Shown piece after piece: positions 1-64,000 of a stretch of 64,000 nucleotides of DNA (position 1 is the stretch's first letter; every line of letters starts with the position of its first letter). Below the pieces are notes generated by a model. It was given only the letters and a program-made list of their open reading frames with translations, did no database searches and was not told where the DNA came from. The translations under genes were made by a program, and so were the position numbers. The stretch comes from Nitrosomonadales bacterium (GTDB lineage: Bacteria; Pseudomonadota; Gammaproteobacteria; Burkholderiales; Gallionellaceae): positions 1 to 64,000 of the forward strand of contig JACRME010000001.1 of the NCBI GenBank assembly GCA_016235045.1, in the 5' to 3' direction.

Positions 1-911
1 CCGCAGCCGCGCCCTTCCTTGATCTCGGTCGCCATGGCGCGCGACACCACGTCGCGGCTGGCCAGGTCCTTGGCATTTGGCGCATAACGCGGCATGAAGC
101 GCTCGCCGTCCTTGTTCACCAGATAACCGCCCTCGCCGCGCACGCCTTCGGTGATGAGCACACCCGAGCCGTGCACCCCGGTCGGGTGGAACTGGAAGAA
201 CTCCATGTCTTCGAGCGGGATACCCGCGCGCGCCGCCATGCCCAGCCCGTCGCCGGTGTTGATGTAGGCATTGGTGCTCGCCGAGAAAATGCGCCCCGCG
301 CCGCCCGTGGCGAACAGCGTGGCGCGCGCCTGCAGGATCATCACTTCGGACGTTTCGATCTCCATCGCCACCACGCCCAGCACGTCGCCGTCCTCGTCGC
401 GGATCAGGTCGAGCGCCATCCATTCGACGAAGAAATTGGTGTTGGCCTTGACGTTCTGCTGGTACAGCGTGTGCAGCAGCGCATGGCCGGTGCGGTCGGC
501 GGCGGCACAGGCGCGCGGCACCGGGTTCTTGCCGTAGTCCTGCATGTGCCCGCCGAACGGGCGCTGGTAGATCTTGCCGCTATCGAGCCGGTCGAACGGC
601 ATGCCGAAATGTTCCAGTTCGTACACCACTTCCGGCGCGGCGCGGCACATGTATTCGATGGCATCCTGGTCGCCGAGGTAGTCCGAACCCTTCACCGTGT
701 CGTACATGTGCCAGTGCCAGTTGTCCTCGTTGACGTTACCCAGCGAAGCGGCGATGCCGCCCTGTGCGGCCACCGTATGCGAACGCGTCGGGAACACCTT
801 GGACAGCACCGCCACTTTCAGTCCGGCTTCGGACAGGGTCAGCGCCGCACGCATCCCCGCGCCGCCCGCGCCCACCACCACCACATCGAATGTTCTTTTT
901 GCCAACGCCAT
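1..911 (-). CDS. sdhA: Succinate dehydrogenase flavoprotein subunit, partial
   Basis: Only the first 303 codons are visible; the gene runs off the left edge. It encodes the FAD-carrying catalytic subunit that oxidises succinate to fumarate on the cytoplasmic face of the membrane complex. The N-terminus has the dinucleotide fold [15 protein letters not shown], the FAD-attachment stretch SHTVAAQGG and the substrate-region motif FHPTG, all in the usual SdhA positions. The ATG at 911 overlaps the TGA of sdhD (TGATG), so translation is probably coupled. The order sdhC-sdhD-sdhA is standard; sdhB would be expected beyond the left edge. This is the ordinary quinone-linked enzyme and differs clearly from the soluble FrdA-like protein at 23893-25620. 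Confidence 0.96.
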
Positions 912-1258
912 CAAAGTCCCCAGAGAATCTGCACCGACCAGATCACATACAACACCAGCGCAAGTATGACCAACACATGAATCAACAGCCGAATGCCCGC
1001 CGGCTTCACATAATCCATCACGATGTCGCGCACGCCGATCCAGGCGTGATAGAACAAACTCAACAAGAACAGCATCGAGAACGTGCGCATCGCATTGCCC
1101 GAGAAAAGATAGACCCAGGTGTCGTAACCGAAACCGGGCTGCAGCAGCAGATAGGCTGCGACCGCCAACGCGTAGACCGCCATCACCGCTGCAGTGACGC
1201 GCTGCGCCAGCCAATCGCGCAAACCGTAATGCGCGCCCGTGACAATACGGTTCACCAT
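911..1258 (-). CDS. sdhD: Succinate dehydrogenase membrane anchor subunit D
   Basis: This 115-residue hydrophobic protein has three predicted membrane helices, with residues such as the His in [15 protein letters not shown] that match the haem/quinone region of SdhD. It anchors SdhAB to the membrane and helps bind quinone. An upstream in-frame ATG exists, but it would overlap sdhC deeply; the ATG at 1258 begins [16 protein letters not shown], the normal SdhD start, and overlaps sdhC by 7 bases. The stop overlaps the sdhA start. Confidence 0.93.
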
Positions 1259-1626
1259 AACTTCGCCCCCAGCACAACGGTCAACACCAGGCTGACCACC
1301 AGCACCCACACGCTGGCGGCACGTGCTGCCGCGAGGTTGGGCAGCAGGTGCAGATCGATGGCCAGAAAGCGCAGCCCGGCGCAGAAGTGATGCAGGAAAG
1401 CCCACAGCAAACCGAGCAAAGCCAGCTTCAGCAAAGGATTCGTCAGCACCTCGGTCAGGTTGGTGTAAGTTTCGATGGAGCGCAGGCTTTGATCGAGCAA
1501 CAGCAACAATAAAGGAAGGGCGAGGAACAAAATTGTGCCGCTGACGCGGTGCAGGATGGAGACGTAGCCGGAGAGCGGCAGTTTGATCTTGTGCAGCGCG
1601 AGATGTTTGGGGCGTGATTTATTCAT
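1252..1626 (-). CDS. sdhC: Succinate dehydrogenase cytochrome b556 subunit
   Basis: This 124-residue membrane protein has the SdhC signature [17 protein letters not shown] (quinone-site Ser and Arg) near residue 20 and the haem-ligand region [15 protein letters not shown] in the second half. It contains three predicted membrane helices. The ATG at 1626 ([17 protein letters not shown]) gives the family's usual length; longer upstream readings have no SdhC similarity. It is the first gene of the sdhCDA(B) operon, and the roughly 220 bases between it and the HD-GYP gene should hold the promoter. Confidence 0.93.
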
Positions 1627-1848
1627 TTCATGTTTTTCCACAACCGTTTTCCAATGGCGCAATCGTACACCTACGCCCGGCGAGTGAAAACAATAATGAC
1701 TATGAAATAGACTCCGGAACGGATCGTCGCCGCTCAAGGAATGGAATCCGGAAATGACCATGCGCGCAGTGTGCCTGGCGGCTGAACCGGAGCGCACGAT
1801 CTTCCAACGTCGGCTCCGGGCGGCCATTCGTGCGAAATTTCGCGCGAC

Positions 1849-3063
1849 CTACATCAACTGGATGATGGGATGAAGTCCGGTGGCTGATTCATGATCTTCC
1901 AGGCGATGCGAGAACGCCTTGACCTTCGGGATGTTCTGCACGAACAACTCGACCAGCCGCGGGTCGAAATGTTTGCCGGCGTTTTGCCTGAGGTAGTCTA
2001 TTGCCTCCGCATCGCTCCAGCACTTCTTGTATGGGCGGCACGAGACGAGTGCATCGAACACATCGCAAATCGCAACAATGCGTCCTTCAATCGGAATGGC
2101 TTCGCCGGATAGGCCGTCCGGAAAACCGGAGCCGTCCCATTTTTCATGGTGGCTTAACGCCACAACCTTTGCCAACTTCATCACGCCGGATTGCGAGTGC
2201 TTGAGAATTTCCGCGCCTATCCTGGTGTGATTCTTCATGACATACTGTTCTTCATCCGTCAGCTTCCCCGGTTTGAGCAGGATGCTGTCCGGTATCCCGA
2301 TTTTGCCAAGGTCATGCAGCGGGCTGGCGTACATGAGCGTCTCGGCTTCCGGTTCCGGAAATCCGGCCGACCTGGCGAGGAGATAGGCGGCGTAACCCAC
2401 CCTGAGAACGTGATTGCTGGTTTCGGCGTCGCGATATTCACCCGCTTTGCCGAGACACACGAGCGCTTCCATTTCAGTTTCCCTGAGCCGGTCCGTTCTT
2501 TCATGCATCAATTGAAAATTGCTGCTGTATTCGTAAGCGGTGTAGAGCAAATAGCCCAGCCCAAGCAACATGATCAAGGCAACAACGATGTCGGTAGATG
2601 GACTTTGGAAATAGAAGGCCGCAATCAATGTGCCCAGCATGGGAAACACAAACGAAAGATAGACCCTGAAAATAGTCCCGAGGGTGGCAATCGCCGCCCC
2701 GGCAAATCCATAGGCAACAGCAATGGCAAAGTAATGCAATTCCCTGGGGGCGTGAAGAATAATCTGGGCGAACAGGAACGCCCATAGCACCCCCATGAGC
2801 AGGACGTTGACGGTATACCTTCGTATCCTGCTCCTGACATGCCGGATATCCTTGCCGCTTATATGCCGATAGTAGGGGCGAAAGTTGATATATCGATGGA
2901 TCAGGAGTGCGACGCCGCAAACACACCAGATGTACAGCGTCTTCTCGGGGAAGCCGGGCTTCTGCAGCAGCAGCGTCATGAGGAGGATGACCAGGAATTG
3001 CCCGATTATCCCCTGGGTCGTCTGGGAAACAATATGATCCAGTTGGCTGGGACGGATTTTCAT
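1849..3063 (-). CDS. Membrane HD-GYP domain protein (putative cyclic-di-GMP phosphodiesterase)
   Basis: The first 180 or so residues form about six membrane helices in hairpins; the C-terminal half is an HD-GYP domain with HDLGKIGIPD, HHEKWDGSGFP and the trailing DVFDAL helix. HD-GYP proteins hydrolyse cyclic di-GMP, using the HD and GYP motifs for metal and substrate; here the GYP position reads GFP, a tolerated variant. No GGDEF or receiver domain is present. It resembles the second HD-GYP protein at 32515-33993 in architecture and may share its sensory N-terminal fold. It lies alone between sdhC and mdh on the same strand, and nothing links it to the TCA genes except position. Confidence 0.85.
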   Translation of the reverse strand: MKIRPSQLDHIVSQTTQGIIGQFLVILLMTLLLQKPGFPEKTLYIWCVCGVALLIHRYINFRPYYRHISGKDIRHVRSRIRRYTVNVLLMGVLWAFLFAQIILHAPRELHYFAIAVAYGFAGAAIATLGTIFRVYLSFVFPMLGTLIAAFYFQSPSTDIVVALIMLLGLGYLLYTAYEYSSNFQLMHERTDRLRETEMEALVCLGKAGEYRDAETSNHVLRVGYAAYLLARSAGFPEPEAETLMYASPLHDLGKIGIPDSILLKPGKLTDEEQYVMKNHTRIGAEILKHSQSGVMKLAKVVALSHHEKWDGSGFPDGLSGEAIPIEGRIVAICDVFDALVSCRPYKKCWSDAEAIDYLRQNAGKHFDPRLVELFVQNIPKVKAFSHRLEDHESATGLHPIIQLM

Positions 3064-3230
3064 CGGATCTTTTTCCGGGTGGGGGAATTACCGGTATCGG
3101 GCTCGGATTGGTTGTCGTTGTCCCGATTCGCATCGGCAGGTGCCATACCCTAACCAGCCAGCCTTGTTTTGTCCATATGCACTGCGCCCATGCCGGTCAT
3201 TCGGATGCAAACAGACGTTCGCCATAGTGA

Positions 3231-3254
3231 GCCCCCGGTGGGCCAACCGGGGGC
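3231..3254. other. Strong GC hairpin downstream of mdh
   Basis: A 9-bp perfect stem (GCCCCCGGT / ACCGGGGGC) with a 6-base loop lies about 60 bases past the mdh stop in the direction of mdh transcription. No T-run follows on the minus strand, so it is not a canonical intrinsic terminator; it may stabilise the mdh mRNA 3' end. Confidence 0.45.
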
Positions 3255-3313
3255 GGAATGTTCTCCACGCAGCACAAGTATCGCCTGCCGCGGAAGCGGC
3301 CATGCAATGCCGG

Positions 3314-4297
3314 TCAGCCGAACAAGTGCTTCACATGCTCGCGTTCGTCGAGCAGTTCCTTGTAGCTGTCCATCATGTGCTTGCGGCCGAGTTCGCTGAT
3401 CGGCAGGTCTTTCACGATCTTGTATTGGCCGTTGCCGCAGGTGACGGGGAATCCGTAGATGATACCTTCGGGAATGCCGTAGCTGCCGTTGGACGGCACG
3501 CTCATGGTGACCCAGTCGCCGGGGGCCGAACCCAGCATCCAGTCACGCACGTGGGCAATCGCTGAGTTGGCTGCACTTCCGGCGCTACTCAGACCGCGCG
3601 CCTCGATCACCGCCGCACCGCGCTTCTGCACCGTAGGAATGAATGTATTCTCAACCCAATCATGATCGTTAATCATTTCCAGAACCTTGCGTCCGCCGAT
3701 TTCGGAATGTGAGAGGTCTGGATATTGCGTACCGGAATGGTTTCCCCAAACGACCATCTTCTTGATATCGCGTATCGACTGCGAGAGTTTGATGGCGACT
3801 TGGGCGATCGCTCGATTGTGATCCAGGCGCATCATCGAGGTGAAATTGCGCGGGTCCAGATCGGGCGCGTTCTTCATGGCGATCAGCGCATTGGTATTGG
3901 CCGGATTTCCGACCACCAGTACCTTGACGTCGCGCGCTGCGACTTCGTTAAGTATGCGTCCCTGTTCGGAGAATATGGCGGCATTGGCTTCCAACAGGTC
4001 TTTACGCTCCATGCCCTTGCTGCGCGGGCGAGCGCCAACCATCAGAACCACTTTGGCATCGCGAAACGCGACACGCGCGTCATCGGTGGTTATTACCTGG
4101 TGCAGGGTGGGAAAAGCGCAGTCTTCCAGTTCCATCGCCACGCCGCGCAAAACCATCTGGGCTGGCGCGATATCCAGCAATTGCAGAATGACAGGCTGGT
4201 CCGGCCCCAACATATCGCCGTTGGCGATGCGGAACAACAAGCTGTAACCAATCTGTCCGGCGGCGCCGGTGATGGCGACACGAATAGGTGCTTTCAC
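3314..4297 (-). CDS. mdh: Malate dehydrogenase
   Basis: This 327-residue enzyme interconverts malate and oxaloacetate with NAD(H). It carries the Rossmann motif [14 protein letters not shown] at the N-terminus, the substrate arginines in [15 protein letters not shown], the catalytic RLDHNRA stretch and the catalytic His in [10 protein letters not shown]. Length and motifs match the cytosolic-type Mdh common in Proteobacteria. In a reductive cycle it would reduce oxaloacetate released by ATP citrate lyase. A start at 4297 with GAAGGAGAAC just upstream (reverse strand) is well supported. It follows icd on the same strand after a 298-base gap containing hairpins, so it may be transcribed separately. 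Confidence 0.96.
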
Positions 4298-4550
4298 GCT
4301 GTTCTCCTTCTAATTATTTATCGTACGGTCACTTTGCCGGCGTTTGTTCAGTAGCCTTGATTCGACAAAGGCCCTTACTCCACACCGATCTAAATATGCC
4401 GTTGCGCGGTAGTACCAACGCACATCTTCTGAATCAAACCACTTATCCCAAGTCAGCTTCTTGCTGACTCCCCTTTTGTGGCTGACTGATAACACAACTA
4501 GCCAGAAGACCCGGTTGGCGAACTATACCAACCGAGTCTCCGGCTAACAA

Positions 4551-4579
4551 CATTCCGGCGCAGATTGTGCGCCCGAATG
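4551..4579 (-). terminator. Putative terminator after icd
   Basis: Just past the icd stop the sequence forms a 12-bp stem with one mismatch (CATTCCGGCGCA / TGCGCCCGAATG) around GATTG, followed on the minus strand by the weak T-rich tract TGTTGTTAG. A second imperfect hairpin occupies about 4500-4545. The rest of the 4298-4595 gap shows no convincing gene: a 61-codon reading with a GTG start and no ribosome binding site was rejected. Confidence 0.5.
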
Positions 4580-4595
4580 CCGGGTACTGCTTTTC

Positions 4596-6833
<2,238 letters not shown>

Positions 6834-6848
6834 TCAATATAAATGGGT

Positions 6849-8795
6849 TCAAGCCGCCTGCTGGCTGGCAAACAGGGAAAGCGCACCGCCCGCACGGATC
6901 ATCGGAATGTCTTCCTTGCCTTGCGCGAGCTTCAGCGGAATCTCTCCATCTCCTTTAACTACCAGTTTGAGATTACCGCTTTCCAGACTGCCCATGTCGA
7001 GCGATACCTCGGCGCCCTGCTGGATACGATCCAGGTCAGCCGGATTCTCGAAGGTCAAACCCACGATGCCGAAGTTGGCGAGGTTGGCGAGGTGGATGCG
7101 CTCGAAACCCTTGGCCACGATGGCGCGGATGCCGAGAATGCGCGGGCACAGCCCGGCGTGTTCGCGCGAACTGCCCATGCCGTAACCGTCGCCGGCCACG
7201 ATGAAGCCGTGCTTGCCTGCGTCGCGCACGGCTGCAGCTCTTGCGCTGAAAGTCTTGTCCACTTGCACGAAGGTCGCCTGCTTCGCGTACTCGTCCGCGT
7301 TGGAACGCAGCGACAGATACTTGCCCGCTGGCTGGATGTGGTCGGTGGTGATCTCGTTGCCCAGCTTGAGCATGACTTCGCCCGACAGTTTGGCCGGCAG
7401 CGGGTCCAGTGTCGGCAACGGCGCGATGTCCGGGCCGTAAACCATCGTCACCTTGGCGGCTTCGGCTACGGGCAACGGCGCGACGTAGGAATCCATGTCG
7501 ACGACGGGCGGAACCAGTTTGATGGCGAGTTCGGCATTGTTGCCGAGCATGTCGCGCGGGTCGGTGATGCAACCCATCACGGCGCTGGCGGCGGCGGTCG
7601 CCGGGCTGACCAGATGCACGGAAGCGGTCTCGGTACCGGAGCGGCCTTCAAAGTTGCGGTTGGCGGTGGACAGCATCACGCCTTTGCTGGCCGGGCTGAA
7701 GCCCTGGCCGATACAGGCGGAGCAGGCGTTTTCCATCACGCGCACGCCGGCGGCGTAGAAAATCTCCAGGTAACCGGCAGCGGCCAGTTGGCGCGCGATA
7801 GCTTGCGAGCCCGGAGCGATGGCGGTGTCGACTTTGACTTTCTTGCCGCGCAGGATTTCGCCGACGCGCGCCAGGTTCTCGTAGTTGGCGTTGGTGCAAC
7901 TGCCGATGAACACGGCGTCGATAGGCGCACCTGCGTGAGCCTTGATCGGATCCATCGATTTCAGGCGCGGATACATCGCGATGGTCGGTTGCAGATCGGA
8001 CAGGTTGATCTCGACCGTGCGCGAATAGACAGCACCCGCATCGGCGACCAGCGGCTGGTAGTCCTGGCTGCGCTTGCGTCCGTCGAGGTAGGCCTTGGTC
8101 ATCTCGTCCGATGGGAAAATGGAGAATGCAACGCCGCCTTCGGTGCCCATGTTGCAGATGGTGGCGCGGTCGGAGACGTTCAGGCTCTTGAGGCCGGGGC
8201 CGGTATATTCCAGGCAGATGCCCTTGTTGCCCTTGATGCCGATGACCTTGAGCACGTTCAGGATCACGTCCTTGGCCAGCACGGCTGGATGCAGCGCGCC
8301 GGTAAGGTTGACTTGCACCACTTGTGGCATCTCGATCTTGTACGAAGTGCCCGCCATGGCGAAGCTCACGTCGGTGCCGCCCGCGCCCATCGCCAGCATG
8401 CCCATGCCGCCGGCATTGGTGGTGTGCGAGTCGGAGCCGATCACTGATTTGCCCGGTGCCGCAAAATCCTGCAGGAACACGCTGTGGCAGATGCCGTTGC
8501 CGCAACGCGAGAAGTAGCAGCCGTATTTCTTGCTGAAACTTTCCAGGTAGTGGTGGTCATCGCTGTCGATGTAGCCGACTTGCAGCGTCTTGTGGTCAAC
8601 GACAATCACGGATGTCGTCTTCACGCGATCCACGCCCATTTTTTCAAAAGCCAGCGCGGCGGCAGTGCCGGTGGCGTCCTGGTACAGGGTGTGGGTAAAC
8701 TGGATTTCCAGCGGTTGCCCGGCTTCGGGGAGCTGTTTCAAACCTCCGGCCGCGTTGGCCAGCAGGATTTTCTGTGCGACGTTGAGAGCAGTCAT
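6849..8795 (-). CDS. acn: Aconitate hydratase (short, about 650-residue type)
   Basis: The protein has the aconitase/IPMI layout: N-terminal domains with GSDSHTTNAGGMGMLAMGAGG, the cluster cysteines in GSCTNANYENL and ENACSACIGQG, and the C-terminal swivel domain with GDGYGMGSSREHA. At 648 residues it is far shorter than AcnA (about 890) or AcnB (about 860) and resembles the compact aconitases found in rTCA-cycle bacteria and some anaerobes. It interconverts citrate and isocitrate. The tight pairing with icd and the upstream aclAB fits citrate metabolism in either direction. The start at 8795 (MTALNVAQKILLANA) is supported by the normal N-terminal alignment. Confidence 0.93.
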   Translation of the reverse strand: MTALNVAQKILLANAAGGLKQLPEAGQPLEIQFTHTLYQDATGTAAALAFEKMGVDRVKTTSVIVVDHKTLQVGYIDSDDHHYLESFSKKYGCYFSRCGNGICHSVFLQDFAAPGKSVIGSDSHTTNAGGMGMLAMGAGGTDVSFAMAGTSYKIEMPQVVQVNLTGALHPAVLAKDVILNVLKVIGIKGNKGICLEYTGPGLKSLNVSDRATICNMGTEGGVAFSIFPSDEMTKAYLDGRKRSQDYQPLVADAGAVYSRTVEINLSDLQPTIAMYPRLKSMDPIKAHAGAPIDAVFIGSCTNANYENLARVGEILRGKKVKVDTAIAPGSQAIARQLAAAGYLEIFYAAGVRVMENACSACIGQGFSPASKGVMLSTANRNFEGRSGTETASVHLVSPATAAASAVMGCITDPRDMLGNNAELAIKLVPPVVDMDSYVAPLPVAEAAKVTMVYGPDIAPLPTLDPLPAKLSGEVMLKLGNEITTDHIQPAGKYLSLRSNADEYAKQATFVQVDKTFSARAAAVRDAGKHGFIVAGDGYGMGSSREHAGLCPRILGIRAIVAKGFERIHLANLANFGIVGLTFENPADLDRIQQGAEVSLDMGSLESGNLKLVVKGDGEIPLKLAQGKEDIPMIRAGGALSLFASQQAA

Positions 8796-9051
8796 AATAT
8801 CCTCGATATAAATTTTGAATATTGAATCAAATCGTAAAACCCGTCAGGCGCCAGTGTATCGCGAGTGCATCACGAAACCGGCGCAAGTTTAGAGCAAGCC
8901 AGACCCGAGTGCGACTTTCACAGTCGCATCCGAACCTGTCTTCCCCGGTATTTGCTATTCCATGAACTTGCCTGCTATCCGTTCGTGCCTATGGCTTGCC
9001 GGATGCGGCTTTCATGGTTTTTGCAAAGAATTCCTTTTAGCTTCAATTCAA

Positions 9052-9173
9052 GCCACAGAGTTCACAGAGAAAGAAACGGTTTTTTCATGATCTGCTGGCT
9101 CCCCCAAAAGGTGAATCGCAATTTCGTGATACCCGTTTGTTTCTCCTCTGTGATCTCTGTGTTCTCTGTGGCC
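9052..9173. repeat. CACAGAG-type inverted repeat pair (copy 1)
   Basis: The 395-base gap between acn and aclA contains two arms, 9052-9083 and 9141-9173, built of CACAGAG/CTCTGTG units and facing each other about 60 bases apart. A related element sits at 60433-60569. The rest of the gap (8796-9051) shows no convincing gene; it must contain the promoter for acn-icd if that pair is transcribed independently of aclBA. Longer readings across it (for example 8865-9188) are low-quality frames. Confidence 0.8.
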
Positions 9174-9190
9174 AACCAAGTTTTTTAGGT

Positions 9191-11893
9191 TTAAGAAACG
9201 TGGTTGCACTGCGAAGCAGGCGTGCGCGTATCCATGTTGCGGCCGCGATTGATATGATCGTCGATCTCGCCCGCGCAGCCGGCCATGCGGCCGAACAGGA
9301 AGGCGGTGAACGCGGCCATTTCCATCAGGTTCTCGCTGAACTGGCCATTGCGGTAACGCGGCCACAGCAGCTTGAGCAGCGAGGCGGCGATCACCGCGTC
9401 GATGTTCACGCAGAACACGTTCGCGGTCACGCCGTTGTCGTACAGCGACTGCACCAGCGTCTTGTAGAAGTCGTGGAACACGTTCTTCTCGCCGCGCTCG
9501 GCGAACAGCTCGGTGATATAGACTTCGCGCGGATCGGTGTTGACCGGGTGGCCCTTGAACACCGGGTGGTTCACGCCGGGGATGTTGCGCACGCCGGTGC
9601 CCAGCGCCTTGCTGGTCTTCTTTTCCTTGTTGAAGGCGATGGCGAAGTCGGTGGTGATCTTCTTCAGGTCGATGCCGTGCTTGGCGTCGCCCGCATCGGC
9701 CAGCTTGGTGTCCTTGAAGTTCTCGATCAGGAACTGGATGCCCTCGTAGCCGTTGCCGCCGTGGGCGAAGCCGGTGTGGGTCAGGAAACCGATCATGCCC
9801 TTGTTGATCTGCACGCGCTCCGGCGACTCCGGACCGTCGGCAGAAACCGCGCCCTTGCAGCCCTGCGCGGAGATGGTGCCGACACCGTTGGAGATGATGA
9901 GGCCGAGGATAACCTGCAGCGGGAACAGGCTGGCTGCGGTCGGACGCTCGCCCAGCAACGAGATGTAGGCCAGTTGTGTGACAGTCCAGGAATCCAGTAT
10001 CTCCTGGTTAGCTACGCCGCAGAAACTGTCCGCCGCGTGATGCTTGCTTTCGGTGGAAGCGCCGATGATGACGCCGAACAGCTTGGCATACCAGGGGAAG
10101 TTGCGCACGGTCAGCTTGGAGATGCGCTTGCGCATCAGCGGTTCCCACGCGACGGTGGTGGTCAGCGCGGCCAGCACGGCGTCGGCCGTGGGATGGCCCT
10201 TGAGCGAGCGCAGATACTTCACGAACACCGACTTCGCGCCGCGCTTGTCGAAGGCCTTGAGCATGGCTTCGGCCTTGGCGTCGGCCTTGTCGCCAACCAG
10301 TGTGGCGAGTTGCTCCGCAGTGGCTGCTGCCGGAGAAACCTTGGCTGCTTCGTCGTCGCCCTTCAACAAGCCGGAGTGGGCAAATATCTCGGTCAGTGAA
10401 TCGGCTGCATTGCGCGCCGCATCCACCCGCTTCGGCCCGACCAGCGCGACCGCCGCGGTGATCGCAGTATTGGGCGCGTTGCCCGCTTCGCGCGAGGCTT
10501 CGGCGGCGGCCAGTGTGGCGTCGTTGTGCAGGTTGACATGCGCGGCCACGGCGAGGTTGAACAGCGCATTGTCGTTCTCGTCGTTGAGCTCACGCGTCAC
10601 CGACAGGCACAGGTTGGATTCCAGCGGCTGTTTGGAACAGTCGAGGATGGAGATGCCGTTGACCTTGGTGACCTGGGTCTTGGGATCCATGACCGAACTG
10701 CCGGAGCAATCCTTCATGGACTGGCGCGGGAAGATCGCGCCGACGTTCTTCATCAGTTCGGCGATCTGCACGTCGTAGGGAGACAAGGCCGTGACCACCG
10801 GAATTTCCAGCGCGGCCGGCAGCTTGATACCCTGGTTGTCGCCGAACCACGGCTTCAATTCCAGGTTGCCTTCCGGCGGGAAGTCCTTGTCCACGCCGTT
10901 CAGCTTCATTACCGCGGTCAGCGCCAGCGGGATATGGGCGATGTTGGTGACGACCGCACCCTTCTTCGAGCACAGCGGATTTTCCGGGGTGAAAATATCC
11001 TTCACGCCGAACTTGTCCATGAACCATTTTTCCTTGGCGCGCGCATCGTCGCCCGATCCGGCGATGGCTCCGGCATGGCCCACGGCGCGGGTCAGGTTCG
11101 CTTTCCAGCGGCCGACCACACAGGCCACCACCGGTTTGTCGAATTCGACTGCTTCTTCGTAATAGCCGCCCGGCTCCGAATACAGCACCGCCGCCTTGGT
11201 GCGCGAGTCGTTGGACATTGCGAGGGCGAATTCCGGCACGGCGAAGTTGATGTACACGTCCTTGCCGCTGGAAATCAGCGTGGTCGTGCCCCAGCCGCCG
11301 ATGGACAGGTAGTTGGCGATGGTGGTGGTGAAGTTGCCGGAGTTGGAATAGATGGCTACCGAGCCCTTGCGCAGCGTCTCTTCCGGCTTGTCGCCGCCCA
11401 GCGCGCCGCCGATGCGGACATGGTTCCAGGAATCCGCCACGCCCAGGCAGTTGGCGCCGAAAATGTCCACGCCGCGCTGCTGGCCGAGCGCGCGGATCTC
11501 GCGCGCATCGTGCACTGCGGTCTTCTCGGTCAGGATGATGACCTTCTCGACATCGGGATTGATGCGGATCAGTTCGGCCACGCCGTCGCGCACGGCGGAC
11601 GGCGGTAGATAGACCACGCCGACGTTGAACTTGTGTCCGGCTTCCAGGCCTTCGCGCACGTTGTTGTACACGGGGATGTTGCCGGAAGGCGTTTCGACGA
11701 ACTGCCCGCGGCGTCCCGGCGAAGTGCCGAACACGATGTTGCCGCCGGAATAGGCATGGCTGACCGGGGTCACGGAACGCGACTCGTTACCGGTGATGTT
11801 CAGCACGCAGATGCGGTCATCCTTGGTCGCGATATCGGCCAATGACTTGATGCCCACGTAATATTTGAATTTCTCGATACCAGGCTTTCTCAT
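9191..11893 (-). CDS. aclA: ATP citrate lyase, large (CoA-binding / citryl-CoA lyase) subunit, long divergent type
   Basis: ATP citrate lyase cleaves citrate to acetyl-CoA and oxaloacetate using ATP and is the diagnostic enzyme of the reductive TCA cycle. Residues 1-300 are a succinyl-CoA-synthetase-alpha-like CoA-binding/ligase module ending with the phospho-His motif GHAGAIAG (His273). The last 330 residues or so form a citrate-synthase-like lyase module, with GTISAQGCKGAVSADGPES, HGGNGYEG and NHPVFKGHPVNTDPRE. At 900 residues it is about 300 longer than the two-subunit AclA of green sulfur bacteria, with an extra segment at about 300-570. From memory this resembles the 'type II' ACL of Magnetococcus and tubeworm symbionts. 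SD AAAGGTGA precedes the start. An alternative reading as an oddly fused CoA ligase is less likely given aclB next door. Confidence 0.85.
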   Translation of the reverse strand: MRKPGIEKFKYYVGIKSLADIATKDDRICVLNITGNESRSVTPVSHAYSGGNIVFGTSPGRRGQFVETPSGNIPVYNNVREGLEAGHKFNVGVVYLPPSAVRDGVAELIRINPDVEKVIILTEKTAVHDAREIRALGQQRGVDIFGANCLGVADSWNHVRIGGALGGDKPEETLRKGSVAIYSNSGNFTTTIANYLSIGGWGTTTLISSGKDVYINFAVPEFALAMSNDSRTKAAVLYSEPGGYYEEAVEFDKPVVACVVGRWKANLTRAVGHAGAIAGSGDDARAKEKWFMDKFGVKDIFTPENPLCSKKGAVVTNIAHIPLALTAVMKLNGVDKDFPPEGNLELKPWFGDNQGIKLPAALEIPVVTALSPYDVQIAELMKNVGAIFPRQSMKDCSGSSVMDPKTQVTKVNGISILDCSKQPLESNLCLSVTRELNDENDNALFNLAVAAHVNLHNDATLAAAEASREAGNAPNTAITAAVALVGPKRVDAARNAADSLTEIFAHSGLLKGDDEAAKVSPAAATAEQLATLVGDKADAKAEAMLKAFDKRGAKSVFVKYLRSLKGHPTADAVLAALTTTVAWEPLMRKRISKLTVRNFPWYAKLFGVIIGASTESKHHAADSFCGVANQEILDSWTVTQLAYISLLGERPTAASLFPLQVILGLIISNGVGTISAQGCKGAVSADGPESPERVQINKGMIGFLTHTGFAHGGNGYEGIQFLIENFKDTKLADAGDAKHGIDLKKITTDFAIAFNKEKKTSKALGTGVRNIPGVNHPVFKGHPVNTDPREVYITELFAERGEKNVFHDFYKTLVQSLYDNGVTANVFCVNIDAVIAASLLKLLWPRYRNGQFSENLMEMAAFTAFLFGRMAGCAGEIDDHINRGRNMDTRTPASQCNHVS

Positions 11894-11920
11894 AGCTTGT
11901 CACCTTTGTTCATTGTTCGT

Positions 11921-12014
11921 TGTAGGGTGGGCACGTTCTTGTGCCCACGCTGACAGAGTTAATTGCGGGAATATGTTCAAACGCGTGGGCACATACAACG
12001 TGCCCACCCTACGC
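11921..12014. repeat. REP-like inverted pair between aclB and aclA
   Basis: Two facing palindromic units, 11921-11950 and 11983-12014, share the core GTAGGGTGGGCACGTT with a GTGCCCACGC return arm. The right-hand unit overlaps the end of aclB and supplies its TAG stop (at 12009-12011, inside GTAGGG). The head GTAGG and the general design match the REPs around the RAYT gene at 40553-41188, with a different stem sequence. Confidence 0.85.
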
Positions 12015-13289
12015 GTCCGGAGGAAGTCCCAGCACCTTCGCCACTTCGGCGCGGCCGCCTTCCTTCATCCAGCGATTCGCTTCCTGAGCGTAGTTGACCA
12101 CGTCGGTCATCGCGGAATCGAAGCCGAAAATGCGGTAAGGGATGCGCAACGAGTCGAGCACATCCTTGAACACGCCCATGCCGCGAATCACCTGCGGACC
12201 GCCGCGGCCGATCACCACATACAGCGGGGTCGGACCGTGTTCGCTGAAGTAATCGCGCAGCGCATCGGCCATCGCGCGGAACGTGACGAAGATATCGGTG
12301 TTGTTGGCCTTGCCGCCAATCACGAACAGCACGTTCGACTGCTTGAGGTAATACTTCAGGCAGATGCGCATCACTTCGTACATCTTCTCGTAGGGCGGGT
12401 TGCCGCCGAAGTCGGAAGAGATGATCGCGTCGTTGCCCAGCACTTCGGTGACCAGCGAGTTCGCGCCGCCGCCGAAGGTCGGCGCCAGGATGGTGCCCTT
12501 CTCGTTGATGACATACACGTCGCTCTGGCCCTGATAAGTGCGCAGCTCGTTGATCTCCTGCTCGAAGTCGTTGGACTCGGTGGTGAACAGGTCGGCAGGC
12601 AGGTTGAGGCGGCCCACGCGCGGATCGTCGCGGTCGAAGCCGCACTTGAAGTCGCAGGCCACCGGGATCAGCGAGCCGTTGCGGCCTTCCATCATGCGGA
12701 TGGGGTTGAGTTCCAGCGTGGACATGCCGTAGTGATGGAACAGATCCCACAGCTTGGGCAGGTGCTGCACCAACGGGGAAATGATCTCCTTGGGCGCGCC
12801 CAGGTCGGTCAGTGCGTTGGAGATGACGAAGGACTTGAGGCCGGTCAGCGGATCGAACGGCACTTCGATGATCTGGGTCTTGTCCAGTTCTTCGATGTCC
12901 ATGCCGCCGTGATGCGTGAGCGTCATCACCGGCGCGCGGTAGCGGGTCGAGTCGGTGAGCGAGAAATAGATTTCGTGTTCGGCGGGAATGGCGCCTTCGA
13001 AAGTGACGCCGCGCGATTTGTACACCGCATTGCCGGATTTATGCTCGGCGAAATAAAGGCGCTCTTTTTCCGCCAGCGCCGATTTCAGATCCTTGGCGCG
13101 ACCGAGCAGGCCTGACTTGCCTTTTTTACCCACGCCGCCCTTGAAGATGGGCTTGACGAACACCGAACCGCATTTCTCGATCAGGCTGTGTATCTCATGG
13201 TCGCTGGCTTCCGGTCCAAGCACTTCCGAAACCGGAAAATCAACGATCTTGAGCAACGACGCACCGTGTAACATTCCACTGATATTCAT
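12009..13289 (-). CDS. aclB: ATP citrate lyase, ATP-grasp subunit
   Basis: This 426-residue protein is the ATP-grasp partner (succinyl-CoA-synthetase-beta-like) of the large subunit. Visible features are the N-terminal grasp lysines in VFVKPIFKGGVGKKGKSG, the metal/ATP region STLELNPIRM and ACDFKCGFDRDDPRVGR, and a C-terminal flavodoxin-like ligase domain with FGGGANSL, VIGGKANNTD and GRGGPQVIRG. It would phosphorylate citrate through the His of AclA. Start MNISGMLHGASLLKIVDFP at 13289 follows GGAAGAG. It is the first gene of aclBA, separated from the upstream Flx operon by 230 bases in which I see no gene or clear terminator. The stop codon lies inside a REP-like element. Confidence 0.87.
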   Translation of the reverse strand: MNISGMLHGASLLKIVDFPVSEVLGPEASDHEIHSLIEKCGSVFVKPIFKGGVGKKGKSGLLGRAKDLKSALAEKERLYFAEHKSGNAVYKSRGVTFEGAIPAEHEIYFSLTDSTRYRAPVMTLTHHGGMDIEELDKTQIIEVPFDPLTGLKSFVISNALTDLGAPKEIISPLVQHLPKLWDLFHHYGMSTLELNPIRMMEGRNGSLIPVACDFKCGFDRDDPRVGRLNLPADLFTTESNDFEQEINELRTYQGQSDVYVINEKGTILAPTFGGGANSLVTEVLGNDAIISSDFGGNPPYEKMYEVMRICLKYYLKQSNVLFVIGGKANNTDIFVTFRAMADALRDYFSEHGPTPLYVVIGRGGPQVIRGMGVFKDVLDSLRIPYRIFGFDSAMTDVVNYAQEANRWMKEGGRAEVAKVLGLPPDA

Positions 13290-13519
13290 AGTCCACTCTT
13301 CCCTTTTTAATCACATACTGTTCGGTTGCTACCGTGTCTGAAGCTGCCAGACCGGTCATCTTTATATTTCACCTGCCGCACCGAAAACATCCTTGCGGTT
13401 CAGGCTGCCATCGTCGAAAAACCCACAGATTTACTAGGGTAAAATACACGTGTTTATAGAACCCTTGCGGTCGTTCCCAACTGAAAACTTGCGCGCAGGT
13501 TCGTTTTCGCTCTGGCTTA

Positions 13520-14344
13520 TTAATATTCTTCTGGCAGTTCCTTGAGCTGGGCCCAGGAATAAACCGGGCCCTTGGTACAAACGTAATCCTTGCCGACGTT
13601 GCAGCGGCCGCACTTGCCCAGACCGCATTTCATCTTGTTCTCGATCGTCGTGTAAATCTGCTCGTCGGCAAAACCCAGCTTCTGCAGGTTCTGGATCACG
13701 AACTTGATCATGATCGGAGGACCGCAGGTGATGGCGATGGTGTTATCGGGCGAAGGCTTCTTGTCCAGCACATTGGCCGGAACGAAACCGCAGAATTCCT
13801 TCCAGCCCGGTTCTGCCTTGTCGACGGAAAGCTGGATGTCGGCATTGCTGCGCATATGATCCAGCTCCGCCTTGTACATGAGGTCGCTCGCCGACCGCGC
13901 CCCGTAGAACACGGTGATGTTGTTGAAATCCGCACGTTGCGCAAGCGCCGTGGTGATCAGCGGCCAGATCGGCGCCAAGCCGACACCGCCGCCGATGAAC
14001 ACCAGGTTTTTGCCGCGCCAATCGTCCAGCGGGAAGCTGTTGCCATAGGGGCCGCGGATACCGACAACTTCGCCCACTTCAAGTTCGTGGAAAGCGGCAC
14101 TTACACGTCCCACGCGCATGATGCTGAACTGTTTATATTCCTTGATCAGCGGAGATGAGGCAATGGAGATCATCATTTCGCCGCGACCGAACAACGACAG
14201 CATGGCGCACTGGCCGCATTCGTGTTCGAAGGCAGCGCCTTCGACCGGTTCCACACGGTAAGTCTTGATGGAGCGCTCGCCGCCTATCTCTTCCTTGATA
14301 TGGGTGATGCGGGCCAGCTCGGGAAGGTAAATGTTATCCGACAT
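13520..14344 (-). CDS. FAD/NAD(P)-binding oxidoreductase, FlxA / hydrogenase-gamma-like
   Basis: This 274-residue ferredoxin-reductase-fold protein has the FAD region FSIMRVGRVSAAFHEL, the NAD(P)-binding GGGVGLAPIWPLI and a C-terminal [2Fe-2S] cysteine motif CGLGKCGRCNVGKDYVC. It matches the NAD(P)H-oxidising subunit of sulfhydrogenase (HydG) and of the FlxABCD module known in Desulfovibrio and other anaerobes, where Flx feeds NADH electrons to HdrA. It is the last gene of the long operon and overlaps the preceding gene by 11 bases. NADH versus NADPH specificity cannot be told from the sequence. Confidence 0.85.
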   Translation of the reverse strand: MSDNIYLPELARITHIKEEIGGERSIKTYRVEPVEGAAFEHECGQCAMLSLFGRGEMMISIASSPLIKEYKQFSIMRVGRVSAAFHELEVGEVVGIRGPYGNSFPLDDWRGKNLVFIGGGVGLAPIWPLITTALAQRADFNNITVFYGARSASDLMYKAELDHMRSNADIQLSVDKAEPGWKEFCGFVPANVLDKKPSPDNTIAITCGPPIMIKFVIQNLQKLGFADEQIYTTIENKMKCGLGKCGRCNVGKDYVCTKGPVYSWAQLKELPEEY

Positions 14345-15368
14345 GTTCGGTGACCTTATTGACTACATTGACGATATCCACTCCGACCGAGCACTCCGTG
14401 ATGCAGCGCCCGCAGCCGGTGCATTGCGACATGCCGAAGTTCTCGTGGAAGTACTGGAATTTGTGGTTCACGCGCTGGCGCAGCCGGGCACCCTGATTTT
14501 CGCGCGGGTTGTGGCCTGAGGTGTGCATGGTGAAATCCGGGAACTGGCAGTTGTCCCAGGTGCGCACACGGTTGCCGCGCAACGGCGATGAGCTGGTGTT
14601 TTCGTCGTTGATGTCGAAGCAATGGCAGGTCGGGCACAGGAAGGTACAGGCGCCGCAACCGATACAGGCGCGCGCCAGTTCTTCCCACAACGGCGAATCG
14701 AAACTCGCCTTCAGTTTGGCCGGAACCGCATCGACATTGTTGATTGCGCGCTGCGGCTGGGCGAGTGCATCGGCGTGGGTCTGTTTCAGCTTTTTCTTGT
14801 CGTCGGCACTGGGTTCGCCGAACACTTTGCCGCCGGCGGTCATCAGTGCTTTGCCGGTTTCGGTGACTGCCGCCACATAGTAGCGGTCGCCCAGGTCGGT
14901 CATCAGCACGTCCATGCCCTGAGAGGACACGGGCGAACCGCCCACCGACTGGCAGAAGCAGTTGATGCCTTGCGGCTTGTTGCAAGCCAATCCGACATAG
15001 GCCACGTTGCTGCGTCGCGCCTGATAGTAGTTGTCCTGAAACTGGTCGTTGAACACCGTGTCCATGCGCACCGCACCCGCACCGTCGCAGGGGCGTACGC
15101 CGAACACGGCATGACGCGCCGCCTTAGGCTGTATCGGCGTCAGGCGCGGAGGCTGGCCCTTGATCTGCTCGAACGAGAAAAACACTTCGCGCTGCGGAAA
15201 GGAAAATCCCTTGGGCGGCTGCACGGTGTTGCTGTGCTCGAGTTGGACTTTGCCTTTGCTGGCCTTGTACGACCAGATGTCGTCTTCCATTATTGGCGCG
15301 GAAACCTGCCAGTCGCTCAGCGCGGCGACCCAGTCGTCCAATTTGTTTTTAGCTAAAATCTTTTCCAT
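14334..15368 (-). CDS. 4Fe-4S dicluster protein, FlxB / hydrogenase-beta-like
   Basis: This 344-residue protein has an N-terminal domain of the HydB/AsrA type and two C-terminal cysteine clusters, CIGCGACTFLCPTCHCFD and CTGCGRCITECSVGVD, for two [4Fe-4S] centres. It should relay electrons between the FAD subunit (13520-14344) and the FlxC/FlxD/HdrA side. It lies 2 bases downstream of the FlxC-like gene and overlaps the next gene, so coupling is likely. Homology to sulfite reductase subunit A (AsrA) is expected for this fold, but no AsrC is nearby. Confidence 0.84.
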   Translation of the reverse strand: MEKILAKNKLDDWVAALSDWQVSAPIMEDDIWSYKASKGKVQLEHSNTVQPPKGFSFPQREVFFSFEQIKGQPPRLTPIQPKAARHAVFGVRPCDGAGAVRMDTVFNDQFQDNYYQARRSNVAYVGLACNKPQGINCFCQSVGGSPVSSQGMDVLMTDLGDRYYVAAVTETGKALMTAGGKVFGEPSADDKKKLKQTHADALAQPQRAINNVDAVPAKLKASFDSPLWEELARACIGCGACTFLCPTCHCFDINDENTSSSPLRGNRVRTWDNCQFPDFTMHTSGHNPRENQGARLRQRVNHKFQYFHENFGMSQCTGCGRCITECSVGVDIVNVVNKVTEHVG

Positions 15369-15370
15369 GA

Positions 15371-16396
15371 TTACCTGATGAATTTGCCTGGGTCAGTGTC
15401 GAGGAATGAGGCTGTCAGCGACGGCCCCCCAATGCTTGCCCCCGGCTCATAGCCGAATTGTTCGCGGGCCTCGCGTTCCATCTTGTTGTTGAGGAGCCGC
15501 AACGGGATATTGACCGGACACACCCGCTCGCACTCGTTGCAATCGATGCAGCGACCGGCGAGGTGCAGCACGCGCGTCATGTGGTAGGTCATGTTCTCGG
15601 CGCGCGTTGCCGAACGCTCGATCCATTTCACGCGATTGGCCTTCTCATCGGCGGTAGTCTGTCCGGTAACCGGGAAGCTGGTGCTGTCCACGATGCACTC
15701 GTCGCAATAGCACATCGGACATACCGAGCGGCAGGCAAAACAGCGGATGCAGCGCTCGAACTGGTGATCCCAGAATTCCCAGCGCGCGGCGGGATCCAGT
15801 TCTTCAAAGCGCTTGAGCGCAGTGAACGGCGCATCCAGTTGGCGTCCGGTCTTGTCTTCGCCGAGCACAATGTTGTGTTCCTTGGGGAAACATTCGCGGC
15901 ATTCCAGGCAACGATCCGCCATCACTTCACGCGCGGGGATGCGTTGCTCGCCCTGTTCGGTGGTGAACACGAAGTCATCGCCGTCGAAAGCGGAATTGGT
16001 CGCGCGGATTCCCTTCTTCACAAGCTTGCGCTCGTCCAGCACACCGGTTCCCTCGCAGGACACGCCGATGATGTAAACGTCCTTGCGTTCGAAATAGTTT
16101 TCCTGCATCAGCACCACGGTGGAGCGCGCATCACAACCCTTGGCGATGATGGCGATGGGCAGGTCAGCCTTGGCGCGGGTATGCGCCAGGAACTTGCGGT
16201 CCTCGACCAGGTACAACGACAGGTTATGGAAGCAGGTGGGATCCCAGATCAGCTCATCTGCCTGCTCCGGTTTGGTAATGACGACGGGTTCCGCCAGCAT
16301 GCCATTGGTGCTGCGGCGGTAGCCGATCACGCCGCGCACTTCGTTCTTGGCGAGCATGTTGCGCGCGGTGTCGCGCATGTCCTGAAGATTGATCAT
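15371..16396 (-). CDS. 4Fe-4S / FrhB-FdhB-like protein, FlxC-like
   Basis: The true start is the ATG at 16396 (MINLQDMRDTARNMLAKNEV), which overlaps the stop of the FlxD-like gene by 4 bases; longer upstream reading is an artefact. The 341-residue product has an FrhB/FdhB-type N-terminal half (IAIIAKGCDARSTVVLMQEN, SCEGTG) and three cysteine groups: CLECRECFP, CIRCFACRSVCPMCYCDEC and CIDCNECERVCPV. That pattern fits the FlxC iron-sulfur subunit of the Flx-Hdr complexes, an electron wire between the NAD(P)H subunits and HdrA. Confidence 0.82.
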   Translation of the reverse strand: MINLQDMRDTARNMLAKNEVRGVIGYRRSTNGMLAEPVVITKPEQADELIWDPTCFHNLSLYLVEDRKFLAHTRAKADLPIAIIAKGCDARSTVVLMQENYFERKDVYIIGVSCEGTGVLDERKLVKKGIRATNSAFDGDDFVFTTEQGEQRIPAREVMADRCLECRECFPKEHNIVLGEDKTGRQLDAPFTALKRFEELDPAARWEFWDHQFERCIRCFACRSVCPMCYCDECIVDSTSFPVTGQTTADEKANRVKWIERSATRAENMTYHMTRVLHLAGRCIDCNECERVCPVNIPLRLLNNKMEREAREQFGYEPGASIGGPSLTASFLDTDPGKFIR

Positions 16397-16839
16397 GAGC
16401 GGCCCGCCTTCACTTTGGTCTGCGGTCCGAGCGGCCTGAGGTCTTCCACGAAATCCTTGATGACCTGCGAATACTTCGCGCCTTCGGCAGCCGATACCCA
16501 GGACATGCGGAACCTGTCCTGCTCGATGCCGACGAATCCCAGCAGTTCCTTGACCAGGTGAATCTTGCGCCGTGCCAGGAAATTGCCCTCGATGTAATGG
16601 CAATCGCCGATATGGCAGCCCGATACCAGCACGCCGTCCGCGCCTTTTTTCAGCGCCGACAGGATGTAATTCGGCGATATGCTGCCCGTACAGGGAACGG
16701 TAATGGGCGTCGCATTGGACGGGTACTGGATGCGCGATACTCCGGCCAGGTCGCTACCTGCCGACGAGCACCACTTGCACAGGAAGGCGACTATCCTGGG
16801 CTCGTAATCAGTAGTTACTTCCGCTTGTTGTTCCGACAT
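16393..16839 (-). CDS. MvhD/FlxD-like [2Fe-2S] electron-transfer subunit
   Basis: This 148-residue protein is a recognisable MvhD family member: FLCKWCSSAGSDLAG at the N-terminus, VPCTGSISPNYILSAL and VSGCHIGDCHYIEGN, with cysteines for a [2Fe-2S] centre. In methanogens MvhD connects the hydrogenase to HdrA; in Flx-Hdr systems FlxD does the same for the NADH dehydrogenase module. It lies 24 bases after hdrA and overlaps the FlxC-like gene by ATGA. It is strong evidence that HdrA here is wired to the Flx module. Confidence 0.9.
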   Translation of the reverse strand: MSEQQAEVTTDYEPRIVAFLCKWCSSAGSDLAGVSRIQYPSNATPITVPCTGSISPNYILSALKKGADGVLVSGCHIGDCHYIEGNFLARRKIHLVKELLGFVGIEQDRFRMSWVSAAEGAKYSQVIKDFVEDLRPLGPQTKVKAGRS

Positions 16840-16863
16840 CTGCTTTCCTCATTTTTCAAATTC

Positions 16864-18813
16864 TCAGGCCAGGCACGCTTCGATCATTTCCTGGATCTGC
16901 AGCCCGGTAGTATTCTTGACCTCGATGGCGGAGCGCACGCAAGTGGCGGAGCAACTGCCGCAACCCTCGCACAGCACTTCGTTCACCAGCGCCTTGCCGT
17001 TTTCCAGGCTGATGGCGTTGTACGGGCACGCGGTCACGCACATCTCGCAGCCGGTGCAGTGCGAATTGCGCACTTTGGCCACGGTCGGTGCATGGCTCAG
17101 GGTGGGCTGCGACAGCAGGCCGATCACCTTGGCTGCCGCCGCGCTGGCTTGCGATACGGTTTCCGGAATGTCTTTCGGTCCTTGCGCACAACCTGCCAGG
17201 AAGATACCGGCGGTAACGCTTTCCACCGGCTTCAACTTGGGGTGAGCCTCGGCCAGGAAGCCGTCCTTGTCGCGACCAATCTTGAGCGTCTTGGCGATGT
17301 CTGCGGTGCCCTTGGAAGGCTCCATGGCCAGCGCCAACACCACCATGTCGGCGTCGATCTCGACGTTCTGCCCGGTCAACGTGTCGGTGCCGAGCACCCT
17401 GACCTTGCCGTCCTTGCGATACAGCTTGGAAACGCGACCGCGCAGATAGATGGCCTCGTCCTCTTCCATGATGCGCTGCACGAATTCCTCATAGCCCTTG
17501 CCGCCGGAACGAATGTCGATATAGAACACGTAGGCACGGCCGTCCGGCACGTGATGCTTGTACAGGCTGGCGTGCTTGGCGGTGTACATGCAGCAAATCT
17601 TGGAGCAGTAGGCGCAGTGATTGGCGGGATCGCGCGAGCCGACGCACTGGATGAACACCACATCCTTGGGCACGGTGCGATCCGACGGCCGCAGCACATG
17701 GCCCTTGGTCGCGCCCGAAGCCGAGCACAGGCGCTCGAACTGGAGTCCGTCGAGCACATCGTCAATCTGTCCGCCGCCCAGCTCGTTCATGTGCTCCTGA
17801 GCGTAGAGGTCGTAGCCGGTCGCCACCACGATGGCGCCCACCTCCTCGGTGACGGTCTTCGGCAGCATGTCGTAGTTGATGGCGCCGACATCGCAGGCAT
17901 CCTTGCACTTGCCGCAACGCACGGGGTTCAGGCCCAGGCAGGCGTTCTCGTCCAGCGTATAGCTGGCCGGAATGGCCTGCGCGAACGGGATATGGATGGC
18001 GCGGCGCGCGGTCAGGCCGAGATCGTGTTCGTTCGGCACCACCACCGGGCAAACAGCGGCACAGTCGTCGCAGATCTTGCACAGTTCGGGATCGACGTAG
18101 GACGGTTTTTGTTTGATCTTGACCTGGAAGTTGCCCACCGAGCCGTTGACTTCCTGCACTTCGCTGTAGGTCATCAACTCGATATTCTCATGGCGCGATA
18201 CGTCCACCATCTTCGGCGACAAAATACACTGCGAGCAGTCCAGCGTCGGGAAGGTTTCGGACAACTGCAACATGTGGCCGCCGATGGTGGCCAGCTTTTC
18301 GACCAGGATCACTTTCAGGCCGGCATTGGCGATGTCGAGCGCCGCCTGGATACCGGCGATGCCGCCGCCGATCACCAGCACCTTGCGCGTGACGGGGACG
18401 GCGATAGGCTCAAGCGCCTGGTCGCGACCGGCGCGGCGCACCGCGCTGCGAGAAATCTTGATCGCCTTTTCGGTGGCGACTGCCTTGTCCTTGTGCACCC
18501 AGGCGCACTGCTCGCGAATGTTGGCGATCTCGCAAGTGAAGCTGTTCAGGCCCGCGCGCTTGGCGTTGTCGCGGAAAGTCTTTTCGTGCAAGTTGGGCGA
18601 ACAGCAGGAGATCACCACGCTGTCCAGCTTGTTGTCCTTGATGGACTGAAGCACCGCGTTCTGCCCCGGATCGGAACACATGTAAACATAGTCCTCGGAG
18701 GCAACAACATTTTCCTCGTTGGACATGGCTTCCGCGACCTTCTTCACATCGACGGTGGCGGCGATGTTGTTGCCGCAGTGGCATACAAAAACGCCTGTGC
18801 GTTTTTTGGTCAT
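16864..18813 (-). CDS. hdrA: HdrA-like flavin- and iron-sulfur-containing subunit
   Basis: This 649-residue protein has the HdrA layout: N-terminal VFVCHCGNN, FAD fold VLVIGGGIAGIQAALDIANAG, the cysteine-rich CSQCILSPKM and CKICDDCAAVCPV regions, CGKCKDACDVGAIN, and two C-terminal ferredoxin clusters CTGCEMCVTACP and CEGCGSCSATC. HdrA is the bifurcating flavoprotein of heterodisulfide reductase complexes, splitting electrons between ferredoxin and a higher-potential acceptor. Its start overlaps the korC stop by ATGA, placing it physically between the Kor oxidoreductase and the MvhD/Flx genes. HdrB and HdrC are encoded upstream of kor, beside frdAB. Confidence 0.93.
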   Translation of the reverse strand: MTKKRTGVFVCHCGNNIAATVDVKKVAEAMSNEENVVASEDYVYMCSDPGQNAVLQSIKDNKLDSVVISCCSPNLHEKTFRDNAKRAGLNSFTCEIANIREQCAWVHKDKAVATEKAIKISRSAVRRAGRDQALEPIAVPVTRKVLVIGGGIAGIQAALDIANAGLKVILVEKLATIGGHMLQLSETFPTLDCSQCILSPKMVDVSRHENIELMTYSEVQEVNGSVGNFQVKIKQKPSYVDPELCKICDDCAAVCPVVVPNEHDLGLTARRAIHIPFAQAIPASYTLDENACLGLNPVRCGKCKDACDVGAINYDMLPKTVTEEVGAIVVATGYDLYAQEHMNELGGGQIDDVLDGLQFERLCSASGATKGHVLRPSDRTVPKDVVFIQCVGSRDPANHCAYCSKICCMYTAKHASLYKHHVPDGRAYVFYIDIRSGGKGYEEFVQRIMEEDEAIYLRGRVSKLYRKDGKVRVLGTDTLTGQNVEIDADMVVLALAMEPSKGTADIAKTLKIGRDKDGFLAEAHPKLKPVESVTAGIFLAGCAQGPKDIPETVSQASAAAAKVIGLLSQPTLSHAPTVAKVRNSHCTGCEMCVTACPYNAISLENGKALVNEVLCEGCGSCSATCVRSAIEVKNTTGLQIQEMIEACLA

Positions 18814-19373
18814 GCTGTCACTCCCGACATTTTCATGGCTTGGACGCCGTAGTCATAGCCCTTCTCGAACGCTTTCTGATTGATCTTCAGGAAACGGTCC
18901 GGCACCAGACCGGGCAGGGCCTTCTTCATCGCGTCGGCGGTGACCACGCCGGTCACGGCGGTCAGGAAACCCAGCGCCACCAGATTGGTGAACAGGCGGT
19001 TGCCCAATTCTTCGGCGAAACGGGTCGCCGGCACGCGCCACAACTTGAGATTGGCATGGTCGGCTTTCAACTTGACCAGATCTTCCTCGACGATCAGCGC
19101 GCCGCCCTCGGGCAACTCCGGGTAATACAGGTCGTAAGCTTCCTGCGACAGCGCCATGAGCACGCCCGGCTGGGTGATGTACGGATAAAGAACGCGGTCG
19201 TCGGAAACCACCAGTTGGGCGGCACAGGCGCTGCCGCGCGCCTCCGGGCCGAAGCTCTGGGTCATGGTGGCGAACTTGTCGTCATAGAGGGACAACGCCT
19301 TGCCCGTGATCAGGGCGCAACGGATGATGCCCTGTCCGCCGAATCCCGAAAACCTGATTTGATGGGTGCTCAT
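18810..19373 (-). CDS. korC: 2-oxoacid:ferredoxin oxidoreductase, gamma subunit
   Basis: This 187-residue protein carries the gamma-domain signature RFSGFGGQGIIRCALITGKAL at its N-terminus and SFGPEARGSACAAQLVVSD, which bind near the CoA site of the four-subunit enzymes. It is encoded separately from the alpha subunit, as in methanogen-type KorDABC. It starts 11 bases after korB and its stop overlaps the start of hdrA. Confidence 0.93.
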   Translation of the reverse strand: MSTHQIRFSGFGGQGIIRCALITGKALSLYDDKFATMTQSFGPEARGSACAAQLVVSDDRVLYPYITQPGVLMALSQEAYDLYYPELPEGGALIVEEDLVKLKADHANLKLWRVPATRFAEELGNRLFTNLVALGFLTAVTGVVTADAMKKALPGLVPDRFLKINQKAFEKGYDYGVQAMKMSGVTA

Positions 19374-19384
19374 ATGCTCGCTTC

Positions 19385-20575
19385 CTACTTACGCGTCTTC
19401 TTCACGGCGGCCTTGGCCGTCGTCTTTTTGGCTGCCGCCTTGGCGGTCGTCTTGGATGCGGCTTTCGCGGTCGCAGCCGTCTTCTTCACCGTCTTGGCCG
19501 CAACCTTGGTTGCGGCTTTCTTCGCAGTCGCTGCGGGCGTTTTCGCCACAGCTTTCTTCGCTGCGGTCTTGACCGGAATCTTGGCCGAGATTTTCGTCAC
19601 CACCTTGGCCGCCTTTGCCTTGGACTTTTCTTCTTCTGCCAGCACCGCAGCACGACGTGCGGCCACGCGCTCCTTCTCGGCCTTCTCTTCAGCCTCGCGT
19701 TCCGGCACTGTCTTGCCGTAGAGTTCGTAGTCGTCACCCACGACCTGCACGCAGCGCTTGTCCAGCGCCTCGATATAGGTCGGCTTGTCCTTCTCGACAA
19801 ATTTGCCGATGGTGATCTTGCCCTGGAAGTCGATATCCAGATCGCGGGTGTCGGCGCCGTGCTTGAGGACGGCGTTTTCCTGATAGAACTGCAGCGCATC
19901 CACGCCGTCGCCCAGACGGTTGCGGCGCAAATAGAGCGTGGTGCAGGGCGAAATGACTTCGATGAAAGAAAAACCCTTGCGCGACAGCGCTTCTTCTATT
20001 GACTGGATAAGGTTGCGCGAGTGCATCGAGGTCCAGCGCGCGATATAGGTAGCGCCGGCCGCGTCTGCCAGGAAGGGCAGGTTGAACGGATACTCGTGGT
20101 TGCCGAAAGGCGTGGTCGAGGAAATCGCGGAATGCGGAGTCGTCGGTGTCACTTGCCCGCCGGTCATGCCGTAAGTGAAGTTGTTGTTGCAAATGACGAC
20201 GATGTCCATGTTGCGGCGCGCCGCATGGATGAAGTGGTTGCCGCCGATACCGGTGAGGTCGCCCTCGCCGCTGAACACCACTACTTTCATGTCCGGTCTG
20301 GCCAACTTGAGTCCGGTCGCAACGGGAATGGCGCGTCCATGCGTAGTGTGAATGGAATCGAAATCGACGTAACCCGCAACACGGCCCGTACAGCCGATGC
20401 CGGAAACGACTGCCAGCTTGTCGGGATCGATGCCGCTGCGCTTGACCGCTTCGGCAAACGCATTCACTTCGGAACCGATACCGCACCCGGGACACCAGAT
20501 ATGCGACATCCGGTCCATGCGCAGGGTGCCCGACATGGGACTGTCCTTCTTGAATTGAGCGATTTCCGAACTCAT
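19385..20575 (-). CDS. korB: 2-oxoacid:ferredoxin oxidoreductase, beta (TPP) subunit with histone-H1-like tail
   Basis: Residues 1-290 are a normal TPP-binding beta subunit: HIWCPGCGIGSEVNAF, GIGCTGRVAGY, and the TPP/Mg motif GEGDLTGIGG followed by VICNNNFTYGMTGG. The family normally ends near 290 residues. Here the frame continues with a charged Glu/Arg-rich segment (about 291-328) and then roughly 68 residues almost entirely of Ala, Lys, Thr and Val, in repeats like AKKAATKVAAKT, resembling the C-terminal tail of eukaryotic or bacterial histone-H1-like proteins. The stop is followed 11 bases later by korC, so the tail is in the operon reading frame and not a read-through. The role of the tail is unknown: RNA/DNA or acidic-protein binding are guesses. 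Confidence 0.93.
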   Translation of the reverse strand: MSSEIAQFKKDSPMSGTLRMDRMSHIWCPGCGIGSEVNAFAEAVKRSGIDPDKLAVVSGIGCTGRVAGYVDFDSIHTTHGRAIPVATGLKLARPDMKVVVFSGEGDLTGIGGNHFIHAARRNMDIVVICNNNFTYGMTGGQVTPTTPHSAISSTTPFGNHEYPFNLPFLADAAGATYIARWTSMHSRNLIQSIEEALSRKGFSFIEVISPCTTLYLRRNRLGDGVDALQFYQENAVLKHGADTRDLDIDFQGKITIGKFVEKDKPTYIEALDKRCVQVVGDDYELYGKTVPEREAEEKAEKERVAARRAAVLAEEEKSKAKAAKVVTKISAKIPVKTAAKKAVAKTPAATAKKAATKVAAKTVKKTAATAKAASKTTAKAAAKKTTAKAAVKKTRK

Positions 20576-21744
20576 TTGTTTCCCTTTCTGATTGCTTCCA
20601 GTATTACCTCAGGATCATGCACCGCGCCGCCGCAGTGGTTGACGCTGATCACTTTGCTCTTGCCGCCGGCACAACGCTCCACCTCGAGTACCATCTGGCC
20701 GTAATTGAGCTCGGGTACAACGAAAGTCTTGACCTTGCCGGCCAGTTCACGGATGCGTTTTTCGCAGAACGGCCAGATTGTGATCATGCGCAGCGATCCA
20801 ACCTTGATGCCTTCCTTGCGAGCATCCTGAATGGCCTTGACCGCGATGCGCGAAGTGATGCCGTAGGACACCACCACCACATCCGCACCTTCGATCTGAT
20901 CTTCGTCGAGGCGCACGATGTCGTCGGCATTGCCGTTGATCTTTTCCATCAGGTGCGTGACGACGATCTTGTTCTGATCTGCCGTCACCACGGGATAGCC
21001 TTTTTCGTTGTGCGTAAGCCCCGTGATGTGGAAACGGTAGCCGTCGCCCGCGCGCGCCATCGGGTGGCCGCCCTGCGAGTTAAATTTGTAAGGACGGAAA
21101 TCTTCCTTGGGGCCGTTGTATAGGTTGCGCGGCACGACCTTGATCTGGTCGGCAGCAGGAATGACGACCTTCTCATGCATGTGGCCGACAGTCTCGTCGG
21201 TCAGGATGATCACGGGAACGCGGTAGTACTCGGACAGATTGAAAGCCTCGATGGCGAGGTCAAAACATTCCTGCGGGCTATCCGGCGACAGCGCAATCAT
21301 GGCATTGTCACCGTGTGGGCCGTAACGTGCCTGCATCATGTCCTGCTGCGCAGTCAGCGTGGGTGCGCCGGTTGAAGGGCCCGCACGTTGCACATTGCAA
21401 ATGACCATGGGCGTTTCAGTCATGGCTGCCAAGCCGATATTTTCCACCATCAGAGAGAAGCCGGGACCGCAGGTCACGGTCATCACCTTCTGTCCGCCCC
21501 AGACCGCGCCAATGTTGGCAGCGATGGCAGACAGCTCGTCCTCCATCTGAATGAACATCGCGCCGACTTCCGGTGCGCGTTCGGCGAAACGCTCGAATGT
21601 CTCGGTCGAAGGCGTGATCGGATATCCCGCAAAGAAGCGGCAGCCTGCAGCCAGAGCACCTTCAGCCAGGGCATGGTCGCCGTCCATGAAATGGGGACCG
21701 GCATCAACCCCTTTGGGATCGGCTGGCACTGTCTTGATATTCAT
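20572..21744 (-). CDS. korA: 2-oxoacid:ferredoxin oxidoreductase, alpha subunit (probably 2-oxoglutarate)
   Basis: The start is the ATG at 21744 (MNIKTVPADPKGVDAGPHFMDG), overlapping korD by ATGA; upstream in-frame codons lie inside korD. The 390-residue subunit has the pyrimidine-binding domain motif FFAGYPITPSTE, EDELSAIAANIGAVWGGQKVMT and QRAGPSTGAPTLTAQQDM, typical of KorA of the D-A-B-C type. The enzyme would carboxylate succinyl-CoA to 2-oxoglutarate with reduced ferredoxin, or run oxidatively. Assignment to 2-oxoglutarate rather than pyruvate or another oxoacid rests on subunit type, the operon and the absence of sucAB, and is an inference. Confidence 0.9.
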   Translation of the reverse strand: MNIKTVPADPKGVDAGPHFMDGDHALAEGALAAGCRFFAGYPITPSTETFERFAERAPEVGAMFIQMEDELSAIAANIGAVWGGQKVMTVTCGPGFSLMVENIGLAAMTETPMVICNVQRAGPSTGAPTLTAQQDMMQARYGPHGDNAMIALSPDSPQECFDLAIEAFNLSEYYRVPVIILTDETVGHMHEKVVIPAADQIKVVPRNLYNGPKEDFRPYKFNSQGGHPMARAGDGYRFHITGLTHNEKGYPVVTADQNKIVVTHLMEKINGNADDIVRLDEDQIEGADVVVVSYGITSRIAVKAIQDARKEGIKVGSLRMITIWPFCEKRIRELAGKVKTFVVPELNYGQMVLEVERCAGGKSKVISVNHCGGAVHDPEVILEAIRKGNK

Positions 21745-21998
21745 ACTTTTCCTTTCTCGTTTCCATCGTCCCGTTCCACGTAAATGGCAAACTCGGGGCA
21801 AATCAACTGACAATAGTTGCAATCACGGCAATTCTCCGGATTCTTGGCGATGGGCGGGTGATAGCCCTTGGCGTTGAATTCCGGAGATGTGTCCAGCACA
21901 TTGGTCGGACAAAACTGTACGCAGAAGCCGCAGCCCTTGCACCAGGTCTCGTTGACGAAGACCCTTCCATGGAGCGGCTTGAGATCGTTGAAATACAT
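21741..21998 (-). CDS. korD: 2-oxoacid:ferredoxin oxidoreductase, delta (ferredoxin) subunit
   Basis: This 85-residue dicluster ferredoxin has CKGCGFCVQFCPTNVLD and CRDCNYCQLICPEFAIYVE, two [4Fe-4S] sites. It begins the korDABC set, 11 bases after hdrB, and overlaps korA by ATGA. It should carry electrons between the TPP enzyme and soluble ferredoxin or HdrA. Confidence 0.92.
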   Translation of the reverse strand: MYFNDLKPLHGRVFVNETWCKGCGFCVQFCPTNVLDTSPEFNAKGYHPPIAKNPENCRDCNYCQLICPEFAIYVERDDGNEKGKV

Positions 21999-22009
21999 GG
22001 TTACCTCCC

Positions 22010-22906
22010 TCAGGCGAGATCGCGGGCCGCGAGCGCCGGCTTCGGATCAATATGGTGGAGATCGAAACGCAGCGCATCGTCGCCGCATTCGAGCGCCAAC
22101 GCCATCAACTGCGTGAAGTACAACACCGGCATGTGCTTGAAATCCGGGTTGAGGCGCTTTGCGTCGTCCTGGCGGAAGTCCAGGTTGTAAGCGCACATCG
22201 GGCAACTCACCACCACCAGATCCACATCCTGTTCGCTGGCCGAGCCCATGATCTTGTCGGTACGGTCGGCGATGATCTCGGGTTTGCCGACTGCATGATA
22301 GGCGCCGCAACATTCGGTCTTGAGCGGGAAGTTCACCGGCGTCGCACCGAGTGCGGCAATCAGGTTTTCCATGATCATCGGGTTCTCGACATCGTCGAAA
22401 GCAACTTCTTTTGGACGCACCAGCAGGCAGCCGTAATAGCAGGCAACGCGCAATCCCGTGAGCGGCTTCTTCACCTTCTCGGCCAGTTTGTCGAAGCCGA
22501 CGCGGTCGCGCAGATATTCGAGCAGATGCCGCACTTCCACATCGCCTTCGTACTTGGTGGTTTCCAGATTCAGGAAATTGTTAATCGTGGACAGCTTGTC
22601 CGGATTCTTCTTGACGTCGATGTTGGCACGCTTGAGCGTGTTATAGCACATGGCGCAGGAAGTCATGAATTCGCTGGCCATGCCCTCGGTCTTGGCCGCC
22701 GTTTCCTTGACGCGGATCAGGTTGGTCACCGGCGCCACGCGGTTCATGACGTTCTCGGCGCCCAGCGCATGCACGGTGCCGCAGCAGTTCCAGCGATCCA
22801 GTTCCTCAACCTCCACATCCAGTTCCGCCATGGACGAAACGGTGGAGACATCGAAGTTTCTGGCGCTGTTCTTCAGCGTGCAACCGGGATAATAAATAAG
22901 TTTCAT
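22010..22906 (-). CDS. hdrB: HdrB-like CCG-domain protein (heterodisulfide reductase B / fumarate reductase E-type)
   Basis: This 298-residue protein has two cysteine-rich CCG-type domains: YYPGCTLKNSARNF, DRWNCCGTVHALGAEN, MTSCAMCYNTLKRAN, then ACYYGCLLVRP, KTECCGAYHAVG and VSCPMCAYNLDFRQ. HdrB binds the unusual non-cubane clusters that reduce disulfides in methanogens. Similar subunits (TfrB, SdhE, and the extra Frd subunits of Aquificales) accompany soluble succinate/fumarate enzymes. Its place between hdrC-frdAB and korDABC, away from hdrA, suggests it serves the fumarate reductase, possibly accepting electrons from HdrA. Confidence 0.92.
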   Translation of the reverse strand: MKLIYYPGCTLKNSARNFDVSTVSSMAELDVEVEELDRWNCCGTVHALGAENVMNRVAPVTNLIRVKETAAKTEGMASEFMTSCAMCYNTLKRANIDVKKNPDKLSTINNFLNLETTKYEGDVEVRHLLEYLRDRVGFDKLAEKVKKPLTGLRVACYYGCLLVRPKEVAFDDVENPMIMENLIAALGATPVNFPLKTECCGAYHAVGKPEIIADRTDKIMGSASEQDVDLVVVSCPMCAYNLDFRQDDAKRLNPDFKHMPVLYFTQLMALALECGDDALRFDLHHIDPKPALAARDLA

Positions 22907-22925
22907 CGTTCCGTTTCGCTTCTCA

Positions 22926-23345
22926 TCAAGAGGTCAGTTTGCGCATTGCGGCGATCATGGCGATCGGCGGCAAGTCGGCGCGCACTTCGGGAGAAATTTC
23001 CCAGATATTGAGACGGTCATCGCGCTGTCCGTTGCGCAAAGCCGTTTCGCGCAGGGATTCGATGACTTCGGCGATCTTGATATTCTTCGGGCAACGCGAA
23101 TTGCAGGTCAGGCAGGACACGCAGGTCCAGATGGTGCGCGAAGCCAGCAACTGCTTCTCCATGCCCAGTTGTGCCATGCGCACGATCTGGTTGGGCAGAA
23201 TATCCATGTACGCCGCCATCGGACAACCGGCGGAACATTTGCCGCACTGGTAGCAGGCCAGCAGTTTCTGGCCGCTGATCTTTTCTACTTTCGCGGTGAA
23301 GGTGTTGTTCTTGCCGGGAAGGAAACGCAGGGTCGTATCGTTCAT
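22926..23345 (-). CDS. hdrC: HdrC-like 4Fe-4S protein
   Basis: This 139-residue protein contains CYQCGKCSAGCPMAAYMD and CVSCLTCNSRCPKNIKIAEV, the two [4Fe-4S] motifs of HdrC, and the following short helical tail. It pairs with HdrB as the electron conduit to its catalytic clusters. It lies 19 bases upstream of hdrB and 9 bases downstream of the ferritin-like gene, within the frd part of the operon. Confidence 0.92.
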   Translation of the reverse strand: MNDTTLRFLPGKNNTFTAKVEKISGQKLLACYQCGKCSAGCPMAAYMDILPNQIVRMAQLGMEKQLLASRTIWTCVSCLTCNSRCPKNIKIAEVIESLRETALRNGQRDDRLNIWEISPEVRADLPPIAMIAAMRKLTS

Positions 23346-23354
23346 GGCTGGCCT

Positions 23355-23888
23355 CTAGAATTTCCCGTCCATGCGGAACTCGGGCATGTCCAGCCACAAA
23401 CCGGTGTTGAGCACGCTGTCCAGTTGCGCCTGCAGATTGTCGTACCGGAAGAATTCGCCCTCCAGTATCTTGTCCGCCAGCTTGACGATGTCCCGGTCGC
23501 TGGTATGCGAAGCCAGATCCTTGAACACATGAATGAACCGCCTTTGCAGTTCCATGGCAAGACGCAATGCCTGGGTGTCGTCGGCCACAACGCCATGACC
23601 GCGACGTTTCACCTCGGCTTCCATATCGGCGACGACGACTGAAGGAACAATACTCGTCGCCGCTTCGGCCACCAGACGCACCCATACCTCATTGCCAATG
23701 ATCTTGCCGAACAAGCGGGTCAGATCGTCCATGCGCTCGGTGTCTTTTTTTGCCAGGCGACGGAACATCTTCTTGCCGCTGTCGTTCCGGGTCATCTCGG
23801 CAGCATGGCGGAAAAAAGGCTCGCCGCTGAACTCGAAGCTGAGCGCGGCACGCGCCAGCTCGATTACTTTATCGTCAACGTGGCTCAT
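23355..23888 (-). CDS. Ferritin/rubrerythrin-like helical protein of the frd operon
   Basis: This 177-residue all-helical protein looks like two halves of a ferritin-like four-helix bundle: FSGEPFFRHAAEM..GKKMFRRLAKKDTERMDDL in the first half resembles the rubrerythrin pattern E-x-A-x-FY-x-AA..GKK-x-FRRLA-x-(D/E)E-x-x-H, and LADKILEGEFFRYDNLQ in the second resembles the matching second helix. The usual ligand histidines seem replaced (Asp in ERMD, Tyr in EFFRY), so a di-iron site may be degraded. There are no rubredoxin cysteines. It sits 4 bases after frdA and 9 before hdrC, so it is probably a functional partner of this fumarate reductase. Its role is unknown to me. Confidence 0.75.
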   Translation of the reverse strand: MSHVDDKVIELARAALSFEFSGEPFFRHAAEMTRNDSGKKMFRRLAKKDTERMDDLTRLFGKIIGNEVWVRLVAEAATSIVPSVVVADMEAEVKRRGHGVVADDTQALRLAMELQRRFIHVFKDLASHTSDRDIVKLADKILEGEFFRYDNLQAQLDSVLNTGLWLDMPEFRMDGKF

Positions 23889-23892
23889 CGGC

Positions 23893-25620
23893 TTATTTCG
23901 CTCCCGCAGGGCTAAACGCGTCGTCGTGCAGCCTGTTCTGCAGCACCGACGAACCCGGCAGCGTATTGCCGCCGCGAACCAGTTGACGCTTCTTCACGTC
24001 CTTGGGCGCGTAAGAAGGCAGCAAAATAGGCGTAACCAGGTCGGTCTTGACGTTGGCATCCTTTAACTGCTTCTCGTATGCATCGAGGTGGGCCACGGAA
24101 AGTTTGCCCAGCTTGGCCTTCTTGGCGTACTCGCTCGCATACCTGCCGGCGCGAATTCCGAACACGTTGTAGTCGAGCACCGAATTGCCCATCAGGCGGT
24201 TGCGGCCGTGCAAGCCGCCGGAAGCCTCGCCCGCCACATACAGGCCGGGGATATCGGTCTCGCACTTTTCGTTGATCTCGATGCCGCCGTTCTGGTAGTG
24301 CAGCGACGGGTAGATCAGCATCGGCAGCTTGGTGATATCGATGCCGTAGCGGATGAACTGGCGATACATGGCCGGGAAGTGTCTTTCGGTATATCCCTCG
24401 CCGTGCAGCATGTCGATCAGCGGCGAATCCAGCCACACGCCGACGCGACCGGACGGCGTCGTGATTCCGTTGCCGTTCTGCACGCACTCGCGAATGATGG
24501 CCGAAGCCTCGATGTCGCGCGGTTCGCGCGGGAAGACGAACAGTTCGCCGTCCTTGTTCAGCGGCTGGCCGCCCGCACCGCGAATCGCCTCGGTAACCAG
24601 GAAGCCCGCAATCTGCTCGGGGAAGGAAACACCTGTCGGGTGGTATTGCACGGAATCCATGTACATCAGCTTGGCACCCGCACGATAGGCCATCACCAGT
24701 CCGTCGCCAGTGGCGCCGTAGTGATTGGTGGTGTCGTAACCGCGGATGTGCAGACGGCCGTAGCCGCCGGTGGCGATGATGGTGGACTTGGCCTTGACGG
24801 TGAAGAACTCTTCGCTGTCCATGTTATACAGGACCGCTCCGGCGCATTTGCCTTCGCTGTCCATGATCAATTCCACGGCCGGCATGAATTCCTTGACGGT
24901 AATCATGTCGGGATGGTTGCGCACCTCGTCCATCAGTGTGCGCATGATCATCGCCCCGGTGTAGTCGCGGCAGGACATCATGCGCTTGCGCGAGGTGCCG
25001 CCGCCGTGCATGACCTTCATCGAACCGTCTTCTTCCTTGTCCCACACCACGCCCAGTTCTTCCAGCCACTTGACCACGGCCGGACCGTCCTCGGTGAGCG
25101 CCTTGACCAGTTCCGGCTTGTTCTCGAAGTGTCCGCCGCCGATCGCATCCAGATAGTGACGAGTCGGCGAGTCGGTGCGCGACACCGCAGCCTGCATGCC
25201 GCCCTGCGACATCATGGTATTGGCATCGCCCATGCGCAGTTTGGTGGCGATCACCGATTTCACGCCGTGTTCGCGCATGGCGATCAGCGCGGCATTGCAG
25301 CCGGCGCCGCCGCCGCCGATGATCAGCACGTCGGTTTCGATATCGGGTTTGCTCAGATCGACCTGTTCGCTGGTCAGCCAGGAATGGGACTCCAGCAAAT
25401 CGGACACTTCAGTGGTCAGCTTTTCTCCCTTGTTGGGACCGACGCATACAGCGCGGCGCGCGCTGGGCTCGTAGTCGGGGTGGAAGCCTTCCAGCACCTT
25501 CTGACGCTCTTCCGCATTCATCAGCGGATAAACCGGTTCGGACTTGCGCGCCAGTTCCAGGCGCTTGGGACGCGTCTGCTCAACTTTGCGCAACGATTCT
25601 GCCATGTAATCTGGATACAT
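23893..25620 (-). CDS. frdA: Soluble fumarate reductase / succinate dehydrogenase-like flavoprotein subunit
   Basis: This 575-residue protein has the FAD fold DVLIIGGGGAGCNAAL starting only at about residue 96, after a 90-residue N-terminal extension not found in SdhA. Catalytic regions are conserved: MSQGGMQAAV, YHPTGVSFPEQ, EAIRGAGGQPLNKDGE, RDIEASAIIREC and the H-x3-GGI plus LHGRNRLMGNS region. The usual C-terminal helical domain is shortened. No membrane-anchor genes are nearby; partners are FrdB, HdrC and HdrB. It therefore resembles the soluble multi-subunit fumarate reductases of rTCA bacteria rather than the membrane sdh at the left edge. The direction (fumarate reduction) is inferred from context. 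Confidence 0.88.
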   Translation of the reverse strand: MYPDYMAESLRKVEQTRPKRLELARKSEPVYPLMNAEERQKVLEGFHPDYEPSARRAVCVGPNKGEKLTTEVSDLLESHSWLTSEQVDLSKPDIETDVLIIGGGGAGCNAALIAMREHGVKSVIATKLRMGDANTMMSQGGMQAAVSRTDSPTRHYLDAIGGGHFENKPELVKALTEDGPAVVKWLEELGVVWDKEEDGSMKVMHGGGTSRKRMMSCRDYTGAMIMRTLMDEVRNHPDMITVKEFMPAVELIMDSEGKCAGAVLYNMDSEEFFTVKAKSTIIATGGYGRLHIRGYDTTNHYGATGDGLVMAYRAGAKLMYMDSVQYHPTGVSFPEQIAGFLVTEAIRGAGGQPLNKDGELFVFPREPRDIEASAIIRECVQNGNGITTPSGRVGVWLDSPLIDMLHGEGYTERHFPAMYRQFIRYGIDITKLPMLIYPSLHYQNGGIEINEKCETDIPGLYVAGEASGGLHGRNRLMGNSVLDYNVFGIRAGRYASEYAKKAKLGKLSVAHLDAYEKQLKDANVKTDLVTPILLPSYAPKDVKKRQLVRGGNTLPGSSVLQNRLHDDAFSPAGAK

Positions 25621-25632
25621 CTGTGTTCCCCT

Positions 25633-26376
25633 TTATTCCGAATCTCGTGCGTAGTAGCGCTTGGTCAACGCCTCGCGGTCCATCGACATCATCTCGGCGT
25701 ATTCCGCCTCATAGACACCGTCTTCCACCGCCTTGACGCGTTCCGCCAGTTCCGGGCTATCCTTGCGCAGGTAGCGTCCATACAGGCGCTTCGCCATGAT
25801 GCCCATCAGCGGCTGGGTAATTTCGGCCGGGCAACGCAGCATGCACAGGCCGCAAACGACGCAGTCGAAGGACAAGTCCATTACCGAGGCAATGTCGCCA
25901 CGCTTGGCAGCCTGAACGTAGTCCATGACCTGCAAGCCTTGCGGACAGGACTTGGTGCAGGTGCCGCAGGCGACGCAACGGAACACCGTGGGATACATCT
26001 GCTGGATTGCGGTAACGTCGGGTTTGAGCTTCTCGATGTCGTAAATCGCCTTCTCGGCGGGAACCGAGGGGATCTGGGCCAGCGTCATGCCGTCTTCAAC
26101 CATGGTCATGCAGGCCAGGCCGGTACGGATCTTATAGTCGCCAGGCAGGCGATAAATGGTGGCACAAGCGCCGCAATAACCTTCGCGACACCCGGCACCA
26201 CGGATGATCTGGTGGCCGGCGTATTCGATGGCACCCATGATGGTGGCCTTGGCGGGCACTTCATAGGCCTTGCCCATGATGTATACAGTGATAAGACTTT
26301 CTGCTGCCTTGTCTTGCTGAGCGTCTTTTTGTGAAGACGACAAACCACTACTCGCCCCTGCGGGTGCGTTAACCAT
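25633..26376 (-). CDS. frdB: Fumarate reductase iron-sulfur subunit
   Basis: It has the N-terminal [2Fe-2S] domain cysteines GCREGYCGACATIYRL and two C-terminal clusters, CVACGTCTKSCPQG and CVVCGLCMLRCPAE. An upstream in-frame ATG at 26400 exists, but the ribosome binding site GGGGGAGA lies 8 bases before the ATG at 26376 (MVNAPAGASSG), so I prefer that start (247 residues). The N-terminal 20 residues are Ser/Gly/Asp-rich and look like a linker. It is the first gene of the 13-gene frd-hdrCB-kor-hdrA-flx operon, so its upstream region should hold the operon promoter. Confidence 0.88.
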   Translation of the reverse strand: MVNAPAGASSGLSSSQKDAQQDKAAESLITVYIMGKAYEVPAKATIMGAIEYAGHQIIRGAGCREGYCGACATIYRLPGDYKIRTGLACMTMVEDGMTLAQIPSVPAEKAIYDIEKLKPDVTAIQQMYPTVFRCVACGTCTKSCPQGLQVMDYVQAAKRGDIASVMDLSFDCVVCGLCMLRCPAEITQPLMGIMAKRLYGRYLRKDSPELAERVKAVEDGVYEAEYAEMMSMDREALTKRYYARDSE

Positions 26377-26470
26377 AATCGCTGTCTCCCCCATACCCAA
26401 CTCTATATACTGCTTGTTTCCCGAGTTGGAGTATCTATCTCGTGATTGGAACTAACCGATGCGCCGCACT

Positions 26471-26540
26471 TTATAACACTTGCGAGTCATTATAAGTTTT
26501 CGCACAACCGATTATAAATTTTTGGTGGCGGCGATTATAA
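26471..26540. promoter_or_regulatory. Four phased TTATAA boxes upstream of the frd-kor-flx operon
   Basis: TTATAA occurs at 26471, 26490, 26512 and 26535, spaced 19, 22 and 23 bases, close to two helical turns each, in an AT-rich island. Three copies extend to ATTATAA, followed by R/T-rich bases. The array lies 95-165 bases upstream of the frdB start and within the shared 678-base region with the divergent lyase gene at 27079, a sensible place for operator sites. The regulator is unknown. The remainder of the gap (26541-27078) shows no convincing gene; a 76-codon frame at 26471-26701 was rejected. Confidence 0.4.
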
Positions 26541-27078
26541 AGAAGTTTTGAAGATTGACAACAGAATTTGCGTGTGTGAGTAAATTTTTTTCTGTCAGGG
26601 CGAATCGCTGCTGCCGCAATGATAAAAAGTCTCAATAGCATTAACGAATTTTTTGCCGATTTCACTGAACGATTACGTTGATCGCGCCAATGAAAATCCA
26701 TATTTCAGCGGGCAGCATTCGGCCCTCCATCATTTCTAACCCCATCGGGCTACCCCGTACGGGAGGTCATGGACAGGCAATGACAAGCGCCGTGAGTGGC
26801 AGACCCTGACAATACCACCTGCACGGCGTCACTGAAGCGGACATACCCGCGCCACAAGAACTCGCAAGCACAATCCGATGAGTTTTAAACGGATGAAATT
26901 CCGCATAGGGCTGGTATGCGCGACTGTTGCGGCAACAGACGAATTCCGTCTACACTAGTTCCGAGATGACATCGACCTGGATTAACTTGCTGCATGCCTG
27001 CCCAATTTTTCATGTTGAACCAACTTCAGAAAATGCATTGGGCAAATATCTGCCCAACCGATACACCGCACGCAAGGC

Positions 27079-28083
27079 ATGACTAATCTCATTCACCCCT
27101 CCGATGTGCTGTATGCAGGAAGCCGCCCGTTCCCGAGGATTGCAGCTTGCGAACACTTTGCCGGCAGCGAAAAGTTGCTGAAAAAAGCGCTGCAGATTCA
27201 GGCCGAGCTTTCCGTCAACGGCCAGTCTGTGTTCGACATCACGGCGGATTGCGAAGACGGCGCACCCGCCGGCAAGGAGCGGGAACATGCGGAAATGATC
27301 GCCGCGCTGCTCTTGTCTGCCGACAATCGCTTTGATCGCGTCGGAGTGCGGATTCATGACGTCAGACATCCGGTCTGGCGCAACGAACTGGAAATCATCA
27401 TCAGCCGTGCAGGCCAGCGCGTAGCCTACATCGTTCTGCCGAAACCTGAATTTGCCGATGACGTACTGACACAGATCACGACGCTCGATGAACTGAGAAA
27501 CCGCTTTGGGATTTCGCGCGAAATTCCCGTCCACGTGCTGATAGAAACCCCCGGCGCACTGCATGAAGCCTGGGAGATCGCCAGCCTGCCCCATGTCGAG
27601 ACGCTGGATTTTGGCCTCATGGATTTTGTCTCGGCGCACCACGGCGCCGTTCCGGCCGCGGCAATGCGTTCTCCCGGCCAATTCAATCACGCACTGGTCG
27701 CGCGCGCAAAATGCGAAATTTCGTCCGCCGCCCTGGGGAACGGCATCGTACCGAGCCATAACGTCACTACCGAAATCCGGGATACCACCGTAGTGCGTGA
27801 AGACGCGAGCCGCGCCAGACAGGAATTCGGCTTCTTGCGCATGTGGAGCATTCATCCCGGCCAGATTCAACCGATCGTCGAGTCCATGCGTCCGGATTTC
27901 GCTGAAGTCAGCGAAGCAGCCATCCTGCTGATTGCCGCGCAGAACGCCGCCTGGGGACCCATCCAGCATGAAGGCAAACTGCATGACCGCGCTTCCTACC
28001 GATACTATTGGGAACTGCTGCAGCGCGCACAAAGCACCGGCATGGAGATTCCCGTTGAGGCAAGGCAACGATTCTTTGCCTGA
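27079..28083 (+). CDS. HpcH/HpaI-family (CitE-like) C-C lyase
   Basis: This 334-residue TIM-barrel protein belongs to the CitE / malyl-CoA lyase superfamily: FDITADCEDGAPAG (metal-site Asp and Glu), the Arg in RVGVRIHDVRHP, VLIETPGALHEAWEIA (metal-site Glu) and SIHPGQIQPIVESM near the C-terminus. Members cleave or form malyl-CoA, citramalyl-CoA or citryl-CoA. There is no CitD or CitF next to it, so it is not a classical citrate lyase subunit. Placement opposite the frd operon suggests a role around acetyl-CoA/glyoxylate or malyl-CoA, but substrate cannot be read from sequence. The ATG at 27079 has only a poorly spaced AAGG before it, so the start is less certain. Confidence 0.8.
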   Translation: MTNLIHPSDVLYAGSRPFPRIAACEHFAGSEKLLKKALQIQAELSVNGQSVFDITADCEDGAPAGKEREHAEMIAALLLSADNRFDRVGVRIHDVRHPVWRNELEIIISRAGQRVAYIVLPKPEFADDVLTQITTLDELRNRFGISREIPVHVLIETPGALHEAWEIASLPHVETLDFGLMDFVSAHHGAVPAAAMRSPGQFNHALVARAKCEISSAALGNGIVPSHNVTTEIRDTTVVREDASRARQEFGFLRMWSIHPGQIQPIVESMRPDFAEVSEAAILLIAAQNAAWGPIQHEGKLHDRASYRYYWELLQRAQSTGMEIPVEARQRFFA

Positions 28084-28212
28084 CTCGCCCATGATTGAGA
28101 ACATCGTAGCGTGTGCAACAAAGTCAGCCGGGTTATGATGCAAGCAGTTGCAGTATGGATCGGACAGTAGGCAGCACCATGGGAAATGGAATTACCAATA
28201 AAGGAGAATGAA

Positions 28213-28701
28213 ATGTCATTAGTAATTGATACGCTGCGCATCTCAACCATTACAGAAGAATTGACCGACGCAGAAATCGAGATTTTCGGAGAATTGTTTG
28301 ACGTCCTGAGCTACAAAGCCGGCGACCTGATCGTGCAACCCGGCGACAAGAGACAACCGGACAACTTGTATATTCTTGCTCACGGCGAAATCCAGGTGAA
28401 AATACTGAGCAGCGACGGGGAAACGACCATTCACGTTCTCAAGCCGGGCGATCTGGCCGGTCTCATCACCTTCGTCGGCGGCGCGCCGTCGCAACACAGT
28501 GCCGCGCTCTACTCCAAAGGCGAATCCCAGATACTGAGCATGTCCAGCGCCAAGTTTGATGCGTTGGTTTGCTCCCGCCCCATGACGGCCCACAAGATCA
28601 TGCGCGGAATCGTGCGCTATGTGCATGGCATCGTGCGCAACATGAACGCCAAGTCTTCGGAATTGAACAACTACATCTATCGCACCAGCGGTGGCTATTG
28701 A
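28213..28701 (+). CDS. Cyclic-nucleotide-binding-domain protein without DNA-binding domain
   Basis: This 162-residue protein is essentially one Crp-like beta-barrel: LYILAHGEIQVKIL, a GDLAGLITFVGG turn at the phosphate-binding-cassette position, and a C-terminal helix. There is no helix-turn-helix after it, so it is not a Crp/Fnr transcription factor. The cassette lacks an obvious RxA for cAMP. The start at 28213 (MSLVIDTLRIST) has AAGGAG 7 bases upstream and is preferred over a longer reading. It is monocistronic, ended by the terminator at 28731-28761. Confidence 0.75.
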   Translation: MSLVIDTLRISTITEELTDAEIEIFGELFDVLSYKAGDLIVQPGDKRQPDNLYILAHGEIQVKILSSDGETTIHVLKPGDLAGLITFVGGAPSQHSAALYSKGESQILSMSSAKFDALVCSRPMTAHKIMRGIVRYVHGIVRNMNAKSSELNNYIYRTSGGY

Positions 28702-28730
28702 ACACCGCAAGCGTGTCCGAGGTGCTCCAT

Positions 28731-28761
28731 GAAAACGGCCTGCAATATGCAGGCCGTTTTC
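28731..28761 (+). terminator. Intrinsic terminator after the cNMP-domain gene
   Basis: A perfect 14-bp stem (GAAAACGGCCTGCA / TGCAGGCCGTTTTC) around ATA ends in TTTTC, 30 bases after the stop at 28701. Symmetric A and T tracts mean it could also serve the small minus-strand gene at 28854-29042. Confidence 0.85.
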
Positions 28762-28853
28762 ATTTCAGATGCTCATGTGTCACTCGATTGGCGCTGCCGG
28801 AATACCCATAGGGAGGCGAGCTTGCAGCCTGACCCGGCACGGGCCGCCCGCCT

Positions 28854-29042
28854 TCACCACGAAGACCGCTCGTGATTTTCGAAACGTTCAATGAAGTGCT
28901 CACACACCTCTGCAAAATCGGCTTCGACCACCTCGAGAATTGCAGTACAAAGCACCGTATCAACGCTATCGCGCATTTTGATGGTTTGGCCGCAGTTGCC
29001 ACACGATTTGGGCGATTCGGCGGCGTTTGGATCCGGTTTCAA
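28854..29042 (-). CDS. Small CxxC protein, TTG start
   Basis: A 62-residue reading begins with TTG at 29042 preceded by CTGGAGAAAAA, a good ribosome binding site at proper spacing. The product has CGNCGQTIKMRDSVDTVLC, a possible zinc-binding or redox cysteine group, then an acidic helix VVEADFAEVCEHFIERFENH. I do not recognise a family. It points toward the bidirectional terminator at 28731-28761. The flanking noncoding DNA 28762-28853 and 29043-29197 shows nothing else convincing. Confidence 0.5.
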   Translation of the reverse strand: MKPDPNAAESPKSCGNCGQTIKMRDSVDTVLCTAILEVVEADFAEVCEHFIERFENHERSSW

Positions 29043-29197
29043 TTTTTCTCCAGCAAGTCACTGCTTCAATACACAAAAGAGAGCAATGTCCATGCCACGC
29101 TAATTTTGCCGCGACAACACCTCAAAGCACAACCGTCGAACGGCAACGAGTGTCCAAATCAAGACATTCAGTGATGAGACAACGCCACCCTGAAAAC

Positions 29198-29227
29198 TTG
29201 ATTCCAGGGATTCAGCCACCATATATA
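29198..29227 (+). promoter_or_regulatory. Putative sigma-70 promoter of the AmmeMemoRadiSam operon
   Basis: TTGATT (29198-29203) and TATATA (29222-29227) are 18 bases apart, in an AT run ATATATATATTATTAATA just upstream of the Memo gene start at 29252, whose ribosome binding site is CGGAG. Confidence 0.45.
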
Positions 29228-29251
29228 TATTATTAATACTCGGAGACCGCC

Positions 29252-30073
29252 ATGTACGCAGTCCGTCCCCCGGCAGTTGCCGGAATGTTCTATCCCGCCG
29301 ATTCGCGGCAGCTTGCACGCGACGTGCAGCACTTCCTGGCCGCTGCCCAGCCACAGGCTCTCAATGCCAAGGCATTGATTGTGCCGCACGCGGGATATAT
29401 CTACTCCGGCGCAATCGCCGCAAGCGCCTATGCGACGCTGAAAGCCGTCGCCCCGCGCATCCACCGCGTCGTACTGCTGGGTCCGACCCATTGCGTCGCC
29501 ATACGCGGCCTTGCGCTACCGGATACGGATGCGTTCGACACACCGCTGGGGCGGATACAACTGGACACCGGGGCAATGCACGCCATCAAGGGACTGCCTC
29601 AAGTGGTCGTCAGCGGCGAAGCGCACGCACAGGAACACTCGCTGGAAGTGCAATTGCCGTTCCTGCAAAGCATACTGGGAGAATTCTCCCTGCTTCCGCT
29701 TGCGGTGGGCATGGCAACAGCGGAGGAAGTGGCCGAAGTGCTGGAGGCCGTGTGGGGCGGCGATGAAACCCTATTCGTCGTCAGTTCCGACCTCTCGCAT
29801 TACCTGCCCTATGCGGCCGCCCAGTTCGCCGATGGCAAAACGGCCCAGGATATCGTCAACCTCCGCCAACCGATCAATCACGAACAGGCGTGCGGCGGAA
29901 CGCCGATCAGCGGCTTGATGGTCGCGGCGCACAAGCACCATCTCACGCCGCATTTGCTCGATTTGCGAAACTCCGGGGACACTGCGGGGTCACATGATCG
30001 CGTAGTAGGGTATGCCGCGTTTGCCTTTACCCCGGCTGCCGAAGTGGGAAAGGAGCATGAGCGTGCCAACTGA
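29252..30073 (+). CDS. amrB: AmmeMemoRadiSam system protein B (Memo family)
   Basis: This 273-residue protein is a Memo-like member of the dioxygenase-fold family: VRPPAVAGMFYPADSRQL at the N-terminus, LIVPHAGYIYSGAIAA, LLGPTHCV, HAQEHSLEVQLPFLQ, VVSSDLSHYLPY and C-terminal GYAAFAF, including the metal-site histidines of the class II extradiol dioxygenase fold. The biochemical role is unsettled. It heads a four-gene operon with two AMMECR1 genes and a radical SAM gene, the classical AmmeMemoRadiSam trio. It overlaps the next gene by 17 bases or less. Confidence 0.93.
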   Translation: MYAVRPPAVAGMFYPADSRQLARDVQHFLAAAQPQALNAKALIVPHAGYIYSGAIAASAYATLKAVAPRIHRVVLLGPTHCVAIRGLALPDTDAFDTPLGRIQLDTGAMHAIKGLPQVVVSGEAHAQEHSLEVQLPFLQSILGEFSLLPLAVGMATAEEVAEVLEAVWGGDETLFVVSSDLSHYLPYAAAQFADGKTAQDIVNLRQPINHEQACGGTPISGLMVAAHKHHLTPHLLDLRNSGDTAGSHDRVVGYAAFAFTPAAEVGKEHERAN

Positions 30074-30620
30074 GCAACATCGAGGAAGAGTTCTGTTGCC
30101 AATTGCGCGTGCGGCGATTGCCCGGGCTCTGCACATCCCGCAAACAGCAGATGAGACCGCGTCCTGGCTCGCCGAGTTTGGCGCCTGCTTTGTCACGCTC
30201 ACCCAAAGTGGCGAACTGCGCGGCTGCATCGGCACGCTGCAGGCGCACCGCTCCCTGCTGGACGATGTAAAAAGCAACGCCGTCTCAGCGGCCTTTCGCG
30301 ATCCGCGTTTCGCCCCCTTGAGTGCAGAGGAATTGGGTATGACCGCTGTCGAGATTTCGCTCCTGTCGCCGACTCAGGCAATGGAAGTCCGGCACGAGGC
30401 CGACGCACTGGCACAATTGCGTGCGGGGGTGGATGGTGTTGTGTTCGAATACCGCCATTTCCGCAGCACGTTCTTGCCGCAGGTGTGGGAGCAGTTGACC
30501 CAACCGCACCAGTTCATGGCACAACTCAAACGCAAGGCCGGGCTGCCAGGCGATTTTTGGGCAGAAGGCATCAGGCTGTCACGCTATACCGTCACCAAAT
30601 GGCGTGAACAGGATGACTGA
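30057..30620 (+). CDS. amrA: AmmeMemoRadiSam system protein A (AMMECR1), copy 1
   Basis: This is a 187-residue AMMECR1-domain protein with SWLAEFGACFVTLTQSGELRGCIGTL, DPRFAPLSAEEL, EVRHEADALAQLRAG and the C-terminal signature KAGLPGDFWAEG..LSRYTVTKW. AAGGAG sits one base before the ATG at 30057 but 7 bases before the in-frame GTG at 30063, which may be the real start. The gene begins inside the Memo coding end, so the two are translationally coupled. Function unknown beyond the Amme/Memo/RadiSam association; the LRGCIG motif is the family's most conserved site. Confidence 0.92.
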   Translation: MSVPTEQHRGRVLLPIARAAIARALHIPQTADETASWLAEFGACFVTLTQSGELRGCIGTLQAHRSLLDDVKSNAVSAAFRDPRFAPLSAEELGMTAVEISLLSPTQAMEVRHEADALAQLRAGVDGVVFEYRHFRSTFLPQVWEQLTQPHQFMAQLKRKAGLPGDFWAEGIRLSRYTVTKWREQDD

Positions 30621-30667
30621 CTTTGGACGGATTCACCGGCGTCGCCGAGCCACCTCCGGCCCACTGC

Positions 30668-30743
30668 CTGTTGCAGTGCCGGAACACCGCAAGCGGCCGG
30701 GCATGCCGCGTTCGCCTTTAACGAGGAGGAAAATCATGTCTGA
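30668..30743 (+). pseudogene. Decayed 3' fragment of a second Memo gene
   Basis: Between the two AMMECR1 genes the frame ending at 30743 reads GHAAFAFNEEENHV then stop, matching the Memo terminal motif GYAAFAF of 29252-30073. The nucleotide match GCATGCCGCGTTCGCCTTTA versus GTATGCCGCGTTTGCCTTTA is close. A frame-shifted stretch just upstream (LLQCRNTASG) resembles LLDLRNSGDTAG of the intact gene. Its stop overlaps the start of AMMECR1 copy 2 just as the intact Memo gene overlaps copy 1, so it seems the residue of a second Memo-AMMECR1 unit. Confidence 0.6.
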
Positions 30744-31389
30744 CACAAACAAGGGAAGAACCCTGCTGCACCTGGCGCGTGCAGCCATTGCCAGGGAACT
30801 CGGTTTCAGATCGGACGACCTGCCGCGCACCTCTTGGCTGGAGCAACCCGGCGCGACTTTCGTCACGCTGACCTTGCACGGACGCATGCACGGTTGTATC
30901 GGCAGTCTGGAAGCAAGGCTTCCGCTCATCGACGATGTGCGCCAGAACGCCATCGCCGCCGCTTTCGAGGATCCGCGCTACCCGCCTCTCACGAGAGAGG
31001 AGTTCGCCGACGTGGTCATCGACGTGGCCTTGCTCAGTACGCCCGAAGAAATCCATTTCCGCAGTGAGCAAGATGCCCTGCAGCAATTGCACCCGGGACT
31101 GGATGGGGTCACACTGGAATACGACCCGGCAGCCACGGCAACGGAGCAAGCCGACAGCGGCCTGCTGGAACAGGCAACCGTCCGCGCCACCGCGGAGTCC
31201 GCCCCGCTTGGCCGTCCAAACCGCGCCACCTTCCTGCCGCATGCATGGGCGGATTTGCCAGAACCGCGAGACTACCTTGCGGAATTGAAAACCCAGGCAG
31301 GCCTGCCGGAAGATTTCTGGTCGGACGACATCAAGCTCTCGCGTTACACCGTCAAGAAATGGCACGAGGTCGAACGACAACATGGATGA
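30736..31389 (+). CDS. amrA: AmmeMemoRadiSam system protein A (AMMECR1), copy 2
   Basis: The ATG at 30736 (MSDTNKGRTLLHLARA) has GAGGAGGA a few bases upstream. The 217-residue product is a second AMMECR1 protein: SWLEQPGATFVTLTLHGRMHGCIGSL, DPRYPPLTREEF, and KTQAGLPEDFWSDDIKLSRYTVKKW. Compared with copy 1 it carries an insertion of about 29 residues after the central GVTLEYD, rich in Ala, Glu and Thr, and reads MHGCIG where copy 1 has LRGCIG. The stop overlaps the radical SAM gene by 8 bases. The pair probably arose by tandem duplication of a Memo-AMMECR1 unit. Confidence 0.92.
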   Translation: MSDTNKGRTLLHLARAAIARELGFRSDDLPRTSWLEQPGATFVTLTLHGRMHGCIGSLEARLPLIDDVRQNAIAAAFEDPRYPPLTREEFADVVIDVALLSTPEEIHFRSEQDALQQLHPGLDGVTLEYDPAATATEQADSGLLEQATVRATAESAPLGRPNRATFLPHAWADLPEPRDYLAELKTQAGLPEDFWSDDIKLSRYTVKKWHEVERQHG

Positions 31390-32476
31390 GCCGATCAGCA
31401 TTGCGGAGCAATATCCGGCCCGATATTGGCACCGGCTGGAAGACGGTCGCATCCAGTGCGACCTGTGTCCGCGCGACTGCAAACTGAAGGAAGGGCAGCG
31501 CGGCGCCTGCTTCGTGCGCGGCCGCATCAACGACATGATGGTGCTGACCACCTACGGCCGCAGTTCCGGTTTCTGCGTCGACCCCATCGAGAAGAAACCG
31601 CTCAACCATTTCTATCCCGGCAGCAGCATCCTGTCGTTCGGTACCGCCGGATGCAATCTTGCCTGCAAGTTCTGCCAGAACTGGGACATCTCAAAATCTC
31701 GCAGCTTCGACAAGCTCGCCGACCAGGCCAGCCCTGAAGCCATTGCAAACGCGTTCATCGGGGCGGGATGCAAGAGCGTCGCCTTCACCTACAACGACCC
31801 GGTGATCTTCGCCGAATACGCGATGGACGTGGCCGATGCCTGCCACGAACTTGGTGTAAAGACCGTGGCCGTGACCGCGGGCTACATCCACGCCCAGCCG
31901 CGCGAAGAGTTCTATGCCAGGATGGATGCGGCAAACGTGGATCTGAAAGCATTCACCGAGGAGTTCTATTTCAAGCAGACCGGCGCTCATCTGCAACCTG
32001 TGCTGGAGACGCTGAAATACCTGCGCCAGGAAACCCCGGTGTGGGTCGAGCTGACCACGTTGCTGATTCCCGGCTACAACGACAGCGCGCACGAAATCGG
32101 CCAGATGTGCGAATGGATCGCAAGGGAACTGGGGAGGGATGTGCCGCTGCATTTCACCGCTTTCCATCCGGACTACAAAATGACGCTGATCCCGCCCACG
32201 CCTTCGTCCAAACTCACGGAAGCGCGCCGGATTGCGCATTCTGCGGGCCTGCAGCACGTCTATACCGGCAATGTGCATGACCTGAGCGGCGGGACGACGC
32301 ATTGTGCCCAATGCCGCCAAGCGCTGATCGTGCGCGATTGGCACCAGATTCGGGAATACGCAGTCACGGAAAACGGCGAGTGCCCGCAGTGCGGGGCAAG
32401 ATTGTCGGGCTACTTCGGCAAATTCGAGGGGCAATCCGGCGGCGGCAGGCGCATCCCGCTGGCGATTGGCAATTGA
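31382..32476 (+). CDS. amrS: AmmeMemoRadiSam system radical SAM enzyme
   Basis: This 364-residue radical SAM protein has the SAM-cluster motif CNLACKFCQNW, preceded by an N-terminal cysteine group CDLCPRDCKLKEGQRGAC and FYPGSSILSFGTAG, and followed by a C-terminal zinc-ribbon-like pair CAQC and CPQC. It is the PflA-like enzyme that always accompanies Memo and AMMECR1. The substrate is not established to my knowledge. The start overlaps AMMECR1 copy 2 by 8 bases, and no further gene follows on this strand, so it ends the operon. Confidence 0.95.
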   Translation: MDEPISIAEQYPARYWHRLEDGRIQCDLCPRDCKLKEGQRGACFVRGRINDMMVLTTYGRSSGFCVDPIEKKPLNHFYPGSSILSFGTAGCNLACKFCQNWDISKSRSFDKLADQASPEAIANAFIGAGCKSVAFTYNDPVIFAEYAMDVADACHELGVKTVAVTAGYIHAQPREEFYARMDAANVDLKAFTEEFYFKQTGAHLQPVLETLKYLRQETPVWVELTTLLIPGYNDSAHEIGQMCEWIARELGRDVPLHFTAFHPDYKMTLIPPTPSSKLTEARRIAHSAGLQHVYTGNVHDLSGGTTHCAQCRQALIVRDWHQIREYAVTENGECPQCGARLSGYFGKFEGQSGGGRRIPLAIGN

Positions 32477-32514
32477 TAGGAACTCAAGGAGTCTGCGTCG
32501 CCGCAAAATGGCGA

Positions 32515-33993
32515 TCAGACTGGCATTCTCAAACCCGGATTAACGAAATCATCATCGCTGAACTTCGCTGCAATAGCCTTGAATTCATTCATCGCGGTCA
32601 CAAAGGCATCGACAACATCCGGATCGAAGTGTTTTCCCCTCCCGCCGATGATGGTTTGCGCCACCTCGTCGTGGCCCATGGCAGATTTGTAGACGCGCTT
32701 GCATGACATGGCATCGTAGACATCCGCCAGCGCCATCAAACGTGCCGGAATGGGAATATTGTCCCCGCGCAACGAAAACGGATAACCGCTGCCATCCCAC
32801 TTTTCATGATGTCCAATTGCGATCTGGCGGGCTGCCCTCAGGAAGGGGCTGTTGCGAACGCTCGACATATTCTCCGCGCCGGAAATGGCATTACCGCCGA
32901 GCAGGGTATGCGTCTTCATGATCTCGAATTCCTCTTCCGTCAGCTTGCCGGGCTTGTGCAGAATACGGTCGGGAATGCCCACCTTGCCGATGTCGTGCAA
33001 GGGCGCGATCTTGAACAGCATATCGATATTGTCGTCGGTCAGAAAATCGGCAAAGCGCGGATGAGTCTGCAATTGGATGGCCAAAGTGCGCACATAGTGC
33101 TGCGTGCGCCGGATGTGGTTCCCGGTTTCGTTGTCGCGAGTCTCGGCCAGCGAGGACAAGGCCAGAATGGTCGTGTCCTTGATGGCAACGTTTTCCTCGG
33201 TTCTCAAATTAAGCATCGCGGTACGCTCTTGCACCATCTGCTCCAGCTTGTGCTCGTTGTTCAGCAGAATGATGTTGGCGCGCTCCAACTGGTTACGCGC
33301 TTCCTCCGTTTCCGCTTTCTGCGCTTTCAACTGCTGCAACAGGGATTCATTCTCGAAACCTTGCTGCAGCGATAACACGAAAGTTTTGTTCAAGCCCCGC
33401 CCGGCCAGCACAATCACCACCACGTATATGCACAGCATCAACACCAATATCCAGTGGATCAGGTCGTTCTCGACCGACACGCGCACGATCAACGGCAACA
33501 TGACGCCAGAGAGGTAGGCGTACAGCGCGGGCGGATGCACGGGATTGATGGTGACCGCGCCTGCCACCAATCCGATCATCAGGCAGATCATCAGACTCTG
33601 GTAAACGATGTCATCCGGAAAAAAAGCGACTTCCGCAACGCCCCACAGGATTCCGGCCGCGAGCGAAAAGAAAGTGAAGTAGTTGTGCCAATCCCGGCAC
33701 TCTTCCTGGGTGTGCAGCTTGTTCCGGTGCAGTGACCACTCGACCAGCTCGACCGCGTGCATTGCGTAGAAAACCGCAAGCCATGTCAGCAGCCATTGAT
33801 GGGGCGCATGCCCCCAGAACATCCAGACGAAAAGGACTTCCAGCACAACCTGGCTTAATACGAGCGACGGATACACCGTCATCCGAGTGCGGAGTTGCTC
33901 GGCGCGCACACGCAGGTTTTTTTGATCTATATGGAAAAAAAAGTCATTCAGGTTGAACCAGAATGAGTGCCGACTGGAAATCGAAGTATTCAT
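32515..33993 (-). CDS. Membrane HD-GYP domain protein with coiled coil
   Basis: This 492-residue protein has about six or seven N-terminal membrane helices (to about residue 210), a coiled-coil linker rich in Glu/Gln/Leu (LLQQLKAQKAETEEARNQLERANIILLNNEHKLEQMVQER region), and a C-terminal HD-GYP domain with HDIGKVGIPD, HHEKWDGSGYP and ADVYDAM. It should hydrolyse cyclic di-GMP in response to a membrane signal. Unlike the protein at 1849-3063 the GYP motif is intact. Start at 33993 follows GGGAGAAGG. The AT-rich 34030-34131 stretch upstream probably holds its promoter. Confidence 0.87.
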   Translation of the reverse strand: MNTSISSRHSFWFNLNDFFFHIDQKNLRVRAEQLRTRMTVYPSLVLSQVVLEVLFVWMFWGHAPHQWLLTWLAVFYAMHAVELVEWSLHRNKLHTQEECRDWHNYFTFFSLAAGILWGVAEVAFFPDDIVYQSLMICLMIGLVAGAVTINPVHPPALYAYLSGVMLPLIVRVSVENDLIHWILVLMLCIYVVVIVLAGRGLNKTFVLSLQQGFENESLLQQLKAQKAETEEARNQLERANIILLNNEHKLEQMVQERTAMLNLRTEENVAIKDTTILALSSLAETRDNETGNHIRRTQHYVRTLAIQLQTHPRFADFLTDDNIDMLFKIAPLHDIGKVGIPDRILHKPGKLTEEEFEIMKTHTLLGGNAISGAENMSSVRNSPFLRAARQIAIGHHEKWDGSGYPFSLRGDNIPIPARLMALADVYDAMSCKRVYKSAMGHDEVAQTIIGGRGKHFDPDVVDAFVTAMNEFKAIAAKFSDDDFVNPGLRMPV

Positions 33994-34131
33994 CGCCTTC
34001 TCCCCTTTCGGCCTGGAGTCGCACCCGAGGCCGGAAGAAGATACTGCGACGAGATTATTGAATATGCAATAGGCCTAAGTATCTAGATAACCGTCTATAT
34101 ACTTTGGGCAAAAAGTATAGGCACATGAGTG

Positions 34132-35388
34132 TCATTCCACCACCCGCACCAGGGCAAAACCGCCGCCCGGGGTGCGGAAATTGGTGGTTTGGCCCTGGTA
34201 AAGGCGCGCTGCAATGAGCTGGATATCGCCATCATAGACATAGCAGCGCACATCGTACTTGAGCGATTGCGGCTCCATTCCCTCCGGACACACCTTGCGC
34301 TCGCCCGGCAACGCCAGCCTCTGTGCGACGTAATCGGACTGCATGACCTCCTCGAACACGCGTTTGGTCATCTTGTCGCCCCGATACGCGCCCTTGCTGC
34401 CGTAGCCGCTGGCCGGCTTGAAGAACCACTGCTTGCGCTCTTCCCACCATTGCCCGGCATCCGCCGCGCGCACCAGCCTCGTCTGCGGAACCCCTCTTGC
34501 CAGCGCGTCTATGCTGGCTTGCGAAATCCCTTTTGTACGCAAACCATCCGCATCGGAAAGCAAGGCCAGCTTGTGCTTGTCGGCATAGCGCCGGTGATGC
34601 CGTGGGTTCGGCGTCACGACGACCTGCTGTCTTTCCCAAGCGGAAAGAAGGTGCGGAAAACGCTGCAGGGTGAAATCGGTCAACCGGTTATAAATCAGGT
34701 CTACACGCTGGCCGTTGCAATAAAGCCCGTCATCCTGCGCCTGCAAGACGGCAGGATCGGCGATGGGTGCGGCGATGCCAGCGCTCTCGAACAGCTTCTG
34801 CGCCAGCAGGAACTCGGGATAAAGATATTGCGCTTCCGGCTGTTCGTCCACGATAGCGACTGCTTTGAGCTGCGCTGCGCCATGCACCAGCCGCCACTCG
34901 TTGCGGAACATCTCGACAAAGTGGTTTTCGAACTGATGAGGAACCTCGGCAGGAACGGGAGAAGCGCCATACAGCCCGGCATCATGCTGACTGTCGATCA
35001 GCACGGAACACAGGAAACCACCGCCCGCATTGGTATTGATCTCGATCAGGTGCGTACCCTGCTCGTTGAGATGGAAATCGTAACCGTAGAACACACCGAG
35101 GGGAGAACCCGGCTCAGGCGCGCCAAGCACTTCGCCTGCCGCAGCAATCACCGCGCGCATCTGCTGCAACTGCATCTCGCTGACGAATACCGGCGCCGCC
35201 GCAAACAGATGCGGGCAACGTTCCTTCACCAGCTTGTACCACTCCGCCCCTTGCGCCTGTAACGCCTCTTGCAAGGCATCACCGTCCATCCCCGCCCAGC
35301 TCAGGCACTCGCCGTTCAGGTGCGCAATGAAATCATGATCGACATCGAAATGTTCTTTTGCTTCTACATGCAAATCAGAATCACCCAC
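34132..35388 (-). CDS. ATP-grasp / glutathione-synthetase-like protein
   Basis: This 418-residue protein looks like a divergent ATP-grasp enzyme: a substrate-half motif LIEINTNAGGGF near residue 120, and a C-terminal grasp core with WFFKPASGYGSKGAYRGDKM, a VAQRL strand, and SLKYDVRCYVYDGDI..ARLYQGQTTNFRTPGGGFA. Such proteins ligate an amine or carboxylate with ATP. The ligand is unknown; no known pathway partner is adjacent. It overlaps the chalcone-isomerase-like gene by 8 bases, so the two are coupled. Confidence 0.75.
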   Translation of the reverse strand: MGDSDLHVEAKEHFDVDHDFIAHLNGECLSWAGMDGDALQEALQAQGAEWYKLVKERCPHLFAAAPVFVSEMQLQQMRAVIAAAGEVLGAPEPGSPLGVFYGYDFHLNEQGTHLIEINTNAGGGFLCSVLIDSQHDAGLYGASPVPAEVPHQFENHFVEMFRNEWRLVHGAAQLKAVAIVDEQPEAQYLYPEFLLAQKLFESAGIAAPIADPAVLQAQDDGLYCNGQRVDLIYNRLTDFTLQRFPHLLSAWERQQVVVTPNPRHHRRYADKHKLALLSDADGLRTKGISQASIDALARGVPQTRLVRAADAGQWWEERKQWFFKPASGYGSKGAYRGDKMTKRVFEEVMQSDYVAQRLALPGERKVCPEGMEPQSLKYDVRCYVYDGDIQLIAARLYQGQTTNFRTPGGGFALVRVVE

Positions 35389-35944
35389 CCAGCATCTCTT
35401 TCTTCAGGTCGTCCTGAACCGGTTTTGTCCCCAGCCAAATCTTGAGCAAGGCACGATTGAACTCCGCTCCGGCTATCGTGCCCCGTGCGGTTCCGTTAAC
35501 ACCGATCTGCGTGCCGCTGGCAGGCAGATAGTCGAGCGTAATCACATCGCCCGGCTTCACTTCCTTCACCGCATCGAATATCTGCGCCATCTGCTTGATC
35601 TGCGCATTCAGCGTCGCCAGCTCGGCAGGCGTATGGTTCGCTTCGATCGCATCGTTGAAGGCATTGAACAGCTTCTCGCTGCTCAGCTCGTGCATGATAT
35701 GCAGCGCAACGCGATGCTCATGCTCATCCGCAATGATCGTTTCCGCCGATGCCTGCTTCTGCGGCAGATACAGCGCGCCGACGTAGATCTTGAAGAACAG
35801 CTTGGTGCGGATGCCCGCGCCGTTCAGTTGCAGGCTCGCATTGCCGACTTGAGCGGTGTCGGGCAGTTTTACGCCAGCCACTTCCAGCGCGTTCGTATTC
35901 CAGCTCAGCAATAAAGCGCAAATCACCAACAGCGACTTTCTCAT
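35381..35944 (-). CDS. Exported chalcone-isomerase-like protein
   Basis: The start is the ATG at 35944 (MRKSLLVICALLLSWNTNA), with GGGGGAGAT just upstream; longer readings lack support. The first 19 residues are a signal peptide. The remainder matches the bacterial chalcone-isomerase-like fold: VGNASLQLNGAGIRTKLFFKIYVGALYLP, KPGDVITLDYLPASGTQIGVNG and FNRALLKIWLGTKPVQDDLKKEML. In bacteria these periplasmic proteins are of unknown function and lack the plant enzyme's activity. It is coupled to the ATP-grasp gene downstream. Confidence 0.85.
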   Translation of the reverse strand: MRKSLLVICALLLSWNTNALEVAGVKLPDTAQVGNASLQLNGAGIRTKLFFKIYVGALYLPQKQASAETIIADEHEHRVALHIMHELSSEKLFNAFNDAIEANHTPAELATLNAQIKQMAQIFDAVKEVKPGDVITLDYLPASGTQIGVNGTARGTIAGAEFNRALLKIWLGTKPVQDDLKKEMLGG

Positions 35945-35982
35945 ATCTCCCCCTTCAGTTCTGATGAGCCATAAAGCATGTA

Positions 35983-36085
35983 TCCCCACCTTGCCCCTCC
36001 CCCTGAGAAGGGGAGGGAACGCAATTAATTACGTTCACCGCATCAGTCCCTTCCCCCTTGCAGGGGGAAGGCTAGGATGGGGGTA
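35983..36085. repeat. C/T-rich palindromic element (intergenic copy)
   Basis: Two facing units, 35983-36020 and 36046-36085, each hold a hairpin (CCCCTCCCC..GGGGAGGG and CTTCCCCCTTGCAGGGGGAAGG) with a CCCCACCTTG-like leader. The pair sits between the thiolase and the chalcone-isomerase-like gene and is related in style to the in-frame copies in fadB, cusA and copB. Confidence 0.75.
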
Positions 36086-36099
36086 GAACCGCAAATCCC

Positions 36100-37296
36100 T
36101 TACAGCGCCTCAAACACCCCAGCCGCCCCCATCCCCGTCCCGATACACATCGTCACCATGCCATACTTCTGTTTCCTGCGCCGCAACCCATGCATCAAGG
36201 TCGCCGTCCGTATCGCCCCCGTCGCACCGAGCGGGTGCCCCAGCGCAATCGCCCCACCCAGCGGATTGACGATCTCGGGATTCAGCCCCACATCGCCGAT
36301 CACCGCCAGCGATTGCGCCGCGAACGCCTCGTTGAGTTCGATCCAGCCCATGTCATTCAATGTCAGCCCCACTTGCTTCAACACTCGCGGGATCGCTTCT
36401 TTCGGGCCGATGCCCATGATCTCCGGCGGCACGCCCGCCACGCCGAAGCCGAGGAACTTGCCGATGGGCGTCAGGTTGTAGCGCTTCAATGCCGCCTCGC
36501 TGCACAGCAGCACCGCCCCAGCGCCGTCCGACATCTGCGAACTGTTGCCCGCCGTGACCGAACCCTTCTGCGCGAACACCGTCTTGAGCTTCGCCAGGGC
36601 TTCGAGCGACGAATCCGCGCGCGGGCCCTCGTCCTGCTTCACCTCGCGCGACTTTGTCTTCACTTCGCGGCTGTGCATGTCCGGCGCATGTTCGGTAATG
36701 AGGTAAGGCGTAATCTCGTCCTCGAACTCGCCGTTGTTGATCGCCGCGATGGCACGCAGATGGCTTTGCAACGCGAACTGATCCTGCGCCTCGCGCGAAA
36801 CCTTCCAGCGCTCCGCCACCTTCTCTGCCGTCAACCCCATGCCGTAGGCGATGCCAACATGCTCGTTCTCGAAGATCGCCGGATTGAACGCGATCTTGTT
36901 GCCCATCATCGGCACCATGCTCATGCTCTCCACGCCCGCCGCGATCATCACCTCGGCCTCGCCGAGGCGGATACGATCCGCCGCCAGCGCCACCGCCTGC
37001 ACGCCGGAAGAACAGAAACGGTTGACGGTCATCCCCGGCACCGTGTGCGGTAATCCCGCCAGCAGCAGCGCGATGCGCGCCACGTTCATGCCCTGCTCCG
37101 CCTCCGGCATCGCACAACCGACGATCACATCGCCGACGCTGGCCGGGTCTAGCGACGGCGCCTGCGCCAGCACACTCCTCAGCACATGCGCCAGCAGATC
37201 GTCGGGGCGCGTGTTGCGGAACATGCCGCGCGGCGCCTTGCCGACCGGCGTGCGTGTGGCGGCAACGATGTATGCTTCCTGGACTTGTTTGCTCAT
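36100..37296 (-). CDS. fadA: Acetyl-CoA C-acyltransferase (thiolase)
   Basis: This 398-residue thiolase has the nucleophile motif NRFCSSGVQAVALAADRI, GVESMSMVPMMGN, GNSSQMSDGAGAVL, the His motif GGAIALGHPLGATGAI and the second catalytic Cys in CIGTGMGAAGVFEAL. It completes beta-oxidation by thiolytic cleavage of 3-ketoacyl-CoA. It is separated from its expected partner fadB by 3.9 kb of accessory genes on the same strand; the start (MSKQVQEAYIVAATRTPVGK) is standard. Confidence 0.93.
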   Translation of the reverse strand: MSKQVQEAYIVAATRTPVGKAPRGMFRNTRPDDLLAHVLRSVLAQAPSLDPASVGDVIVGCAMPEAEQGMNVARIALLLAGLPHTVPGMTVNRFCSSGVQAVALAADRIRLGEAEVMIAAGVESMSMVPMMGNKIAFNPAIFENEHVGIAYGMGLTAEKVAERWKVSREAQDQFALQSHLRAIAAINNGEFEDEITPYLITEHAPDMHSREVKTKSREVKQDEGPRADSSLEALAKLKTVFAQKGSVTAGNSSQMSDGAGAVLLCSEAALKRYNLTPIGKFLGFGVAGVPPEIMGIGPKEAIPRVLKQVGLTLNDMGWIELNEAFAAQSLAVIGDVGLNPEIVNPLGGAIALGHPLGATGAIRTATLMHGLRRRKQKYGMVTMCIGTGMGAAGVFEAL

Positions 37297-37314
37297 GGCG
37301 TATCCCTCCTTAAT

Positions 37315-37746
37315 CTAACGAATCACCCGCTTTGCCGGTATTTTCAATCTCTTTGCGGCCGCAAGCATCCCCTCATCCAGCGTGGCAACGAACTCCGCGC
37401 CATTGTTGTGCGCCACTGCCAGATGCAAAGCATCCGGTGCACGCAGATGTGTTGCGAAGTTGGCAACATATTCACCGGCCAACTCAAAGTCGTAGCTGTT
37501 GGGGGCAAAAACAAACAACGACGATGCGACGACCGAACCGAACTCATCGACCAGATGCCGCCCCTGCGTAGCTGTCAGCATACCCATGCGCACATCGCGC
37601 GACACCAGACTGGCGAACTCGACGCCCGTCCATTTGCTGACGGCCAGCGTTCCCGCTGCCTGGCGGGAAACAAAATCCGCCACCTTTTTCGAGGTGGCCT
37701 CCTCCCGGAACAATGGTGCAAGAAAACTGGTGTCGAGATAGATCAT
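37315..37746 (-). CDS. vapC: PIN-domain toxin (VapC family)
   Basis: This 143-residue PIN domain starts MIYLDTSFLAPLF (first acidic residue), has EFASLVSRDVR in the middle and RAPDALHLAVAHNNGAEFVATLDE toward the C-terminus, giving the acidic quartet of ribonuclease toxins. Its ATG overlaps the antitoxin stop by 4 bases, the classic type II toxin-antitoxin layout. It sits just downstream of the thiolase start. Confidence 0.93.
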   Translation of the reverse strand: MIYLDTSFLAPLFREEATSKKVADFVSRQAAGTLAVSKWTGVEFASLVSRDVRMGMLTATQGRHLVDEFGSVVASSLFVFAPNSYDFELAGEYVANFATHLRAPDALHLAVAHNNGAEFVATLDEGMLAAAKRLKIPAKRVIR

Positions 37747-37979
37747 TCCGCATCGCGCAGTTCGCGCAAAGCTTGCGCACTGCTTCCTTTTCGCGCCGGA
37801 AGCTGCTTGCGCAACTCGGCCAGCCGCTTCAGCGGAACAGGCTGCTTGAGTGGTACGGCAGGCACCACCCGCGCGACCGGACGGCCATGCCGGGTGATCA
37901 CCACCTCCTCGCCCGCCTCGACCTTGTTGATCAACTCGCTCAACTGCGCCTTGGCAACCGCCAGATTGACCGCGCTCAT
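37743..37979 (-). CDS. Phd/YefM-type antitoxin
   Basis: The start is the ATG at 37979 (MSAVNLAVAKAQLSELINK), with AGGAG 7 bases upstream. The 78-residue product has the Phd-type N-terminus (LSELINKVEAGEEVVITRHGRPVARVVP) that binds DNA and a C-terminal tail that would bind the PIN toxin. It precedes and overlaps vapC. The tail is basic, rich in Arg and Lys. Confidence 0.9.
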   Translation of the reverse strand: MSAVNLAVAKAQLSELINKVEAGEEVVITRHGRPVARVVPAVPLKQPVPLKRLAELRKQLPARKGSSAQALRELRDAE

Positions 37980-38094
37980 GCTTAACTCCTTTTGACCATA
38001 ATTATGGTCACAGTATAACGCCGACAAGCCAGAGTATCAGACCAATTTACCGGCCAGAATATTTCGCGGTGCGTCCCCTGACGGTCGCCCCATA

Positions 38095-38742
38095 TCACTG
38101 CGGACTCTTCACCATGGCCTGGATTTCCCCGACGGCGGCACCTTTCCACCACACTCCTTGTTTGGAATCCGTGTATGTCTCCTTCACCGTGCCCTTTCGA
38201 ATGTAATCCATACGCTCCTTGCTGACGTGGGTGACGTTGGCGTACACGCTGTCGGCCGGTTTTCCGTAGCGGTTCGGGTCGGAATAGATCAACACGTATC
38301 TGTCACTTTTTTCCAGGGGGGTCTCGGAAATAAAATGGACGGGTTCCATCATCGTTGGGCTGTGGGTAGCAAACTCGATTTCGCCGACCTTGTTGAAGCC
38401 TTCATCCAACAGGACGCCTATCGGAATAAAGACATCCTTGGCAAAGCCAAAGCAGTCGCAATAGCTCTTGATCTCAACCGTGCTTGAATCCTTGAATTCC
38501 GGCAGTTCAAACAGAACGGTGTGGCTCCTGCCGGTTTCAAAGTTGGAGACGTCGCTCTCTCCAGAAATTACATACTTGACCGCCTTGCCGTGCTCAAGCT
38601 TGTTCCGTCCAAGCTCATGCACCTTCTTTGTGACCGCCGACTCATCAAGGAGCTTTTGGGCTTTGGGGGGATTGCTGCCGCAACCTGAGAAGCCGATGCA
38701 CAATATGAGCGATAAAGCCAAGGGGAGTCTGATGTTAATCAT
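38095..38742 (-). CDS. Putative lipoprotein of unknown function
   Basis: This 215-residue protein has a lipoprotein signal peptide with lipobox GFSGC around residue 21 (LSLILCIGFSGC), then SNPPKAQKLLDESAVTKK. I recognise no domain. It is likely periplasmic or outer-membrane attached. It has no obvious operon partner and lies in the accessory patch between fadB and the thiolase. Confidence 0.65.
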   Translation of the reverse strand: MINIRLPLALSLILCIGFSGCGSNPPKAQKLLDESAVTKKVHELGRNKLEHGKAVKYVISGESDVSNFETGRSHTVLFELPEFKDSSTVEIKSYCDCFGFAKDVFIPIGVLLDEGFNKVGEIEFATHSPTMMEPVHFISETPLEKSDRYVLIYSDPNRYGKPADSVYANVTHVSKERMDYIRKGTVKETYTDSKQGVWWKGAAVGEIQAMVKSPQ

Positions 38743-38787
38743 ACCTTTCCTTTCACATATATTGATCCAGTCCTCACCACAGTTCTG

Positions 38788-38870
38788 CAGGATGGGTTGA
38801 ACGCATTGATACCCATCGTCAGGTTGAGAATTGATTGATGGGTATCGCTGCGCTCAACCCATCCTACGCG
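38788..38870. repeat. REP-like inverted pair (GGATGGGTT type)
   Basis: Two facing units, 38788-38823 and 38834-38870, share the head GTAGG(or GCAGG)ATGGGTTGA(A/G)CGC and the return ATACCCATC. They follow the same design as the REPs flanking the RAYT gene (GTAGGTCGGGTTAGCGC), with a changed stem. The left end abuts the small gene at 38886. Confidence 0.85.
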
Positions 38871-38885
38871 TGCTATCATGCACCC

Positions 38886-39059
38886 ATGCAAAAGAAATCC
38901 CTCTTCCAGTCCAACCCTTACCTGCGCACTCCGGAGCAATACCGGAAGGCCTTAGTCACAAACGTATCCAGTTCCACCGCCATCGAAACTGGCACTTCTG
39001 CCGCTTCCATCGCCAAAACCCTCGCGCCCATCAAGACCCCGCAACGCTCAACTCGATAA
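38886..39059 (+). CDS. Small protein convergent with fic, possible Fic antitoxin
   Basis: A 57-residue reading starts ATG at 38886 (MQKKSLFQSNPYLRTPEQYR). It contains SSSTAIETG, resembling the inhibitory (S/T)xxxE(G/N) helix that occludes Fic active sites, though the last position is T rather than G/N. It converges on fic and the two 3' ends overlap by 29 bases. Similar small proteins (with NPYLRDP starts) occur next to Fic genes, as I recall. The function is inferred. Confidence 0.5.
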   Translation: MQKKSLFQSNPYLRTPEQYRKALVTNVSSSTAIETGTSAASIAKTLAPIKTPQRSTR

Positions 39060-39669
39060 CCTCGGCGAAGATTTTCTCCATCGGGCGATAGTTCCTGTCC
39101 AACCCTGCCCTCACCGCAGCAAAATAACTTTCCTTTTTCTCCCCGGCTATTGGGCCGAAATCCAGCAACGGCAAACCGGCCTGTAATGCCATCAACGTGG
39201 ACAGCACCCGTGAGATTCGTCCATTCCCTTCACGAAAAGGATGGATCAACACCAACTCCACATGCGTTATAGCCAGCGCGCTCACCACTTCTTCCGTTGT
39301 CTCAAACTTGCACGGCGTATAGCGCGCCAGCGCATCTCGTTCGAACCTCAATGCCGGGATGCGTCCGGCAGCCGCAAACATGAAATTTCCCTTGCTCACG
39401 TTCACTTGCCTGTACTCACCCGCCCAGGCATAGATACCGCCCAGCCACACACGATGAAATTCGCTAATATCGTTGGCCGTAAAACGATGTTCCTCATCGT
39501 GCAACCTCACCAGACGATCCAATGCTTCGATCAATGCATTCGCCTCGGCGGCATCCATCTCCGCAGGTGACGTGATACCGAGCAGATTCCTTAACACTGC
39601 ACCATCCGAATCAGGTTCGAACTGCGCTTCGGTCAAACCAGAAACATCGTAACGGTCGTCCGGATTCAT
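39031..39669 (-). CDS. fic: Fic-domain protein
   Basis: This 212-residue protein has the Fic catalytic motif HPFREGNGRISR, the upstream flap region with GGIYAWAGEYRQVNVSKGNF and a Fic fold over its C-terminal 150 residues. Fic enzymes usually AMPylate (or otherwise modify) targets at Tyr, Ser or Thr. The start chosen, ATG at 39669 (MNPDDRYDVSGL), has GAAGG upstream and avoids an out-of-family extension. Whether the inhibitory motif lies in the protein itself or in the convergent small protein is unclear. It is probably a toxin. Confidence 0.92.
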   Translation of the reverse strand: MNPDDRYDVSGLTEAQFEPDSDGAVLRNLLGITSPAEMDAAEANALIEALDRLVRLHDEEHRFTANDISEFHRVWLGGIYAWAGEYRQVNVSKGNFMFAAAGRIPALRFERDALARYTPCKFETTEEVVSALAITHVELVLIHPFREGNGRISRVLSTLMALQAGLPLLDFGPIAGEKKESYFAAVRAGLDRNYRPMEKIFAEVIELSVAGS

Positions 39670-39713
39670 TCCATGCCTTCTCAATCAAACCGTGGTACGC
39701 GCCCTGTTATGCA

Positions 39714-40118
39714 TCACTCCTTGGCACCCGCCGCAACCAGCATCTGCTCGATGTCCTTGTGTCCCCGCGTCCGCGCATATTGCAGCGCATTGGAAGTCGC
39801 CTTCGAACCCTTGGCGAGCAGGAACTTCACCATCTCGGTCTTGCCCCGGCCCGCAGCCACGCCGATGGCCGCGCTGCCGCCCTCGTTCACATCCATCCCC
39901 GCATCGAGGAACAACTGCACCGCCGTCATGTCGCCATTGCCCGCCGCCGTGGCGAAAGCCTGGCCGTTATATTCCAGACCCATCGCCTTGATATCCTTGC
40001 GCGCCTGCACCGCATCCGCCGCATAGACATCAACGGGCTGCAGCGAAACAGCACAAGTGAAAGCGGCTACGGCCACAGCGAAAAGGATGCGACGATATCC
40101 AGCAACAGACTTGCTCAT
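39714..40118 (-). CDS. Exported ankyrin-repeat protein
   Basis: A signal peptide (LFAVAVAAFTCAVSLQPVDVYA) is followed by two or three ankyrin repeats: NGQAFATAAGNGDMTAVQLFLDAGMDVN, SAAIGVAAGRGKTEMVKFLLAKGS, and NALQYARTRGHKDIEQMLVAAGA. GGAGG lies 6 bases before the second of two adjacent ATGs (40118), chosen here over 40121. Function unknown. It is upstream of fic on the same strand with a 45-base gap. Confidence 0.8.
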   Translation of the reverse strand: MSKSVAGYRRILFAVAVAAFTCAVSLQPVDVYAADAVQARKDIKAMGLEYNGQAFATAAGNGDMTAVQLFLDAGMDVNEGGSAAIGVAAGRGKTEMVKFLLAKGSKATSNALQYARTRGHKDIEQMLVAAGAKE

Positions 40119-40198
40119 CATTTACCTCCAGGAATTGAATTGACAAACACCAGTTACCACCAAAAACAATTGCGATGCTGAGCCCATATCTCTTAGAC

Positions 40199-40534
40199 CT
40201 AAGACTGACCCCGCATCACCATCTCCCTCATCATAATTTCCTGAAATTTGCGGATTTCCTCTGATATGCCAATAAGCAATGATTTTGCAGTTTGCCTATG
40301 CCACCACCCCGCTTCATTTAACACTTCGTGTAGCTTTTCAATATGCACAGTCATTTCGGCGATGACATCAGAGTTTAATTTATATGCATTCGCTAAATAG
40401 TCTTGCAGAGCAACACCATCGCCTACAAGGGGGCTCCTCTTCTCTAACTGTCGAATAACGCTTTTCAAGTTTTGCTCAGCCGTCTGTGCCTCATAAAGAA
40501 TTCGGTGAGCAACTCCAAATCGCATTTTCCCCAT
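40199..40534 (-). CDS. Hypothetical helical protein
   Basis: A 111-residue, probably all-helical protein with no domain I recognise; its start at 40534 (MGKMRFGVAHRIL) has AGGAGGTAAC before it, a very good ribosome binding site, so it is likely real. The GC content is lower than neighbouring genes (for example poly-A/T rich stretches), hinting at separate ancestry. It sits just left of the RAYT element. Confidence 0.6.
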   Translation of the reverse strand: MGKMRFGVAHRILYEAQTAEQNLKSVIRQLEKRSPLVGDGVALQDYLANAYKLNSDVIAEMTVHIEKLHEVLNEAGWWHRQTAKSLLIGISEEIRKFQEIMMREMVMRGQS

Positions 40535-40552
40535 GTTACCTCCTGTAGCCCC

Positions 40553-41188
40553 GTAGGTCGGGTTAGCGCAGCGTAACCCGACACGACCTCATTCAAACCC
40601 AACACCCTCGAAATCCATCTTCCACCGCCCCCAATCCATTTCATATATTCCAGCCTCCACATACCTCCGAAAACTGGAATGCGACCATGCCATTGGAGAA
40701 GTTGCATATCCGTGCTTCACCGGATTGTAATGAACATACTCCACATGTCTCTCGAAATCCCGTTCGTCCCGCAGCATGTGTTCCCAATAACGATGTTGCC
40801 ACAACGTCTGTTCCCTCCGCCTCGACTGGCTAGCATTGGGCATGGAACGCAGAGCGGGATCGCAATGCTTAGTGAACCACGTTTTAATCAGCCTCCAGCG
40901 GATGGCAAAATCCGCATCGTCCGGTGGCAACGTCCAAATGCAATGCAAGTGATCCGGCAAAACCACTATCGCATCCAGCGCAAACGGACGAGAAGCGCGG
41001 ACGGAACGAAATGCGGACCGCAATACATCCACCGCCTCCGTCGAGGAAAATATCGGTCGCCGTTTCTCCGTCACCAACGTGAAGAAAAACGAACCGCCCT
41101 CAACAAATGCTCGACGGTATCTCATTGCATGCCCCGAACTCGTGTTTCGGTTTCCTGTGTCGGGTTACGCTGCGCTAACCCGACCTAC
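40553..41188. mobile_element. RAYT-REP element with perfect inverted REPs
   Basis: The unit at 40553-40584 and that at 41157-41188 are exact 32-base reverse complements of each other, each a palindrome with head GTAGGTCGGGTTAGCGC and arm AACCCGACAC. They enclose the RAYT transposase gene 40589-41125. This is the standard arrangement of REP-associated tyrosine transposase loci (related to IS200/IS605), where the host-domesticated transposase acts on the REPs. Confidence 0.9.
40589..41125 (-). CDS. REP-associated tyrosine transposase (RAYT)
   Basis: A 178-residue Y1/HUH-family protein. It has an HLHCIW HUH-type motif (VVLPDHLHCIWTLP) and the tyrosine region YVHYNPVKHGY, plus conserved WQHRYWEHMLRDERDFERHVEY. 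These are the features of TnpA_REP, which nicks single-stranded REP DNA. The gene is intact and lies between perfect inverted REPs. The start (MRYRRAFVEGGSFFFT) is typical of the family. Confidence 0.92.
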   Translation of the reverse strand: MRYRRAFVEGGSFFFTLVTEKRRPIFSSTEAVDVLRSAFRSVRASRPFALDAIVVLPDHLHCIWTLPPDDADFAIRWRLIKTWFTKHCDPALRSMPNASQSRRREQTLWQHRYWEHMLRDERDFERHVEYVHYNPVKHGYATSPMAWSHSSFRRYVEAGIYEMDWGRWKMDFEGVGFE

Positions 41189-41196
41189 CCTTCGTT

Positions 41197-43743
41197 TCAA
41201 TTCCTCAACGGCTTCCCGTTCTTCAACATATGCTCGATCCGCGCCTGCGTCTTCTCGGTCGCCAGCAGCTCCATGAAGTTGCGCCGCTCCAGATCAAGCA
41301 GCCAATCCTCATCCACCATGCTCCCCGCCTCCACGTCACCGCCGCATAAGGTCTCGGCAACGCGGCAACCGATGTTGAAATCGTGCTCGGAGATAAAACC
41401 GCCTTCGCGCATATTGAGCATGGCGGCCTTGAGGGTGGCGATGCCGGTGCGGCCGGCGACGGCGATCTGGCGCTGATGCAGCGGCGGGCGGTAAGCGGTG
41501 GCATTGAGTGCTTTGGCTTCTTCCTTGGCGATGTGCAGCAGTTCGAAGCGGTTGAGCACGATGCGGTCGGACGGTCTGAGGTAGCCCATCTCTCTTGCCA
41601 GTTCGGCGCTCTTGGCGACCTCGCCCATGGCGATGTTCTGGAAGTAGCGGCGCACGAAGGGGAAGATGTCGACGCGGTTGTCGATGGCGTAGCGTTGCGC
41701 TTCCTGCGAGGCGCGTTGTGCCATTTCCTTGCAGCCGCCGCCTGCGGGCAGCAGGCCGACGCCAACTTCGACCAGGCCGATGTAGCTTTCCAGCGTGGCG
41801 ACGATTCTTGAACAATGGATGGAGAACTCGCAGCCGCCGCCGAGGGCGAGGCCGTCCACGGCGGCGATGGTGGGTATCTGCGCATACTTGAGGCGCATCG
41901 AGGTCTGCTGGAACTTGGCGACCACGGCTTCCACTTTGGGTACGTTGCCGGTGGCCGCATTGAACAGGTCGCCCATGCCGCCGCCGCCCGCTGCGGTGTA
42001 TTTGATGCGGTTCACTGCGCCCTTGAGTTTGCCGAACATGCCGGTGTCGGGCGTCTCTTGCACGCCCTGCATGAGTTGCAGCAGGTTGGCGCCGGCCGAG
42101 AACGGCGGCTCGCTCTGCCACAGGATGAGCGCGCTGAAATGCGCTTCGGCCTCGTTCACCGCGCGCAGGATGCCGTCCAGCACTTCGTTGCTGACGGTGT
42201 GCATCTTGGTCTTGAAGCTCAGGATGGCGATGGTGTCGCCGGTGTGCCACAGGCGGACTTCGTCGGTTTCGAAGATGGTTTCGCCGTAGTGGCGGGTTTC
42301 GCCGAGCAGGCGGTCGGGATATATCTGGCGCCTGTAGACGGGGAGTTGGGAGCGGGGTTGATACTGCGGCTCCCTCTCCCTCCGCTGCGCTCCTCCCTCT
42401 CCCGCTTGCGGGAGAGGGGTTGGGGGAGAGGGTGCGAAGGAACCTTGCGGCGTGTGGACGCCAGTGCGAGTTGGGTCGGTGGACCATGCGGGCAGGGGCA
42501 TGTTCGCCATTGCCTTGCCTGCCGCAATATCGGCGCTGATCCAGCCCGCCACTTGCTGCCAACCCGCAGCCTGCCAGATCTCGAACGGGCCGCTGTCCCA
42601 GCCGAAACCCCAGCGCACGGCGAAATCGAGGTCGCGCGCGTTGTTGGCGATGTCGCCCAGATGCAGCGCGCAGTAATGGAACACGTCGCGGAAGGTCGCC
42701 CACAGGAACTGCGCCTGCGGATGCGGATTGCTGCGCAGCCCGGCGAGTTTCTTTGACCAGTCGCGTTCGCGCAGGATGTCTTTCACGCCATCGTCCACCT
42801 TGGCGTCGGACAATTTGTATTCGCGCGTGTGCAGGTCCAGCACGTGGATCTCTTTGCCGATCTTCTGGTAGATGCCGCGCTTGGTCTTCTGCCCGAGCGA
42901 GCCCTGATCCACCAGATACTGGAACCAGCCCGGCAGTTCGAAATGTTTGTGCCACGGGTCTTCGCTCAGGTTCTCGCGCATGGTGTTGACCACATGCGCG
43001 AACACGTCGAGGCCGACCACGTCCAGCGTGCGGAAGGTGGCGCTCTTGGGACGACCGAGATAGCGGCCGGTGAGCGCATCCACCATGTCGAAGCCGAGGT
43101 CGAACGCGGCGGCATGATGCTTGGTGGCCAGCATGGAGAACACGCCGATGCGGTTGGCGATGAAGTTGGGCGTGTCCTTGGCGCGCACCACGCCCTTGCC
43201 CAGCGTGGAGACGAGGAAGGTCTCCAGCTCGTCCAGTAATGCCGCTTCGGTGCCCTTGCACGGGATCAGCTCGACCAGATGCATGTAGCGCGGCGGGTTG
43301 AAGAAGTGGATGCCGCAGAAACGGTGGCGCAGATTCTCGGGGAACGCTTCGGCCAGGGTGTTGATGGAAAGGCCGGAGGTGTTGGTGGCGAAGATGGCGT
43401 TGGCATTCACGAACGGCGCAACTTTGCGGTACAGGTCGGACTTCCAGTCGATGCGCTCGGCGATGGCTTCGATGATGAGGTCGCAACCGCGCAACTTTTC
43501 CAGATGCTGTTCGTAGTTGGCGGCCTCGATGTAGCTCACGCGCGCCGGGGAAGAGATGGGTGCAGGGTCGAGTTTCTTCAGCCCGTCCAGCGCCTTGTTG
43601 ACGTTACCGTTCGGGTCGCCTTCCTTGGCGGGCAGCTCGAACAACAGCGTCTCGACATTGGCGTTGACCAGATGCGCGGCGATCTGCGCGCCCATCACGC
43701 CTGCGCCGAGCACGGCGACTTTTCTGATATGCAGTGTATTCAT
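41197..43743 (-). CDS. fadB: 3-hydroxyacyl-CoA dehydrogenase / enoyl-CoA hydratase, FadB-like
   Basis: At 848 residues this is a multifunctional beta-oxidation protein. The NAD fold VAVLGAGVMGAQIAAHLV starts the dehydrogenase half, with FCGIHFFNPPRYMHLVELIP and NRIGVFSML; the enoyl-CoA hydratase/isomerase half begins after a linker and has LILWQSEPPFSAGANL and AVDGLALGGGCEFSIHC. The linker includes a roughly 20-residue segment (about 438-458, read SPPTPLPQAGEGGAQRRERE) encoded by an in-frame palindromic element. The dehydrogenase-first order resembles FadN/FadJ-like long proteins rather than E. coli FadB. It lies 8 bases from the REP next to the RAYT gene. Confidence 0.93.
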   Translation of the reverse strand: MNTLHIRKVAVLGAGVMGAQIAAHLVNANVETLLFELPAKEGDPNGNVNKALDGLKKLDPAPISSPARVSYIEAANYEQHLEKLRGCDLIIEAIAERIDWKSDLYRKVAPFVNANAIFATNTSGLSINTLAEAFPENLRHRFCGIHFFNPPRYMHLVELIPCKGTEAALLDELETFLVSTLGKGVVRAKDTPNFIANRIGVFSMLATKHHAAAFDLGFDMVDALTGRYLGRPKSATFRTLDVVGLDVFAHVVNTMRENLSEDPWHKHFELPGWFQYLVDQGSLGQKTKRGIYQKIGKEIHVLDLHTREYKLSDAKVDDGVKDILRERDWSKKLAGLRSNPHPQAQFLWATFRDVFHYCALHLGDIANNARDLDFAVRWGFGWDSGPFEIWQAAGWQQVAGWISADIAAGKAMANMPLPAWSTDPTRTGVHTPQGSFAPSPPTPLPQAGEGGAQRREREPQYQPRSQLPVYRRQIYPDRLLGETRHYGETIFETDEVRLWHTGDTIAILSFKTKMHTVSNEVLDGILRAVNEAEAHFSALILWQSEPPFSAGANLLQLMQGVQETPDTGMFGKLKGAVNRIKYTAAGGGGMGDLFNAATGNVPKVEAVVAKFQQTSMRLKYAQIPTIAAVDGLALGGGCEFSIHCSRIVATLESYIGLVEVGVGLLPAGGGCKEMAQRASQEAQRYAIDNRVDIFPFVRRYFQNIAMGEVAKSAELAREMGYLRPSDRIVLNRFELLHIAKEEAKALNATAYRPPLHQRQIAVAGRTGIATLKAAMLNMREGGFISEHDFNIGCRVAETLCGGDVEAGSMVDEDWLLDLERRNFMELLATEKTQARIEHMLKNGKPLRN
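42371..42432. repeat. C/T-rich palindromic element in frame within fadB
   Basis: The core CTCCCTCTCCCGCTTGCGGG followed by AGAGGGGTTGGGGGAGAGGG forms a long hairpin. It is read through without a stop, adding about 20 residues in the linker between the two FadB domains, and belongs to the same family as elements in cusA (two sites) and copB. Confidence 0.85.
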
Positions 43744-43770
43744 CGATTCCTCGCTTGTTAGCGCTGGCCC

Positions 43771-43890
43771 GTCATTCCGGCGAAGGCCGGAATCCAGCTG
43801 GTAAAAACAATCCCCACAGGGGCAACAGCGCCGTCTTGTCCGCTACGCGGGCATTTATTCTTGCTGGATTCCGGCCTCCGCCGGAATGAC
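43771..43890. repeat. Inverted repeat pair, ATTCCGGCGAAGGCCGGAAT type
   Basis: Units at 43771-43797 and 43864-43890 are each an imperfect palindrome (ATTCCGGCGAAGGCCGGAAT) flanked by GTC and CAG and face one another, in the gap between fadB and the thioesterase gene. This is a well-known type of short dispersed repeat in Proteobacteria. No gene lies in the 43744-43908 gap. Confidence 0.8.
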
Positions 43891-43908
43891 GCAGTGGAGA
43901 ATTTATGC

Positions 43909-44319
43909 TTATTGTTCTTCATCCGGCGGCAGCGGCCTCGGCCTGCGATCATCGCCCACCGCAACATAGGTCAGCGTCGCCTCGGTCACCCTGTGGCAGG
44001 TCGGGTTGGCCGGGTCGCGCTGGACATAGACTTCGACATCGACGGTGATCGAGGTGGTGCCGACCTTCACGATCCGGGTGTAAAAACTCACCAGATCGCC
44101 GACGAAGATCGGCTGCTTGAATACAAAGGAATTCACCGCAATGGTTGCCACCCTGCCCTTGGCGCGATGCACGGCGGGAATGCTGCCGGCAATGTCCACC
44201 TGCCCCATCAGCCAGCCGCCGAAAATGTCACCGGTGTAATTGGCGTCCGACGGCATCGCGGCGATACGTATCGTGGGTTCGCGCTGCGGTAAAGATGTGC
44301 CGGCATGCCCTTCATGCAT
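43909..44319 (-). CDS. Acyl-CoA thioesterase (hotdog fold, YciA-like)
   Basis: This 136-residue hotdog protein has IAAMPSDANYTGDIFGGWLMGQVDIAGSI, the family's catalytic-region Asn/Asp, and VNSFVFKQPIFVGDLVSFYTRIVKVGTTSI. It hydrolyses acyl-CoAs, adjusting CoA pools during fatty acid use. It lies 1 base after the acyl-CoA ligase and is part of the minus-strand fatty acid cluster. Confidence 0.87.
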   Translation of the reverse strand: MHEGHAGTSLPQREPTIRIAAMPSDANYTGDIFGGWLMGQVDIAGSIPAVHRAKGRVATIAVNSFVFKQPIFVGDLVSFYTRIVKVGTTSITVDVEVYVQRDPANPTCHRVTEATLTYVAVGDDRRPRPLPPDEEQ

Positions 44320-44320
44320 C

Positions 44321-46126
44321 TCAGTGCCCTTTATATAAGTCTTCTATCTGCTTGCCGAACATCTCCACCACCTTGTTGCGTTTCAGGCTCAGCTTCGGGG
44401 TGAGCAGACCGTTGTCGATATTCCAGGGCGCGGTCAGCAACAGCACGCGGTGCACCTTGGCATAGCCGGGGAACGTGCTGATGTTGCGCGCGATGCGCCG
44501 CAGCACCTTGGCTTCCACGTTGCTGTCGGTCAGCGATTCCGGCATGTCGGGACGCACGCCAACCTTGGCGGCGACCTGCGGCCATACCACCGGATTGAGC
44601 ACGGCCAGCGCCACCAGATAGGGTTTGCCTTCGCCGTAGATCATCACCTGGTCGATCAGCGGATCGTTCAGGATGGCGGCTTCCATGTCGGCAGGGGGTA
44701 TCTTCTCGCCGTTGGAAAGCACGATGATCTCCTTCAGGCGGCCGGTGATGTAGACGTGGCCGGTTTCGCTGATGCGCGCGATGTCGCCGGTATTGAGCCA
44801 GCCGTCGGCATCGATCATCGCCGCCGTCGCTTCGGGATTTTTCCAGTAGCCCATCATCACGTTCGGCCCCTTCACCAGCAGCGCGTTCTGCGGCCCCAGC
44901 TTCACCTGCACGTTGCGTATCGGCTGCCCCACGCTGTCGGGGAAGTTGTTCTCCAGGCAGTTGCCGCACGCGATGGGGCTGGTCTCGGTGAGTCCGTAAC
45001 CCTGCACCACGGGCACGCCGAGGCCGACGATGAGATGCGAAATCTCGGCCGGCAGCGCAGCGCCGCCGCTGACGGCAGTGCGCAGGCGCCCGCCGAAACG
45101 CGCCAGGATCTTCTTCGCCACCAGCGCATTCAACAGCGGCCACAGCAGGAACGAAAGCTTCCAGCCGCCGCGTCCCTGATCGCGCAGGAAGCGCGCCCAG
45201 CCGACCTCCACCGCCAGGTGGAACAGCGCGCGTTTGAGCGGCGAACCCTCGTCCAGCTTGGCCTTGATTGCGGCATTGATGCGCTCGTAGATGCGCGGCA
45301 CCGAGATCAGGATGGTCGGCTTGATGTTCACCAGGTCCTCCGACAGCAGCGGGATGGAACGTGCATAGGCCACGGTGGCGCCGGTCATCACTTGCAGGTA
45401 ATAGCCGCAAGTGCGCTCGAAGGTGTGCGACAGCGGCAGGAAGGACAGCAGCAGGTCGTCGCCGCGGACCGTGAACGTTTCAATCGCGTCGTAGGCGTTG
45501 CTCAGCATGTTGTTATGGCTGAGCATCACGCCCTTGGGCCTGCCGGTGGTGCCGGAGGTGTAGATGATGCTGGCCAGTTCGCCGAGCTCGCCGGGAACCG
45601 GCGCTTGCAGTTGCGCTGCATCGGGCAAATATTTCTTTGCGGACGCCAGTCGCGGGTCGTTGCTGCTGAAGTCGTCCAGCGAGACGAAGCGCTGCACGCA
45701 GCCCATCTGCCCGATCACGCCCGAGAGCTCTTTCCATTGCTCGGCCGTTTCGAACAGCAACACCTTGCACTGCGAATCGTTGACGATATAGGCGATGTTG
45801 TCGGCACGGTCGACCGTATACAGCGGTACGACGATCAGCCCCAGCGACATCGCCGCCTGGTCGAACATCACCCACTGCGGGCAATTGCGCAACATGAGTG
45901 CCACGCGGTCGCCTTTGGCCAGGCCTTCTTTCGCCAGGGCAGCCTGCCAGCGCGCAACCTGTTCGAGCATTTGGTTCCAGCTCAGGTCGACCCAGACCGA
46001 CTGCTGCACATCGAAATGACGGTAGGCGACCTTGTCGTGCGAGCGCCGCGCGCGCTCAAGAAACAACCCGTACAGGCTGCCTGCTTCCTGCGGAGATATC
46101 ACATCCTTATATTTTATTGAAGTCAT
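44321..46126 (-). CDS. fadD: Long-chain acyl-CoA synthetase
   Basis: This 601-residue AMP-forming ligase has the core motif YTSGTTGRPKGVMLSHNN, the A5 GYGLTETSPIACGN and the A8 region WLNTGDIARISETGHVYITGRLKEIIVLSNGEKI. It activates fatty acids with ATP and CoA. The 600-residue length and N-terminal LFLERARRSHDKVAYRHF resemble the FadD15-like group. It begins the linked ligase-thioesterase-fadB stretch, 18 bases after the SDR gene. Chain-length preference cannot be seen. Confidence 0.92.
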   Translation of the reverse strand: MTSIKYKDVISPQEAGSLYGLFLERARRSHDKVAYRHFDVQQSVWVDLSWNQMLEQVARWQAALAKEGLAKGDRVALMLRNCPQWVMFDQAAMSLGLIVVPLYTVDRADNIAYIVNDSQCKVLLFETAEQWKELSGVIGQMGCVQRFVSLDDFSSNDPRLASAKKYLPDAAQLQAPVPGELGELASIIYTSGTTGRPKGVMLSHNNMLSNAYDAIETFTVRGDDLLLSFLPLSHTFERTCGYYLQVMTGATVAYARSIPLLSEDLVNIKPTILISVPRIYERINAAIKAKLDEGSPLKRALFHLAVEVGWARFLRDQGRGGWKLSFLLWPLLNALVAKKILARFGGRLRTAVSGGAALPAEISHLIVGLGVPVVQGYGLTETSPIACGNCLENNFPDSVGQPIRNVQVKLGPQNALLVKGPNVMMGYWKNPEATAAMIDADGWLNTGDIARISETGHVYITGRLKEIIVLSNGEKIPPADMEAAILNDPLIDQVMIYGEGKPYLVALAVLNPVVWPQVAAKVGVRPDMPESLTDSNVEAKVLRRIARNISTFPGYAKVHRVLLLTAPWNIDNGLLTPKLSLKRNKVVEMFGKQIEDLYKGH

Positions 46127-46144
46127 ATTCCCTCCCCGATTTCA

Positions 46145-46972
46145 TTATGGTTGCCACACGAACAGATCGCTATACAGCTGCCCCCCCGGACTGACCGCAT
46201 ATTGATCGAAATCTTTCACGCCCGAGGCGCGCAGCACCTCCTCGTCGATAAAGAAATTGCCGCTGAACGTCTTGCTGTCGCGCAGCAGGATGGCATGCGC
46301 CGCATCCGCCACGATGGCGGGCTTGCGCGAAGCGCGCAGGATGGCTTCCGGAAAATTGAATTCGATGGCGGCCGTGGCGATGGTCGTGCGCGGCCACAAG
46401 CAATTGACCGCGATGCCGTCGGCGGCGAATTCGTGCGCCATACCCAGTGCGCACATGCTCATGCCGAATTTGGAGATGGTGTAGGCAACATGCGGTGAAA
46501 ACCATTTCGCTTCCATGTTCAGCGGCGGCGACAGCGTGAGGATATGCGGGTTGGCCGCTTTCCTGAGATGCGGGATGCAGGCCTGCGAAGCGAGAAAGGT
46601 CGCGCGCATGTTCACGTCCCACATCAGGTCGAGGCGTTTGGCGGGGGTCTGCAGGGTGGGGGTGAGGCTGATCGCGCTGGCATTGTTGACCAGCACATCG
46701 ATGCCGCCGAAATGTGCGGCGGTTTGTTCGACGGCGGCGGCAATCGCCGCTTCGTCGCGCACGTCGAGCTGGATCGCCAGCGCCTTGCCGCCGGCTGCCA
46801 CCGCTTCCTGCGCCACGCTGTGAATGGTGCCCGGCAGTTTGGGATGCGGCTCGGCCGTCTTGCCGGTAATGACCACGTTGGCGCCATCGCGCGCGCACCG
46901 CAGGGCGATCTCGCGGCCGATGCCACGGCTGGAGCCGGTGATGAAAATCGTCTTGTTGCGCAGATCGGTCAT
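46145..46972 (-). CDS. SDR-family oxidoreductase, HSDL2-like
   Basis: This 275-residue short-chain dehydrogenase has TGxxxGxG as ITGSSRGIGREIALRCARDGANVVITGK, NNASAI and the catalytic YTISKFGMSMCALGMAHE. The specific pattern with CLWPRTTIATAA and C-terminal FSGNFFIDEEVLRASGVKDFDQY resembles HSDL2-type enzymes associated with fatty acid metabolism. Cofactor is probably NADP(H). Location between fadE and fadD supports that role. Confidence 0.87.
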   Translation of the reverse strand: MTDLRNKTIFITGSSRGIGREIALRCARDGANVVITGKTAEPHPKLPGTIHSVAQEAVAAGGKALAIQLDVRDEAAIAAAVEQTAAHFGGIDVLVNNASAISLTPTLQTPAKRLDLMWDVNMRATFLASQACIPHLRKAANPHILTLSPPLNMEAKWFSPHVAYTISKFGMSMCALGMAHEFAADGIAVNCLWPRTTIATAAIEFNFPEAILRASRKPAIVADAAHAILLRDSKTFSGNFFIDEEVLRASGVKDFDQYAVSPGGQLYSDLFVWQP

Positions 46973-47007
46973 TTCTCCCCCAAAACAACTTTAACTACGG
47001 ATGAATA

Positions 47008-49440
47008 CTATTTCCCGGCCTGCAACTCCTCCGCCGCGAAATCGTCCACCATGATGACCTTGCGCCGCAGCGCATAGTCGCGCTGCAGTTGCAACGCCTG
47101 CTCGGCATCGACGAGGCCCAGTCCGCGCGCTTCGGCGATTTGCTGCAATTCGTCATGCGCCTTGAGTTTGCCTGCCTTGTGCGCTTTCTCCAGTTCTGCC
47201 TGCAGCGGTTCGCACGCCAGCGTGCTGGCCAGCGCCGCTTCCAGCGCGCCGATGGCATCCTTCTCGTCGCGGGAGATGAACATGCCAGCCGTCAAACGGT
47301 CGCGCACCGCGCCGGGCTTGAGCAGAAGGGATGCAACCTGATGGCCCACATGATCGGTGGGCGGCCTGCGGCGTTGTCCCAGCGGGAAGATCATGGCACG
47401 CAGCACCAGCGCCGCGATGCGGCTGGGGAAGTTCTGCAGCACGCCGTCGAGCGCAACCTGGATGCGATACAGTCCGTCCTGCATGCCCCAGTGCAGCAGC
47501 GGCAAATCTTCCTTCGGGCGGCCGTCGTCCTCGAAACGTTTCAGCACGGCGGAGCACAGGTACATCTGGCTCAACACGTCGCCCAGGCGTGCGGAAAGCT
47601 TCTCGCGGCGCTTGAGTCCGCCACCCAATACCAGCATTGAGACATCCGCCGCGAAAGCGAATGCCGCCGAATAGCGCGTCAACGCCTGGTAATAGCGCTT
47701 GGTCGGCTGTTCGGTGGGCACGCCGATGATGTGACCGCCGGTCAGGCCGTAGACCAGGCTGCGCACGGCATTGCTGAGGCTGAAACTGATGTGGCCGAAC
47801 AGCGCCGCATCGAATTCGCGCACCGCGCGCTTGTTGTCCTGGTCGTTCGCCGCATGGATTTCTTTCAGCACATAAGGATGCGAACGCACCGCACCCTGAC
47901 CGAAAATGATGAGGCTGCGCGTGAGGATGTTGGCGCCCTCCACGGTGATGCCGATGGGCGTCTGCTGGTAGGCGCGCGCCAGGTAATTGTCGGGGCCCAG
48001 GCAAATTCCCTTGCCGCCGTGCACATCCATCGCATCGTTGATGACGATGCGCCCGCGTTCGGTGCAATGGTATTTGACGATGGCGGAGATCACCGACGGC
48101 TTGCCGCCCATGTCCACCGCCTGCGCCGTCATGGTGCGCGCCGCATCCATCACGTACAGATGGCCGCCGATGCGCGTGAGCGCCTCTTCCACTCCCTCGA
48201 ACTTGCCCACCGGCACATGGAACTGCTTGCGCACGCGCCCGTAAGCACCGCTGGTACGCGCCGCCATCTTTGCGCCGCCCGTCGCGCTGGCCGGCAGCGA
48301 AATGGAGCGTCCCGCGGCGAGGCATTCCATCAGCATGCGCCAGCCGTGGCCGATGCGCATGGTGCCGCCGATGATGTAGTCCATCGGAATGAACACTTCC
48401 GCCCCCGTGGTCGGCCCGTTCAGGAAGGCGGAATTGAGCGGGAAGTGACGGCGCCCCACTTCCACGCCGGGCGTGTCGGTCGGGATCAGCGCCAGCGTGA
48501 TGCCGCGCGAGACTTCGGCGCCCAGCAGGTTCTGCGGATCGTAGAGCTTGAATGCCAGGCCGAGCAGCGTCGCCACCGGCGCCAGCGTGATGTAGCGTTT
48601 CTCCCAGGTCAGGCATACGCCGAGCACGTTCTTGTGTCCGTTGTAATCGCCGTAGCAGACCGTGCCGCGATCCGGGATTGCGCCCGCATCGGAACCGGCA
48701 AACGGGCCGGTCAGCGCGAAGCAAGGAATTTCCTTGCCGCTGGCGAGGCCGCGCAGATATTTGTCCTTCTGTTCCTGAGTGCCGTAATGTAGCAGCAACT
48801 CCGCCGGTCCGAGCGAGTTCGGCACCATCACGGTGACCGCCGCCGTGCCGCTGCGCGAAGCGATCTTGGTGATCACGGCCGATTGCGCCTGCGCGGAAAA
48901 TTCCAGGCCGCCGTATTCCTTCGGGATGATCATGCCGAAGAAACCCTTGTCCTTGATGAACTGCCATGCCTCCGGCGACAAATCCTGGCGCGTATGGGTG
49001 ATATCCCAGTCGTCCAGCATCGCGCACAGTTGCTCGACTTCGTTATCGAGGAAGGCCTGCTCGCGGTCGCTCAGCCCGGTCTTGGGCAAAGCCAGCATTT
49101 TTTTCCAGTGCGGATTGCCGCTGAACAGTTCGCCTTCCCAGCCCACCGTCCCGGCGTCGAGCGCCTCCTGCTCGGTTTGCGAGACCTGCGGCAAAATCTT
49201 GCGGAAAACACCGAGAATGAAGCCGCTGACCAACAGGCGGCGCAAGGCTGGAATGCCGAGAACTGCCAGGAAAACGCCGAGAACGATGCACACCGCCTTC
49301 AATGCTTCGTCGGTTATGCGGCTCTCGTAGGCGATCAGCGGAACGAATATGGCGAGGGCAATCAACCAGCCCCAGATGGACGACCGGAAAAAAGCTAGCA
49401 GCAGGAATACCACCAGCACCACTATAATTAGAATTGCCAT
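47008..49440 (-). CDS. fadE: Acyl-CoA dehydrogenase, FadE type
   Basis: At 810 residues it matches the large FadE family: an N-terminal membrane segment (MAILIIVVLVVFLLLAFF), then acyl-CoA dehydrogenase core with PKEYGGLEFSAQAQSAVITKIASRSG, ALTGPFAGSDAGAIPD and DAMDVHGGKGICLG, and a C-terminal DUF1974-like helical region. It catalyses the first oxidation of acyl-CoA with FAD. The start at 49440 is preferred over a longer reading. It heads the minus-strand cluster; the short gap (49441-49586) to the copper genes is divergent and should hold the two promoters. Confidence 0.93.
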   Translation of the reverse strand: MAILIIVVLVVFLLLAFFRSSIWGWLIALAIFVPLIAYESRITDEALKAVCIVLGVFLAVLGIPALRRLLVSGFILGVFRKILPQVSQTEQEALDAGTVGWEGELFSGNPHWKKMLALPKTGLSDREQAFLDNEVEQLCAMLDDWDITHTRQDLSPEAWQFIKDKGFFGMIIPKEYGGLEFSAQAQSAVITKIASRSGTAAVTVMVPNSLGPAELLLHYGTQEQKDKYLRGLASGKEIPCFALTGPFAGSDAGAIPDRGTVCYGDYNGHKNVLGVCLTWEKRYITLAPVATLLGLAFKLYDPQNLLGAEVSRGITLALIPTDTPGVEVGRRHFPLNSAFLNGPTTGAEVFIPMDYIIGGTMRIGHGWRMLMECLAAGRSISLPASATGGAKMAARTSGAYGRVRKQFHVPVGKFEGVEEALTRIGGHLYVMDAARTMTAQAVDMGGKPSVISAIVKYHCTERGRIVINDAMDVHGGKGICLGPDNYLARAYQQTPIGITVEGANILTRSLIIFGQGAVRSHPYVLKEIHAANDQDNKRAVREFDAALFGHISFSLSNAVRSLVYGLTGGHIIGVPTEQPTKRYYQALTRYSAAFAFAADVSMLVLGGGLKRREKLSARLGDVLSQMYLCSAVLKRFEDDGRPKEDLPLLHWGMQDGLYRIQVALDGVLQNFPSRIAALVLRAMIFPLGQRRRPPTDHVGHQVASLLLKPGAVRDRLTAGMFISRDEKDAIGALEAALASTLACEPLQAELEKAHKAGKLKAHDELQQIAEARGLGLVDAEQALQLQRDYALRRKVIMVDDFAAEELQAGK

Positions 49441-49586
49441 TATCGCACTCTCTTTGTTGTTGTCCGTGGATAGGGCGAACTTTAACCCCAGCGCGGAGTA
49501 CTGACAATGGATATATTCCCGCTCGCGAAGCAGGGACGAACATTTGGCGGATTGACTATCGCCCGGGACTTTGCCACACTTCTGCC

Positions 49587-49973
49587 ATGACACGCTCCAC
49601 CCGAAAATTCATTGCCGTAATAATGCTGCTGTGGCTGCCGGTTTTTACCGGCAATGCGCTGGCGGCATCGGTGTCCATGCTGTTGTCTCAAGGCGAATGC
49701 CATGAGGCAGCCATGTCGCACGAGGCGATGAATATGGAAATGGATATGGGCGACCATCAGCATCACGGTGGAATGCCCGCTGCAGCGGACGAACATGGCC
49801 CGTCGTGTAACGGCTGCGGCGTCTGCCACCTGGCCTGCACCGGTTACCTGGCGGTTCCCGATGTATCCTTGGCCGCCGTGCAAACCGCCGCGCGCGAAAT
49901 CACTCCGTATCTGGTGGCAATCCGCTCGGTCACATTTGCTCCCCTGCTTCCGCCTCCCCTCGCCCGCGCCTGA
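49587..49973 (+). CDS. Small exported His/Met-rich protein with CxxC, copper-island leader
   Basis: The ATG at 49587 starts a 128-residue protein with a signal peptide (IAVIMLLWLPVFTGNALA) and a Met/His segment (MSHEAMNMEMDMGDHQHHGG), then SCNGCGVCHLACTG. This resembles DUF2946-type copper-associated proteins, which precede copper efflux genes. A metal-sensing or binding role in the periplasm is inferred. It lies 110 bases before cusC and is the first gene of the plus-strand copper island. A shorter or longer start cannot be excluded. Confidence 0.7.
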   Translation: MTRSTRKFIAVIMLLWLPVFTGNALAASVSMLLSQGECHEAAMSHEAMNMEMDMGDHQHHGGMPAAADEHGPSCNGCGVCHLACTGYLAVPDVSLAAVQTAAREITPYLVAIRSVTFAPLLPPPLARA

Positions 49974-50083
49974 CGCGGGACGAGTCCGTCTGTAGTTTTC
50001 ACATAGCCTGATCTTCGTCCCGCACCGTTCGGCGGTCGCTCGCGGCTGTCCGATTGCTTTGCAACAGCAAATGGATGCGGAAC

Positions 50084-51400
50084 ATGAAATCACCTTCAAT
50101 CGTTTTATCGATGCTTTGCGCGCTCTGGCTCTCACCGGCTGGTGCTGCGGAAGGGTCGCTGCGCAGCAGCGGGGTACCCACCGGCGTACTCCTTGCGGGT
50201 GCCGATGAGTCCTTGGGCAGCAATCTCAATGGCCTGCTGGACTATGCGCGCGAGCACAACCCGGAACTGGCCGCCACACGCTTCGAGGCCGAGGCGGCAC
50301 AGCAGCGCACCGAGGCTGCCGATGCGCTGCCCGACCCGGTGCTGCGCACCGAGTTAATGGACATCACCAACGAGGGTTCGACCGGCGCGCGCCTGCTGCC
50401 CTCGCAGGTCGGCGCTGCGAAATACACGCTGATGCAGAGCTTCCCCTGGTATGGCACCCGCGATCTGCGGCGTGAAGTGGCCGATGCCCAGGCCGCGCAG
50501 GCCACCGGGCAAGTCGCGGCAAGCTGGACCGATCTGGCGGCGCGCATCAAACAAACCTACGCCATGCGCTATTACACCGCTTCCAGCGCGCAGCTCTCGC
50601 AACAAACGCTGGATCTGCTGGAGGGTCTGGAGCAGGTCGCGCAGACGCGCTACGCCAACGGGCTGGGGCAACAGCAGGATGCGATCCGCGTGCAGGTCGA
50701 AAAGACCATGCTGCGCAGCGAACTGATCGCGCTGCAAAACGAATCCCACCACACGCATGCACGGCTCAACGCCCTGCTGTCGCGTCCGGTGAACGCGCCG
50801 CTGGCGGAGGCGGCGCAACTGCGCGTCATGCCCTCGGCAGCCAAACTGGAGGAAGCGGCATTGCAGGAACGCCTGCTCGCGCAGAATCCGCAGTTGCGCA
50901 TCGCCGAGGCGAACATCCAGTCTTCCGAAAAGAGCCGCGACCTGGCCCACGCCAATCGCTACCCCGGTTTCACCCTCGGCGTCGCCCCCACGCAATCCGG
51001 CGTGGCGGTGAAGACCTGGGACTTGATGCTCGAACTCAATATCCCGCTGCAGCAGGGTTCGCGCCGTTCGCAGGAACGCGAGTCGGCAGCGATGCTGTCC
51101 GCCTCGACCGCACGCAAACAGGCGGTGCTCAACCAGATGCAATCGGAACTGTCCGAAAATCTGTCCGCGCTGGAGTCGGCACGCCGCACCGAAACGCTCA
51201 TTACCACGCGCCTGCTGCCGCAGGCCGATCTCACCTACCAGTCCGCACTGGCGGGTTACGAGACCGGCAAAGTGGATTTCGCCATGCTGATCGAAGCCCA
51301 ACGGCAGATCCTGAAAGCCCGCCAGCAACTGCTGCAGATACAAACCGATATGCAGTTGCGCCTTGCCGACATTGAAAGACTATTGGGAGAAGAACTATGA
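50084..51400 (+). CDS. cusC: TolC-family outer membrane efflux protein, CusC-like
   Basis: This 438-residue outer membrane factor has a signal peptide (IVLSMLCALWLSPAGA), the alpha-helical hairpin domains with repeated AxxNPxL-like elements (AREHNPELAATRFEAEAAQQR; LLAQNPQLRIAEANIQSSE) and TolC-like repeats. It forms the outer channel for CusBA. It overlaps cusB by ATGA, so the three are coupled. The ATG at 50084 is preferred; upstream in-frame ATGs exist at 50054 and 50075. Confidence 0.9.
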   Translation: MKSPSIVLSMLCALWLSPAGAAEGSLRSSGVPTGVLLAGADESLGSNLNGLLDYAREHNPELAATRFEAEAAQQRTEAADALPDPVLRTELMDITNEGSTGARLLPSQVGAAKYTLMQSFPWYGTRDLRREVADAQAAQATGQVAASWTDLAARIKQTYAMRYYTASSAQLSQQTLDLLEGLEQVAQTRYANGLGQQQDAIRVQVEKTMLRSELIALQNESHHTHARLNALLSRPVNAPLAEAAQLRVMPSAAKLEEAALQERLLAQNPQLRIAEANIQSSEKSRDLAHANRYPGFTLGVAPTQSGVAVKTWDLMLELNIPLQQGSRRSQERESAAMLSASTARKQAVLNQMQSELSENLSALESARRTETLITTRLLPQADLTYQSALAGYETGKVDFAMLIEAQRQILKARQQLLQIQTDMQLRLADIERLLGEEL

Positions 51401-52902
51401 ACAACGCCGTCAAATTGACTTTGGGCGTATTGCTGTTGCTGGCCGTTGCTGCGGGCGGATACTGGTATGGAAAGACCAGTGCTGAGTTCCGAGTGACGAG
51501 TGCTGAGGAAAAATCGGAGCGCACCGTCCTGTACTACCGCAACCCGATGGGATTGCCGGATACCTCACCTGTGCCAAAGAAGGACTCGATGGGCATGGAC
51601 TATGTGCCGGTGTATGCGGGCGATGCCGAACCGGGCAGCGAGGGCGCGATCAGCATCAGCGTGGACAAGGTGCAAAAGCTGGGCGTGAAGAGCGAAGCGG
51701 CAGCGCTGCGCGAGCTGAACCGGACATTGCGCGTGACCGGACGTGTCGAGATCGACGAGCGCCGCAGCTACACCATCGCGCCGAAATTCGAGGGCTGGGT
51801 GGAGCGCCTGCATGTGAACACCACCGGACAGGCTGTCGCAAAAGGACAGGCGCTGTTTGAAGCGTACAGCCCGGAACTGATCTCGGCGCAGCGCGAACAG
51901 CTACTGGCCGCGCAAGGTCTGGCCGCGCTGAAAGATGCCGACGACGATGCAAAGCAAAGCATGCAGCAACTCGCCGATGCCAGCGCCGCGCGCCTGAAGA
52001 ACTGGGATATCGCCGATGCCCGCCTGAGCGGCAACCGCATCACCTTCCATGCGCCGGTATCCGGCATCGTGCTGGAAAAGAAAGCCGTGCAGGGCATGCG
52101 CTTCATGCCCGGCGAGATGCTGTACCAGATCGCCGATCTGTCGACGGTTTGGGTCATCGCCGATGTGCCGGAGCAGGACATCGGGCAGGTGCAGCCCGGC
52201 GCCCGCACGCAAGTCACGGCCGAGGCCTACCCCGAGCGCAGTTTCGACGGCAAGGTGGCGTTCATCTACCCGATGTTGAACAGCGCGACGCGCACGGTGC
52301 AAGTGCGCATCGAGATAGCCAATCCGAAAGCGCTGCTCAAACCCGCCATGTTCGCCAACGCGCAGATCGCCGTGGGCAAGGCCGGCAAGGCGCTGACCGT
52401 GCCGACCTCGGCGGTGATCGACAGCGGCAACCGGCAAGTGGTGCTGGTGCGTCTGGCTGAAGGCCGCTTCGAACCGCGCACGGTCACGCTGGGCAGCCGC
52501 AGCGACAACCATGTCGAAGTGCTGAGCGGCATCGCGGAAGGGGAACAGGTGGTCACCGCGGCCAATTTCCTGATCGACGCGGAAAGCAATCTGAAAGCCG
52601 CGCTCAGCGGATTGGGCGGACAGACAGCGCCCGCCCAGCCGACGCAGCAATCGCAGGCCGTCGGTCATCAGGTGCAGGGCATCCTCGAAGCCATCAACGG
52701 CGACAGCACGGTGAGCATCACCCACGAGCCCATCCCCGCGCTCAAGTGGCCGGGAATGACCATGGATTTTGCGTTGACGAATTCCTCATTGGTCGAAGGC
52801 ATCAAGCCCGGCAGTAAGATCAGTTTCGAGATCGTCGAACGAGGCGAAGGCGAATGGGTAGTCACCCGGATGCAAGCTCAGCCACAACACGAGGGCCACT
52901 GA
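51397..52902 (+). CDS. cusB: RND periplasmic adaptor, CusB-like, with CusF-like C-terminal domain
   Basis: This 501-residue adaptor has an N-terminal anchor, a heavy-metal-binding motif YYRNPMGLPDTSPVPKKDSMGMDY, the barrel-sandwich and hairpin core (IAPKFEGWVERLHVNTTGQAV; ELISAQREQLLAAQGL), a membrane-proximal domain, and a C-terminal CusF-like extension (VQGILEAINGDSTVSITHEP, LKWPGMTMDFALTNSS). The fusion brings a copper chaperone domain into the pump. Residues 25-36 (AEFRVTSAE) are encoded by a direct-repeat-like GAGTGCTGAG stretch. The ATG overlaps cusC and cusA begins one base after the stop. Confidence 0.92.
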   Translation: MNNAVKLTLGVLLLLAVAAGGYWYGKTSAEFRVTSAEEKSERTVLYYRNPMGLPDTSPVPKKDSMGMDYVPVYAGDAEPGSEGAISISVDKVQKLGVKSEAAALRELNRTLRVTGRVEIDERRSYTIAPKFEGWVERLHVNTTGQAVAKGQALFEAYSPELISAQREQLLAAQGLAALKDADDDAKQSMQQLADASAARLKNWDIADARLSGNRITFHAPVSGIVLEKKAVQGMRFMPGEMLYQIADLSTVWVIADVPEQDIGQVQPGARTQVTAEAYPERSFDGKVAFIYPMLNSATRTVQVRIEIANPKALLKPAMFANAQIAVGKAGKALTVPTSAVIDSGNRQVVLVRLAEGRFEPRTVTLGSRSDNHVEVLSGIAEGEQVVTAANFLIDAESNLKAALSGLGGQTAPAQPTQQSQAVGHQVQGILEAINGDSTVSITHEPIPALKWPGMTMDFALTNSSLVEGIKPGSKISFEIVERGEGEWVVTRMQAQPQHEGH

Positions 52903-52903
52903 C

Positions 52904-55900
52904 ATGCTTGCCAAGATAATCGACTGGTCGGCACACAACCGTTTCCTGGTGCTGCTCGCCACCCTATTCATCACGCTGGCGGGCATCTATGCGCTGGTTA
53001 AAACGCCGCTGGACGCGCTGCCCGACCTGTCCGACGTGCAGGTGATCGTCTACACCGAATATCCCGGACAGGCACCGCAAGTGGTGGAAGACCAGGTGAC
53101 CTATCCGCTCACCACGGCGATGCTGTCGGTGCCCAAGTCCAAGGTAGTGCGCGGCTTCTCGTTCTTTGGCGCCTCGTTCGTGTACGTGATCTTCGAGGAC
53201 GGCACCGACATCTACTGGGCGCGCTCGCGCGTACTGGAATACCTGAACAGCATCGCCGGGCGCATGCCCAAGGGCGTATCGCCGCAACTGGGGCCGGACG
53301 CCAGCGGCGTGGGCTGGGTCTATCAGTACGCCGTGCTCAGCGACAAGCACAACCTCGCCGAACTGCGCACCATGCAGGACTGGTATCTGCGCTATCAGTT
53401 GACCAAGGCGCACGGCGTGGCTGAAGTCGCTTCCGTCGGCGGCTTCGTGCAGCAGTACCAGGTGACGGTCGATCCGGTGAAACTGCGCGCTTACGGCATC
53501 CCGCTGGGCAAAATCTCGCAAGTGATCCGCGACTCGAACCGCGATGTCGGCGGGCGCGTGATTGAGATGGCCGAGACTGAGTATATGGTGCGCGGCAAAG
53601 GCTACCTGCGCGGCAAGAGCGACATCGAGAACCTGGTGGTGAAAGCGGAACGCGGTACACCGGTGCTGCTGCGCGACATCGCGCGAATCGAACTGGGTCC
53701 GGACGAACGCCGCGGCCTCGCCGAACTCGACGGCGAGGGCGAAGTGGTATCCGGCATCGCCATGGCGCGCTACGGCCAGAACGCGCTGGAGGTGATCCGG
53801 AATATCAAGGACAAGATCGCCGAGATCACGCCCGGCTTGCCGGAGGGCGTGAGCATCCGCGCAGTGTACGACCGCTCCGAATTGATCCAGCGCGCCATCG
53901 ACACGCTCAAGCGCACGCTGTTCGAGGAAGGACTGATCGTGGCGCTGGTGTGCATGGTGTTCCTGATGCACGCGCGCAGCGCGCTGGTCGCCATCATCAT
54001 GCTGCCCATCGGCGTGCTGATCGCCTTCATCGCCATGCGTTTTTTGAATCTGAATTCGAACATCATGAGTCTGGGCGGGATCGCGATTGCCATCGGGGCG
54101 ATGGTGGATGCGGCGATTGTGATGATCGAGAATGCGCACAAGCATCTGGAGCGGCTGGAGCACGCTACTAGCTCCCCTCGCCCACTCGTGGGAGAGGGGT
54201 TGGGGGAGAGGGGGATTTCGCTGTCAACTTCAAACCCTCTCCCTAACCCTCTCCCGCCAGCGGGAGAGGGGACTGTAGCCGAGCGCTCCGCCGCCATCCT
54301 CGCCGCCTGCAAGGAAGTCGGCCCTTCATTATTTTTCAGTTTGCTCATCATCACCGTCTCCTTCCTGCCGGTGTTCACGCTGGAAGCGCAGGAAGGCCGC
54401 CTTTTCGCGCCGCTGGCCTTCACCAAAACCTTCGCCATGGCCGGTGCCGCCCTGCTCTCGGTCACGCTGGTGCCGGTGCTGATGCTGCTGTTCATCAAGG
54501 GCAGGATCAAACCGGAAGCGGAGAACCCGCTGAACCGCTGGTTGATCGCGGGCTATCGCCCGCTCATCACCACCGTGATGGAATACAAGAAGACCACCCT
54601 CGCGGCCGCGGTGCTTGCATGCGCCGTGTCCGTCTATCCCGCCATGAAACTGGGCAGCGAGTTCATGCCGACGCTGAACGAAGGCACGCTGTTCTACATG
54701 CCCGCCTCATTGCCCGGCATGTCGGTCACCAAAGCCGCCGAGCTGCTGCAAACGCAGAACAAGATCATCAAGAGTTTCCCCGAGGTCGAGTCGGTGTACG
54801 GCAAGGCGGGTCGCGCGCAGACCGCCACCGACCCGGCGCCGCTGGAAATGTTCGAGACGGTGATCAACCTCAAGCCGCAGGAGGAATGGCGCGACGGCAT
54901 GGACACCGACAAGCTGATCGCCGAGATGGACCGTGCGCTGCAATTCCCCGGCGTGGCCAACTCGTGGACCATGCCGATCAAGGCGCGTATCGACATGCTC
55001 TCCACCGGCATCCGCACGCCCATCGGCATCAAGGTGTTCGGCAAGAACCTGGACGAGATGGAGCGTCTGGCCAAGCAGATCGAATCTGTGGTCAGGAACA
55101 TCCCCGGCACGACCAGCGCCTACGCAGAGCGCATCACCGGCGGTTTTTATCTCAACATCGAACCGGACCGGTTGGCACTGGCACGCTACGGGCTGAGCGT
55201 CGGCGAAGTGCAGGACGTGATCGCCACCGCGCTGGGCGGCGAGATGGTCACGACCACAGTTGAAGGGCTGGAACGTTTCGGTGTTGCAGTGCGTTATCCG
55301 CGCGAACTGCGCGGCACGCCGGAACAGATCGCGCGCGAGGTGCTGGTGCCGACCATGGACGGCGCGATGATCCCGTTGGGCCAGGTCGCCAAAGTCAGCA
55401 TCAGCAAGGGCGCACCGTCCATCCGCACCGAGAACGCCCTGCTCTCCGCCTACATCTATGTCGACATCCGCGAGCGCGACATCGGCTCCTACGTGGACGA
55501 AGCGCGCAAGGCGGTGGCCGAGCAGGTAAAGTTCCCGCCCGGCTACTACGCGACTTGGAGCGGGCAGTTCGAATACATGGAGCGCGCCCTCGCGAAGATG
55601 AAAATCGTGATTCCCATCACGCTGCTCATCATCTTCCTGTTGCTGTACCTCAACTTCAAGCGCGTCACCGAGTCGCTGGTGGTGATGCTGTCGGTGCCGT
55701 TCGCGCTGGTCGGCGGCGTGTGGCTGCTGTGGCTGCTCGACTACAACCTGAGCGTGGCCGTGGCGGTTGGCTTCATCGCGCTGGCGGGTGTGGCGGCGGA
55801 GACCGGCGTGGTGATGCTGATCTATCTGGAGAAAGCCTGGCAGGAAAAAATGGCGGAATGTGCAATACGCCCTCACCCTAACCCTCTCCCGCAAAGAGCC

Positions 55901-56272
55901 CCTCTCTCTAACTCTCTCCCGCAAGCGGGAGAAAGGACAAACGAGAAAGTCAATCTTGAATCCTTGGGCGAGGGGACAAACGACTCGCGGCTGCCCACCC
56001 GCGAGGATTTGCACGATGCCATCATGGAAGGCGCAGTGGAACGCGTGCGCCCCAAGATGATGACCGTGGTGGCGATCATGGCCGGCCTGCTGCCCATCCT
56101 GTGGGGAACCGGCACTGGCTCGGAAGTGATGCGCCGCATCGCCGCCCCCATGGTGGGTGGCATGGTCTCTTCCGCGGTGCTCACGCTGCTGGTGATCCCG
56201 GTGATCTATGCGCTGATCAAACAAGGCCAAACTTCTTCAACTACCCACTCCAACAGAAAGGAAACACCATGA
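52904..56272 (+). CDS. cusA: RND heavy-metal efflux pump, CusA/CzcA family, copper/silver type
   Basis: At 1122 residues this inner-membrane pump is longer than CusA (about 1047). It has the RND layout: first helix HNRFLVLLATLFITLAGIYAL, NSNIMSLGGIAIAIGAMVDAAIVMIENAHK in the first membrane half, and LAGVAAETGVVMLIYLEKAW in the second. Two in-frame palindromic insertions lengthen cytoplasmic loops at about residues 423-456 and 989-1011, where E. coli CusA also varies in length. It exports Cu+ or Ag+ with CusBC. The stop overlaps the CusF-like gene by ATGA. Cu versus Zn/Co specificity is inferred from CusF and CopA/CopB neighbours. Confidence 0.94.
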   Translation: MLAKIIDWSAHNRFLVLLATLFITLAGIYALVKTPLDALPDLSDVQVIVYTEYPGQAPQVVEDQVTYPLTTAMLSVPKSKVVRGFSFFGASFVYVIFEDGTDIYWARSRVLEYLNSIAGRMPKGVSPQLGPDASGVGWVYQYAVLSDKHNLAELRTMQDWYLRYQLTKAHGVAEVASVGGFVQQYQVTVDPVKLRAYGIPLGKISQVIRDSNRDVGGRVIEMAETEYMVRGKGYLRGKSDIENLVVKAERGTPVLLRDIARIELGPDERRGLAELDGEGEVVSGIAMARYGQNALEVIRNIKDKIAEITPGLPEGVSIRAVYDRSELIQRAIDTLKRTLFEEGLIVALVCMVFLMHARSALVAIIMLPIGVLIAFIAMRFLNLNSNIMSLGGIAIAIGAMVDAAIVMIENAHKHLERLEHATSSPRPLVGEGLGERGISLSTSNPLPNPLPPAGEGTVAERSAAILAACKEVGPSLFFSLLIITVSFLPVFTLEAQEGRLFAPLAFTKTFAMAGAALLSVTLVPVLMLLFIKGRIKPEAENPLNRWLIAGYRPLITTVMEYKKTTLAAAVLACAVSVYPAMKLGSEFMPTLNEGTLFYMPASLPGMSVTKAAELLQTQNKIIKSFPEVESVYGKAGRAQTATDPAPLEMFETVINLKPQEEWRDGMDTDKLIAEMDRALQFPGVANSWTMPIKARIDMLSTGIRTPIGIKVFGKNLDEMERLAKQIESVVRNIPGTTSAYAERITGGFYLNIEPDRLALARYGLSVGEVQDVIATALGGEMVTTTVEGLERFGVAVRYPRELRGTPEQIAREVLVPTMDGAMIPLGQVAKVSISKGAPSIRTENALLSAYIYVDIRERDIGSYVDEARKAVAEQVKFPPGYYATWSGQFEYMERALAKMKIVIPITLLIIFLLLYLNFKRVTESLVVMLSVPFALVGGVWLLWLLDYNLSVAVAVGFIALAGVAAETGVVMLIYLEKAWQEKMAECAIRPHPNPLPQRAPLSNSLPQAGERTNEKVNLESLGEGTNDSRLPTREDLHDAIMEGAVERVRPKMMTVVAIMAGLLPILWGTGTGSEVMRRIAAPMVGGMVSSAVLTLLVIPVIYALIKQGQTSSTTHSNRKETP
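54172..54271. repeat. C/T-rich palindromic element pair in frame within cusA (first site)
   Basis: Two inverted units, 54172-54214 (GTGGGAGAGGGGTTGGGGGA side) and 54235-54271 (CCCTAACCCTCTCCCGCC followed by AGCGGGAGAGGG), lie in the reading frame and encode RPLVGEGLGERG and PLPNPLPPAGEGTVAER in a cytoplasmic loop of CusA, about residue 423 onwards. They are the same family as the fadB and copB elements. Confidence 0.85.
55871..55936. repeat. C/T-rich palindromic element in frame within cusA (second site)
   Basis: The element CCCTAACCCTCTCCCGC, a repeated CTCTCTCTAACTCTCTCCC, then GCAAGCGGGAGAAAGG is read through as HPNPLPQRAPLSNSLPQAGER in the cytoplasmic loop just after LIYLEKAWQEKM. No stop is created. 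Confidence 0.85.
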
Positions 56273-56613
56273 ACAAACTGACTCTCGCATTTTTCTTCGC
56301 GTTGCTGGCGACCAGCGCCCTGGCCCGCGCCGCGTCAAACGAGCATGAGCAACATCACGATGCGTCGTCGCAACAGGCTCCGCAGACCGCCACTCACGTC
56401 GGCGTCGGCGTGCTGAAAGCAATAAACGCGAAAGACGCCAAAGTGCAGATCGCGCACGAGCCCATCGCCGCGCTGGGCTGGCCGTCGATGACCATGTGGT
56501 TCGTGTTGCGCGACCCTGTGCCGCAAGGCCTCAAGGCCGGTGACGCGGTGCGTTTTGAACTGATGCAAGGTGAAAGGAAACAGTGGGTGATCGTGAATAT
56601 CTCGCCCAAATAA
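56269..56613 (+). CDS. cusF: CusF-like periplasmic copper/silver-binding protein
   Basis: This 114-residue protein has a signal peptide (LTLAFFFALLATSALARA) and a CusF OB-fold domain, GVLKAINAKDAKVQIAHEPI, LGWPSMTMWFVL (the Met and Trp of the metal site) and VRFELMQGERKQWVIVNISPK. It delivers Cu+/Ag+ to CusB. It is translationally coupled to cusA (ATGA). A remnant of another such gene occurs at 63502-63573. Confidence 0.93.
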   Translation: MNKLTLAFFFALLATSALARAASNEHEQHHDASSQQAPQTATHVGVGVLKAINAKDAKVQIAHEPIAALGWPSMTMWFVLRDPVPQGLKAGDAVRFELMQGERKQWVIVNISPK

Positions 56614-56796
56614 ACAACCACCCGCGAAAGGGACAAAACGAACACGCCCGGTTTGCCCGCGCTGGCGCTCGCCCGGCATGGCAGAGATGGAAAAGGAACT
56701 CTGACCGTTTACGCATTGCCGAAAGACGGAGAATATCCGTGCGGATTCTCGGTCGGGTAGCACGGTTTCATGCCGGACATGAAGAAGGAGAACAGA

Positions 56797-56991
56797 ATGA
56801 AGCGATACCAGACAGGTGAAGCCATGCTGGTGGTGATGGTGGTGATGATGACCATTGTGTTCTTGTCGCGCGGTCACATGGGCATGATGGGACCCGGCCC
56901 TGCGGCACATCCGGCGGAAGCGACGCCACCGGGCCAGACCGTTCCGGCGGCAAAACCGGCACCCGATGCGTCATCCGAACCTCAACGTTGA
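56797..56991 (+). CDS. Small membrane protein with Met/His motifs
   Basis: AAGGAGAACAG before the ATG at 56797 gives a 64-residue protein with one membrane helix (AMLVVMVVMMTIVFL), a GHMGMMGPG motif and a Pro/Ala-rich tail. I do not know the family. Such small proteins are common in copper resistance clusters. It lies between CusF and the DUF2231 gene, presumably in the same operon. Confidence 0.65.
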   Translation: MKRYQTGEAMLVVMVVMMTIVFLSRGHMGMMGPGPAAHPAEATPPGQTVPAAKPAPDASSEPQR

Positions 56992-57016
56992 ACGTTACTG
57001 ACCCGAGGAGGCGATC

Positions 57017-57526
57017 ATGATCGAAGTGATTCCGAATTTTCATCCATTGTTCGTGCATTTCCCGATTGCACTGATATCCGTGTCGGCATTCTTCCATCTG
57101 GCAGCCCGACTGTTGTCCGGGCAGCCTCGCTACGCGTCCCCTTGTGCCGTGCTCGCCCATGCCACGCTGTGGCTGGGTGCGCTGGCGGCCTTGCCGACCG
57201 CCGCGCTGGGATGGCTGGCCTCCAATTCGGTGGAGCACGACGAGGCCGGGCATGCCGCGATGTTGCTGCATAGGTCCTGGGCACTGGTAACCGTGCTGGC
57301 ATTGATCGTCCTGGCCAGCTTGGATGCCTGGCGCAACAAAGTAGATGCAACCCCCGCATGGTCATTCACAACTGCTGTGATCCTGGCCTGGGCGCTCGTT
57401 GCCAGCACGGCATGGCATGGCGCCGAGCTGGTCTATCGGCACGGTCTGGGGGTGATTGCCGCAACAGCCCCGAGTGAAAGCGGCGAACACGAACACCAGC
57501 ACGAAGCCGCACCGCACGCGCATTGA
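57017..57526 (+). CDS. DUF2231-type membrane protein with His-rich tail
   Basis: This 169-residue integral membrane protein has four predicted helices and the DUF2231 start NFHPLFVHFPIALISVSAFFHL, plus WHGAELVYRHGLG. The C-terminus HEHQHEAAPHAH may bind metal. DUF2231 proteins occur in metal resistance and haem-related contexts, with no established function that I know. GAGGAGG precedes the ATG. Confidence 0.8.
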   Translation: MIEVIPNFHPLFVHFPIALISVSAFFHLAARLLSGQPRYASPCAVLAHATLWLGALAALPTAALGWLASNSVEHDEAGHAAMLLHRSWALVTVLALIVLASLDAWRNKVDATPAWSFTTAVILAWALVASTAWHGAELVYRHGLGVIAATAPSESGEHEHQHEAAPHAH

Positions 57527-57615
57527 ATGCATTTCAACATCCGGAAAGGAGGTCGCTGGGCACATACAACTTTGCTTGCAACGCGTTTTAACCTTCAACT
57601 ACCAAGGAGAATAAA

Positions 57616-57876
57616 ATGAAACTGAAAACAGCCCTGCTCGCCGCCACACTGGCCACATTCGCCGCATCCGTCCCTGTCGCCTATGCCGATCATCATATGG
57701 GCGCCAAGGAGGAAGCCGCCAAAGAGAAAAAGGCGGACACCAAGAAAACCGTGAAGAAGCACAGTCATGCCGAGGAAAAAAGCGGCATGCCGATGCCAGA
57801 GCCTGCCTCCGGCGTGGGCAAGCAAGATTCCATGCAAAAGATGGATATGCATGACCACACCAAAGACAGGCACTGA
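57616..57876 (+). CDS. Small exported Lys/His/Met-rich protein
   Basis: This 86-residue protein has a signal peptide (LLAATLATFAASVPVAYA) and then a hydrophilic region with DHHMGAKEEAAKEKKAD, KKHSHAEEKSGMPMPEP and MQKMDMHDHTKD. Periplasmic copper binding is inferred from the Met and His pattern. AAGGAGAATAAA lies before the start. It lies between the DUF2231 and P-type ATPase genes. Confidence 0.75.
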   Translation: MKLKTALLAATLATFAASVPVAYADHHMGAKEEAAKEKKADTKKTVKKHSHAEEKSGMPMPEPASGVGKQDSMQKMDMHDHTKDRH

Positions 57877-57997
57877 GTACTTCATCCCGATGTGCGGCGG
57901 GGAATGCATCACCCGTCCGCACACCGGATGAATCGCCCGAGTGCCGGATGTGTTTCCTGAAGCGAAGGGGGTTACTGAAGAACGCGAGGTGGATGCC

Positions 57998-60391
<2,394 letters not shown>

Positions 60392-60432
60392 TCCACCAGC
60401 CGATTGGGTAATTTGATCCTAGAAAAGCAGTT

Positions 60433-60569
60433 AGCCACAGAGGACACAGAGATCACAGAGAAAAACCAAAGACTAATAGCGCGTGAGTGTTTCACCGTTT
60501 TGGTGAGCCTGCGAAATGCGGAAACGCTACACACACTCTCTCTGTGTTCTCTGTGATCTCTGTGGCTGG
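60433..60569. repeat. CACAGAG-type inverted repeat pair (copy 2)
   Basis: Two facing arms, 60433-60467 and 60535-60569, of CACAGAG/CTCTGTG units lie in the gap between the P-type ATPase and the multicopper oxidase genes. They match the element at 9052-9173, and such units are dispersed in many bacterial genomes. The gap contains no gene. Confidence 0.8.
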
Positions 60570-60605
60570 AACTGAGGTTTTTAGGTTGATTGGGGGATAT
60601 CCATC

Positions 60606-62462
60606 ATGAAAGCACATTCGCTGTTCTCTCCCGCCATACCCGACCTGCCGCGCCGCCGGTTCGTTCAGGGGCTTGCGGCGGGCGGCATCCTGCTCGGCAT
60701 GGCCGCCTTCGTCAAACCCGCCTGGGCGCGCACCGCCGACACCGCAAGCGGCAGCGCTCCGGTGCTCACCGGCACCGAGTTCGATCTCACCATCGCGGAG
60801 ACGCCGGTCAATTTCACCGGCAGACCGCGCCTGGCCACCACGATCAACGGCTCCATCCCCGCCCCCACGTTGCGCTGGCGCGAGGGCGACATCGTCACCC
60901 TGCGCGTCACCAACCGTCTCGCCGAGGACTCTTCCATCCATTGGCACGGCATCCTCCTGCCATATCAAATGGACGGCGTGCCGGGCATCAGCTTCACGGG
61001 CATCGCGCCGGGGGAAACCGTTACCTATCGCTTCAAGGTGGCGCAGAGCGGCACCTACTGGTACCACTCCCATTCCGGCATGCAGGAGCAGACCGGCATG
61101 TACGGCGCCATCGTCATCGACCCGGCCGGCGCCGACCCGATCCGCGCCGACCGCGACTACGTGGTGCAGTTGTCCGACTGGAGCGATGAAGACCCGATGC
61201 GCGTGTTCCACAAGCTCAAGATGCAGAGCGACTACTACAACTTCAACCAGCCCACGGCGGCCGATTTCTTCCGTGATGTGTCGCGCGACGGCCTCAAGTC
61301 CGCGCTCGACAAACGCAAAATGTGGAATGAGATGCGCATGAACCCGACCGATCTGGCCGATGTTTCCGCGTACACCTACACCTACCTGATGAACGGCACC
61401 ACGCCCACCGGCAACTGGACCGGGCTGTTCCGCCCCGGCGAGACGGTGCGGCTGCGCTTCATCAACTCGGGTGCGATGACTTTCTTCGATGTGCGCATAC
61501 CCGGACTCAAGATGACGGTGGTGCAGGCCGATGGCCAGAACGTCGAACCGGTCGATGTGGATGAAATCCGTATCGGCGTGGCCGAGACCTATGACGTGCT
61601 GGTCACGCCGGTTGACGCCGCCTGCACAATCTTCGCCCAGGCGATGGACCGCACCGGCTATGCGCGCGGTACGCTGGCAACTCAGGCCGGCATGACGGCT
61701 GCGGTTCCCGCGCCGGACAAACCCGAACCACTCGGTATGGGGGACATGATGGGCGACATGGGCGGCGGCATGGCGGCGATGGATCACGGCAACATGGAGG
61801 GCATGAATCATGGCGGCATGGAAGGCATGGACCACGGCAGCATGGAGCGCATGGACCACGGCAGCATGGCCGGTATGGACCATGGCGGCATGGCCATGGA
61901 TCACAGTGCGCACGGCGGCGGCATGGCGACGAGCGAACCCGTTCCGGTGCGCCATGCCCGCAGCGAATACGGCCCGAGCACCGACATGCGCGTGGATACG
62001 CCGCGCACCAACCTGGACGACCCCGGCATCGGTCTGCGCAACAACGGCCGCCGCGTCCTGACCTACGCCGACCTGCACACCCTCGGCGGGCCGATCGATG
62101 CGCGCGCCCCCCTGCGCGAGATCGAGCTGCATCTCACCGGCAACATGGAACGTTACGCCTGGTCGCTCGACGGCCTCGAGTTCGGCAAATCCACGCCCGT
62201 GCATTTCCGCCAGGGCGAGCGCCTGCGCGTGATCCTGGTCAACGACACGATGATGACCCATCCCATGCACCTGCACGGCATGTGGAGCGAACTGGAAAGC
62301 GCGGACGGAAACTTCCAGGTGCGCAAGCACACCGTCAACGTGCAACCGGCGCAGCGCATCGCCTTTCTCGTCACCGCCGACGCCCCGGGCCGCTGGGCTT
62401 GGCACTGCCACCTGCTCTTGCACATGCATGCGGGCATGTTCCGCGAAGTGGTCGTGGCCTGA
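60606..62462 (+). CDS. copA: Periplasmic multicopper oxidase, CopA family
   Basis: This 618-residue protein has a twin-arginine signal (PRRRFVQGLAAGGILLGMAAF), and the four copper-binding motifs: HWHGILLP, WYHSHSGMQEQTGMYG, HPMHLHGMWSE and AWHCHLLLHMHAGMF. Residues about 376-440 are a Met/His/Gly repeat region built on MDHGxM units (MEGMNHGGMEGMDHGSMERM). CopA oxidises Cu+ in the periplasm and is a key copper resistance enzyme. The start at 60606 is preferred. It should be transcribed with copB downstream. Confidence 0.95.
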   Translation: MKAHSLFSPAIPDLPRRRFVQGLAAGGILLGMAAFVKPAWARTADTASGSAPVLTGTEFDLTIAETPVNFTGRPRLATTINGSIPAPTLRWREGDIVTLRVTNRLAEDSSIHWHGILLPYQMDGVPGISFTGIAPGETVTYRFKVAQSGTYWYHSHSGMQEQTGMYGAIVIDPAGADPIRADRDYVVQLSDWSDEDPMRVFHKLKMQSDYYNFNQPTAADFFRDVSRDGLKSALDKRKMWNEMRMNPTDLADVSAYTYTYLMNGTTPTGNWTGLFRPGETVRLRFINSGAMTFFDVRIPGLKMTVVQADGQNVEPVDVDEIRIGVAETYDVLVTPVDAACTIFAQAMDRTGYARGTLATQAGMTAAVPAPDKPEPLGMGDMMGDMGGGMAAMDHGNMEGMNHGGMEGMDHGSMERMDHGSMAGMDHGGMAMDHSAHGGGMATSEPVPVRHARSEYGPSTDMRVDTPRTNLDDPGIGLRNNGRRVLTYADLHTLGGPIDARAPLREIELHLTGNMERYAWSLDGLEFGKSTPVHFRQGERLRVILVNDTMMTHPMHLHGMWSELESADGNFQVRKHTVNVQPAQRIAFLVTADAPGRWAWHCHLLLHMHAGMFREVVVA

Positions 62463-62492
62463 ATGCGGTGCCATCGGACAACGGAGAACAAA

Positions 62493-63452
62493 ATGACGAA
62501 CAACCGAACGGGCATTGCAAGTGTTCCACCCTTGATAATGAAACCCGCCATGCCCGTTTCCCTCTCCCCAACCCTCTCCCGCAAGCGGGCGAGGGGGCGA
62601 ACGAATCGCTGCGCAAGTTTTACGTTAATGCTTATCACTGCCGCCGTATTGGCGCTGGGCGCAACTTCCGTCCGGGCGGAAGAGGCCATGCCGGGCATGG
62701 ATCAAGGCGCGATGGATCACGGCCACATGCAGGGCGGCAGCGCCCCACCCGATGCGCGCGACCCGCATGCCTACTCGGGGGGCCAGGACTTCGGCCCGAT
62801 TCCGCGACCGCGTATGGGGGACGAGGAAAATTTCGGCTCGCTGCTGATCGACCGGCTCGAACGTGTGCACGCGCGCGGCAACTCGTCCACGGCGTATGAG
62901 CTGCAGGCCCGCTTCGGACGCGACTATGACCGCGCCGTGCTCAAGGCCGAGGGCGACATCGACGGCGGCAAACTGCACGATGCGCACACCGAATTGCTTT
63001 GGGGGCACGCGCTGGCCGCCTACTGGGACACGCAACTCGGCGTGCGCTACGACAGCGGCACCGCGCCGGGCCGTGGCTGGCTGTCCTTCGGCATCCAGGG
63101 CCTGGCGCCCTACTGGTTCGAAGTGGACGCCACCGCTTATGTCGGCACACAGGGACGCACGGCATTCCGGTTTGCGGCGGAATACGAGTTGCTGCTGACG
63201 CAGAAGCTGGTTTTGCAACCGCGCATGGAAGCGAATTTCTATGGCCGGGGCGACGCCGCGCGCGCACTGGGCAGCGGCTTGTCCGATCTTGCCGTTGGGG
63301 TGCGCCTGCGCTACGAGATACGGCGCGAGTTCGCCCCCTACATCGGCGTAGAACAAGCTGCCAGGTTCGGGGGAACCGCGGATTACGCGCGGGCCGCCGG
63401 TGAAGACGCCAACGTGACGCAAGTCGTCGCCGGGGTGCGATTCTGGTACTGA
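62493..63452 (+). CDS. copB: Outer membrane copper-resistance protein CopB
   Basis: This 319-residue protein has an N-terminal signal peptide core only from about residue 46 (LMLITAAVLALGATSVRA), a Met-rich linker (AMPGMDQGAMDHGHMQGG), and a CopB beta-barrel: GSLLIDRLERVHARGNSSTAYELQARFGRDYDRAVLKAEGD, LWGHALAAYWDTQLGVRYDSG and GYFIGVEQAARFGG-like end. The first 45 codons include a palindromic insertion (62560-62597) between the GGAG-served start at 62493 and the signal peptide, so the ATG at 62628 may be the real start. CopB works with CopA in the periplasm. Confidence 0.88.
   Translation: MTNNRTGIASVPPLIMKPAMPVSLSPTLSRKRARGRTNRCASFTLMLITAAVLALGATSVRAEEAMPGMDQGAMDHGHMQGGSAPPDARDPHAYSGGQDFGPIPRPRMGDEENFGSLLIDRLERVHARGNSSTAYELQARFGRDYDRAVLKAEGDIDGGKLHDAHTELLWGHALAAYWDTQLGVRYDSGTAPGRGWLSFGIQGLAPYWFEVDATAYVGTQGRTAFRFAAEYELLLTQKLVLQPRMEANFYGRGDAARALGSGLSDLAVGVRLRYEIRREFAPYIGVEQAARFGGTADYARAAGEDANVTQVVAGVRFWY
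62560..62597. repeat. C/T-rich palindromic element in frame at the start of copB
   Basis: CCTCTCCCCAACCCTCTCCC then GCAAGCGGGCGAGGGGG lies between the copB start and its signal peptide and is read as SLSPTLSRKRARGR. It belongs to the family inserted in fadB and cusA. Confidence 0.85.
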
Positions 63453-63501
63453 GTCCCTCATTCTCATGGGATGATGTGGGCTCGATATAATCTCGGCGAT
63501 A

Positions 63502-63573
63502 GCATTCCGCTTTGAAATGATGCAGGGCGACAAAAATCAGTGGATGATTGTAAAAATCAGCCCCAAGAATTAA
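63502..63573 (+). pseudogene. Remnant of a CusF-like gene (C-terminal end only)
   Basis: The frame ending at 63573 reads AFRFEMMQGDKNQWMIVKISPKN and stop, closely matching the C-terminus of the intact CusF-like protein (VRFELMQGERKQWVIVNISPK, 56269-56613). No start, signal peptide or metal-site region lies upstream; the preceding bases after the copB stop are noncoding. It is therefore a deletion remnant. Confidence 0.75.
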
Positions 63574-63588
63574 TAACTGGAGAGGGAA

Positions 63589-64000
63589 ATGGCAAATTGC
63601 TGCAACGACAAGGCTTGCGAACTGGAAGCGTTGCGCGGACGCCAGAGCTCCACGCTCAAGATCGTGCTGGCGATCAATGCCGTCATGTTCGTGGTCGAAC
63701 TGACGGCGGGATTGATCGGGCACTCTGTTTCGCTGGTGGCGGATTCGCTGGATATGCTGGGCGATGCGCTGGTGTATGGCTTCAGCCTGTACGTGGTGGC
63801 GCGCGGCGCCAGGATGAAGGCGAAGGCGGCGCTGTTCAAGGGGCTCATCATGCTGGGCTTCGGGCTGTTCGTGCTGGGACAGGCTGTCTACCGCATCGTT
63901 GTTCCGCAACTCCCCATGTTCGAAGCGATAGGCGCGATCGGCTTGCTGGCGCTGGCCGCCAACGGCATCTGTTTCTGGCTGCTGTGGAGCCACCGCGAGG
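63589..64000 (+). CDS. Cation-efflux (CDF)-like transporter, partial
   Basis: The start at 63589 (MANCCNDKACELEALRGRQ) has GGAGAGGG upstream, and the gene runs off the right edge after 137 codons. It has membrane helices and the CDF-type motif SVSLVADSLDMLGDALVYG, in which the Asp residues form the metal site, after an N-terminal CC..C group. CDF exporters move divalent metals such as Zn2+ or Fe2+. It follows the CusF remnant and is the last gene of the copper island here. Confidence 0.85.
   Translation, partial: MANCCNDKACELEALRGRQSSTLKIVLAINAVMFVVELTAGLIGHSVSLVADSLDMLGDALVYGFSLYVVARGARMKAKAALFKGLIMLGFGLFVLGQAVYRIVVPQLPMFEAIGAIGLLALAANGICFWLLWSHRE

Follow-up and report, generated by a model that had tools for sequence, protein, structure and literature searches.

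The window, a 64,000-nucleotide stretch of DNA from a carbon-fixing, Gallionellaceae-like betaproteobacterium, carries a gene cluster that we read from its sequence, with a probability of roughly 0.6, as encoding a putative soluble bifurcating NADH:fumarate/ferredoxin oxidoreductase that feeds the 2-oxoacid:acceptor oxidoreductase Kor. How ferredoxin is reduced from NADH for 2-oxoglutarate synthesis in reductive tricarboxylic acid (rTCA) bacteria without strong donors is unsettled, and a fumarate-pulled bifurcator would, if this reading is correct, answer the ferredoxin problem with a 1:1 match per cycle turn. The electron-splitting idea is not new, as it appears in the passages of PMC6315080 that treat such a cluster and is repeated in those of PMC11636981. 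New here are the counts of FrdA-Hdr association, the genome-wide co-occurrence of HdrB, the exchange of donor modules, the conservation of HdrA residues and a paralogous FrdAB as comparator.

A conserved gene cluster joins Frd, Hdr, Kor and Flx

The cluster comprises 14 tightly packed minus-strand genes, which run from the FrdB ATG (position 26376) to the FlxA stop (13520) in the order FrdB-FrdA-ferritin-like-HdrC-HdrB-KorD-KorA-KorB-KorC-HdrA-MvhD-FlxC-FlxB-FlxA and were assigned mainly from family matches. FrdB (25633..26376; 247 residues) is an iron-sulfur subunit with one [2Fe-2S] and two [4Fe-4S] sites, as judged from its ORF, families and cysteine conservation, and FrdA (23893..25620; 575 residues) is an FAD subunit with an N-terminal extension of ~90 residues. 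They are followed by a ferritin-like, rubrerythrin-family ORF (23355..23888; 177 residues; Pfam Rubrerythrin, E 1.9e-5), HdrC (22926..23345; 139 residues, two [4Fe-4S] sites) and HdrB (22010..22906; 298 residues, two CCG domains harboring two noncubane cluster motifs). The Kor subunits are a 2[4Fe-4S] ferredoxin-like KorD (21741..21998; 85 residues), the alpha subunit KorA (20572..21744; 533.8 bits against NF006412, cut-off 411), KorB (19385..20575; 396 residues by ORF and families, with a Lys/Ala-rich C-terminal tail) and the gamma subunit KorC (18810..19373; 187 residues). HdrA (16864..18813; 649 residues) is full-length by families and alignment and ends in a 2[4Fe-4S] domain. MvhD/FlxD (FlpD; 16393..16839; 148 residues), the Fe-S protein FlxC (15371..16396), the Fer4_22 Fe-S protein FlxB (14334..15368) and the NAD(P)H-binding subunit FlxA (13520..14344; NAD_binding_1 and DHODB_Fe-S_bind) complete the set. 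Downstream of FlxA on the same strand lie the genes for the ATP-citrate lyase small subunit AclA (12009..13289), the large subunit AclB (9191..11893; CoA_binding and Succ_CoA_lig domains, named from its length and its place beside aclA), aconitase (6849..8795), a monomeric isocitrate dehydrogenase (Idh, 4596..6824) and a malate dehydrogenase of the lactate/malate dehydrogenase family (Mdh, 3314..4297).

The gaps between FrdB and FlxA, of -11 to +24 bases, are compatible with a single transcript; the gap from FlxA to AclA is 230 bases. Between positions 12900 and 27100 there are two sigma-70-like matches, against a mean of 5.6 in shuffled sequence. Both lie on the minus strand upstream of frdB, which is weak evidence. 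An Rfam search of the whole window gave no match. The preliminary description spoke of a 13-gene operon; every gene that it named, and their order, is confirmed, but there are 14 ORFs, the ferritin-like one having gone unnamed. Its description of HdrA as "fused in order" to Kor and Flx holds for gene order; the window contains no such protein fusion. Across 80 loci of FrdA relatives, blastp of simple ORF calls, some on the wrong strand in GC-rich loci, revealed no FrdB-HdrB or FrdB-HdrC fusions; the sole fusions were of HdrA with MvhD, at four loci (L067, L079, L080 and L086).

Cluster-type FrdA was found in 22 other genomes of the family, and the 14-gene order was the same in all eight loci examined from these; one family locus, L148, stops after HdrA and lies on the same contig as L040. 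In other phyla the same gene set recurs in shuffled order. The cluster, conserved in order and recurring in other phyla, is thus more than a chance assembly.

HdrA and the iron-sulfur subunits retain the residues expected of a bifurcating complex

Window HdrA residues E360 and K413 correspond in the alignment to E356 and K409 of the Methanothermococcus thermolithotrophicus protein, the glutamate and lysine at the FAD N5 that are proposed, in the text of PMC12054007 on this site, as a mark of bifurcating HdrA. Among the relatives scored (45 rows, restricted by set identity and length limits, as in all the residue counts here), the first position is glutamate in 44/44 and the second lysine in 43/43. 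Hence the refuting condition named in the preliminary description, an HdrA lacking the bifurcating flavin site, does not apply. The cysteines of the HdrA C-terminal ferredoxin domain are kept in 39/39 relatives at seven of eight positions and in 38/39 at the remaining one. Likewise, HdrC has its 8 cysteines in 48/48 scored rows, HdrB its 10 CCG cysteines in every scored row (46/46 to 48/48), with both CCG sets complete, and FrdB its 12 cysteines in every scored row (75/75 to 77/77). The cluster encodes the only full HdrA and, as mvhD, the only FlpD found in this genome, in which no other reading frame with a CCG domain matches HdrB in length.

FrdAB belongs to a type without an evident membrane anchor

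FrdA has no Succ_DH_flav_C domain in the Pfam table. Proteins with this domain are encoded elsewhere in the genome, and the one at C16:431 is probably an ordinary succinate dehydrogenase. A simple Kyte-Doolittle scan of 16 proteins found no hydrophobic stretch resembling a membrane anchor, the highest 19-residue mean being 1.86, in FrdB. FrdAB as a membrane quinol enzyme was dropped, there being no anchor gene or clear transmembrane segment in this simple scan. The structure model of FrdA has a pLDDT of 70, and its first 76 residues are barely covered by the fold comparison; a search for FrdA in viral contigs gave no match.

Against the NCBIfam equivalogs, FrdA scored 354.6 bits with TfrA (cut-off 718) and FrdB 39.6 bits with TfrB (cut-off 385), both below the cut-offs, an observation that counts against the bifurcating fumarate reductase, as does the expression pattern of tfrAB in Endoriftia, reported in the relevant part of PMC11636981 (2024) as unlike the rest of a cluster whose other genes are co-expressed. 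HdrB scored 164.4 bits against the SdhE equivalog (cut-off 500), about equal to its 166.0 bits against methanogen HdrB TIGR03288 (cut-off 345.15).

FrdA and Hdr occur together across phyla

The FrdA collection comprised 97 rows, all of at least 400 residues. Hdr scoring used 81 of them; the others had short flanks in which no Hdr match occurred. At 80 loci picked by FrdA alone, many with short flanks, neighbors of at least 35% identity were HdrB and HdrA at 37, HdrB only at 14, HdrA only at 9 and neither at 20; that is, 60/80 have HdrB and/or HdrA nearby. For the 24 loci flanked on each side by 9 kb or more, the corresponding numbers were 15, 4, 1 and 4. The four wide-flank loci without either neighbor all have HdrB elsewhere in the genome, and at another 4/24 HdrCB-FrdBA stands without HdrA in the available flank, a point against the bifurcating scheme. 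The relatives are mostly MAGs related by descent, so that none of these counts represents independent events.

The genome-wide follow-up covered 14 of the 22 loci without any HdrB match (the other eight, L047, L052, L057, L061, L082, L091, L093 and L096, being short or incomplete). HdrB was present elsewhere in 13/14 of these genomes at E<=1e-20, in 12/14 at E<=1e-49 and in 11/14 at 1e-50, compared with 0/21 control genomes with Hdr-free FrdA loci at E<=1e-49. This last line was chosen after the hits were known and its margin is thin: the weakest counted match has an E of 1.9e-50, the best control 4.9e-48 and a further Hdr-clade genome 5.0e-47. The gene-order comparison suggested in the preliminary description thereby bears out, through synteny and genome-wide co-occurrence, that FrdAB and HdrBC/HdrA travel together across phyla.

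In a rival scheme, of the kind put forward for Desulfovibrio, FlxABCD-HdrABC would bifurcate electrons from NADH to ferredoxin and to a disulfide, either on DsrC or on a small thiol, with FrdAB a separate enzyme fed by that thiol or by ferredoxin. This genome has four DsrC homologs, one of them on contig C30 at ~2 kb from a gene with a CCG domain, and DsrC occurs in 12 of the 26 core-bearing genomes searched from the 37 loci with both HdrB and HdrA (5/9 of those with the Flx module). A ferredoxin/DsrC-like route is also left open in PMC11636981, at least in the section on electron flow, and a 2023 study, as cited in PMC10504309, describes DsrC binding FlxABCD-HdrABC. However, no DsrC-family gene was found in the other 14/26 core-bearing genomes, including 4/9 of the Flx type (MAGs for which completeness is not given), HdrCB adjoin FrdBA at many loci, and cluster-type HdrB accompanies FrdA even when not adjacent to it. 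A general partnership of DsrC with HdrBC is therefore disfavored, and we regard this division of labor as unlikely.

FrdAB is not inherently dependent on Hdr, since a sister FrdA clade has Hdr neighbors at 0/16 loci (one of only 4.5 kb) and a Gallionellaceae FrdAB paralog has none at 6/6 loci. At the paralog loci looked at, a NuoF gene lies beside FrdAB. This paralog is a natural comparator for Hdr-linked FrdAB, and 11/158 family genomes searched, which carry both FrdA types, offer the comparison of Hdr-linked with NuoF-linked enzymes within one cell. The simpler FrdAB-NuoF layout makes NADH-driven fumarate reduction plausible in this family, and one such locus, L146, also has aclB nearby. NADH-dependent fumarate reductase is known in Hydrogenobacter, where it is of a five-subunit type with FrdCDE. 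Flx-MvhD-HdrA-HdrBC might only wire NADH to FrdAB, without bifurcation, while other ferredoxin sources feed Kor; for electron transfer from NADH to fumarate alone we calculate -68 kJ/mol. Such a wire is, however, far simpler when made of NuoF than of HdrA and Flx, and both HdrA bifurcation residues, together with the C-terminal ferredoxin cysteines, are kept in the scored relatives. We consider a non-bifurcating enzyme distinctly improbable.

Donor modules are exchanged and Kor is a variable neighbor

Among the 37 core loci, in which HdrB and HdrA accompany FrdA, FlxAB is found at 9 and a Vhu-type [NiFe] hydrogenase subunit at 10 (both subunits at 8), and the two modules occur together at none. 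In the window, the flxABC and mvhD gene content fits the entry of NADH through Flx that was described earlier. We put even odds on a broader proposal, in which FrdAB-HdrBC-HdrA-MvhD serves many phyla of bacteria and archaea as a portable fumarate reductase that bifurcates electrons and takes an exchangeable donor module, either FlxABC (NADH) or a VhuAG-type hydrogenase (H2); MvhD-fused HdrA is perhaps its route from an F420H2 donor. In the hydrogenase-fed relatives, which include a Neomarinimicrobiota version, the same core is open to assay with H2.

Kor lies near only 15/37 core loci, KorA at >=40% identity not having been found near the other 22 (some with short flanks), which suggests a user of the low-potential electrons and not a fixed part. 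Were the portable reading true, the fumarate-to-2-oxoglutarate arm would be self-sufficient in low-potential electrons where Kor is present, while without Kor the core would give ferredoxin to fermenters. In a variant of the bifurcating scheme, already suggested in the discussion of the cluster in PMC6315080, Kor would be a structural part of the complex, with electrons passing from HdrA to KorD without free ferredoxin. Consistent with this arrangement, korDABC separates hdrB from hdrA in the window and in Aminicenantes, as it does in those betaproteobacterial relatives whose flanks are long enough to show it. In Cloacimonadota, Thermoplasmata and Deltaproteobacteria loci, by contrast, Kor is at other positions; this, with the 22 core loci without KorA, makes a structural role doubtful. 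The preliminary proposal that NADH is coupled to both ferredoxin and fumarate gains partial support from conserved sites, co-occurrence and a fitting NADH input; the physical complex, the coupling itself and a fixed place for Kor were overstated. Near the 80 FrdA loci, homologs of fumarate hydratase (11/80) and of the succinyl-CoA synthetase beta subunit (12/80) are compatible with a C4-dicarboxylate substrate.

Proposed mechanism and energetics

The enzyme would be soluble and would bifurcate electrons in the manner of HdrA, with fumarate in place of a disulfide at the end of the high-potential branch. By homology, NADH would enter at FlxABC and its electrons pass via MvhD to the HdrA FAD. 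One electron of each pair would then move through HdrC-HdrB-FrdB to FrdA, where fumarate would be reduced to succinate, and the other through the HdrA C-terminal [4Fe-4S] domain to ferredoxin, or directly to KorD, so that low-potential electrons could drive the conversion of succinyl-CoA and CO2 to 2-oxoglutarate at KorABCD. The net reaction would be 2 NADH + fumarate + Fd(ox) -> 2 NAD+ + succinate + Fd(red), for which we calculate -33 to -49 kJ/mol under standard conditions, with assumed ferredoxin values and with E0' of fumarate and NAD as tabulated in PMC5861303. Per rTCA turn, the one fumarate reduced would yield two low-potential electrons, the need of one Kor turnover.

The same machinery might run in reverse (confurcation), with succinate and reduced ferredoxin yielding NADH or H2 for anaplerosis or catabolism. 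The record titles of many relatives place them in groups of anaerobic lifestyle, and succinate oxidation coupled to H2 is suggested for the Culexarchaeia SdhA-HdrBC-hydrogenase cluster in the account given in PMC9723716. Here, however, the cluster leads into aclAB, the forward direction is the exergonic one under standard conditions, and the genome has its other Succ_DH_flav_C proteins, including the probable succinate dehydrogenase; reverse operation is thus very improbable.

Relation to known systems

The closest published counterpart is the cluster described by Rubin-Blum et al. 2019 (PMC6315080) in tubeworm symbionts, Thioflavicoccus mobilis and the MAG RIFOXYD12_FULL_61_37, for which those authors proposed a direct shuttling of electrons to OGOR and to thiol:fumarate reductase. 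Judged from the published description and not from sequences, the same families are present, with Kor interspersed with Flx-Hdr: korABCD between hdrBC and hdrA, flxABCD, tfrAB-like genes, the rubrerythrin gene (rbr) and the aclAB/acn/idh/mdh group. As in the symbionts and Thioflavicoccus, RuBisCO is encoded in the same genome (C1:57095, E 2e-121). By contrast, pntAB and rnf are integrated there, whereas here PNTB is found only at C33:47361 and NQR2/RnfD/RnfE-family genes on contigs C20 and C32, none of them on the window contig, C29.

Compared with methanogen HdrABC-MvhAGD (PDB 5odc, 8rvu), HdrA shows homology over its full length (E down to 2.4e-195), and HdrC, MvhD and an HdrB that has both sets of CCG motifs are shared, but an NADH module replaces the hydrogenase and fumarate reductase genes stand where methanogens use CoM-S-S-CoB. 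Desulfovibrio FlxABCD-HdrABC (Ramos et al. 2015, as summarized) has the Flx and Hdr subunits in common with the window, in which frdAB and korDABC are in the same operon and hdrCB lie apart from hdrA. In Methanothermobacter TfrAB, the N-terminal part of the TfrB model matches FrdB and its C-terminal part HdrB, so that TfrB looks like a FrdB joined to a half of HdrB type; here FrdB, HdrC and HdrB are separate proteins. The TFR-OGOR-Mvh group 3c hydrogenase-Hdr cluster of 'Ca. Celaenobacter' (Cloacimonadota; PMC8542988) has the same core with H2 as donor instead of NADH and is linked by its authors to an H2-driven rTCA cycle, although the passages of that paper on Mvh-Hdr describe the acceptor generally as heterodisulfide, not fumarate. 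An exact-phrase literature search for a bifurcating fumarate reductase gave no match. For Gallionella or Gallionellaceae with ATP-citrate lyase or rTCA, the family name was absent among the matches listed in one search, and the genus name Gallionella occurred in three of those listed in another.

The ferritin-like ORF

The window copy of the ferritin-like ORF has no ExxH motif, which we take to be the ligand pattern of di-iron rubrerythrin, and an active di-iron rubrerythrin is not supported for it. Its model is helical (pLDDT 85), and the ferritin-like folds among its PDB matches are all weak (best E 0.012). Among 15 relatives, after matches of <120 residues were dropped, ExxH is present at the second helix (residue 54) in 8/15, at the fourth (residue 145) in 2/15 and at both in 0/15. 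Among the loci examined, the ORF is confined to those of betaproteobacteria.

Operon content and host genome

The operon comprises 14 minus-strand ORFs running from 26376 to 13520 with intergenic gaps of -11 to +24 bases, in the order FrdB, FrdA, a ferritin-like ORF, HdrC, HdrB, KorD, KorA, KorB, KorC, HdrA, MvhD/FlxD, FlxC, FlxB and FlxA. ORF and family checks bore out the gene names assigned in the preliminary description, the list of which was incomplete in that the ferritin-like ORF (23355-23888, minus strand) had been overlooked. AclA and AclB lie 230 bases past FlxA and are followed by aconitase, monomeric isocitrate dehydrogenase and malate dehydrogenase. Close upstream of frdB are a divergent gene for an HpcH/HpaI-citrate-lyase-like protein (27079-28083), possibly a side enzyme, and one for a cyclic-nucleotide-binding-domain protein (28186-28701), possibly a regulator.

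The nearest FrdA proteins among the matches listed (88-91%) come from Gallionella, Gallionellales, Nitrosomonadales and Hydrogenophilales MAGs, and FrdA of this type (at least 86%) was present in 23 of the 158 family genomes searched, the window's own included. The host is accordingly a Gallionellaceae-like betaproteobacterium. Its genome (G000) also carries PntB, Rnf/Nqr-type genes, RuBisCO (C1:57095) and four DsrC-family genes (one at C30:144390). Since it holds the latter two, the host may be an oxidiser of sulfur in which genes of the Calvin cycle occur alongside those of the reductive TCA cycle.

The window's cluster is a further case of a published type and not the first, because it is preceded by the tubeworm symbiont cluster of Rubin-Blum et al. 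(PMC6315080), by a theoretical model that the 2024 Endoriftia paper (PMC11636981) treats as already in existence, and by the hydrogenase-fed cluster described in the Antarctic Cloacimonadota paper (PMC8542988). In the one open-access library searched we found no report of a donor-exchangeable FrdAB-HdrABC core across phyla, of its genome-wide tie to one HdrB type, or of a NuoF comparator in the same family. What appears new here is the general picture that these three elements make up.

FrdAB is accompanied by Hdr genes across phyla

An FrdA alignment scan of named genomes gave at least 589 relatives, the best 80 of which formed the locus set, neighbours being ignored in the choice. HdrB and HdrA were called in the flanking DNA of each locus at 35% identity or more. 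Both were found at 37 loci (hereafter core loci), HdrB only at 14, HdrA only at 9 and neither at 20; for the 24 loci with at least 9 kb on each side the numbers were 15, 4, 1 and 4, and since the relatives are mostly MAGs with shared descent, Fisher values on such counts are descriptive and ignore kinship. The gene set is kept together while its order is reshuffled from phylum to phylum, with examples such as HdrC-HdrB-Kor-HdrA-MvhD-Flx-FrdB-FrdA in Aminicenantes, HdrC-HdrB-HdrA-MvhD-FrdB-FrdA in Neomarinimicrobiota and Fermentibacteria, and HdrC-HdrB-FrdB-FrdA-HdrA in Bathyarchaeota. At some loci HdrCB-FrdBA occurs without HdrA in the flanking DNA, which counts against the mechanism proposed below.

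Sixteen loci with more distant FrdA (47-52% identity), from other classes of the phylum, served as controls. None of the 16 carried Hdr genes, a weak HdrC match in one locus of just 4.5 kb falling on its FrdB; 15 carry instead SucCD, plus KorA and KorB at 32-39%. In an FrdA tree (97 rows, quick method) the control proteins formed a single clade with full SH-aLRT support.

Of 22 loci without any HdrB match, 14 were traced genome-wide. HdrB was encoded elsewhere in 13 of these genomes at E≤1e-20 and in 12 at E≤1e-49 (38-58% identity), whereas 21 genomes with Hdr-free FrdA loci yielded a weaker relative (E≤1e-20) in 17 cases and none at 1e-49. This line was fixed after inspecting the matches and has a narrow margin (1.9e-50 vs 4.9e-48); 10 of the 12 counted matches reached 1e-58 or better. 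The exception, the genome of locus L056, had no HdrB at E≤1e-20 and may be incomplete.

The putative electron donor module varies among relatives

Among the 37 core loci, FlxA and FlxB were found in nine and a [NiFe]-hydrogenase subunit homologue in ten (both subunits in eight), with VhuA and VhuG as the nearest NCBIfam models. No core locus had both modules, and at least three changes between Flx and H2 types are needed on the FrdA tree (28 rows). Four further core loci carry a FlxC-like family without FlxAB; in the remaining 14 no donor module was seen, some of these loci ending early, including three betaproteobacterial ones that stop inside flx. Because the donor modules differ and Kor lies near just 15 of the 37, the stable unit is FrdAB-HdrBC-HdrA-MvhD, with donor and ferredoxin user variable.

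HdrA is fused to MvhD in three Bathyarchaeota loci (L079, L080, L086) and in L067, as it is in the F420H2-using HdrA2 of Methanosarcina. Six loci (L058, L071, L083, L090, L105, L114) have HdrA-like ORFs of ~1000-1500 aa adjoining MvhD and a FlxC-like family; the one member scanned, from L058, had no NCBIfam match at E≤1e-15. In four deltaproteobacterial loci (L077, L084, L106, L111), FrdAB is joined by a set that resembles SdhABE: another SdhA-like gene, a gene for an FrdB/HdrC-like Fe-S protein, and an additional HdrB-like gene that matches the window's HdrB at 31%.

The partner of Flx-Hdr could be DsrC in place of FrdAB. DsrC is reported to bind Flx-Hdr in a Desulfovibrio study cited in PMC10504309, and DsrC-family genes occur in the window's genome. 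Among the 26 core-bearing genomes searched, which are of unstated completeness, DsrC was found in 12, including 5 of the 9 with a Flx module, but not in the other 14.

A NuoF-associated paralog in the same family

A second FrdA (43-46% identity) was found in 27 of the 158 family genomes, 11 of which have both types. At all six paralog loci examined (L144-L147, L149, L150) a NuoF-family gene follows FrdB-FrdA, and in five a two-subunit KorAB lies upstream. These six loci gave no Hdr or Flx matches, and HdrB at E≤1e-20 was absent from four of the five paralog genomes searched. FrdB-FrdA-NuoF looks like an NADH:fumarate reductase that would work without bifurcation, and the Hdr machinery is thus not obligatory for this FrdA family. 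At its start, ~5 kb upstream of KorA, L146 carries the terminal part of an aclB that shares 93% identity with the window's copy, so ATP-citrate lyase may also accompany the NuoF type.

Proposed mechanism and energetics

Most likely, NADH electrons would pass through FlxABC and MvhD to HdrA, which would split the pair between HdrC-HdrB-FrdB-FrdA, reducing fumarate, and ferredoxin or KorD-KorABC. The hypothetical step in this route is electron transfer out of HdrB into FrdB. An FrdB-HdrB contact is plausible from sequence, because the two halves of the TfrB model match FrdB and HdrB. According to PMC11636981, tfrAB expression in Endoriftia departed from that of the rest of the cluster, which counts against the proposal.

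Fumarate has an E0' of +33 mV and NAD one of -320 mV (PMC5861303). With ferredoxin assumed at -420 to -500 mV, the computed sum for the coupled reaction is -49 to -33 kJ/mol, and NADH to ferredoxin by itself would require +19 to +35. Each turn of the reductive cycle consumes one fumarate and one succinyl-CoA; the stoichiometry of the putative bifurcator would therefore fit the need of Kor.

Lineage-specific features and flanking genes

Among the loci examined, the ferritin-like ORF is restricted to betaproteobacterial ones (15), the Aminicenantes version of the operon being without it. An ExxH motif at helix 2 or helix 4 occurs in 10 of the 15 relatives and is absent from the window's protein and its near kin in L151 and L157. 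This protein may be a protector or scaffold of the complex in oxygen-exposed hosts. KorB bears a Lys/Ala-rich, histone-H1-like C-terminal tail of ~100 residues or more (19388-19708; also in L040, L042 and L044, from Gallionellaceae-like genomes), which was missing in all five Aminicenantes-type KorB proteins examined; the Aminicenantes FrdB of L049 has a comparable Lys-rich tail at its N-terminus. Near the operon, on the opposite strand (29252-32476), are genes for Memo and a radical SAM protein together with AMMECR1, of which the window has two copies, and ORFs resembling this group, as judged by eye only, stand beside FrdA-NuoF in L144 (11846-14329).
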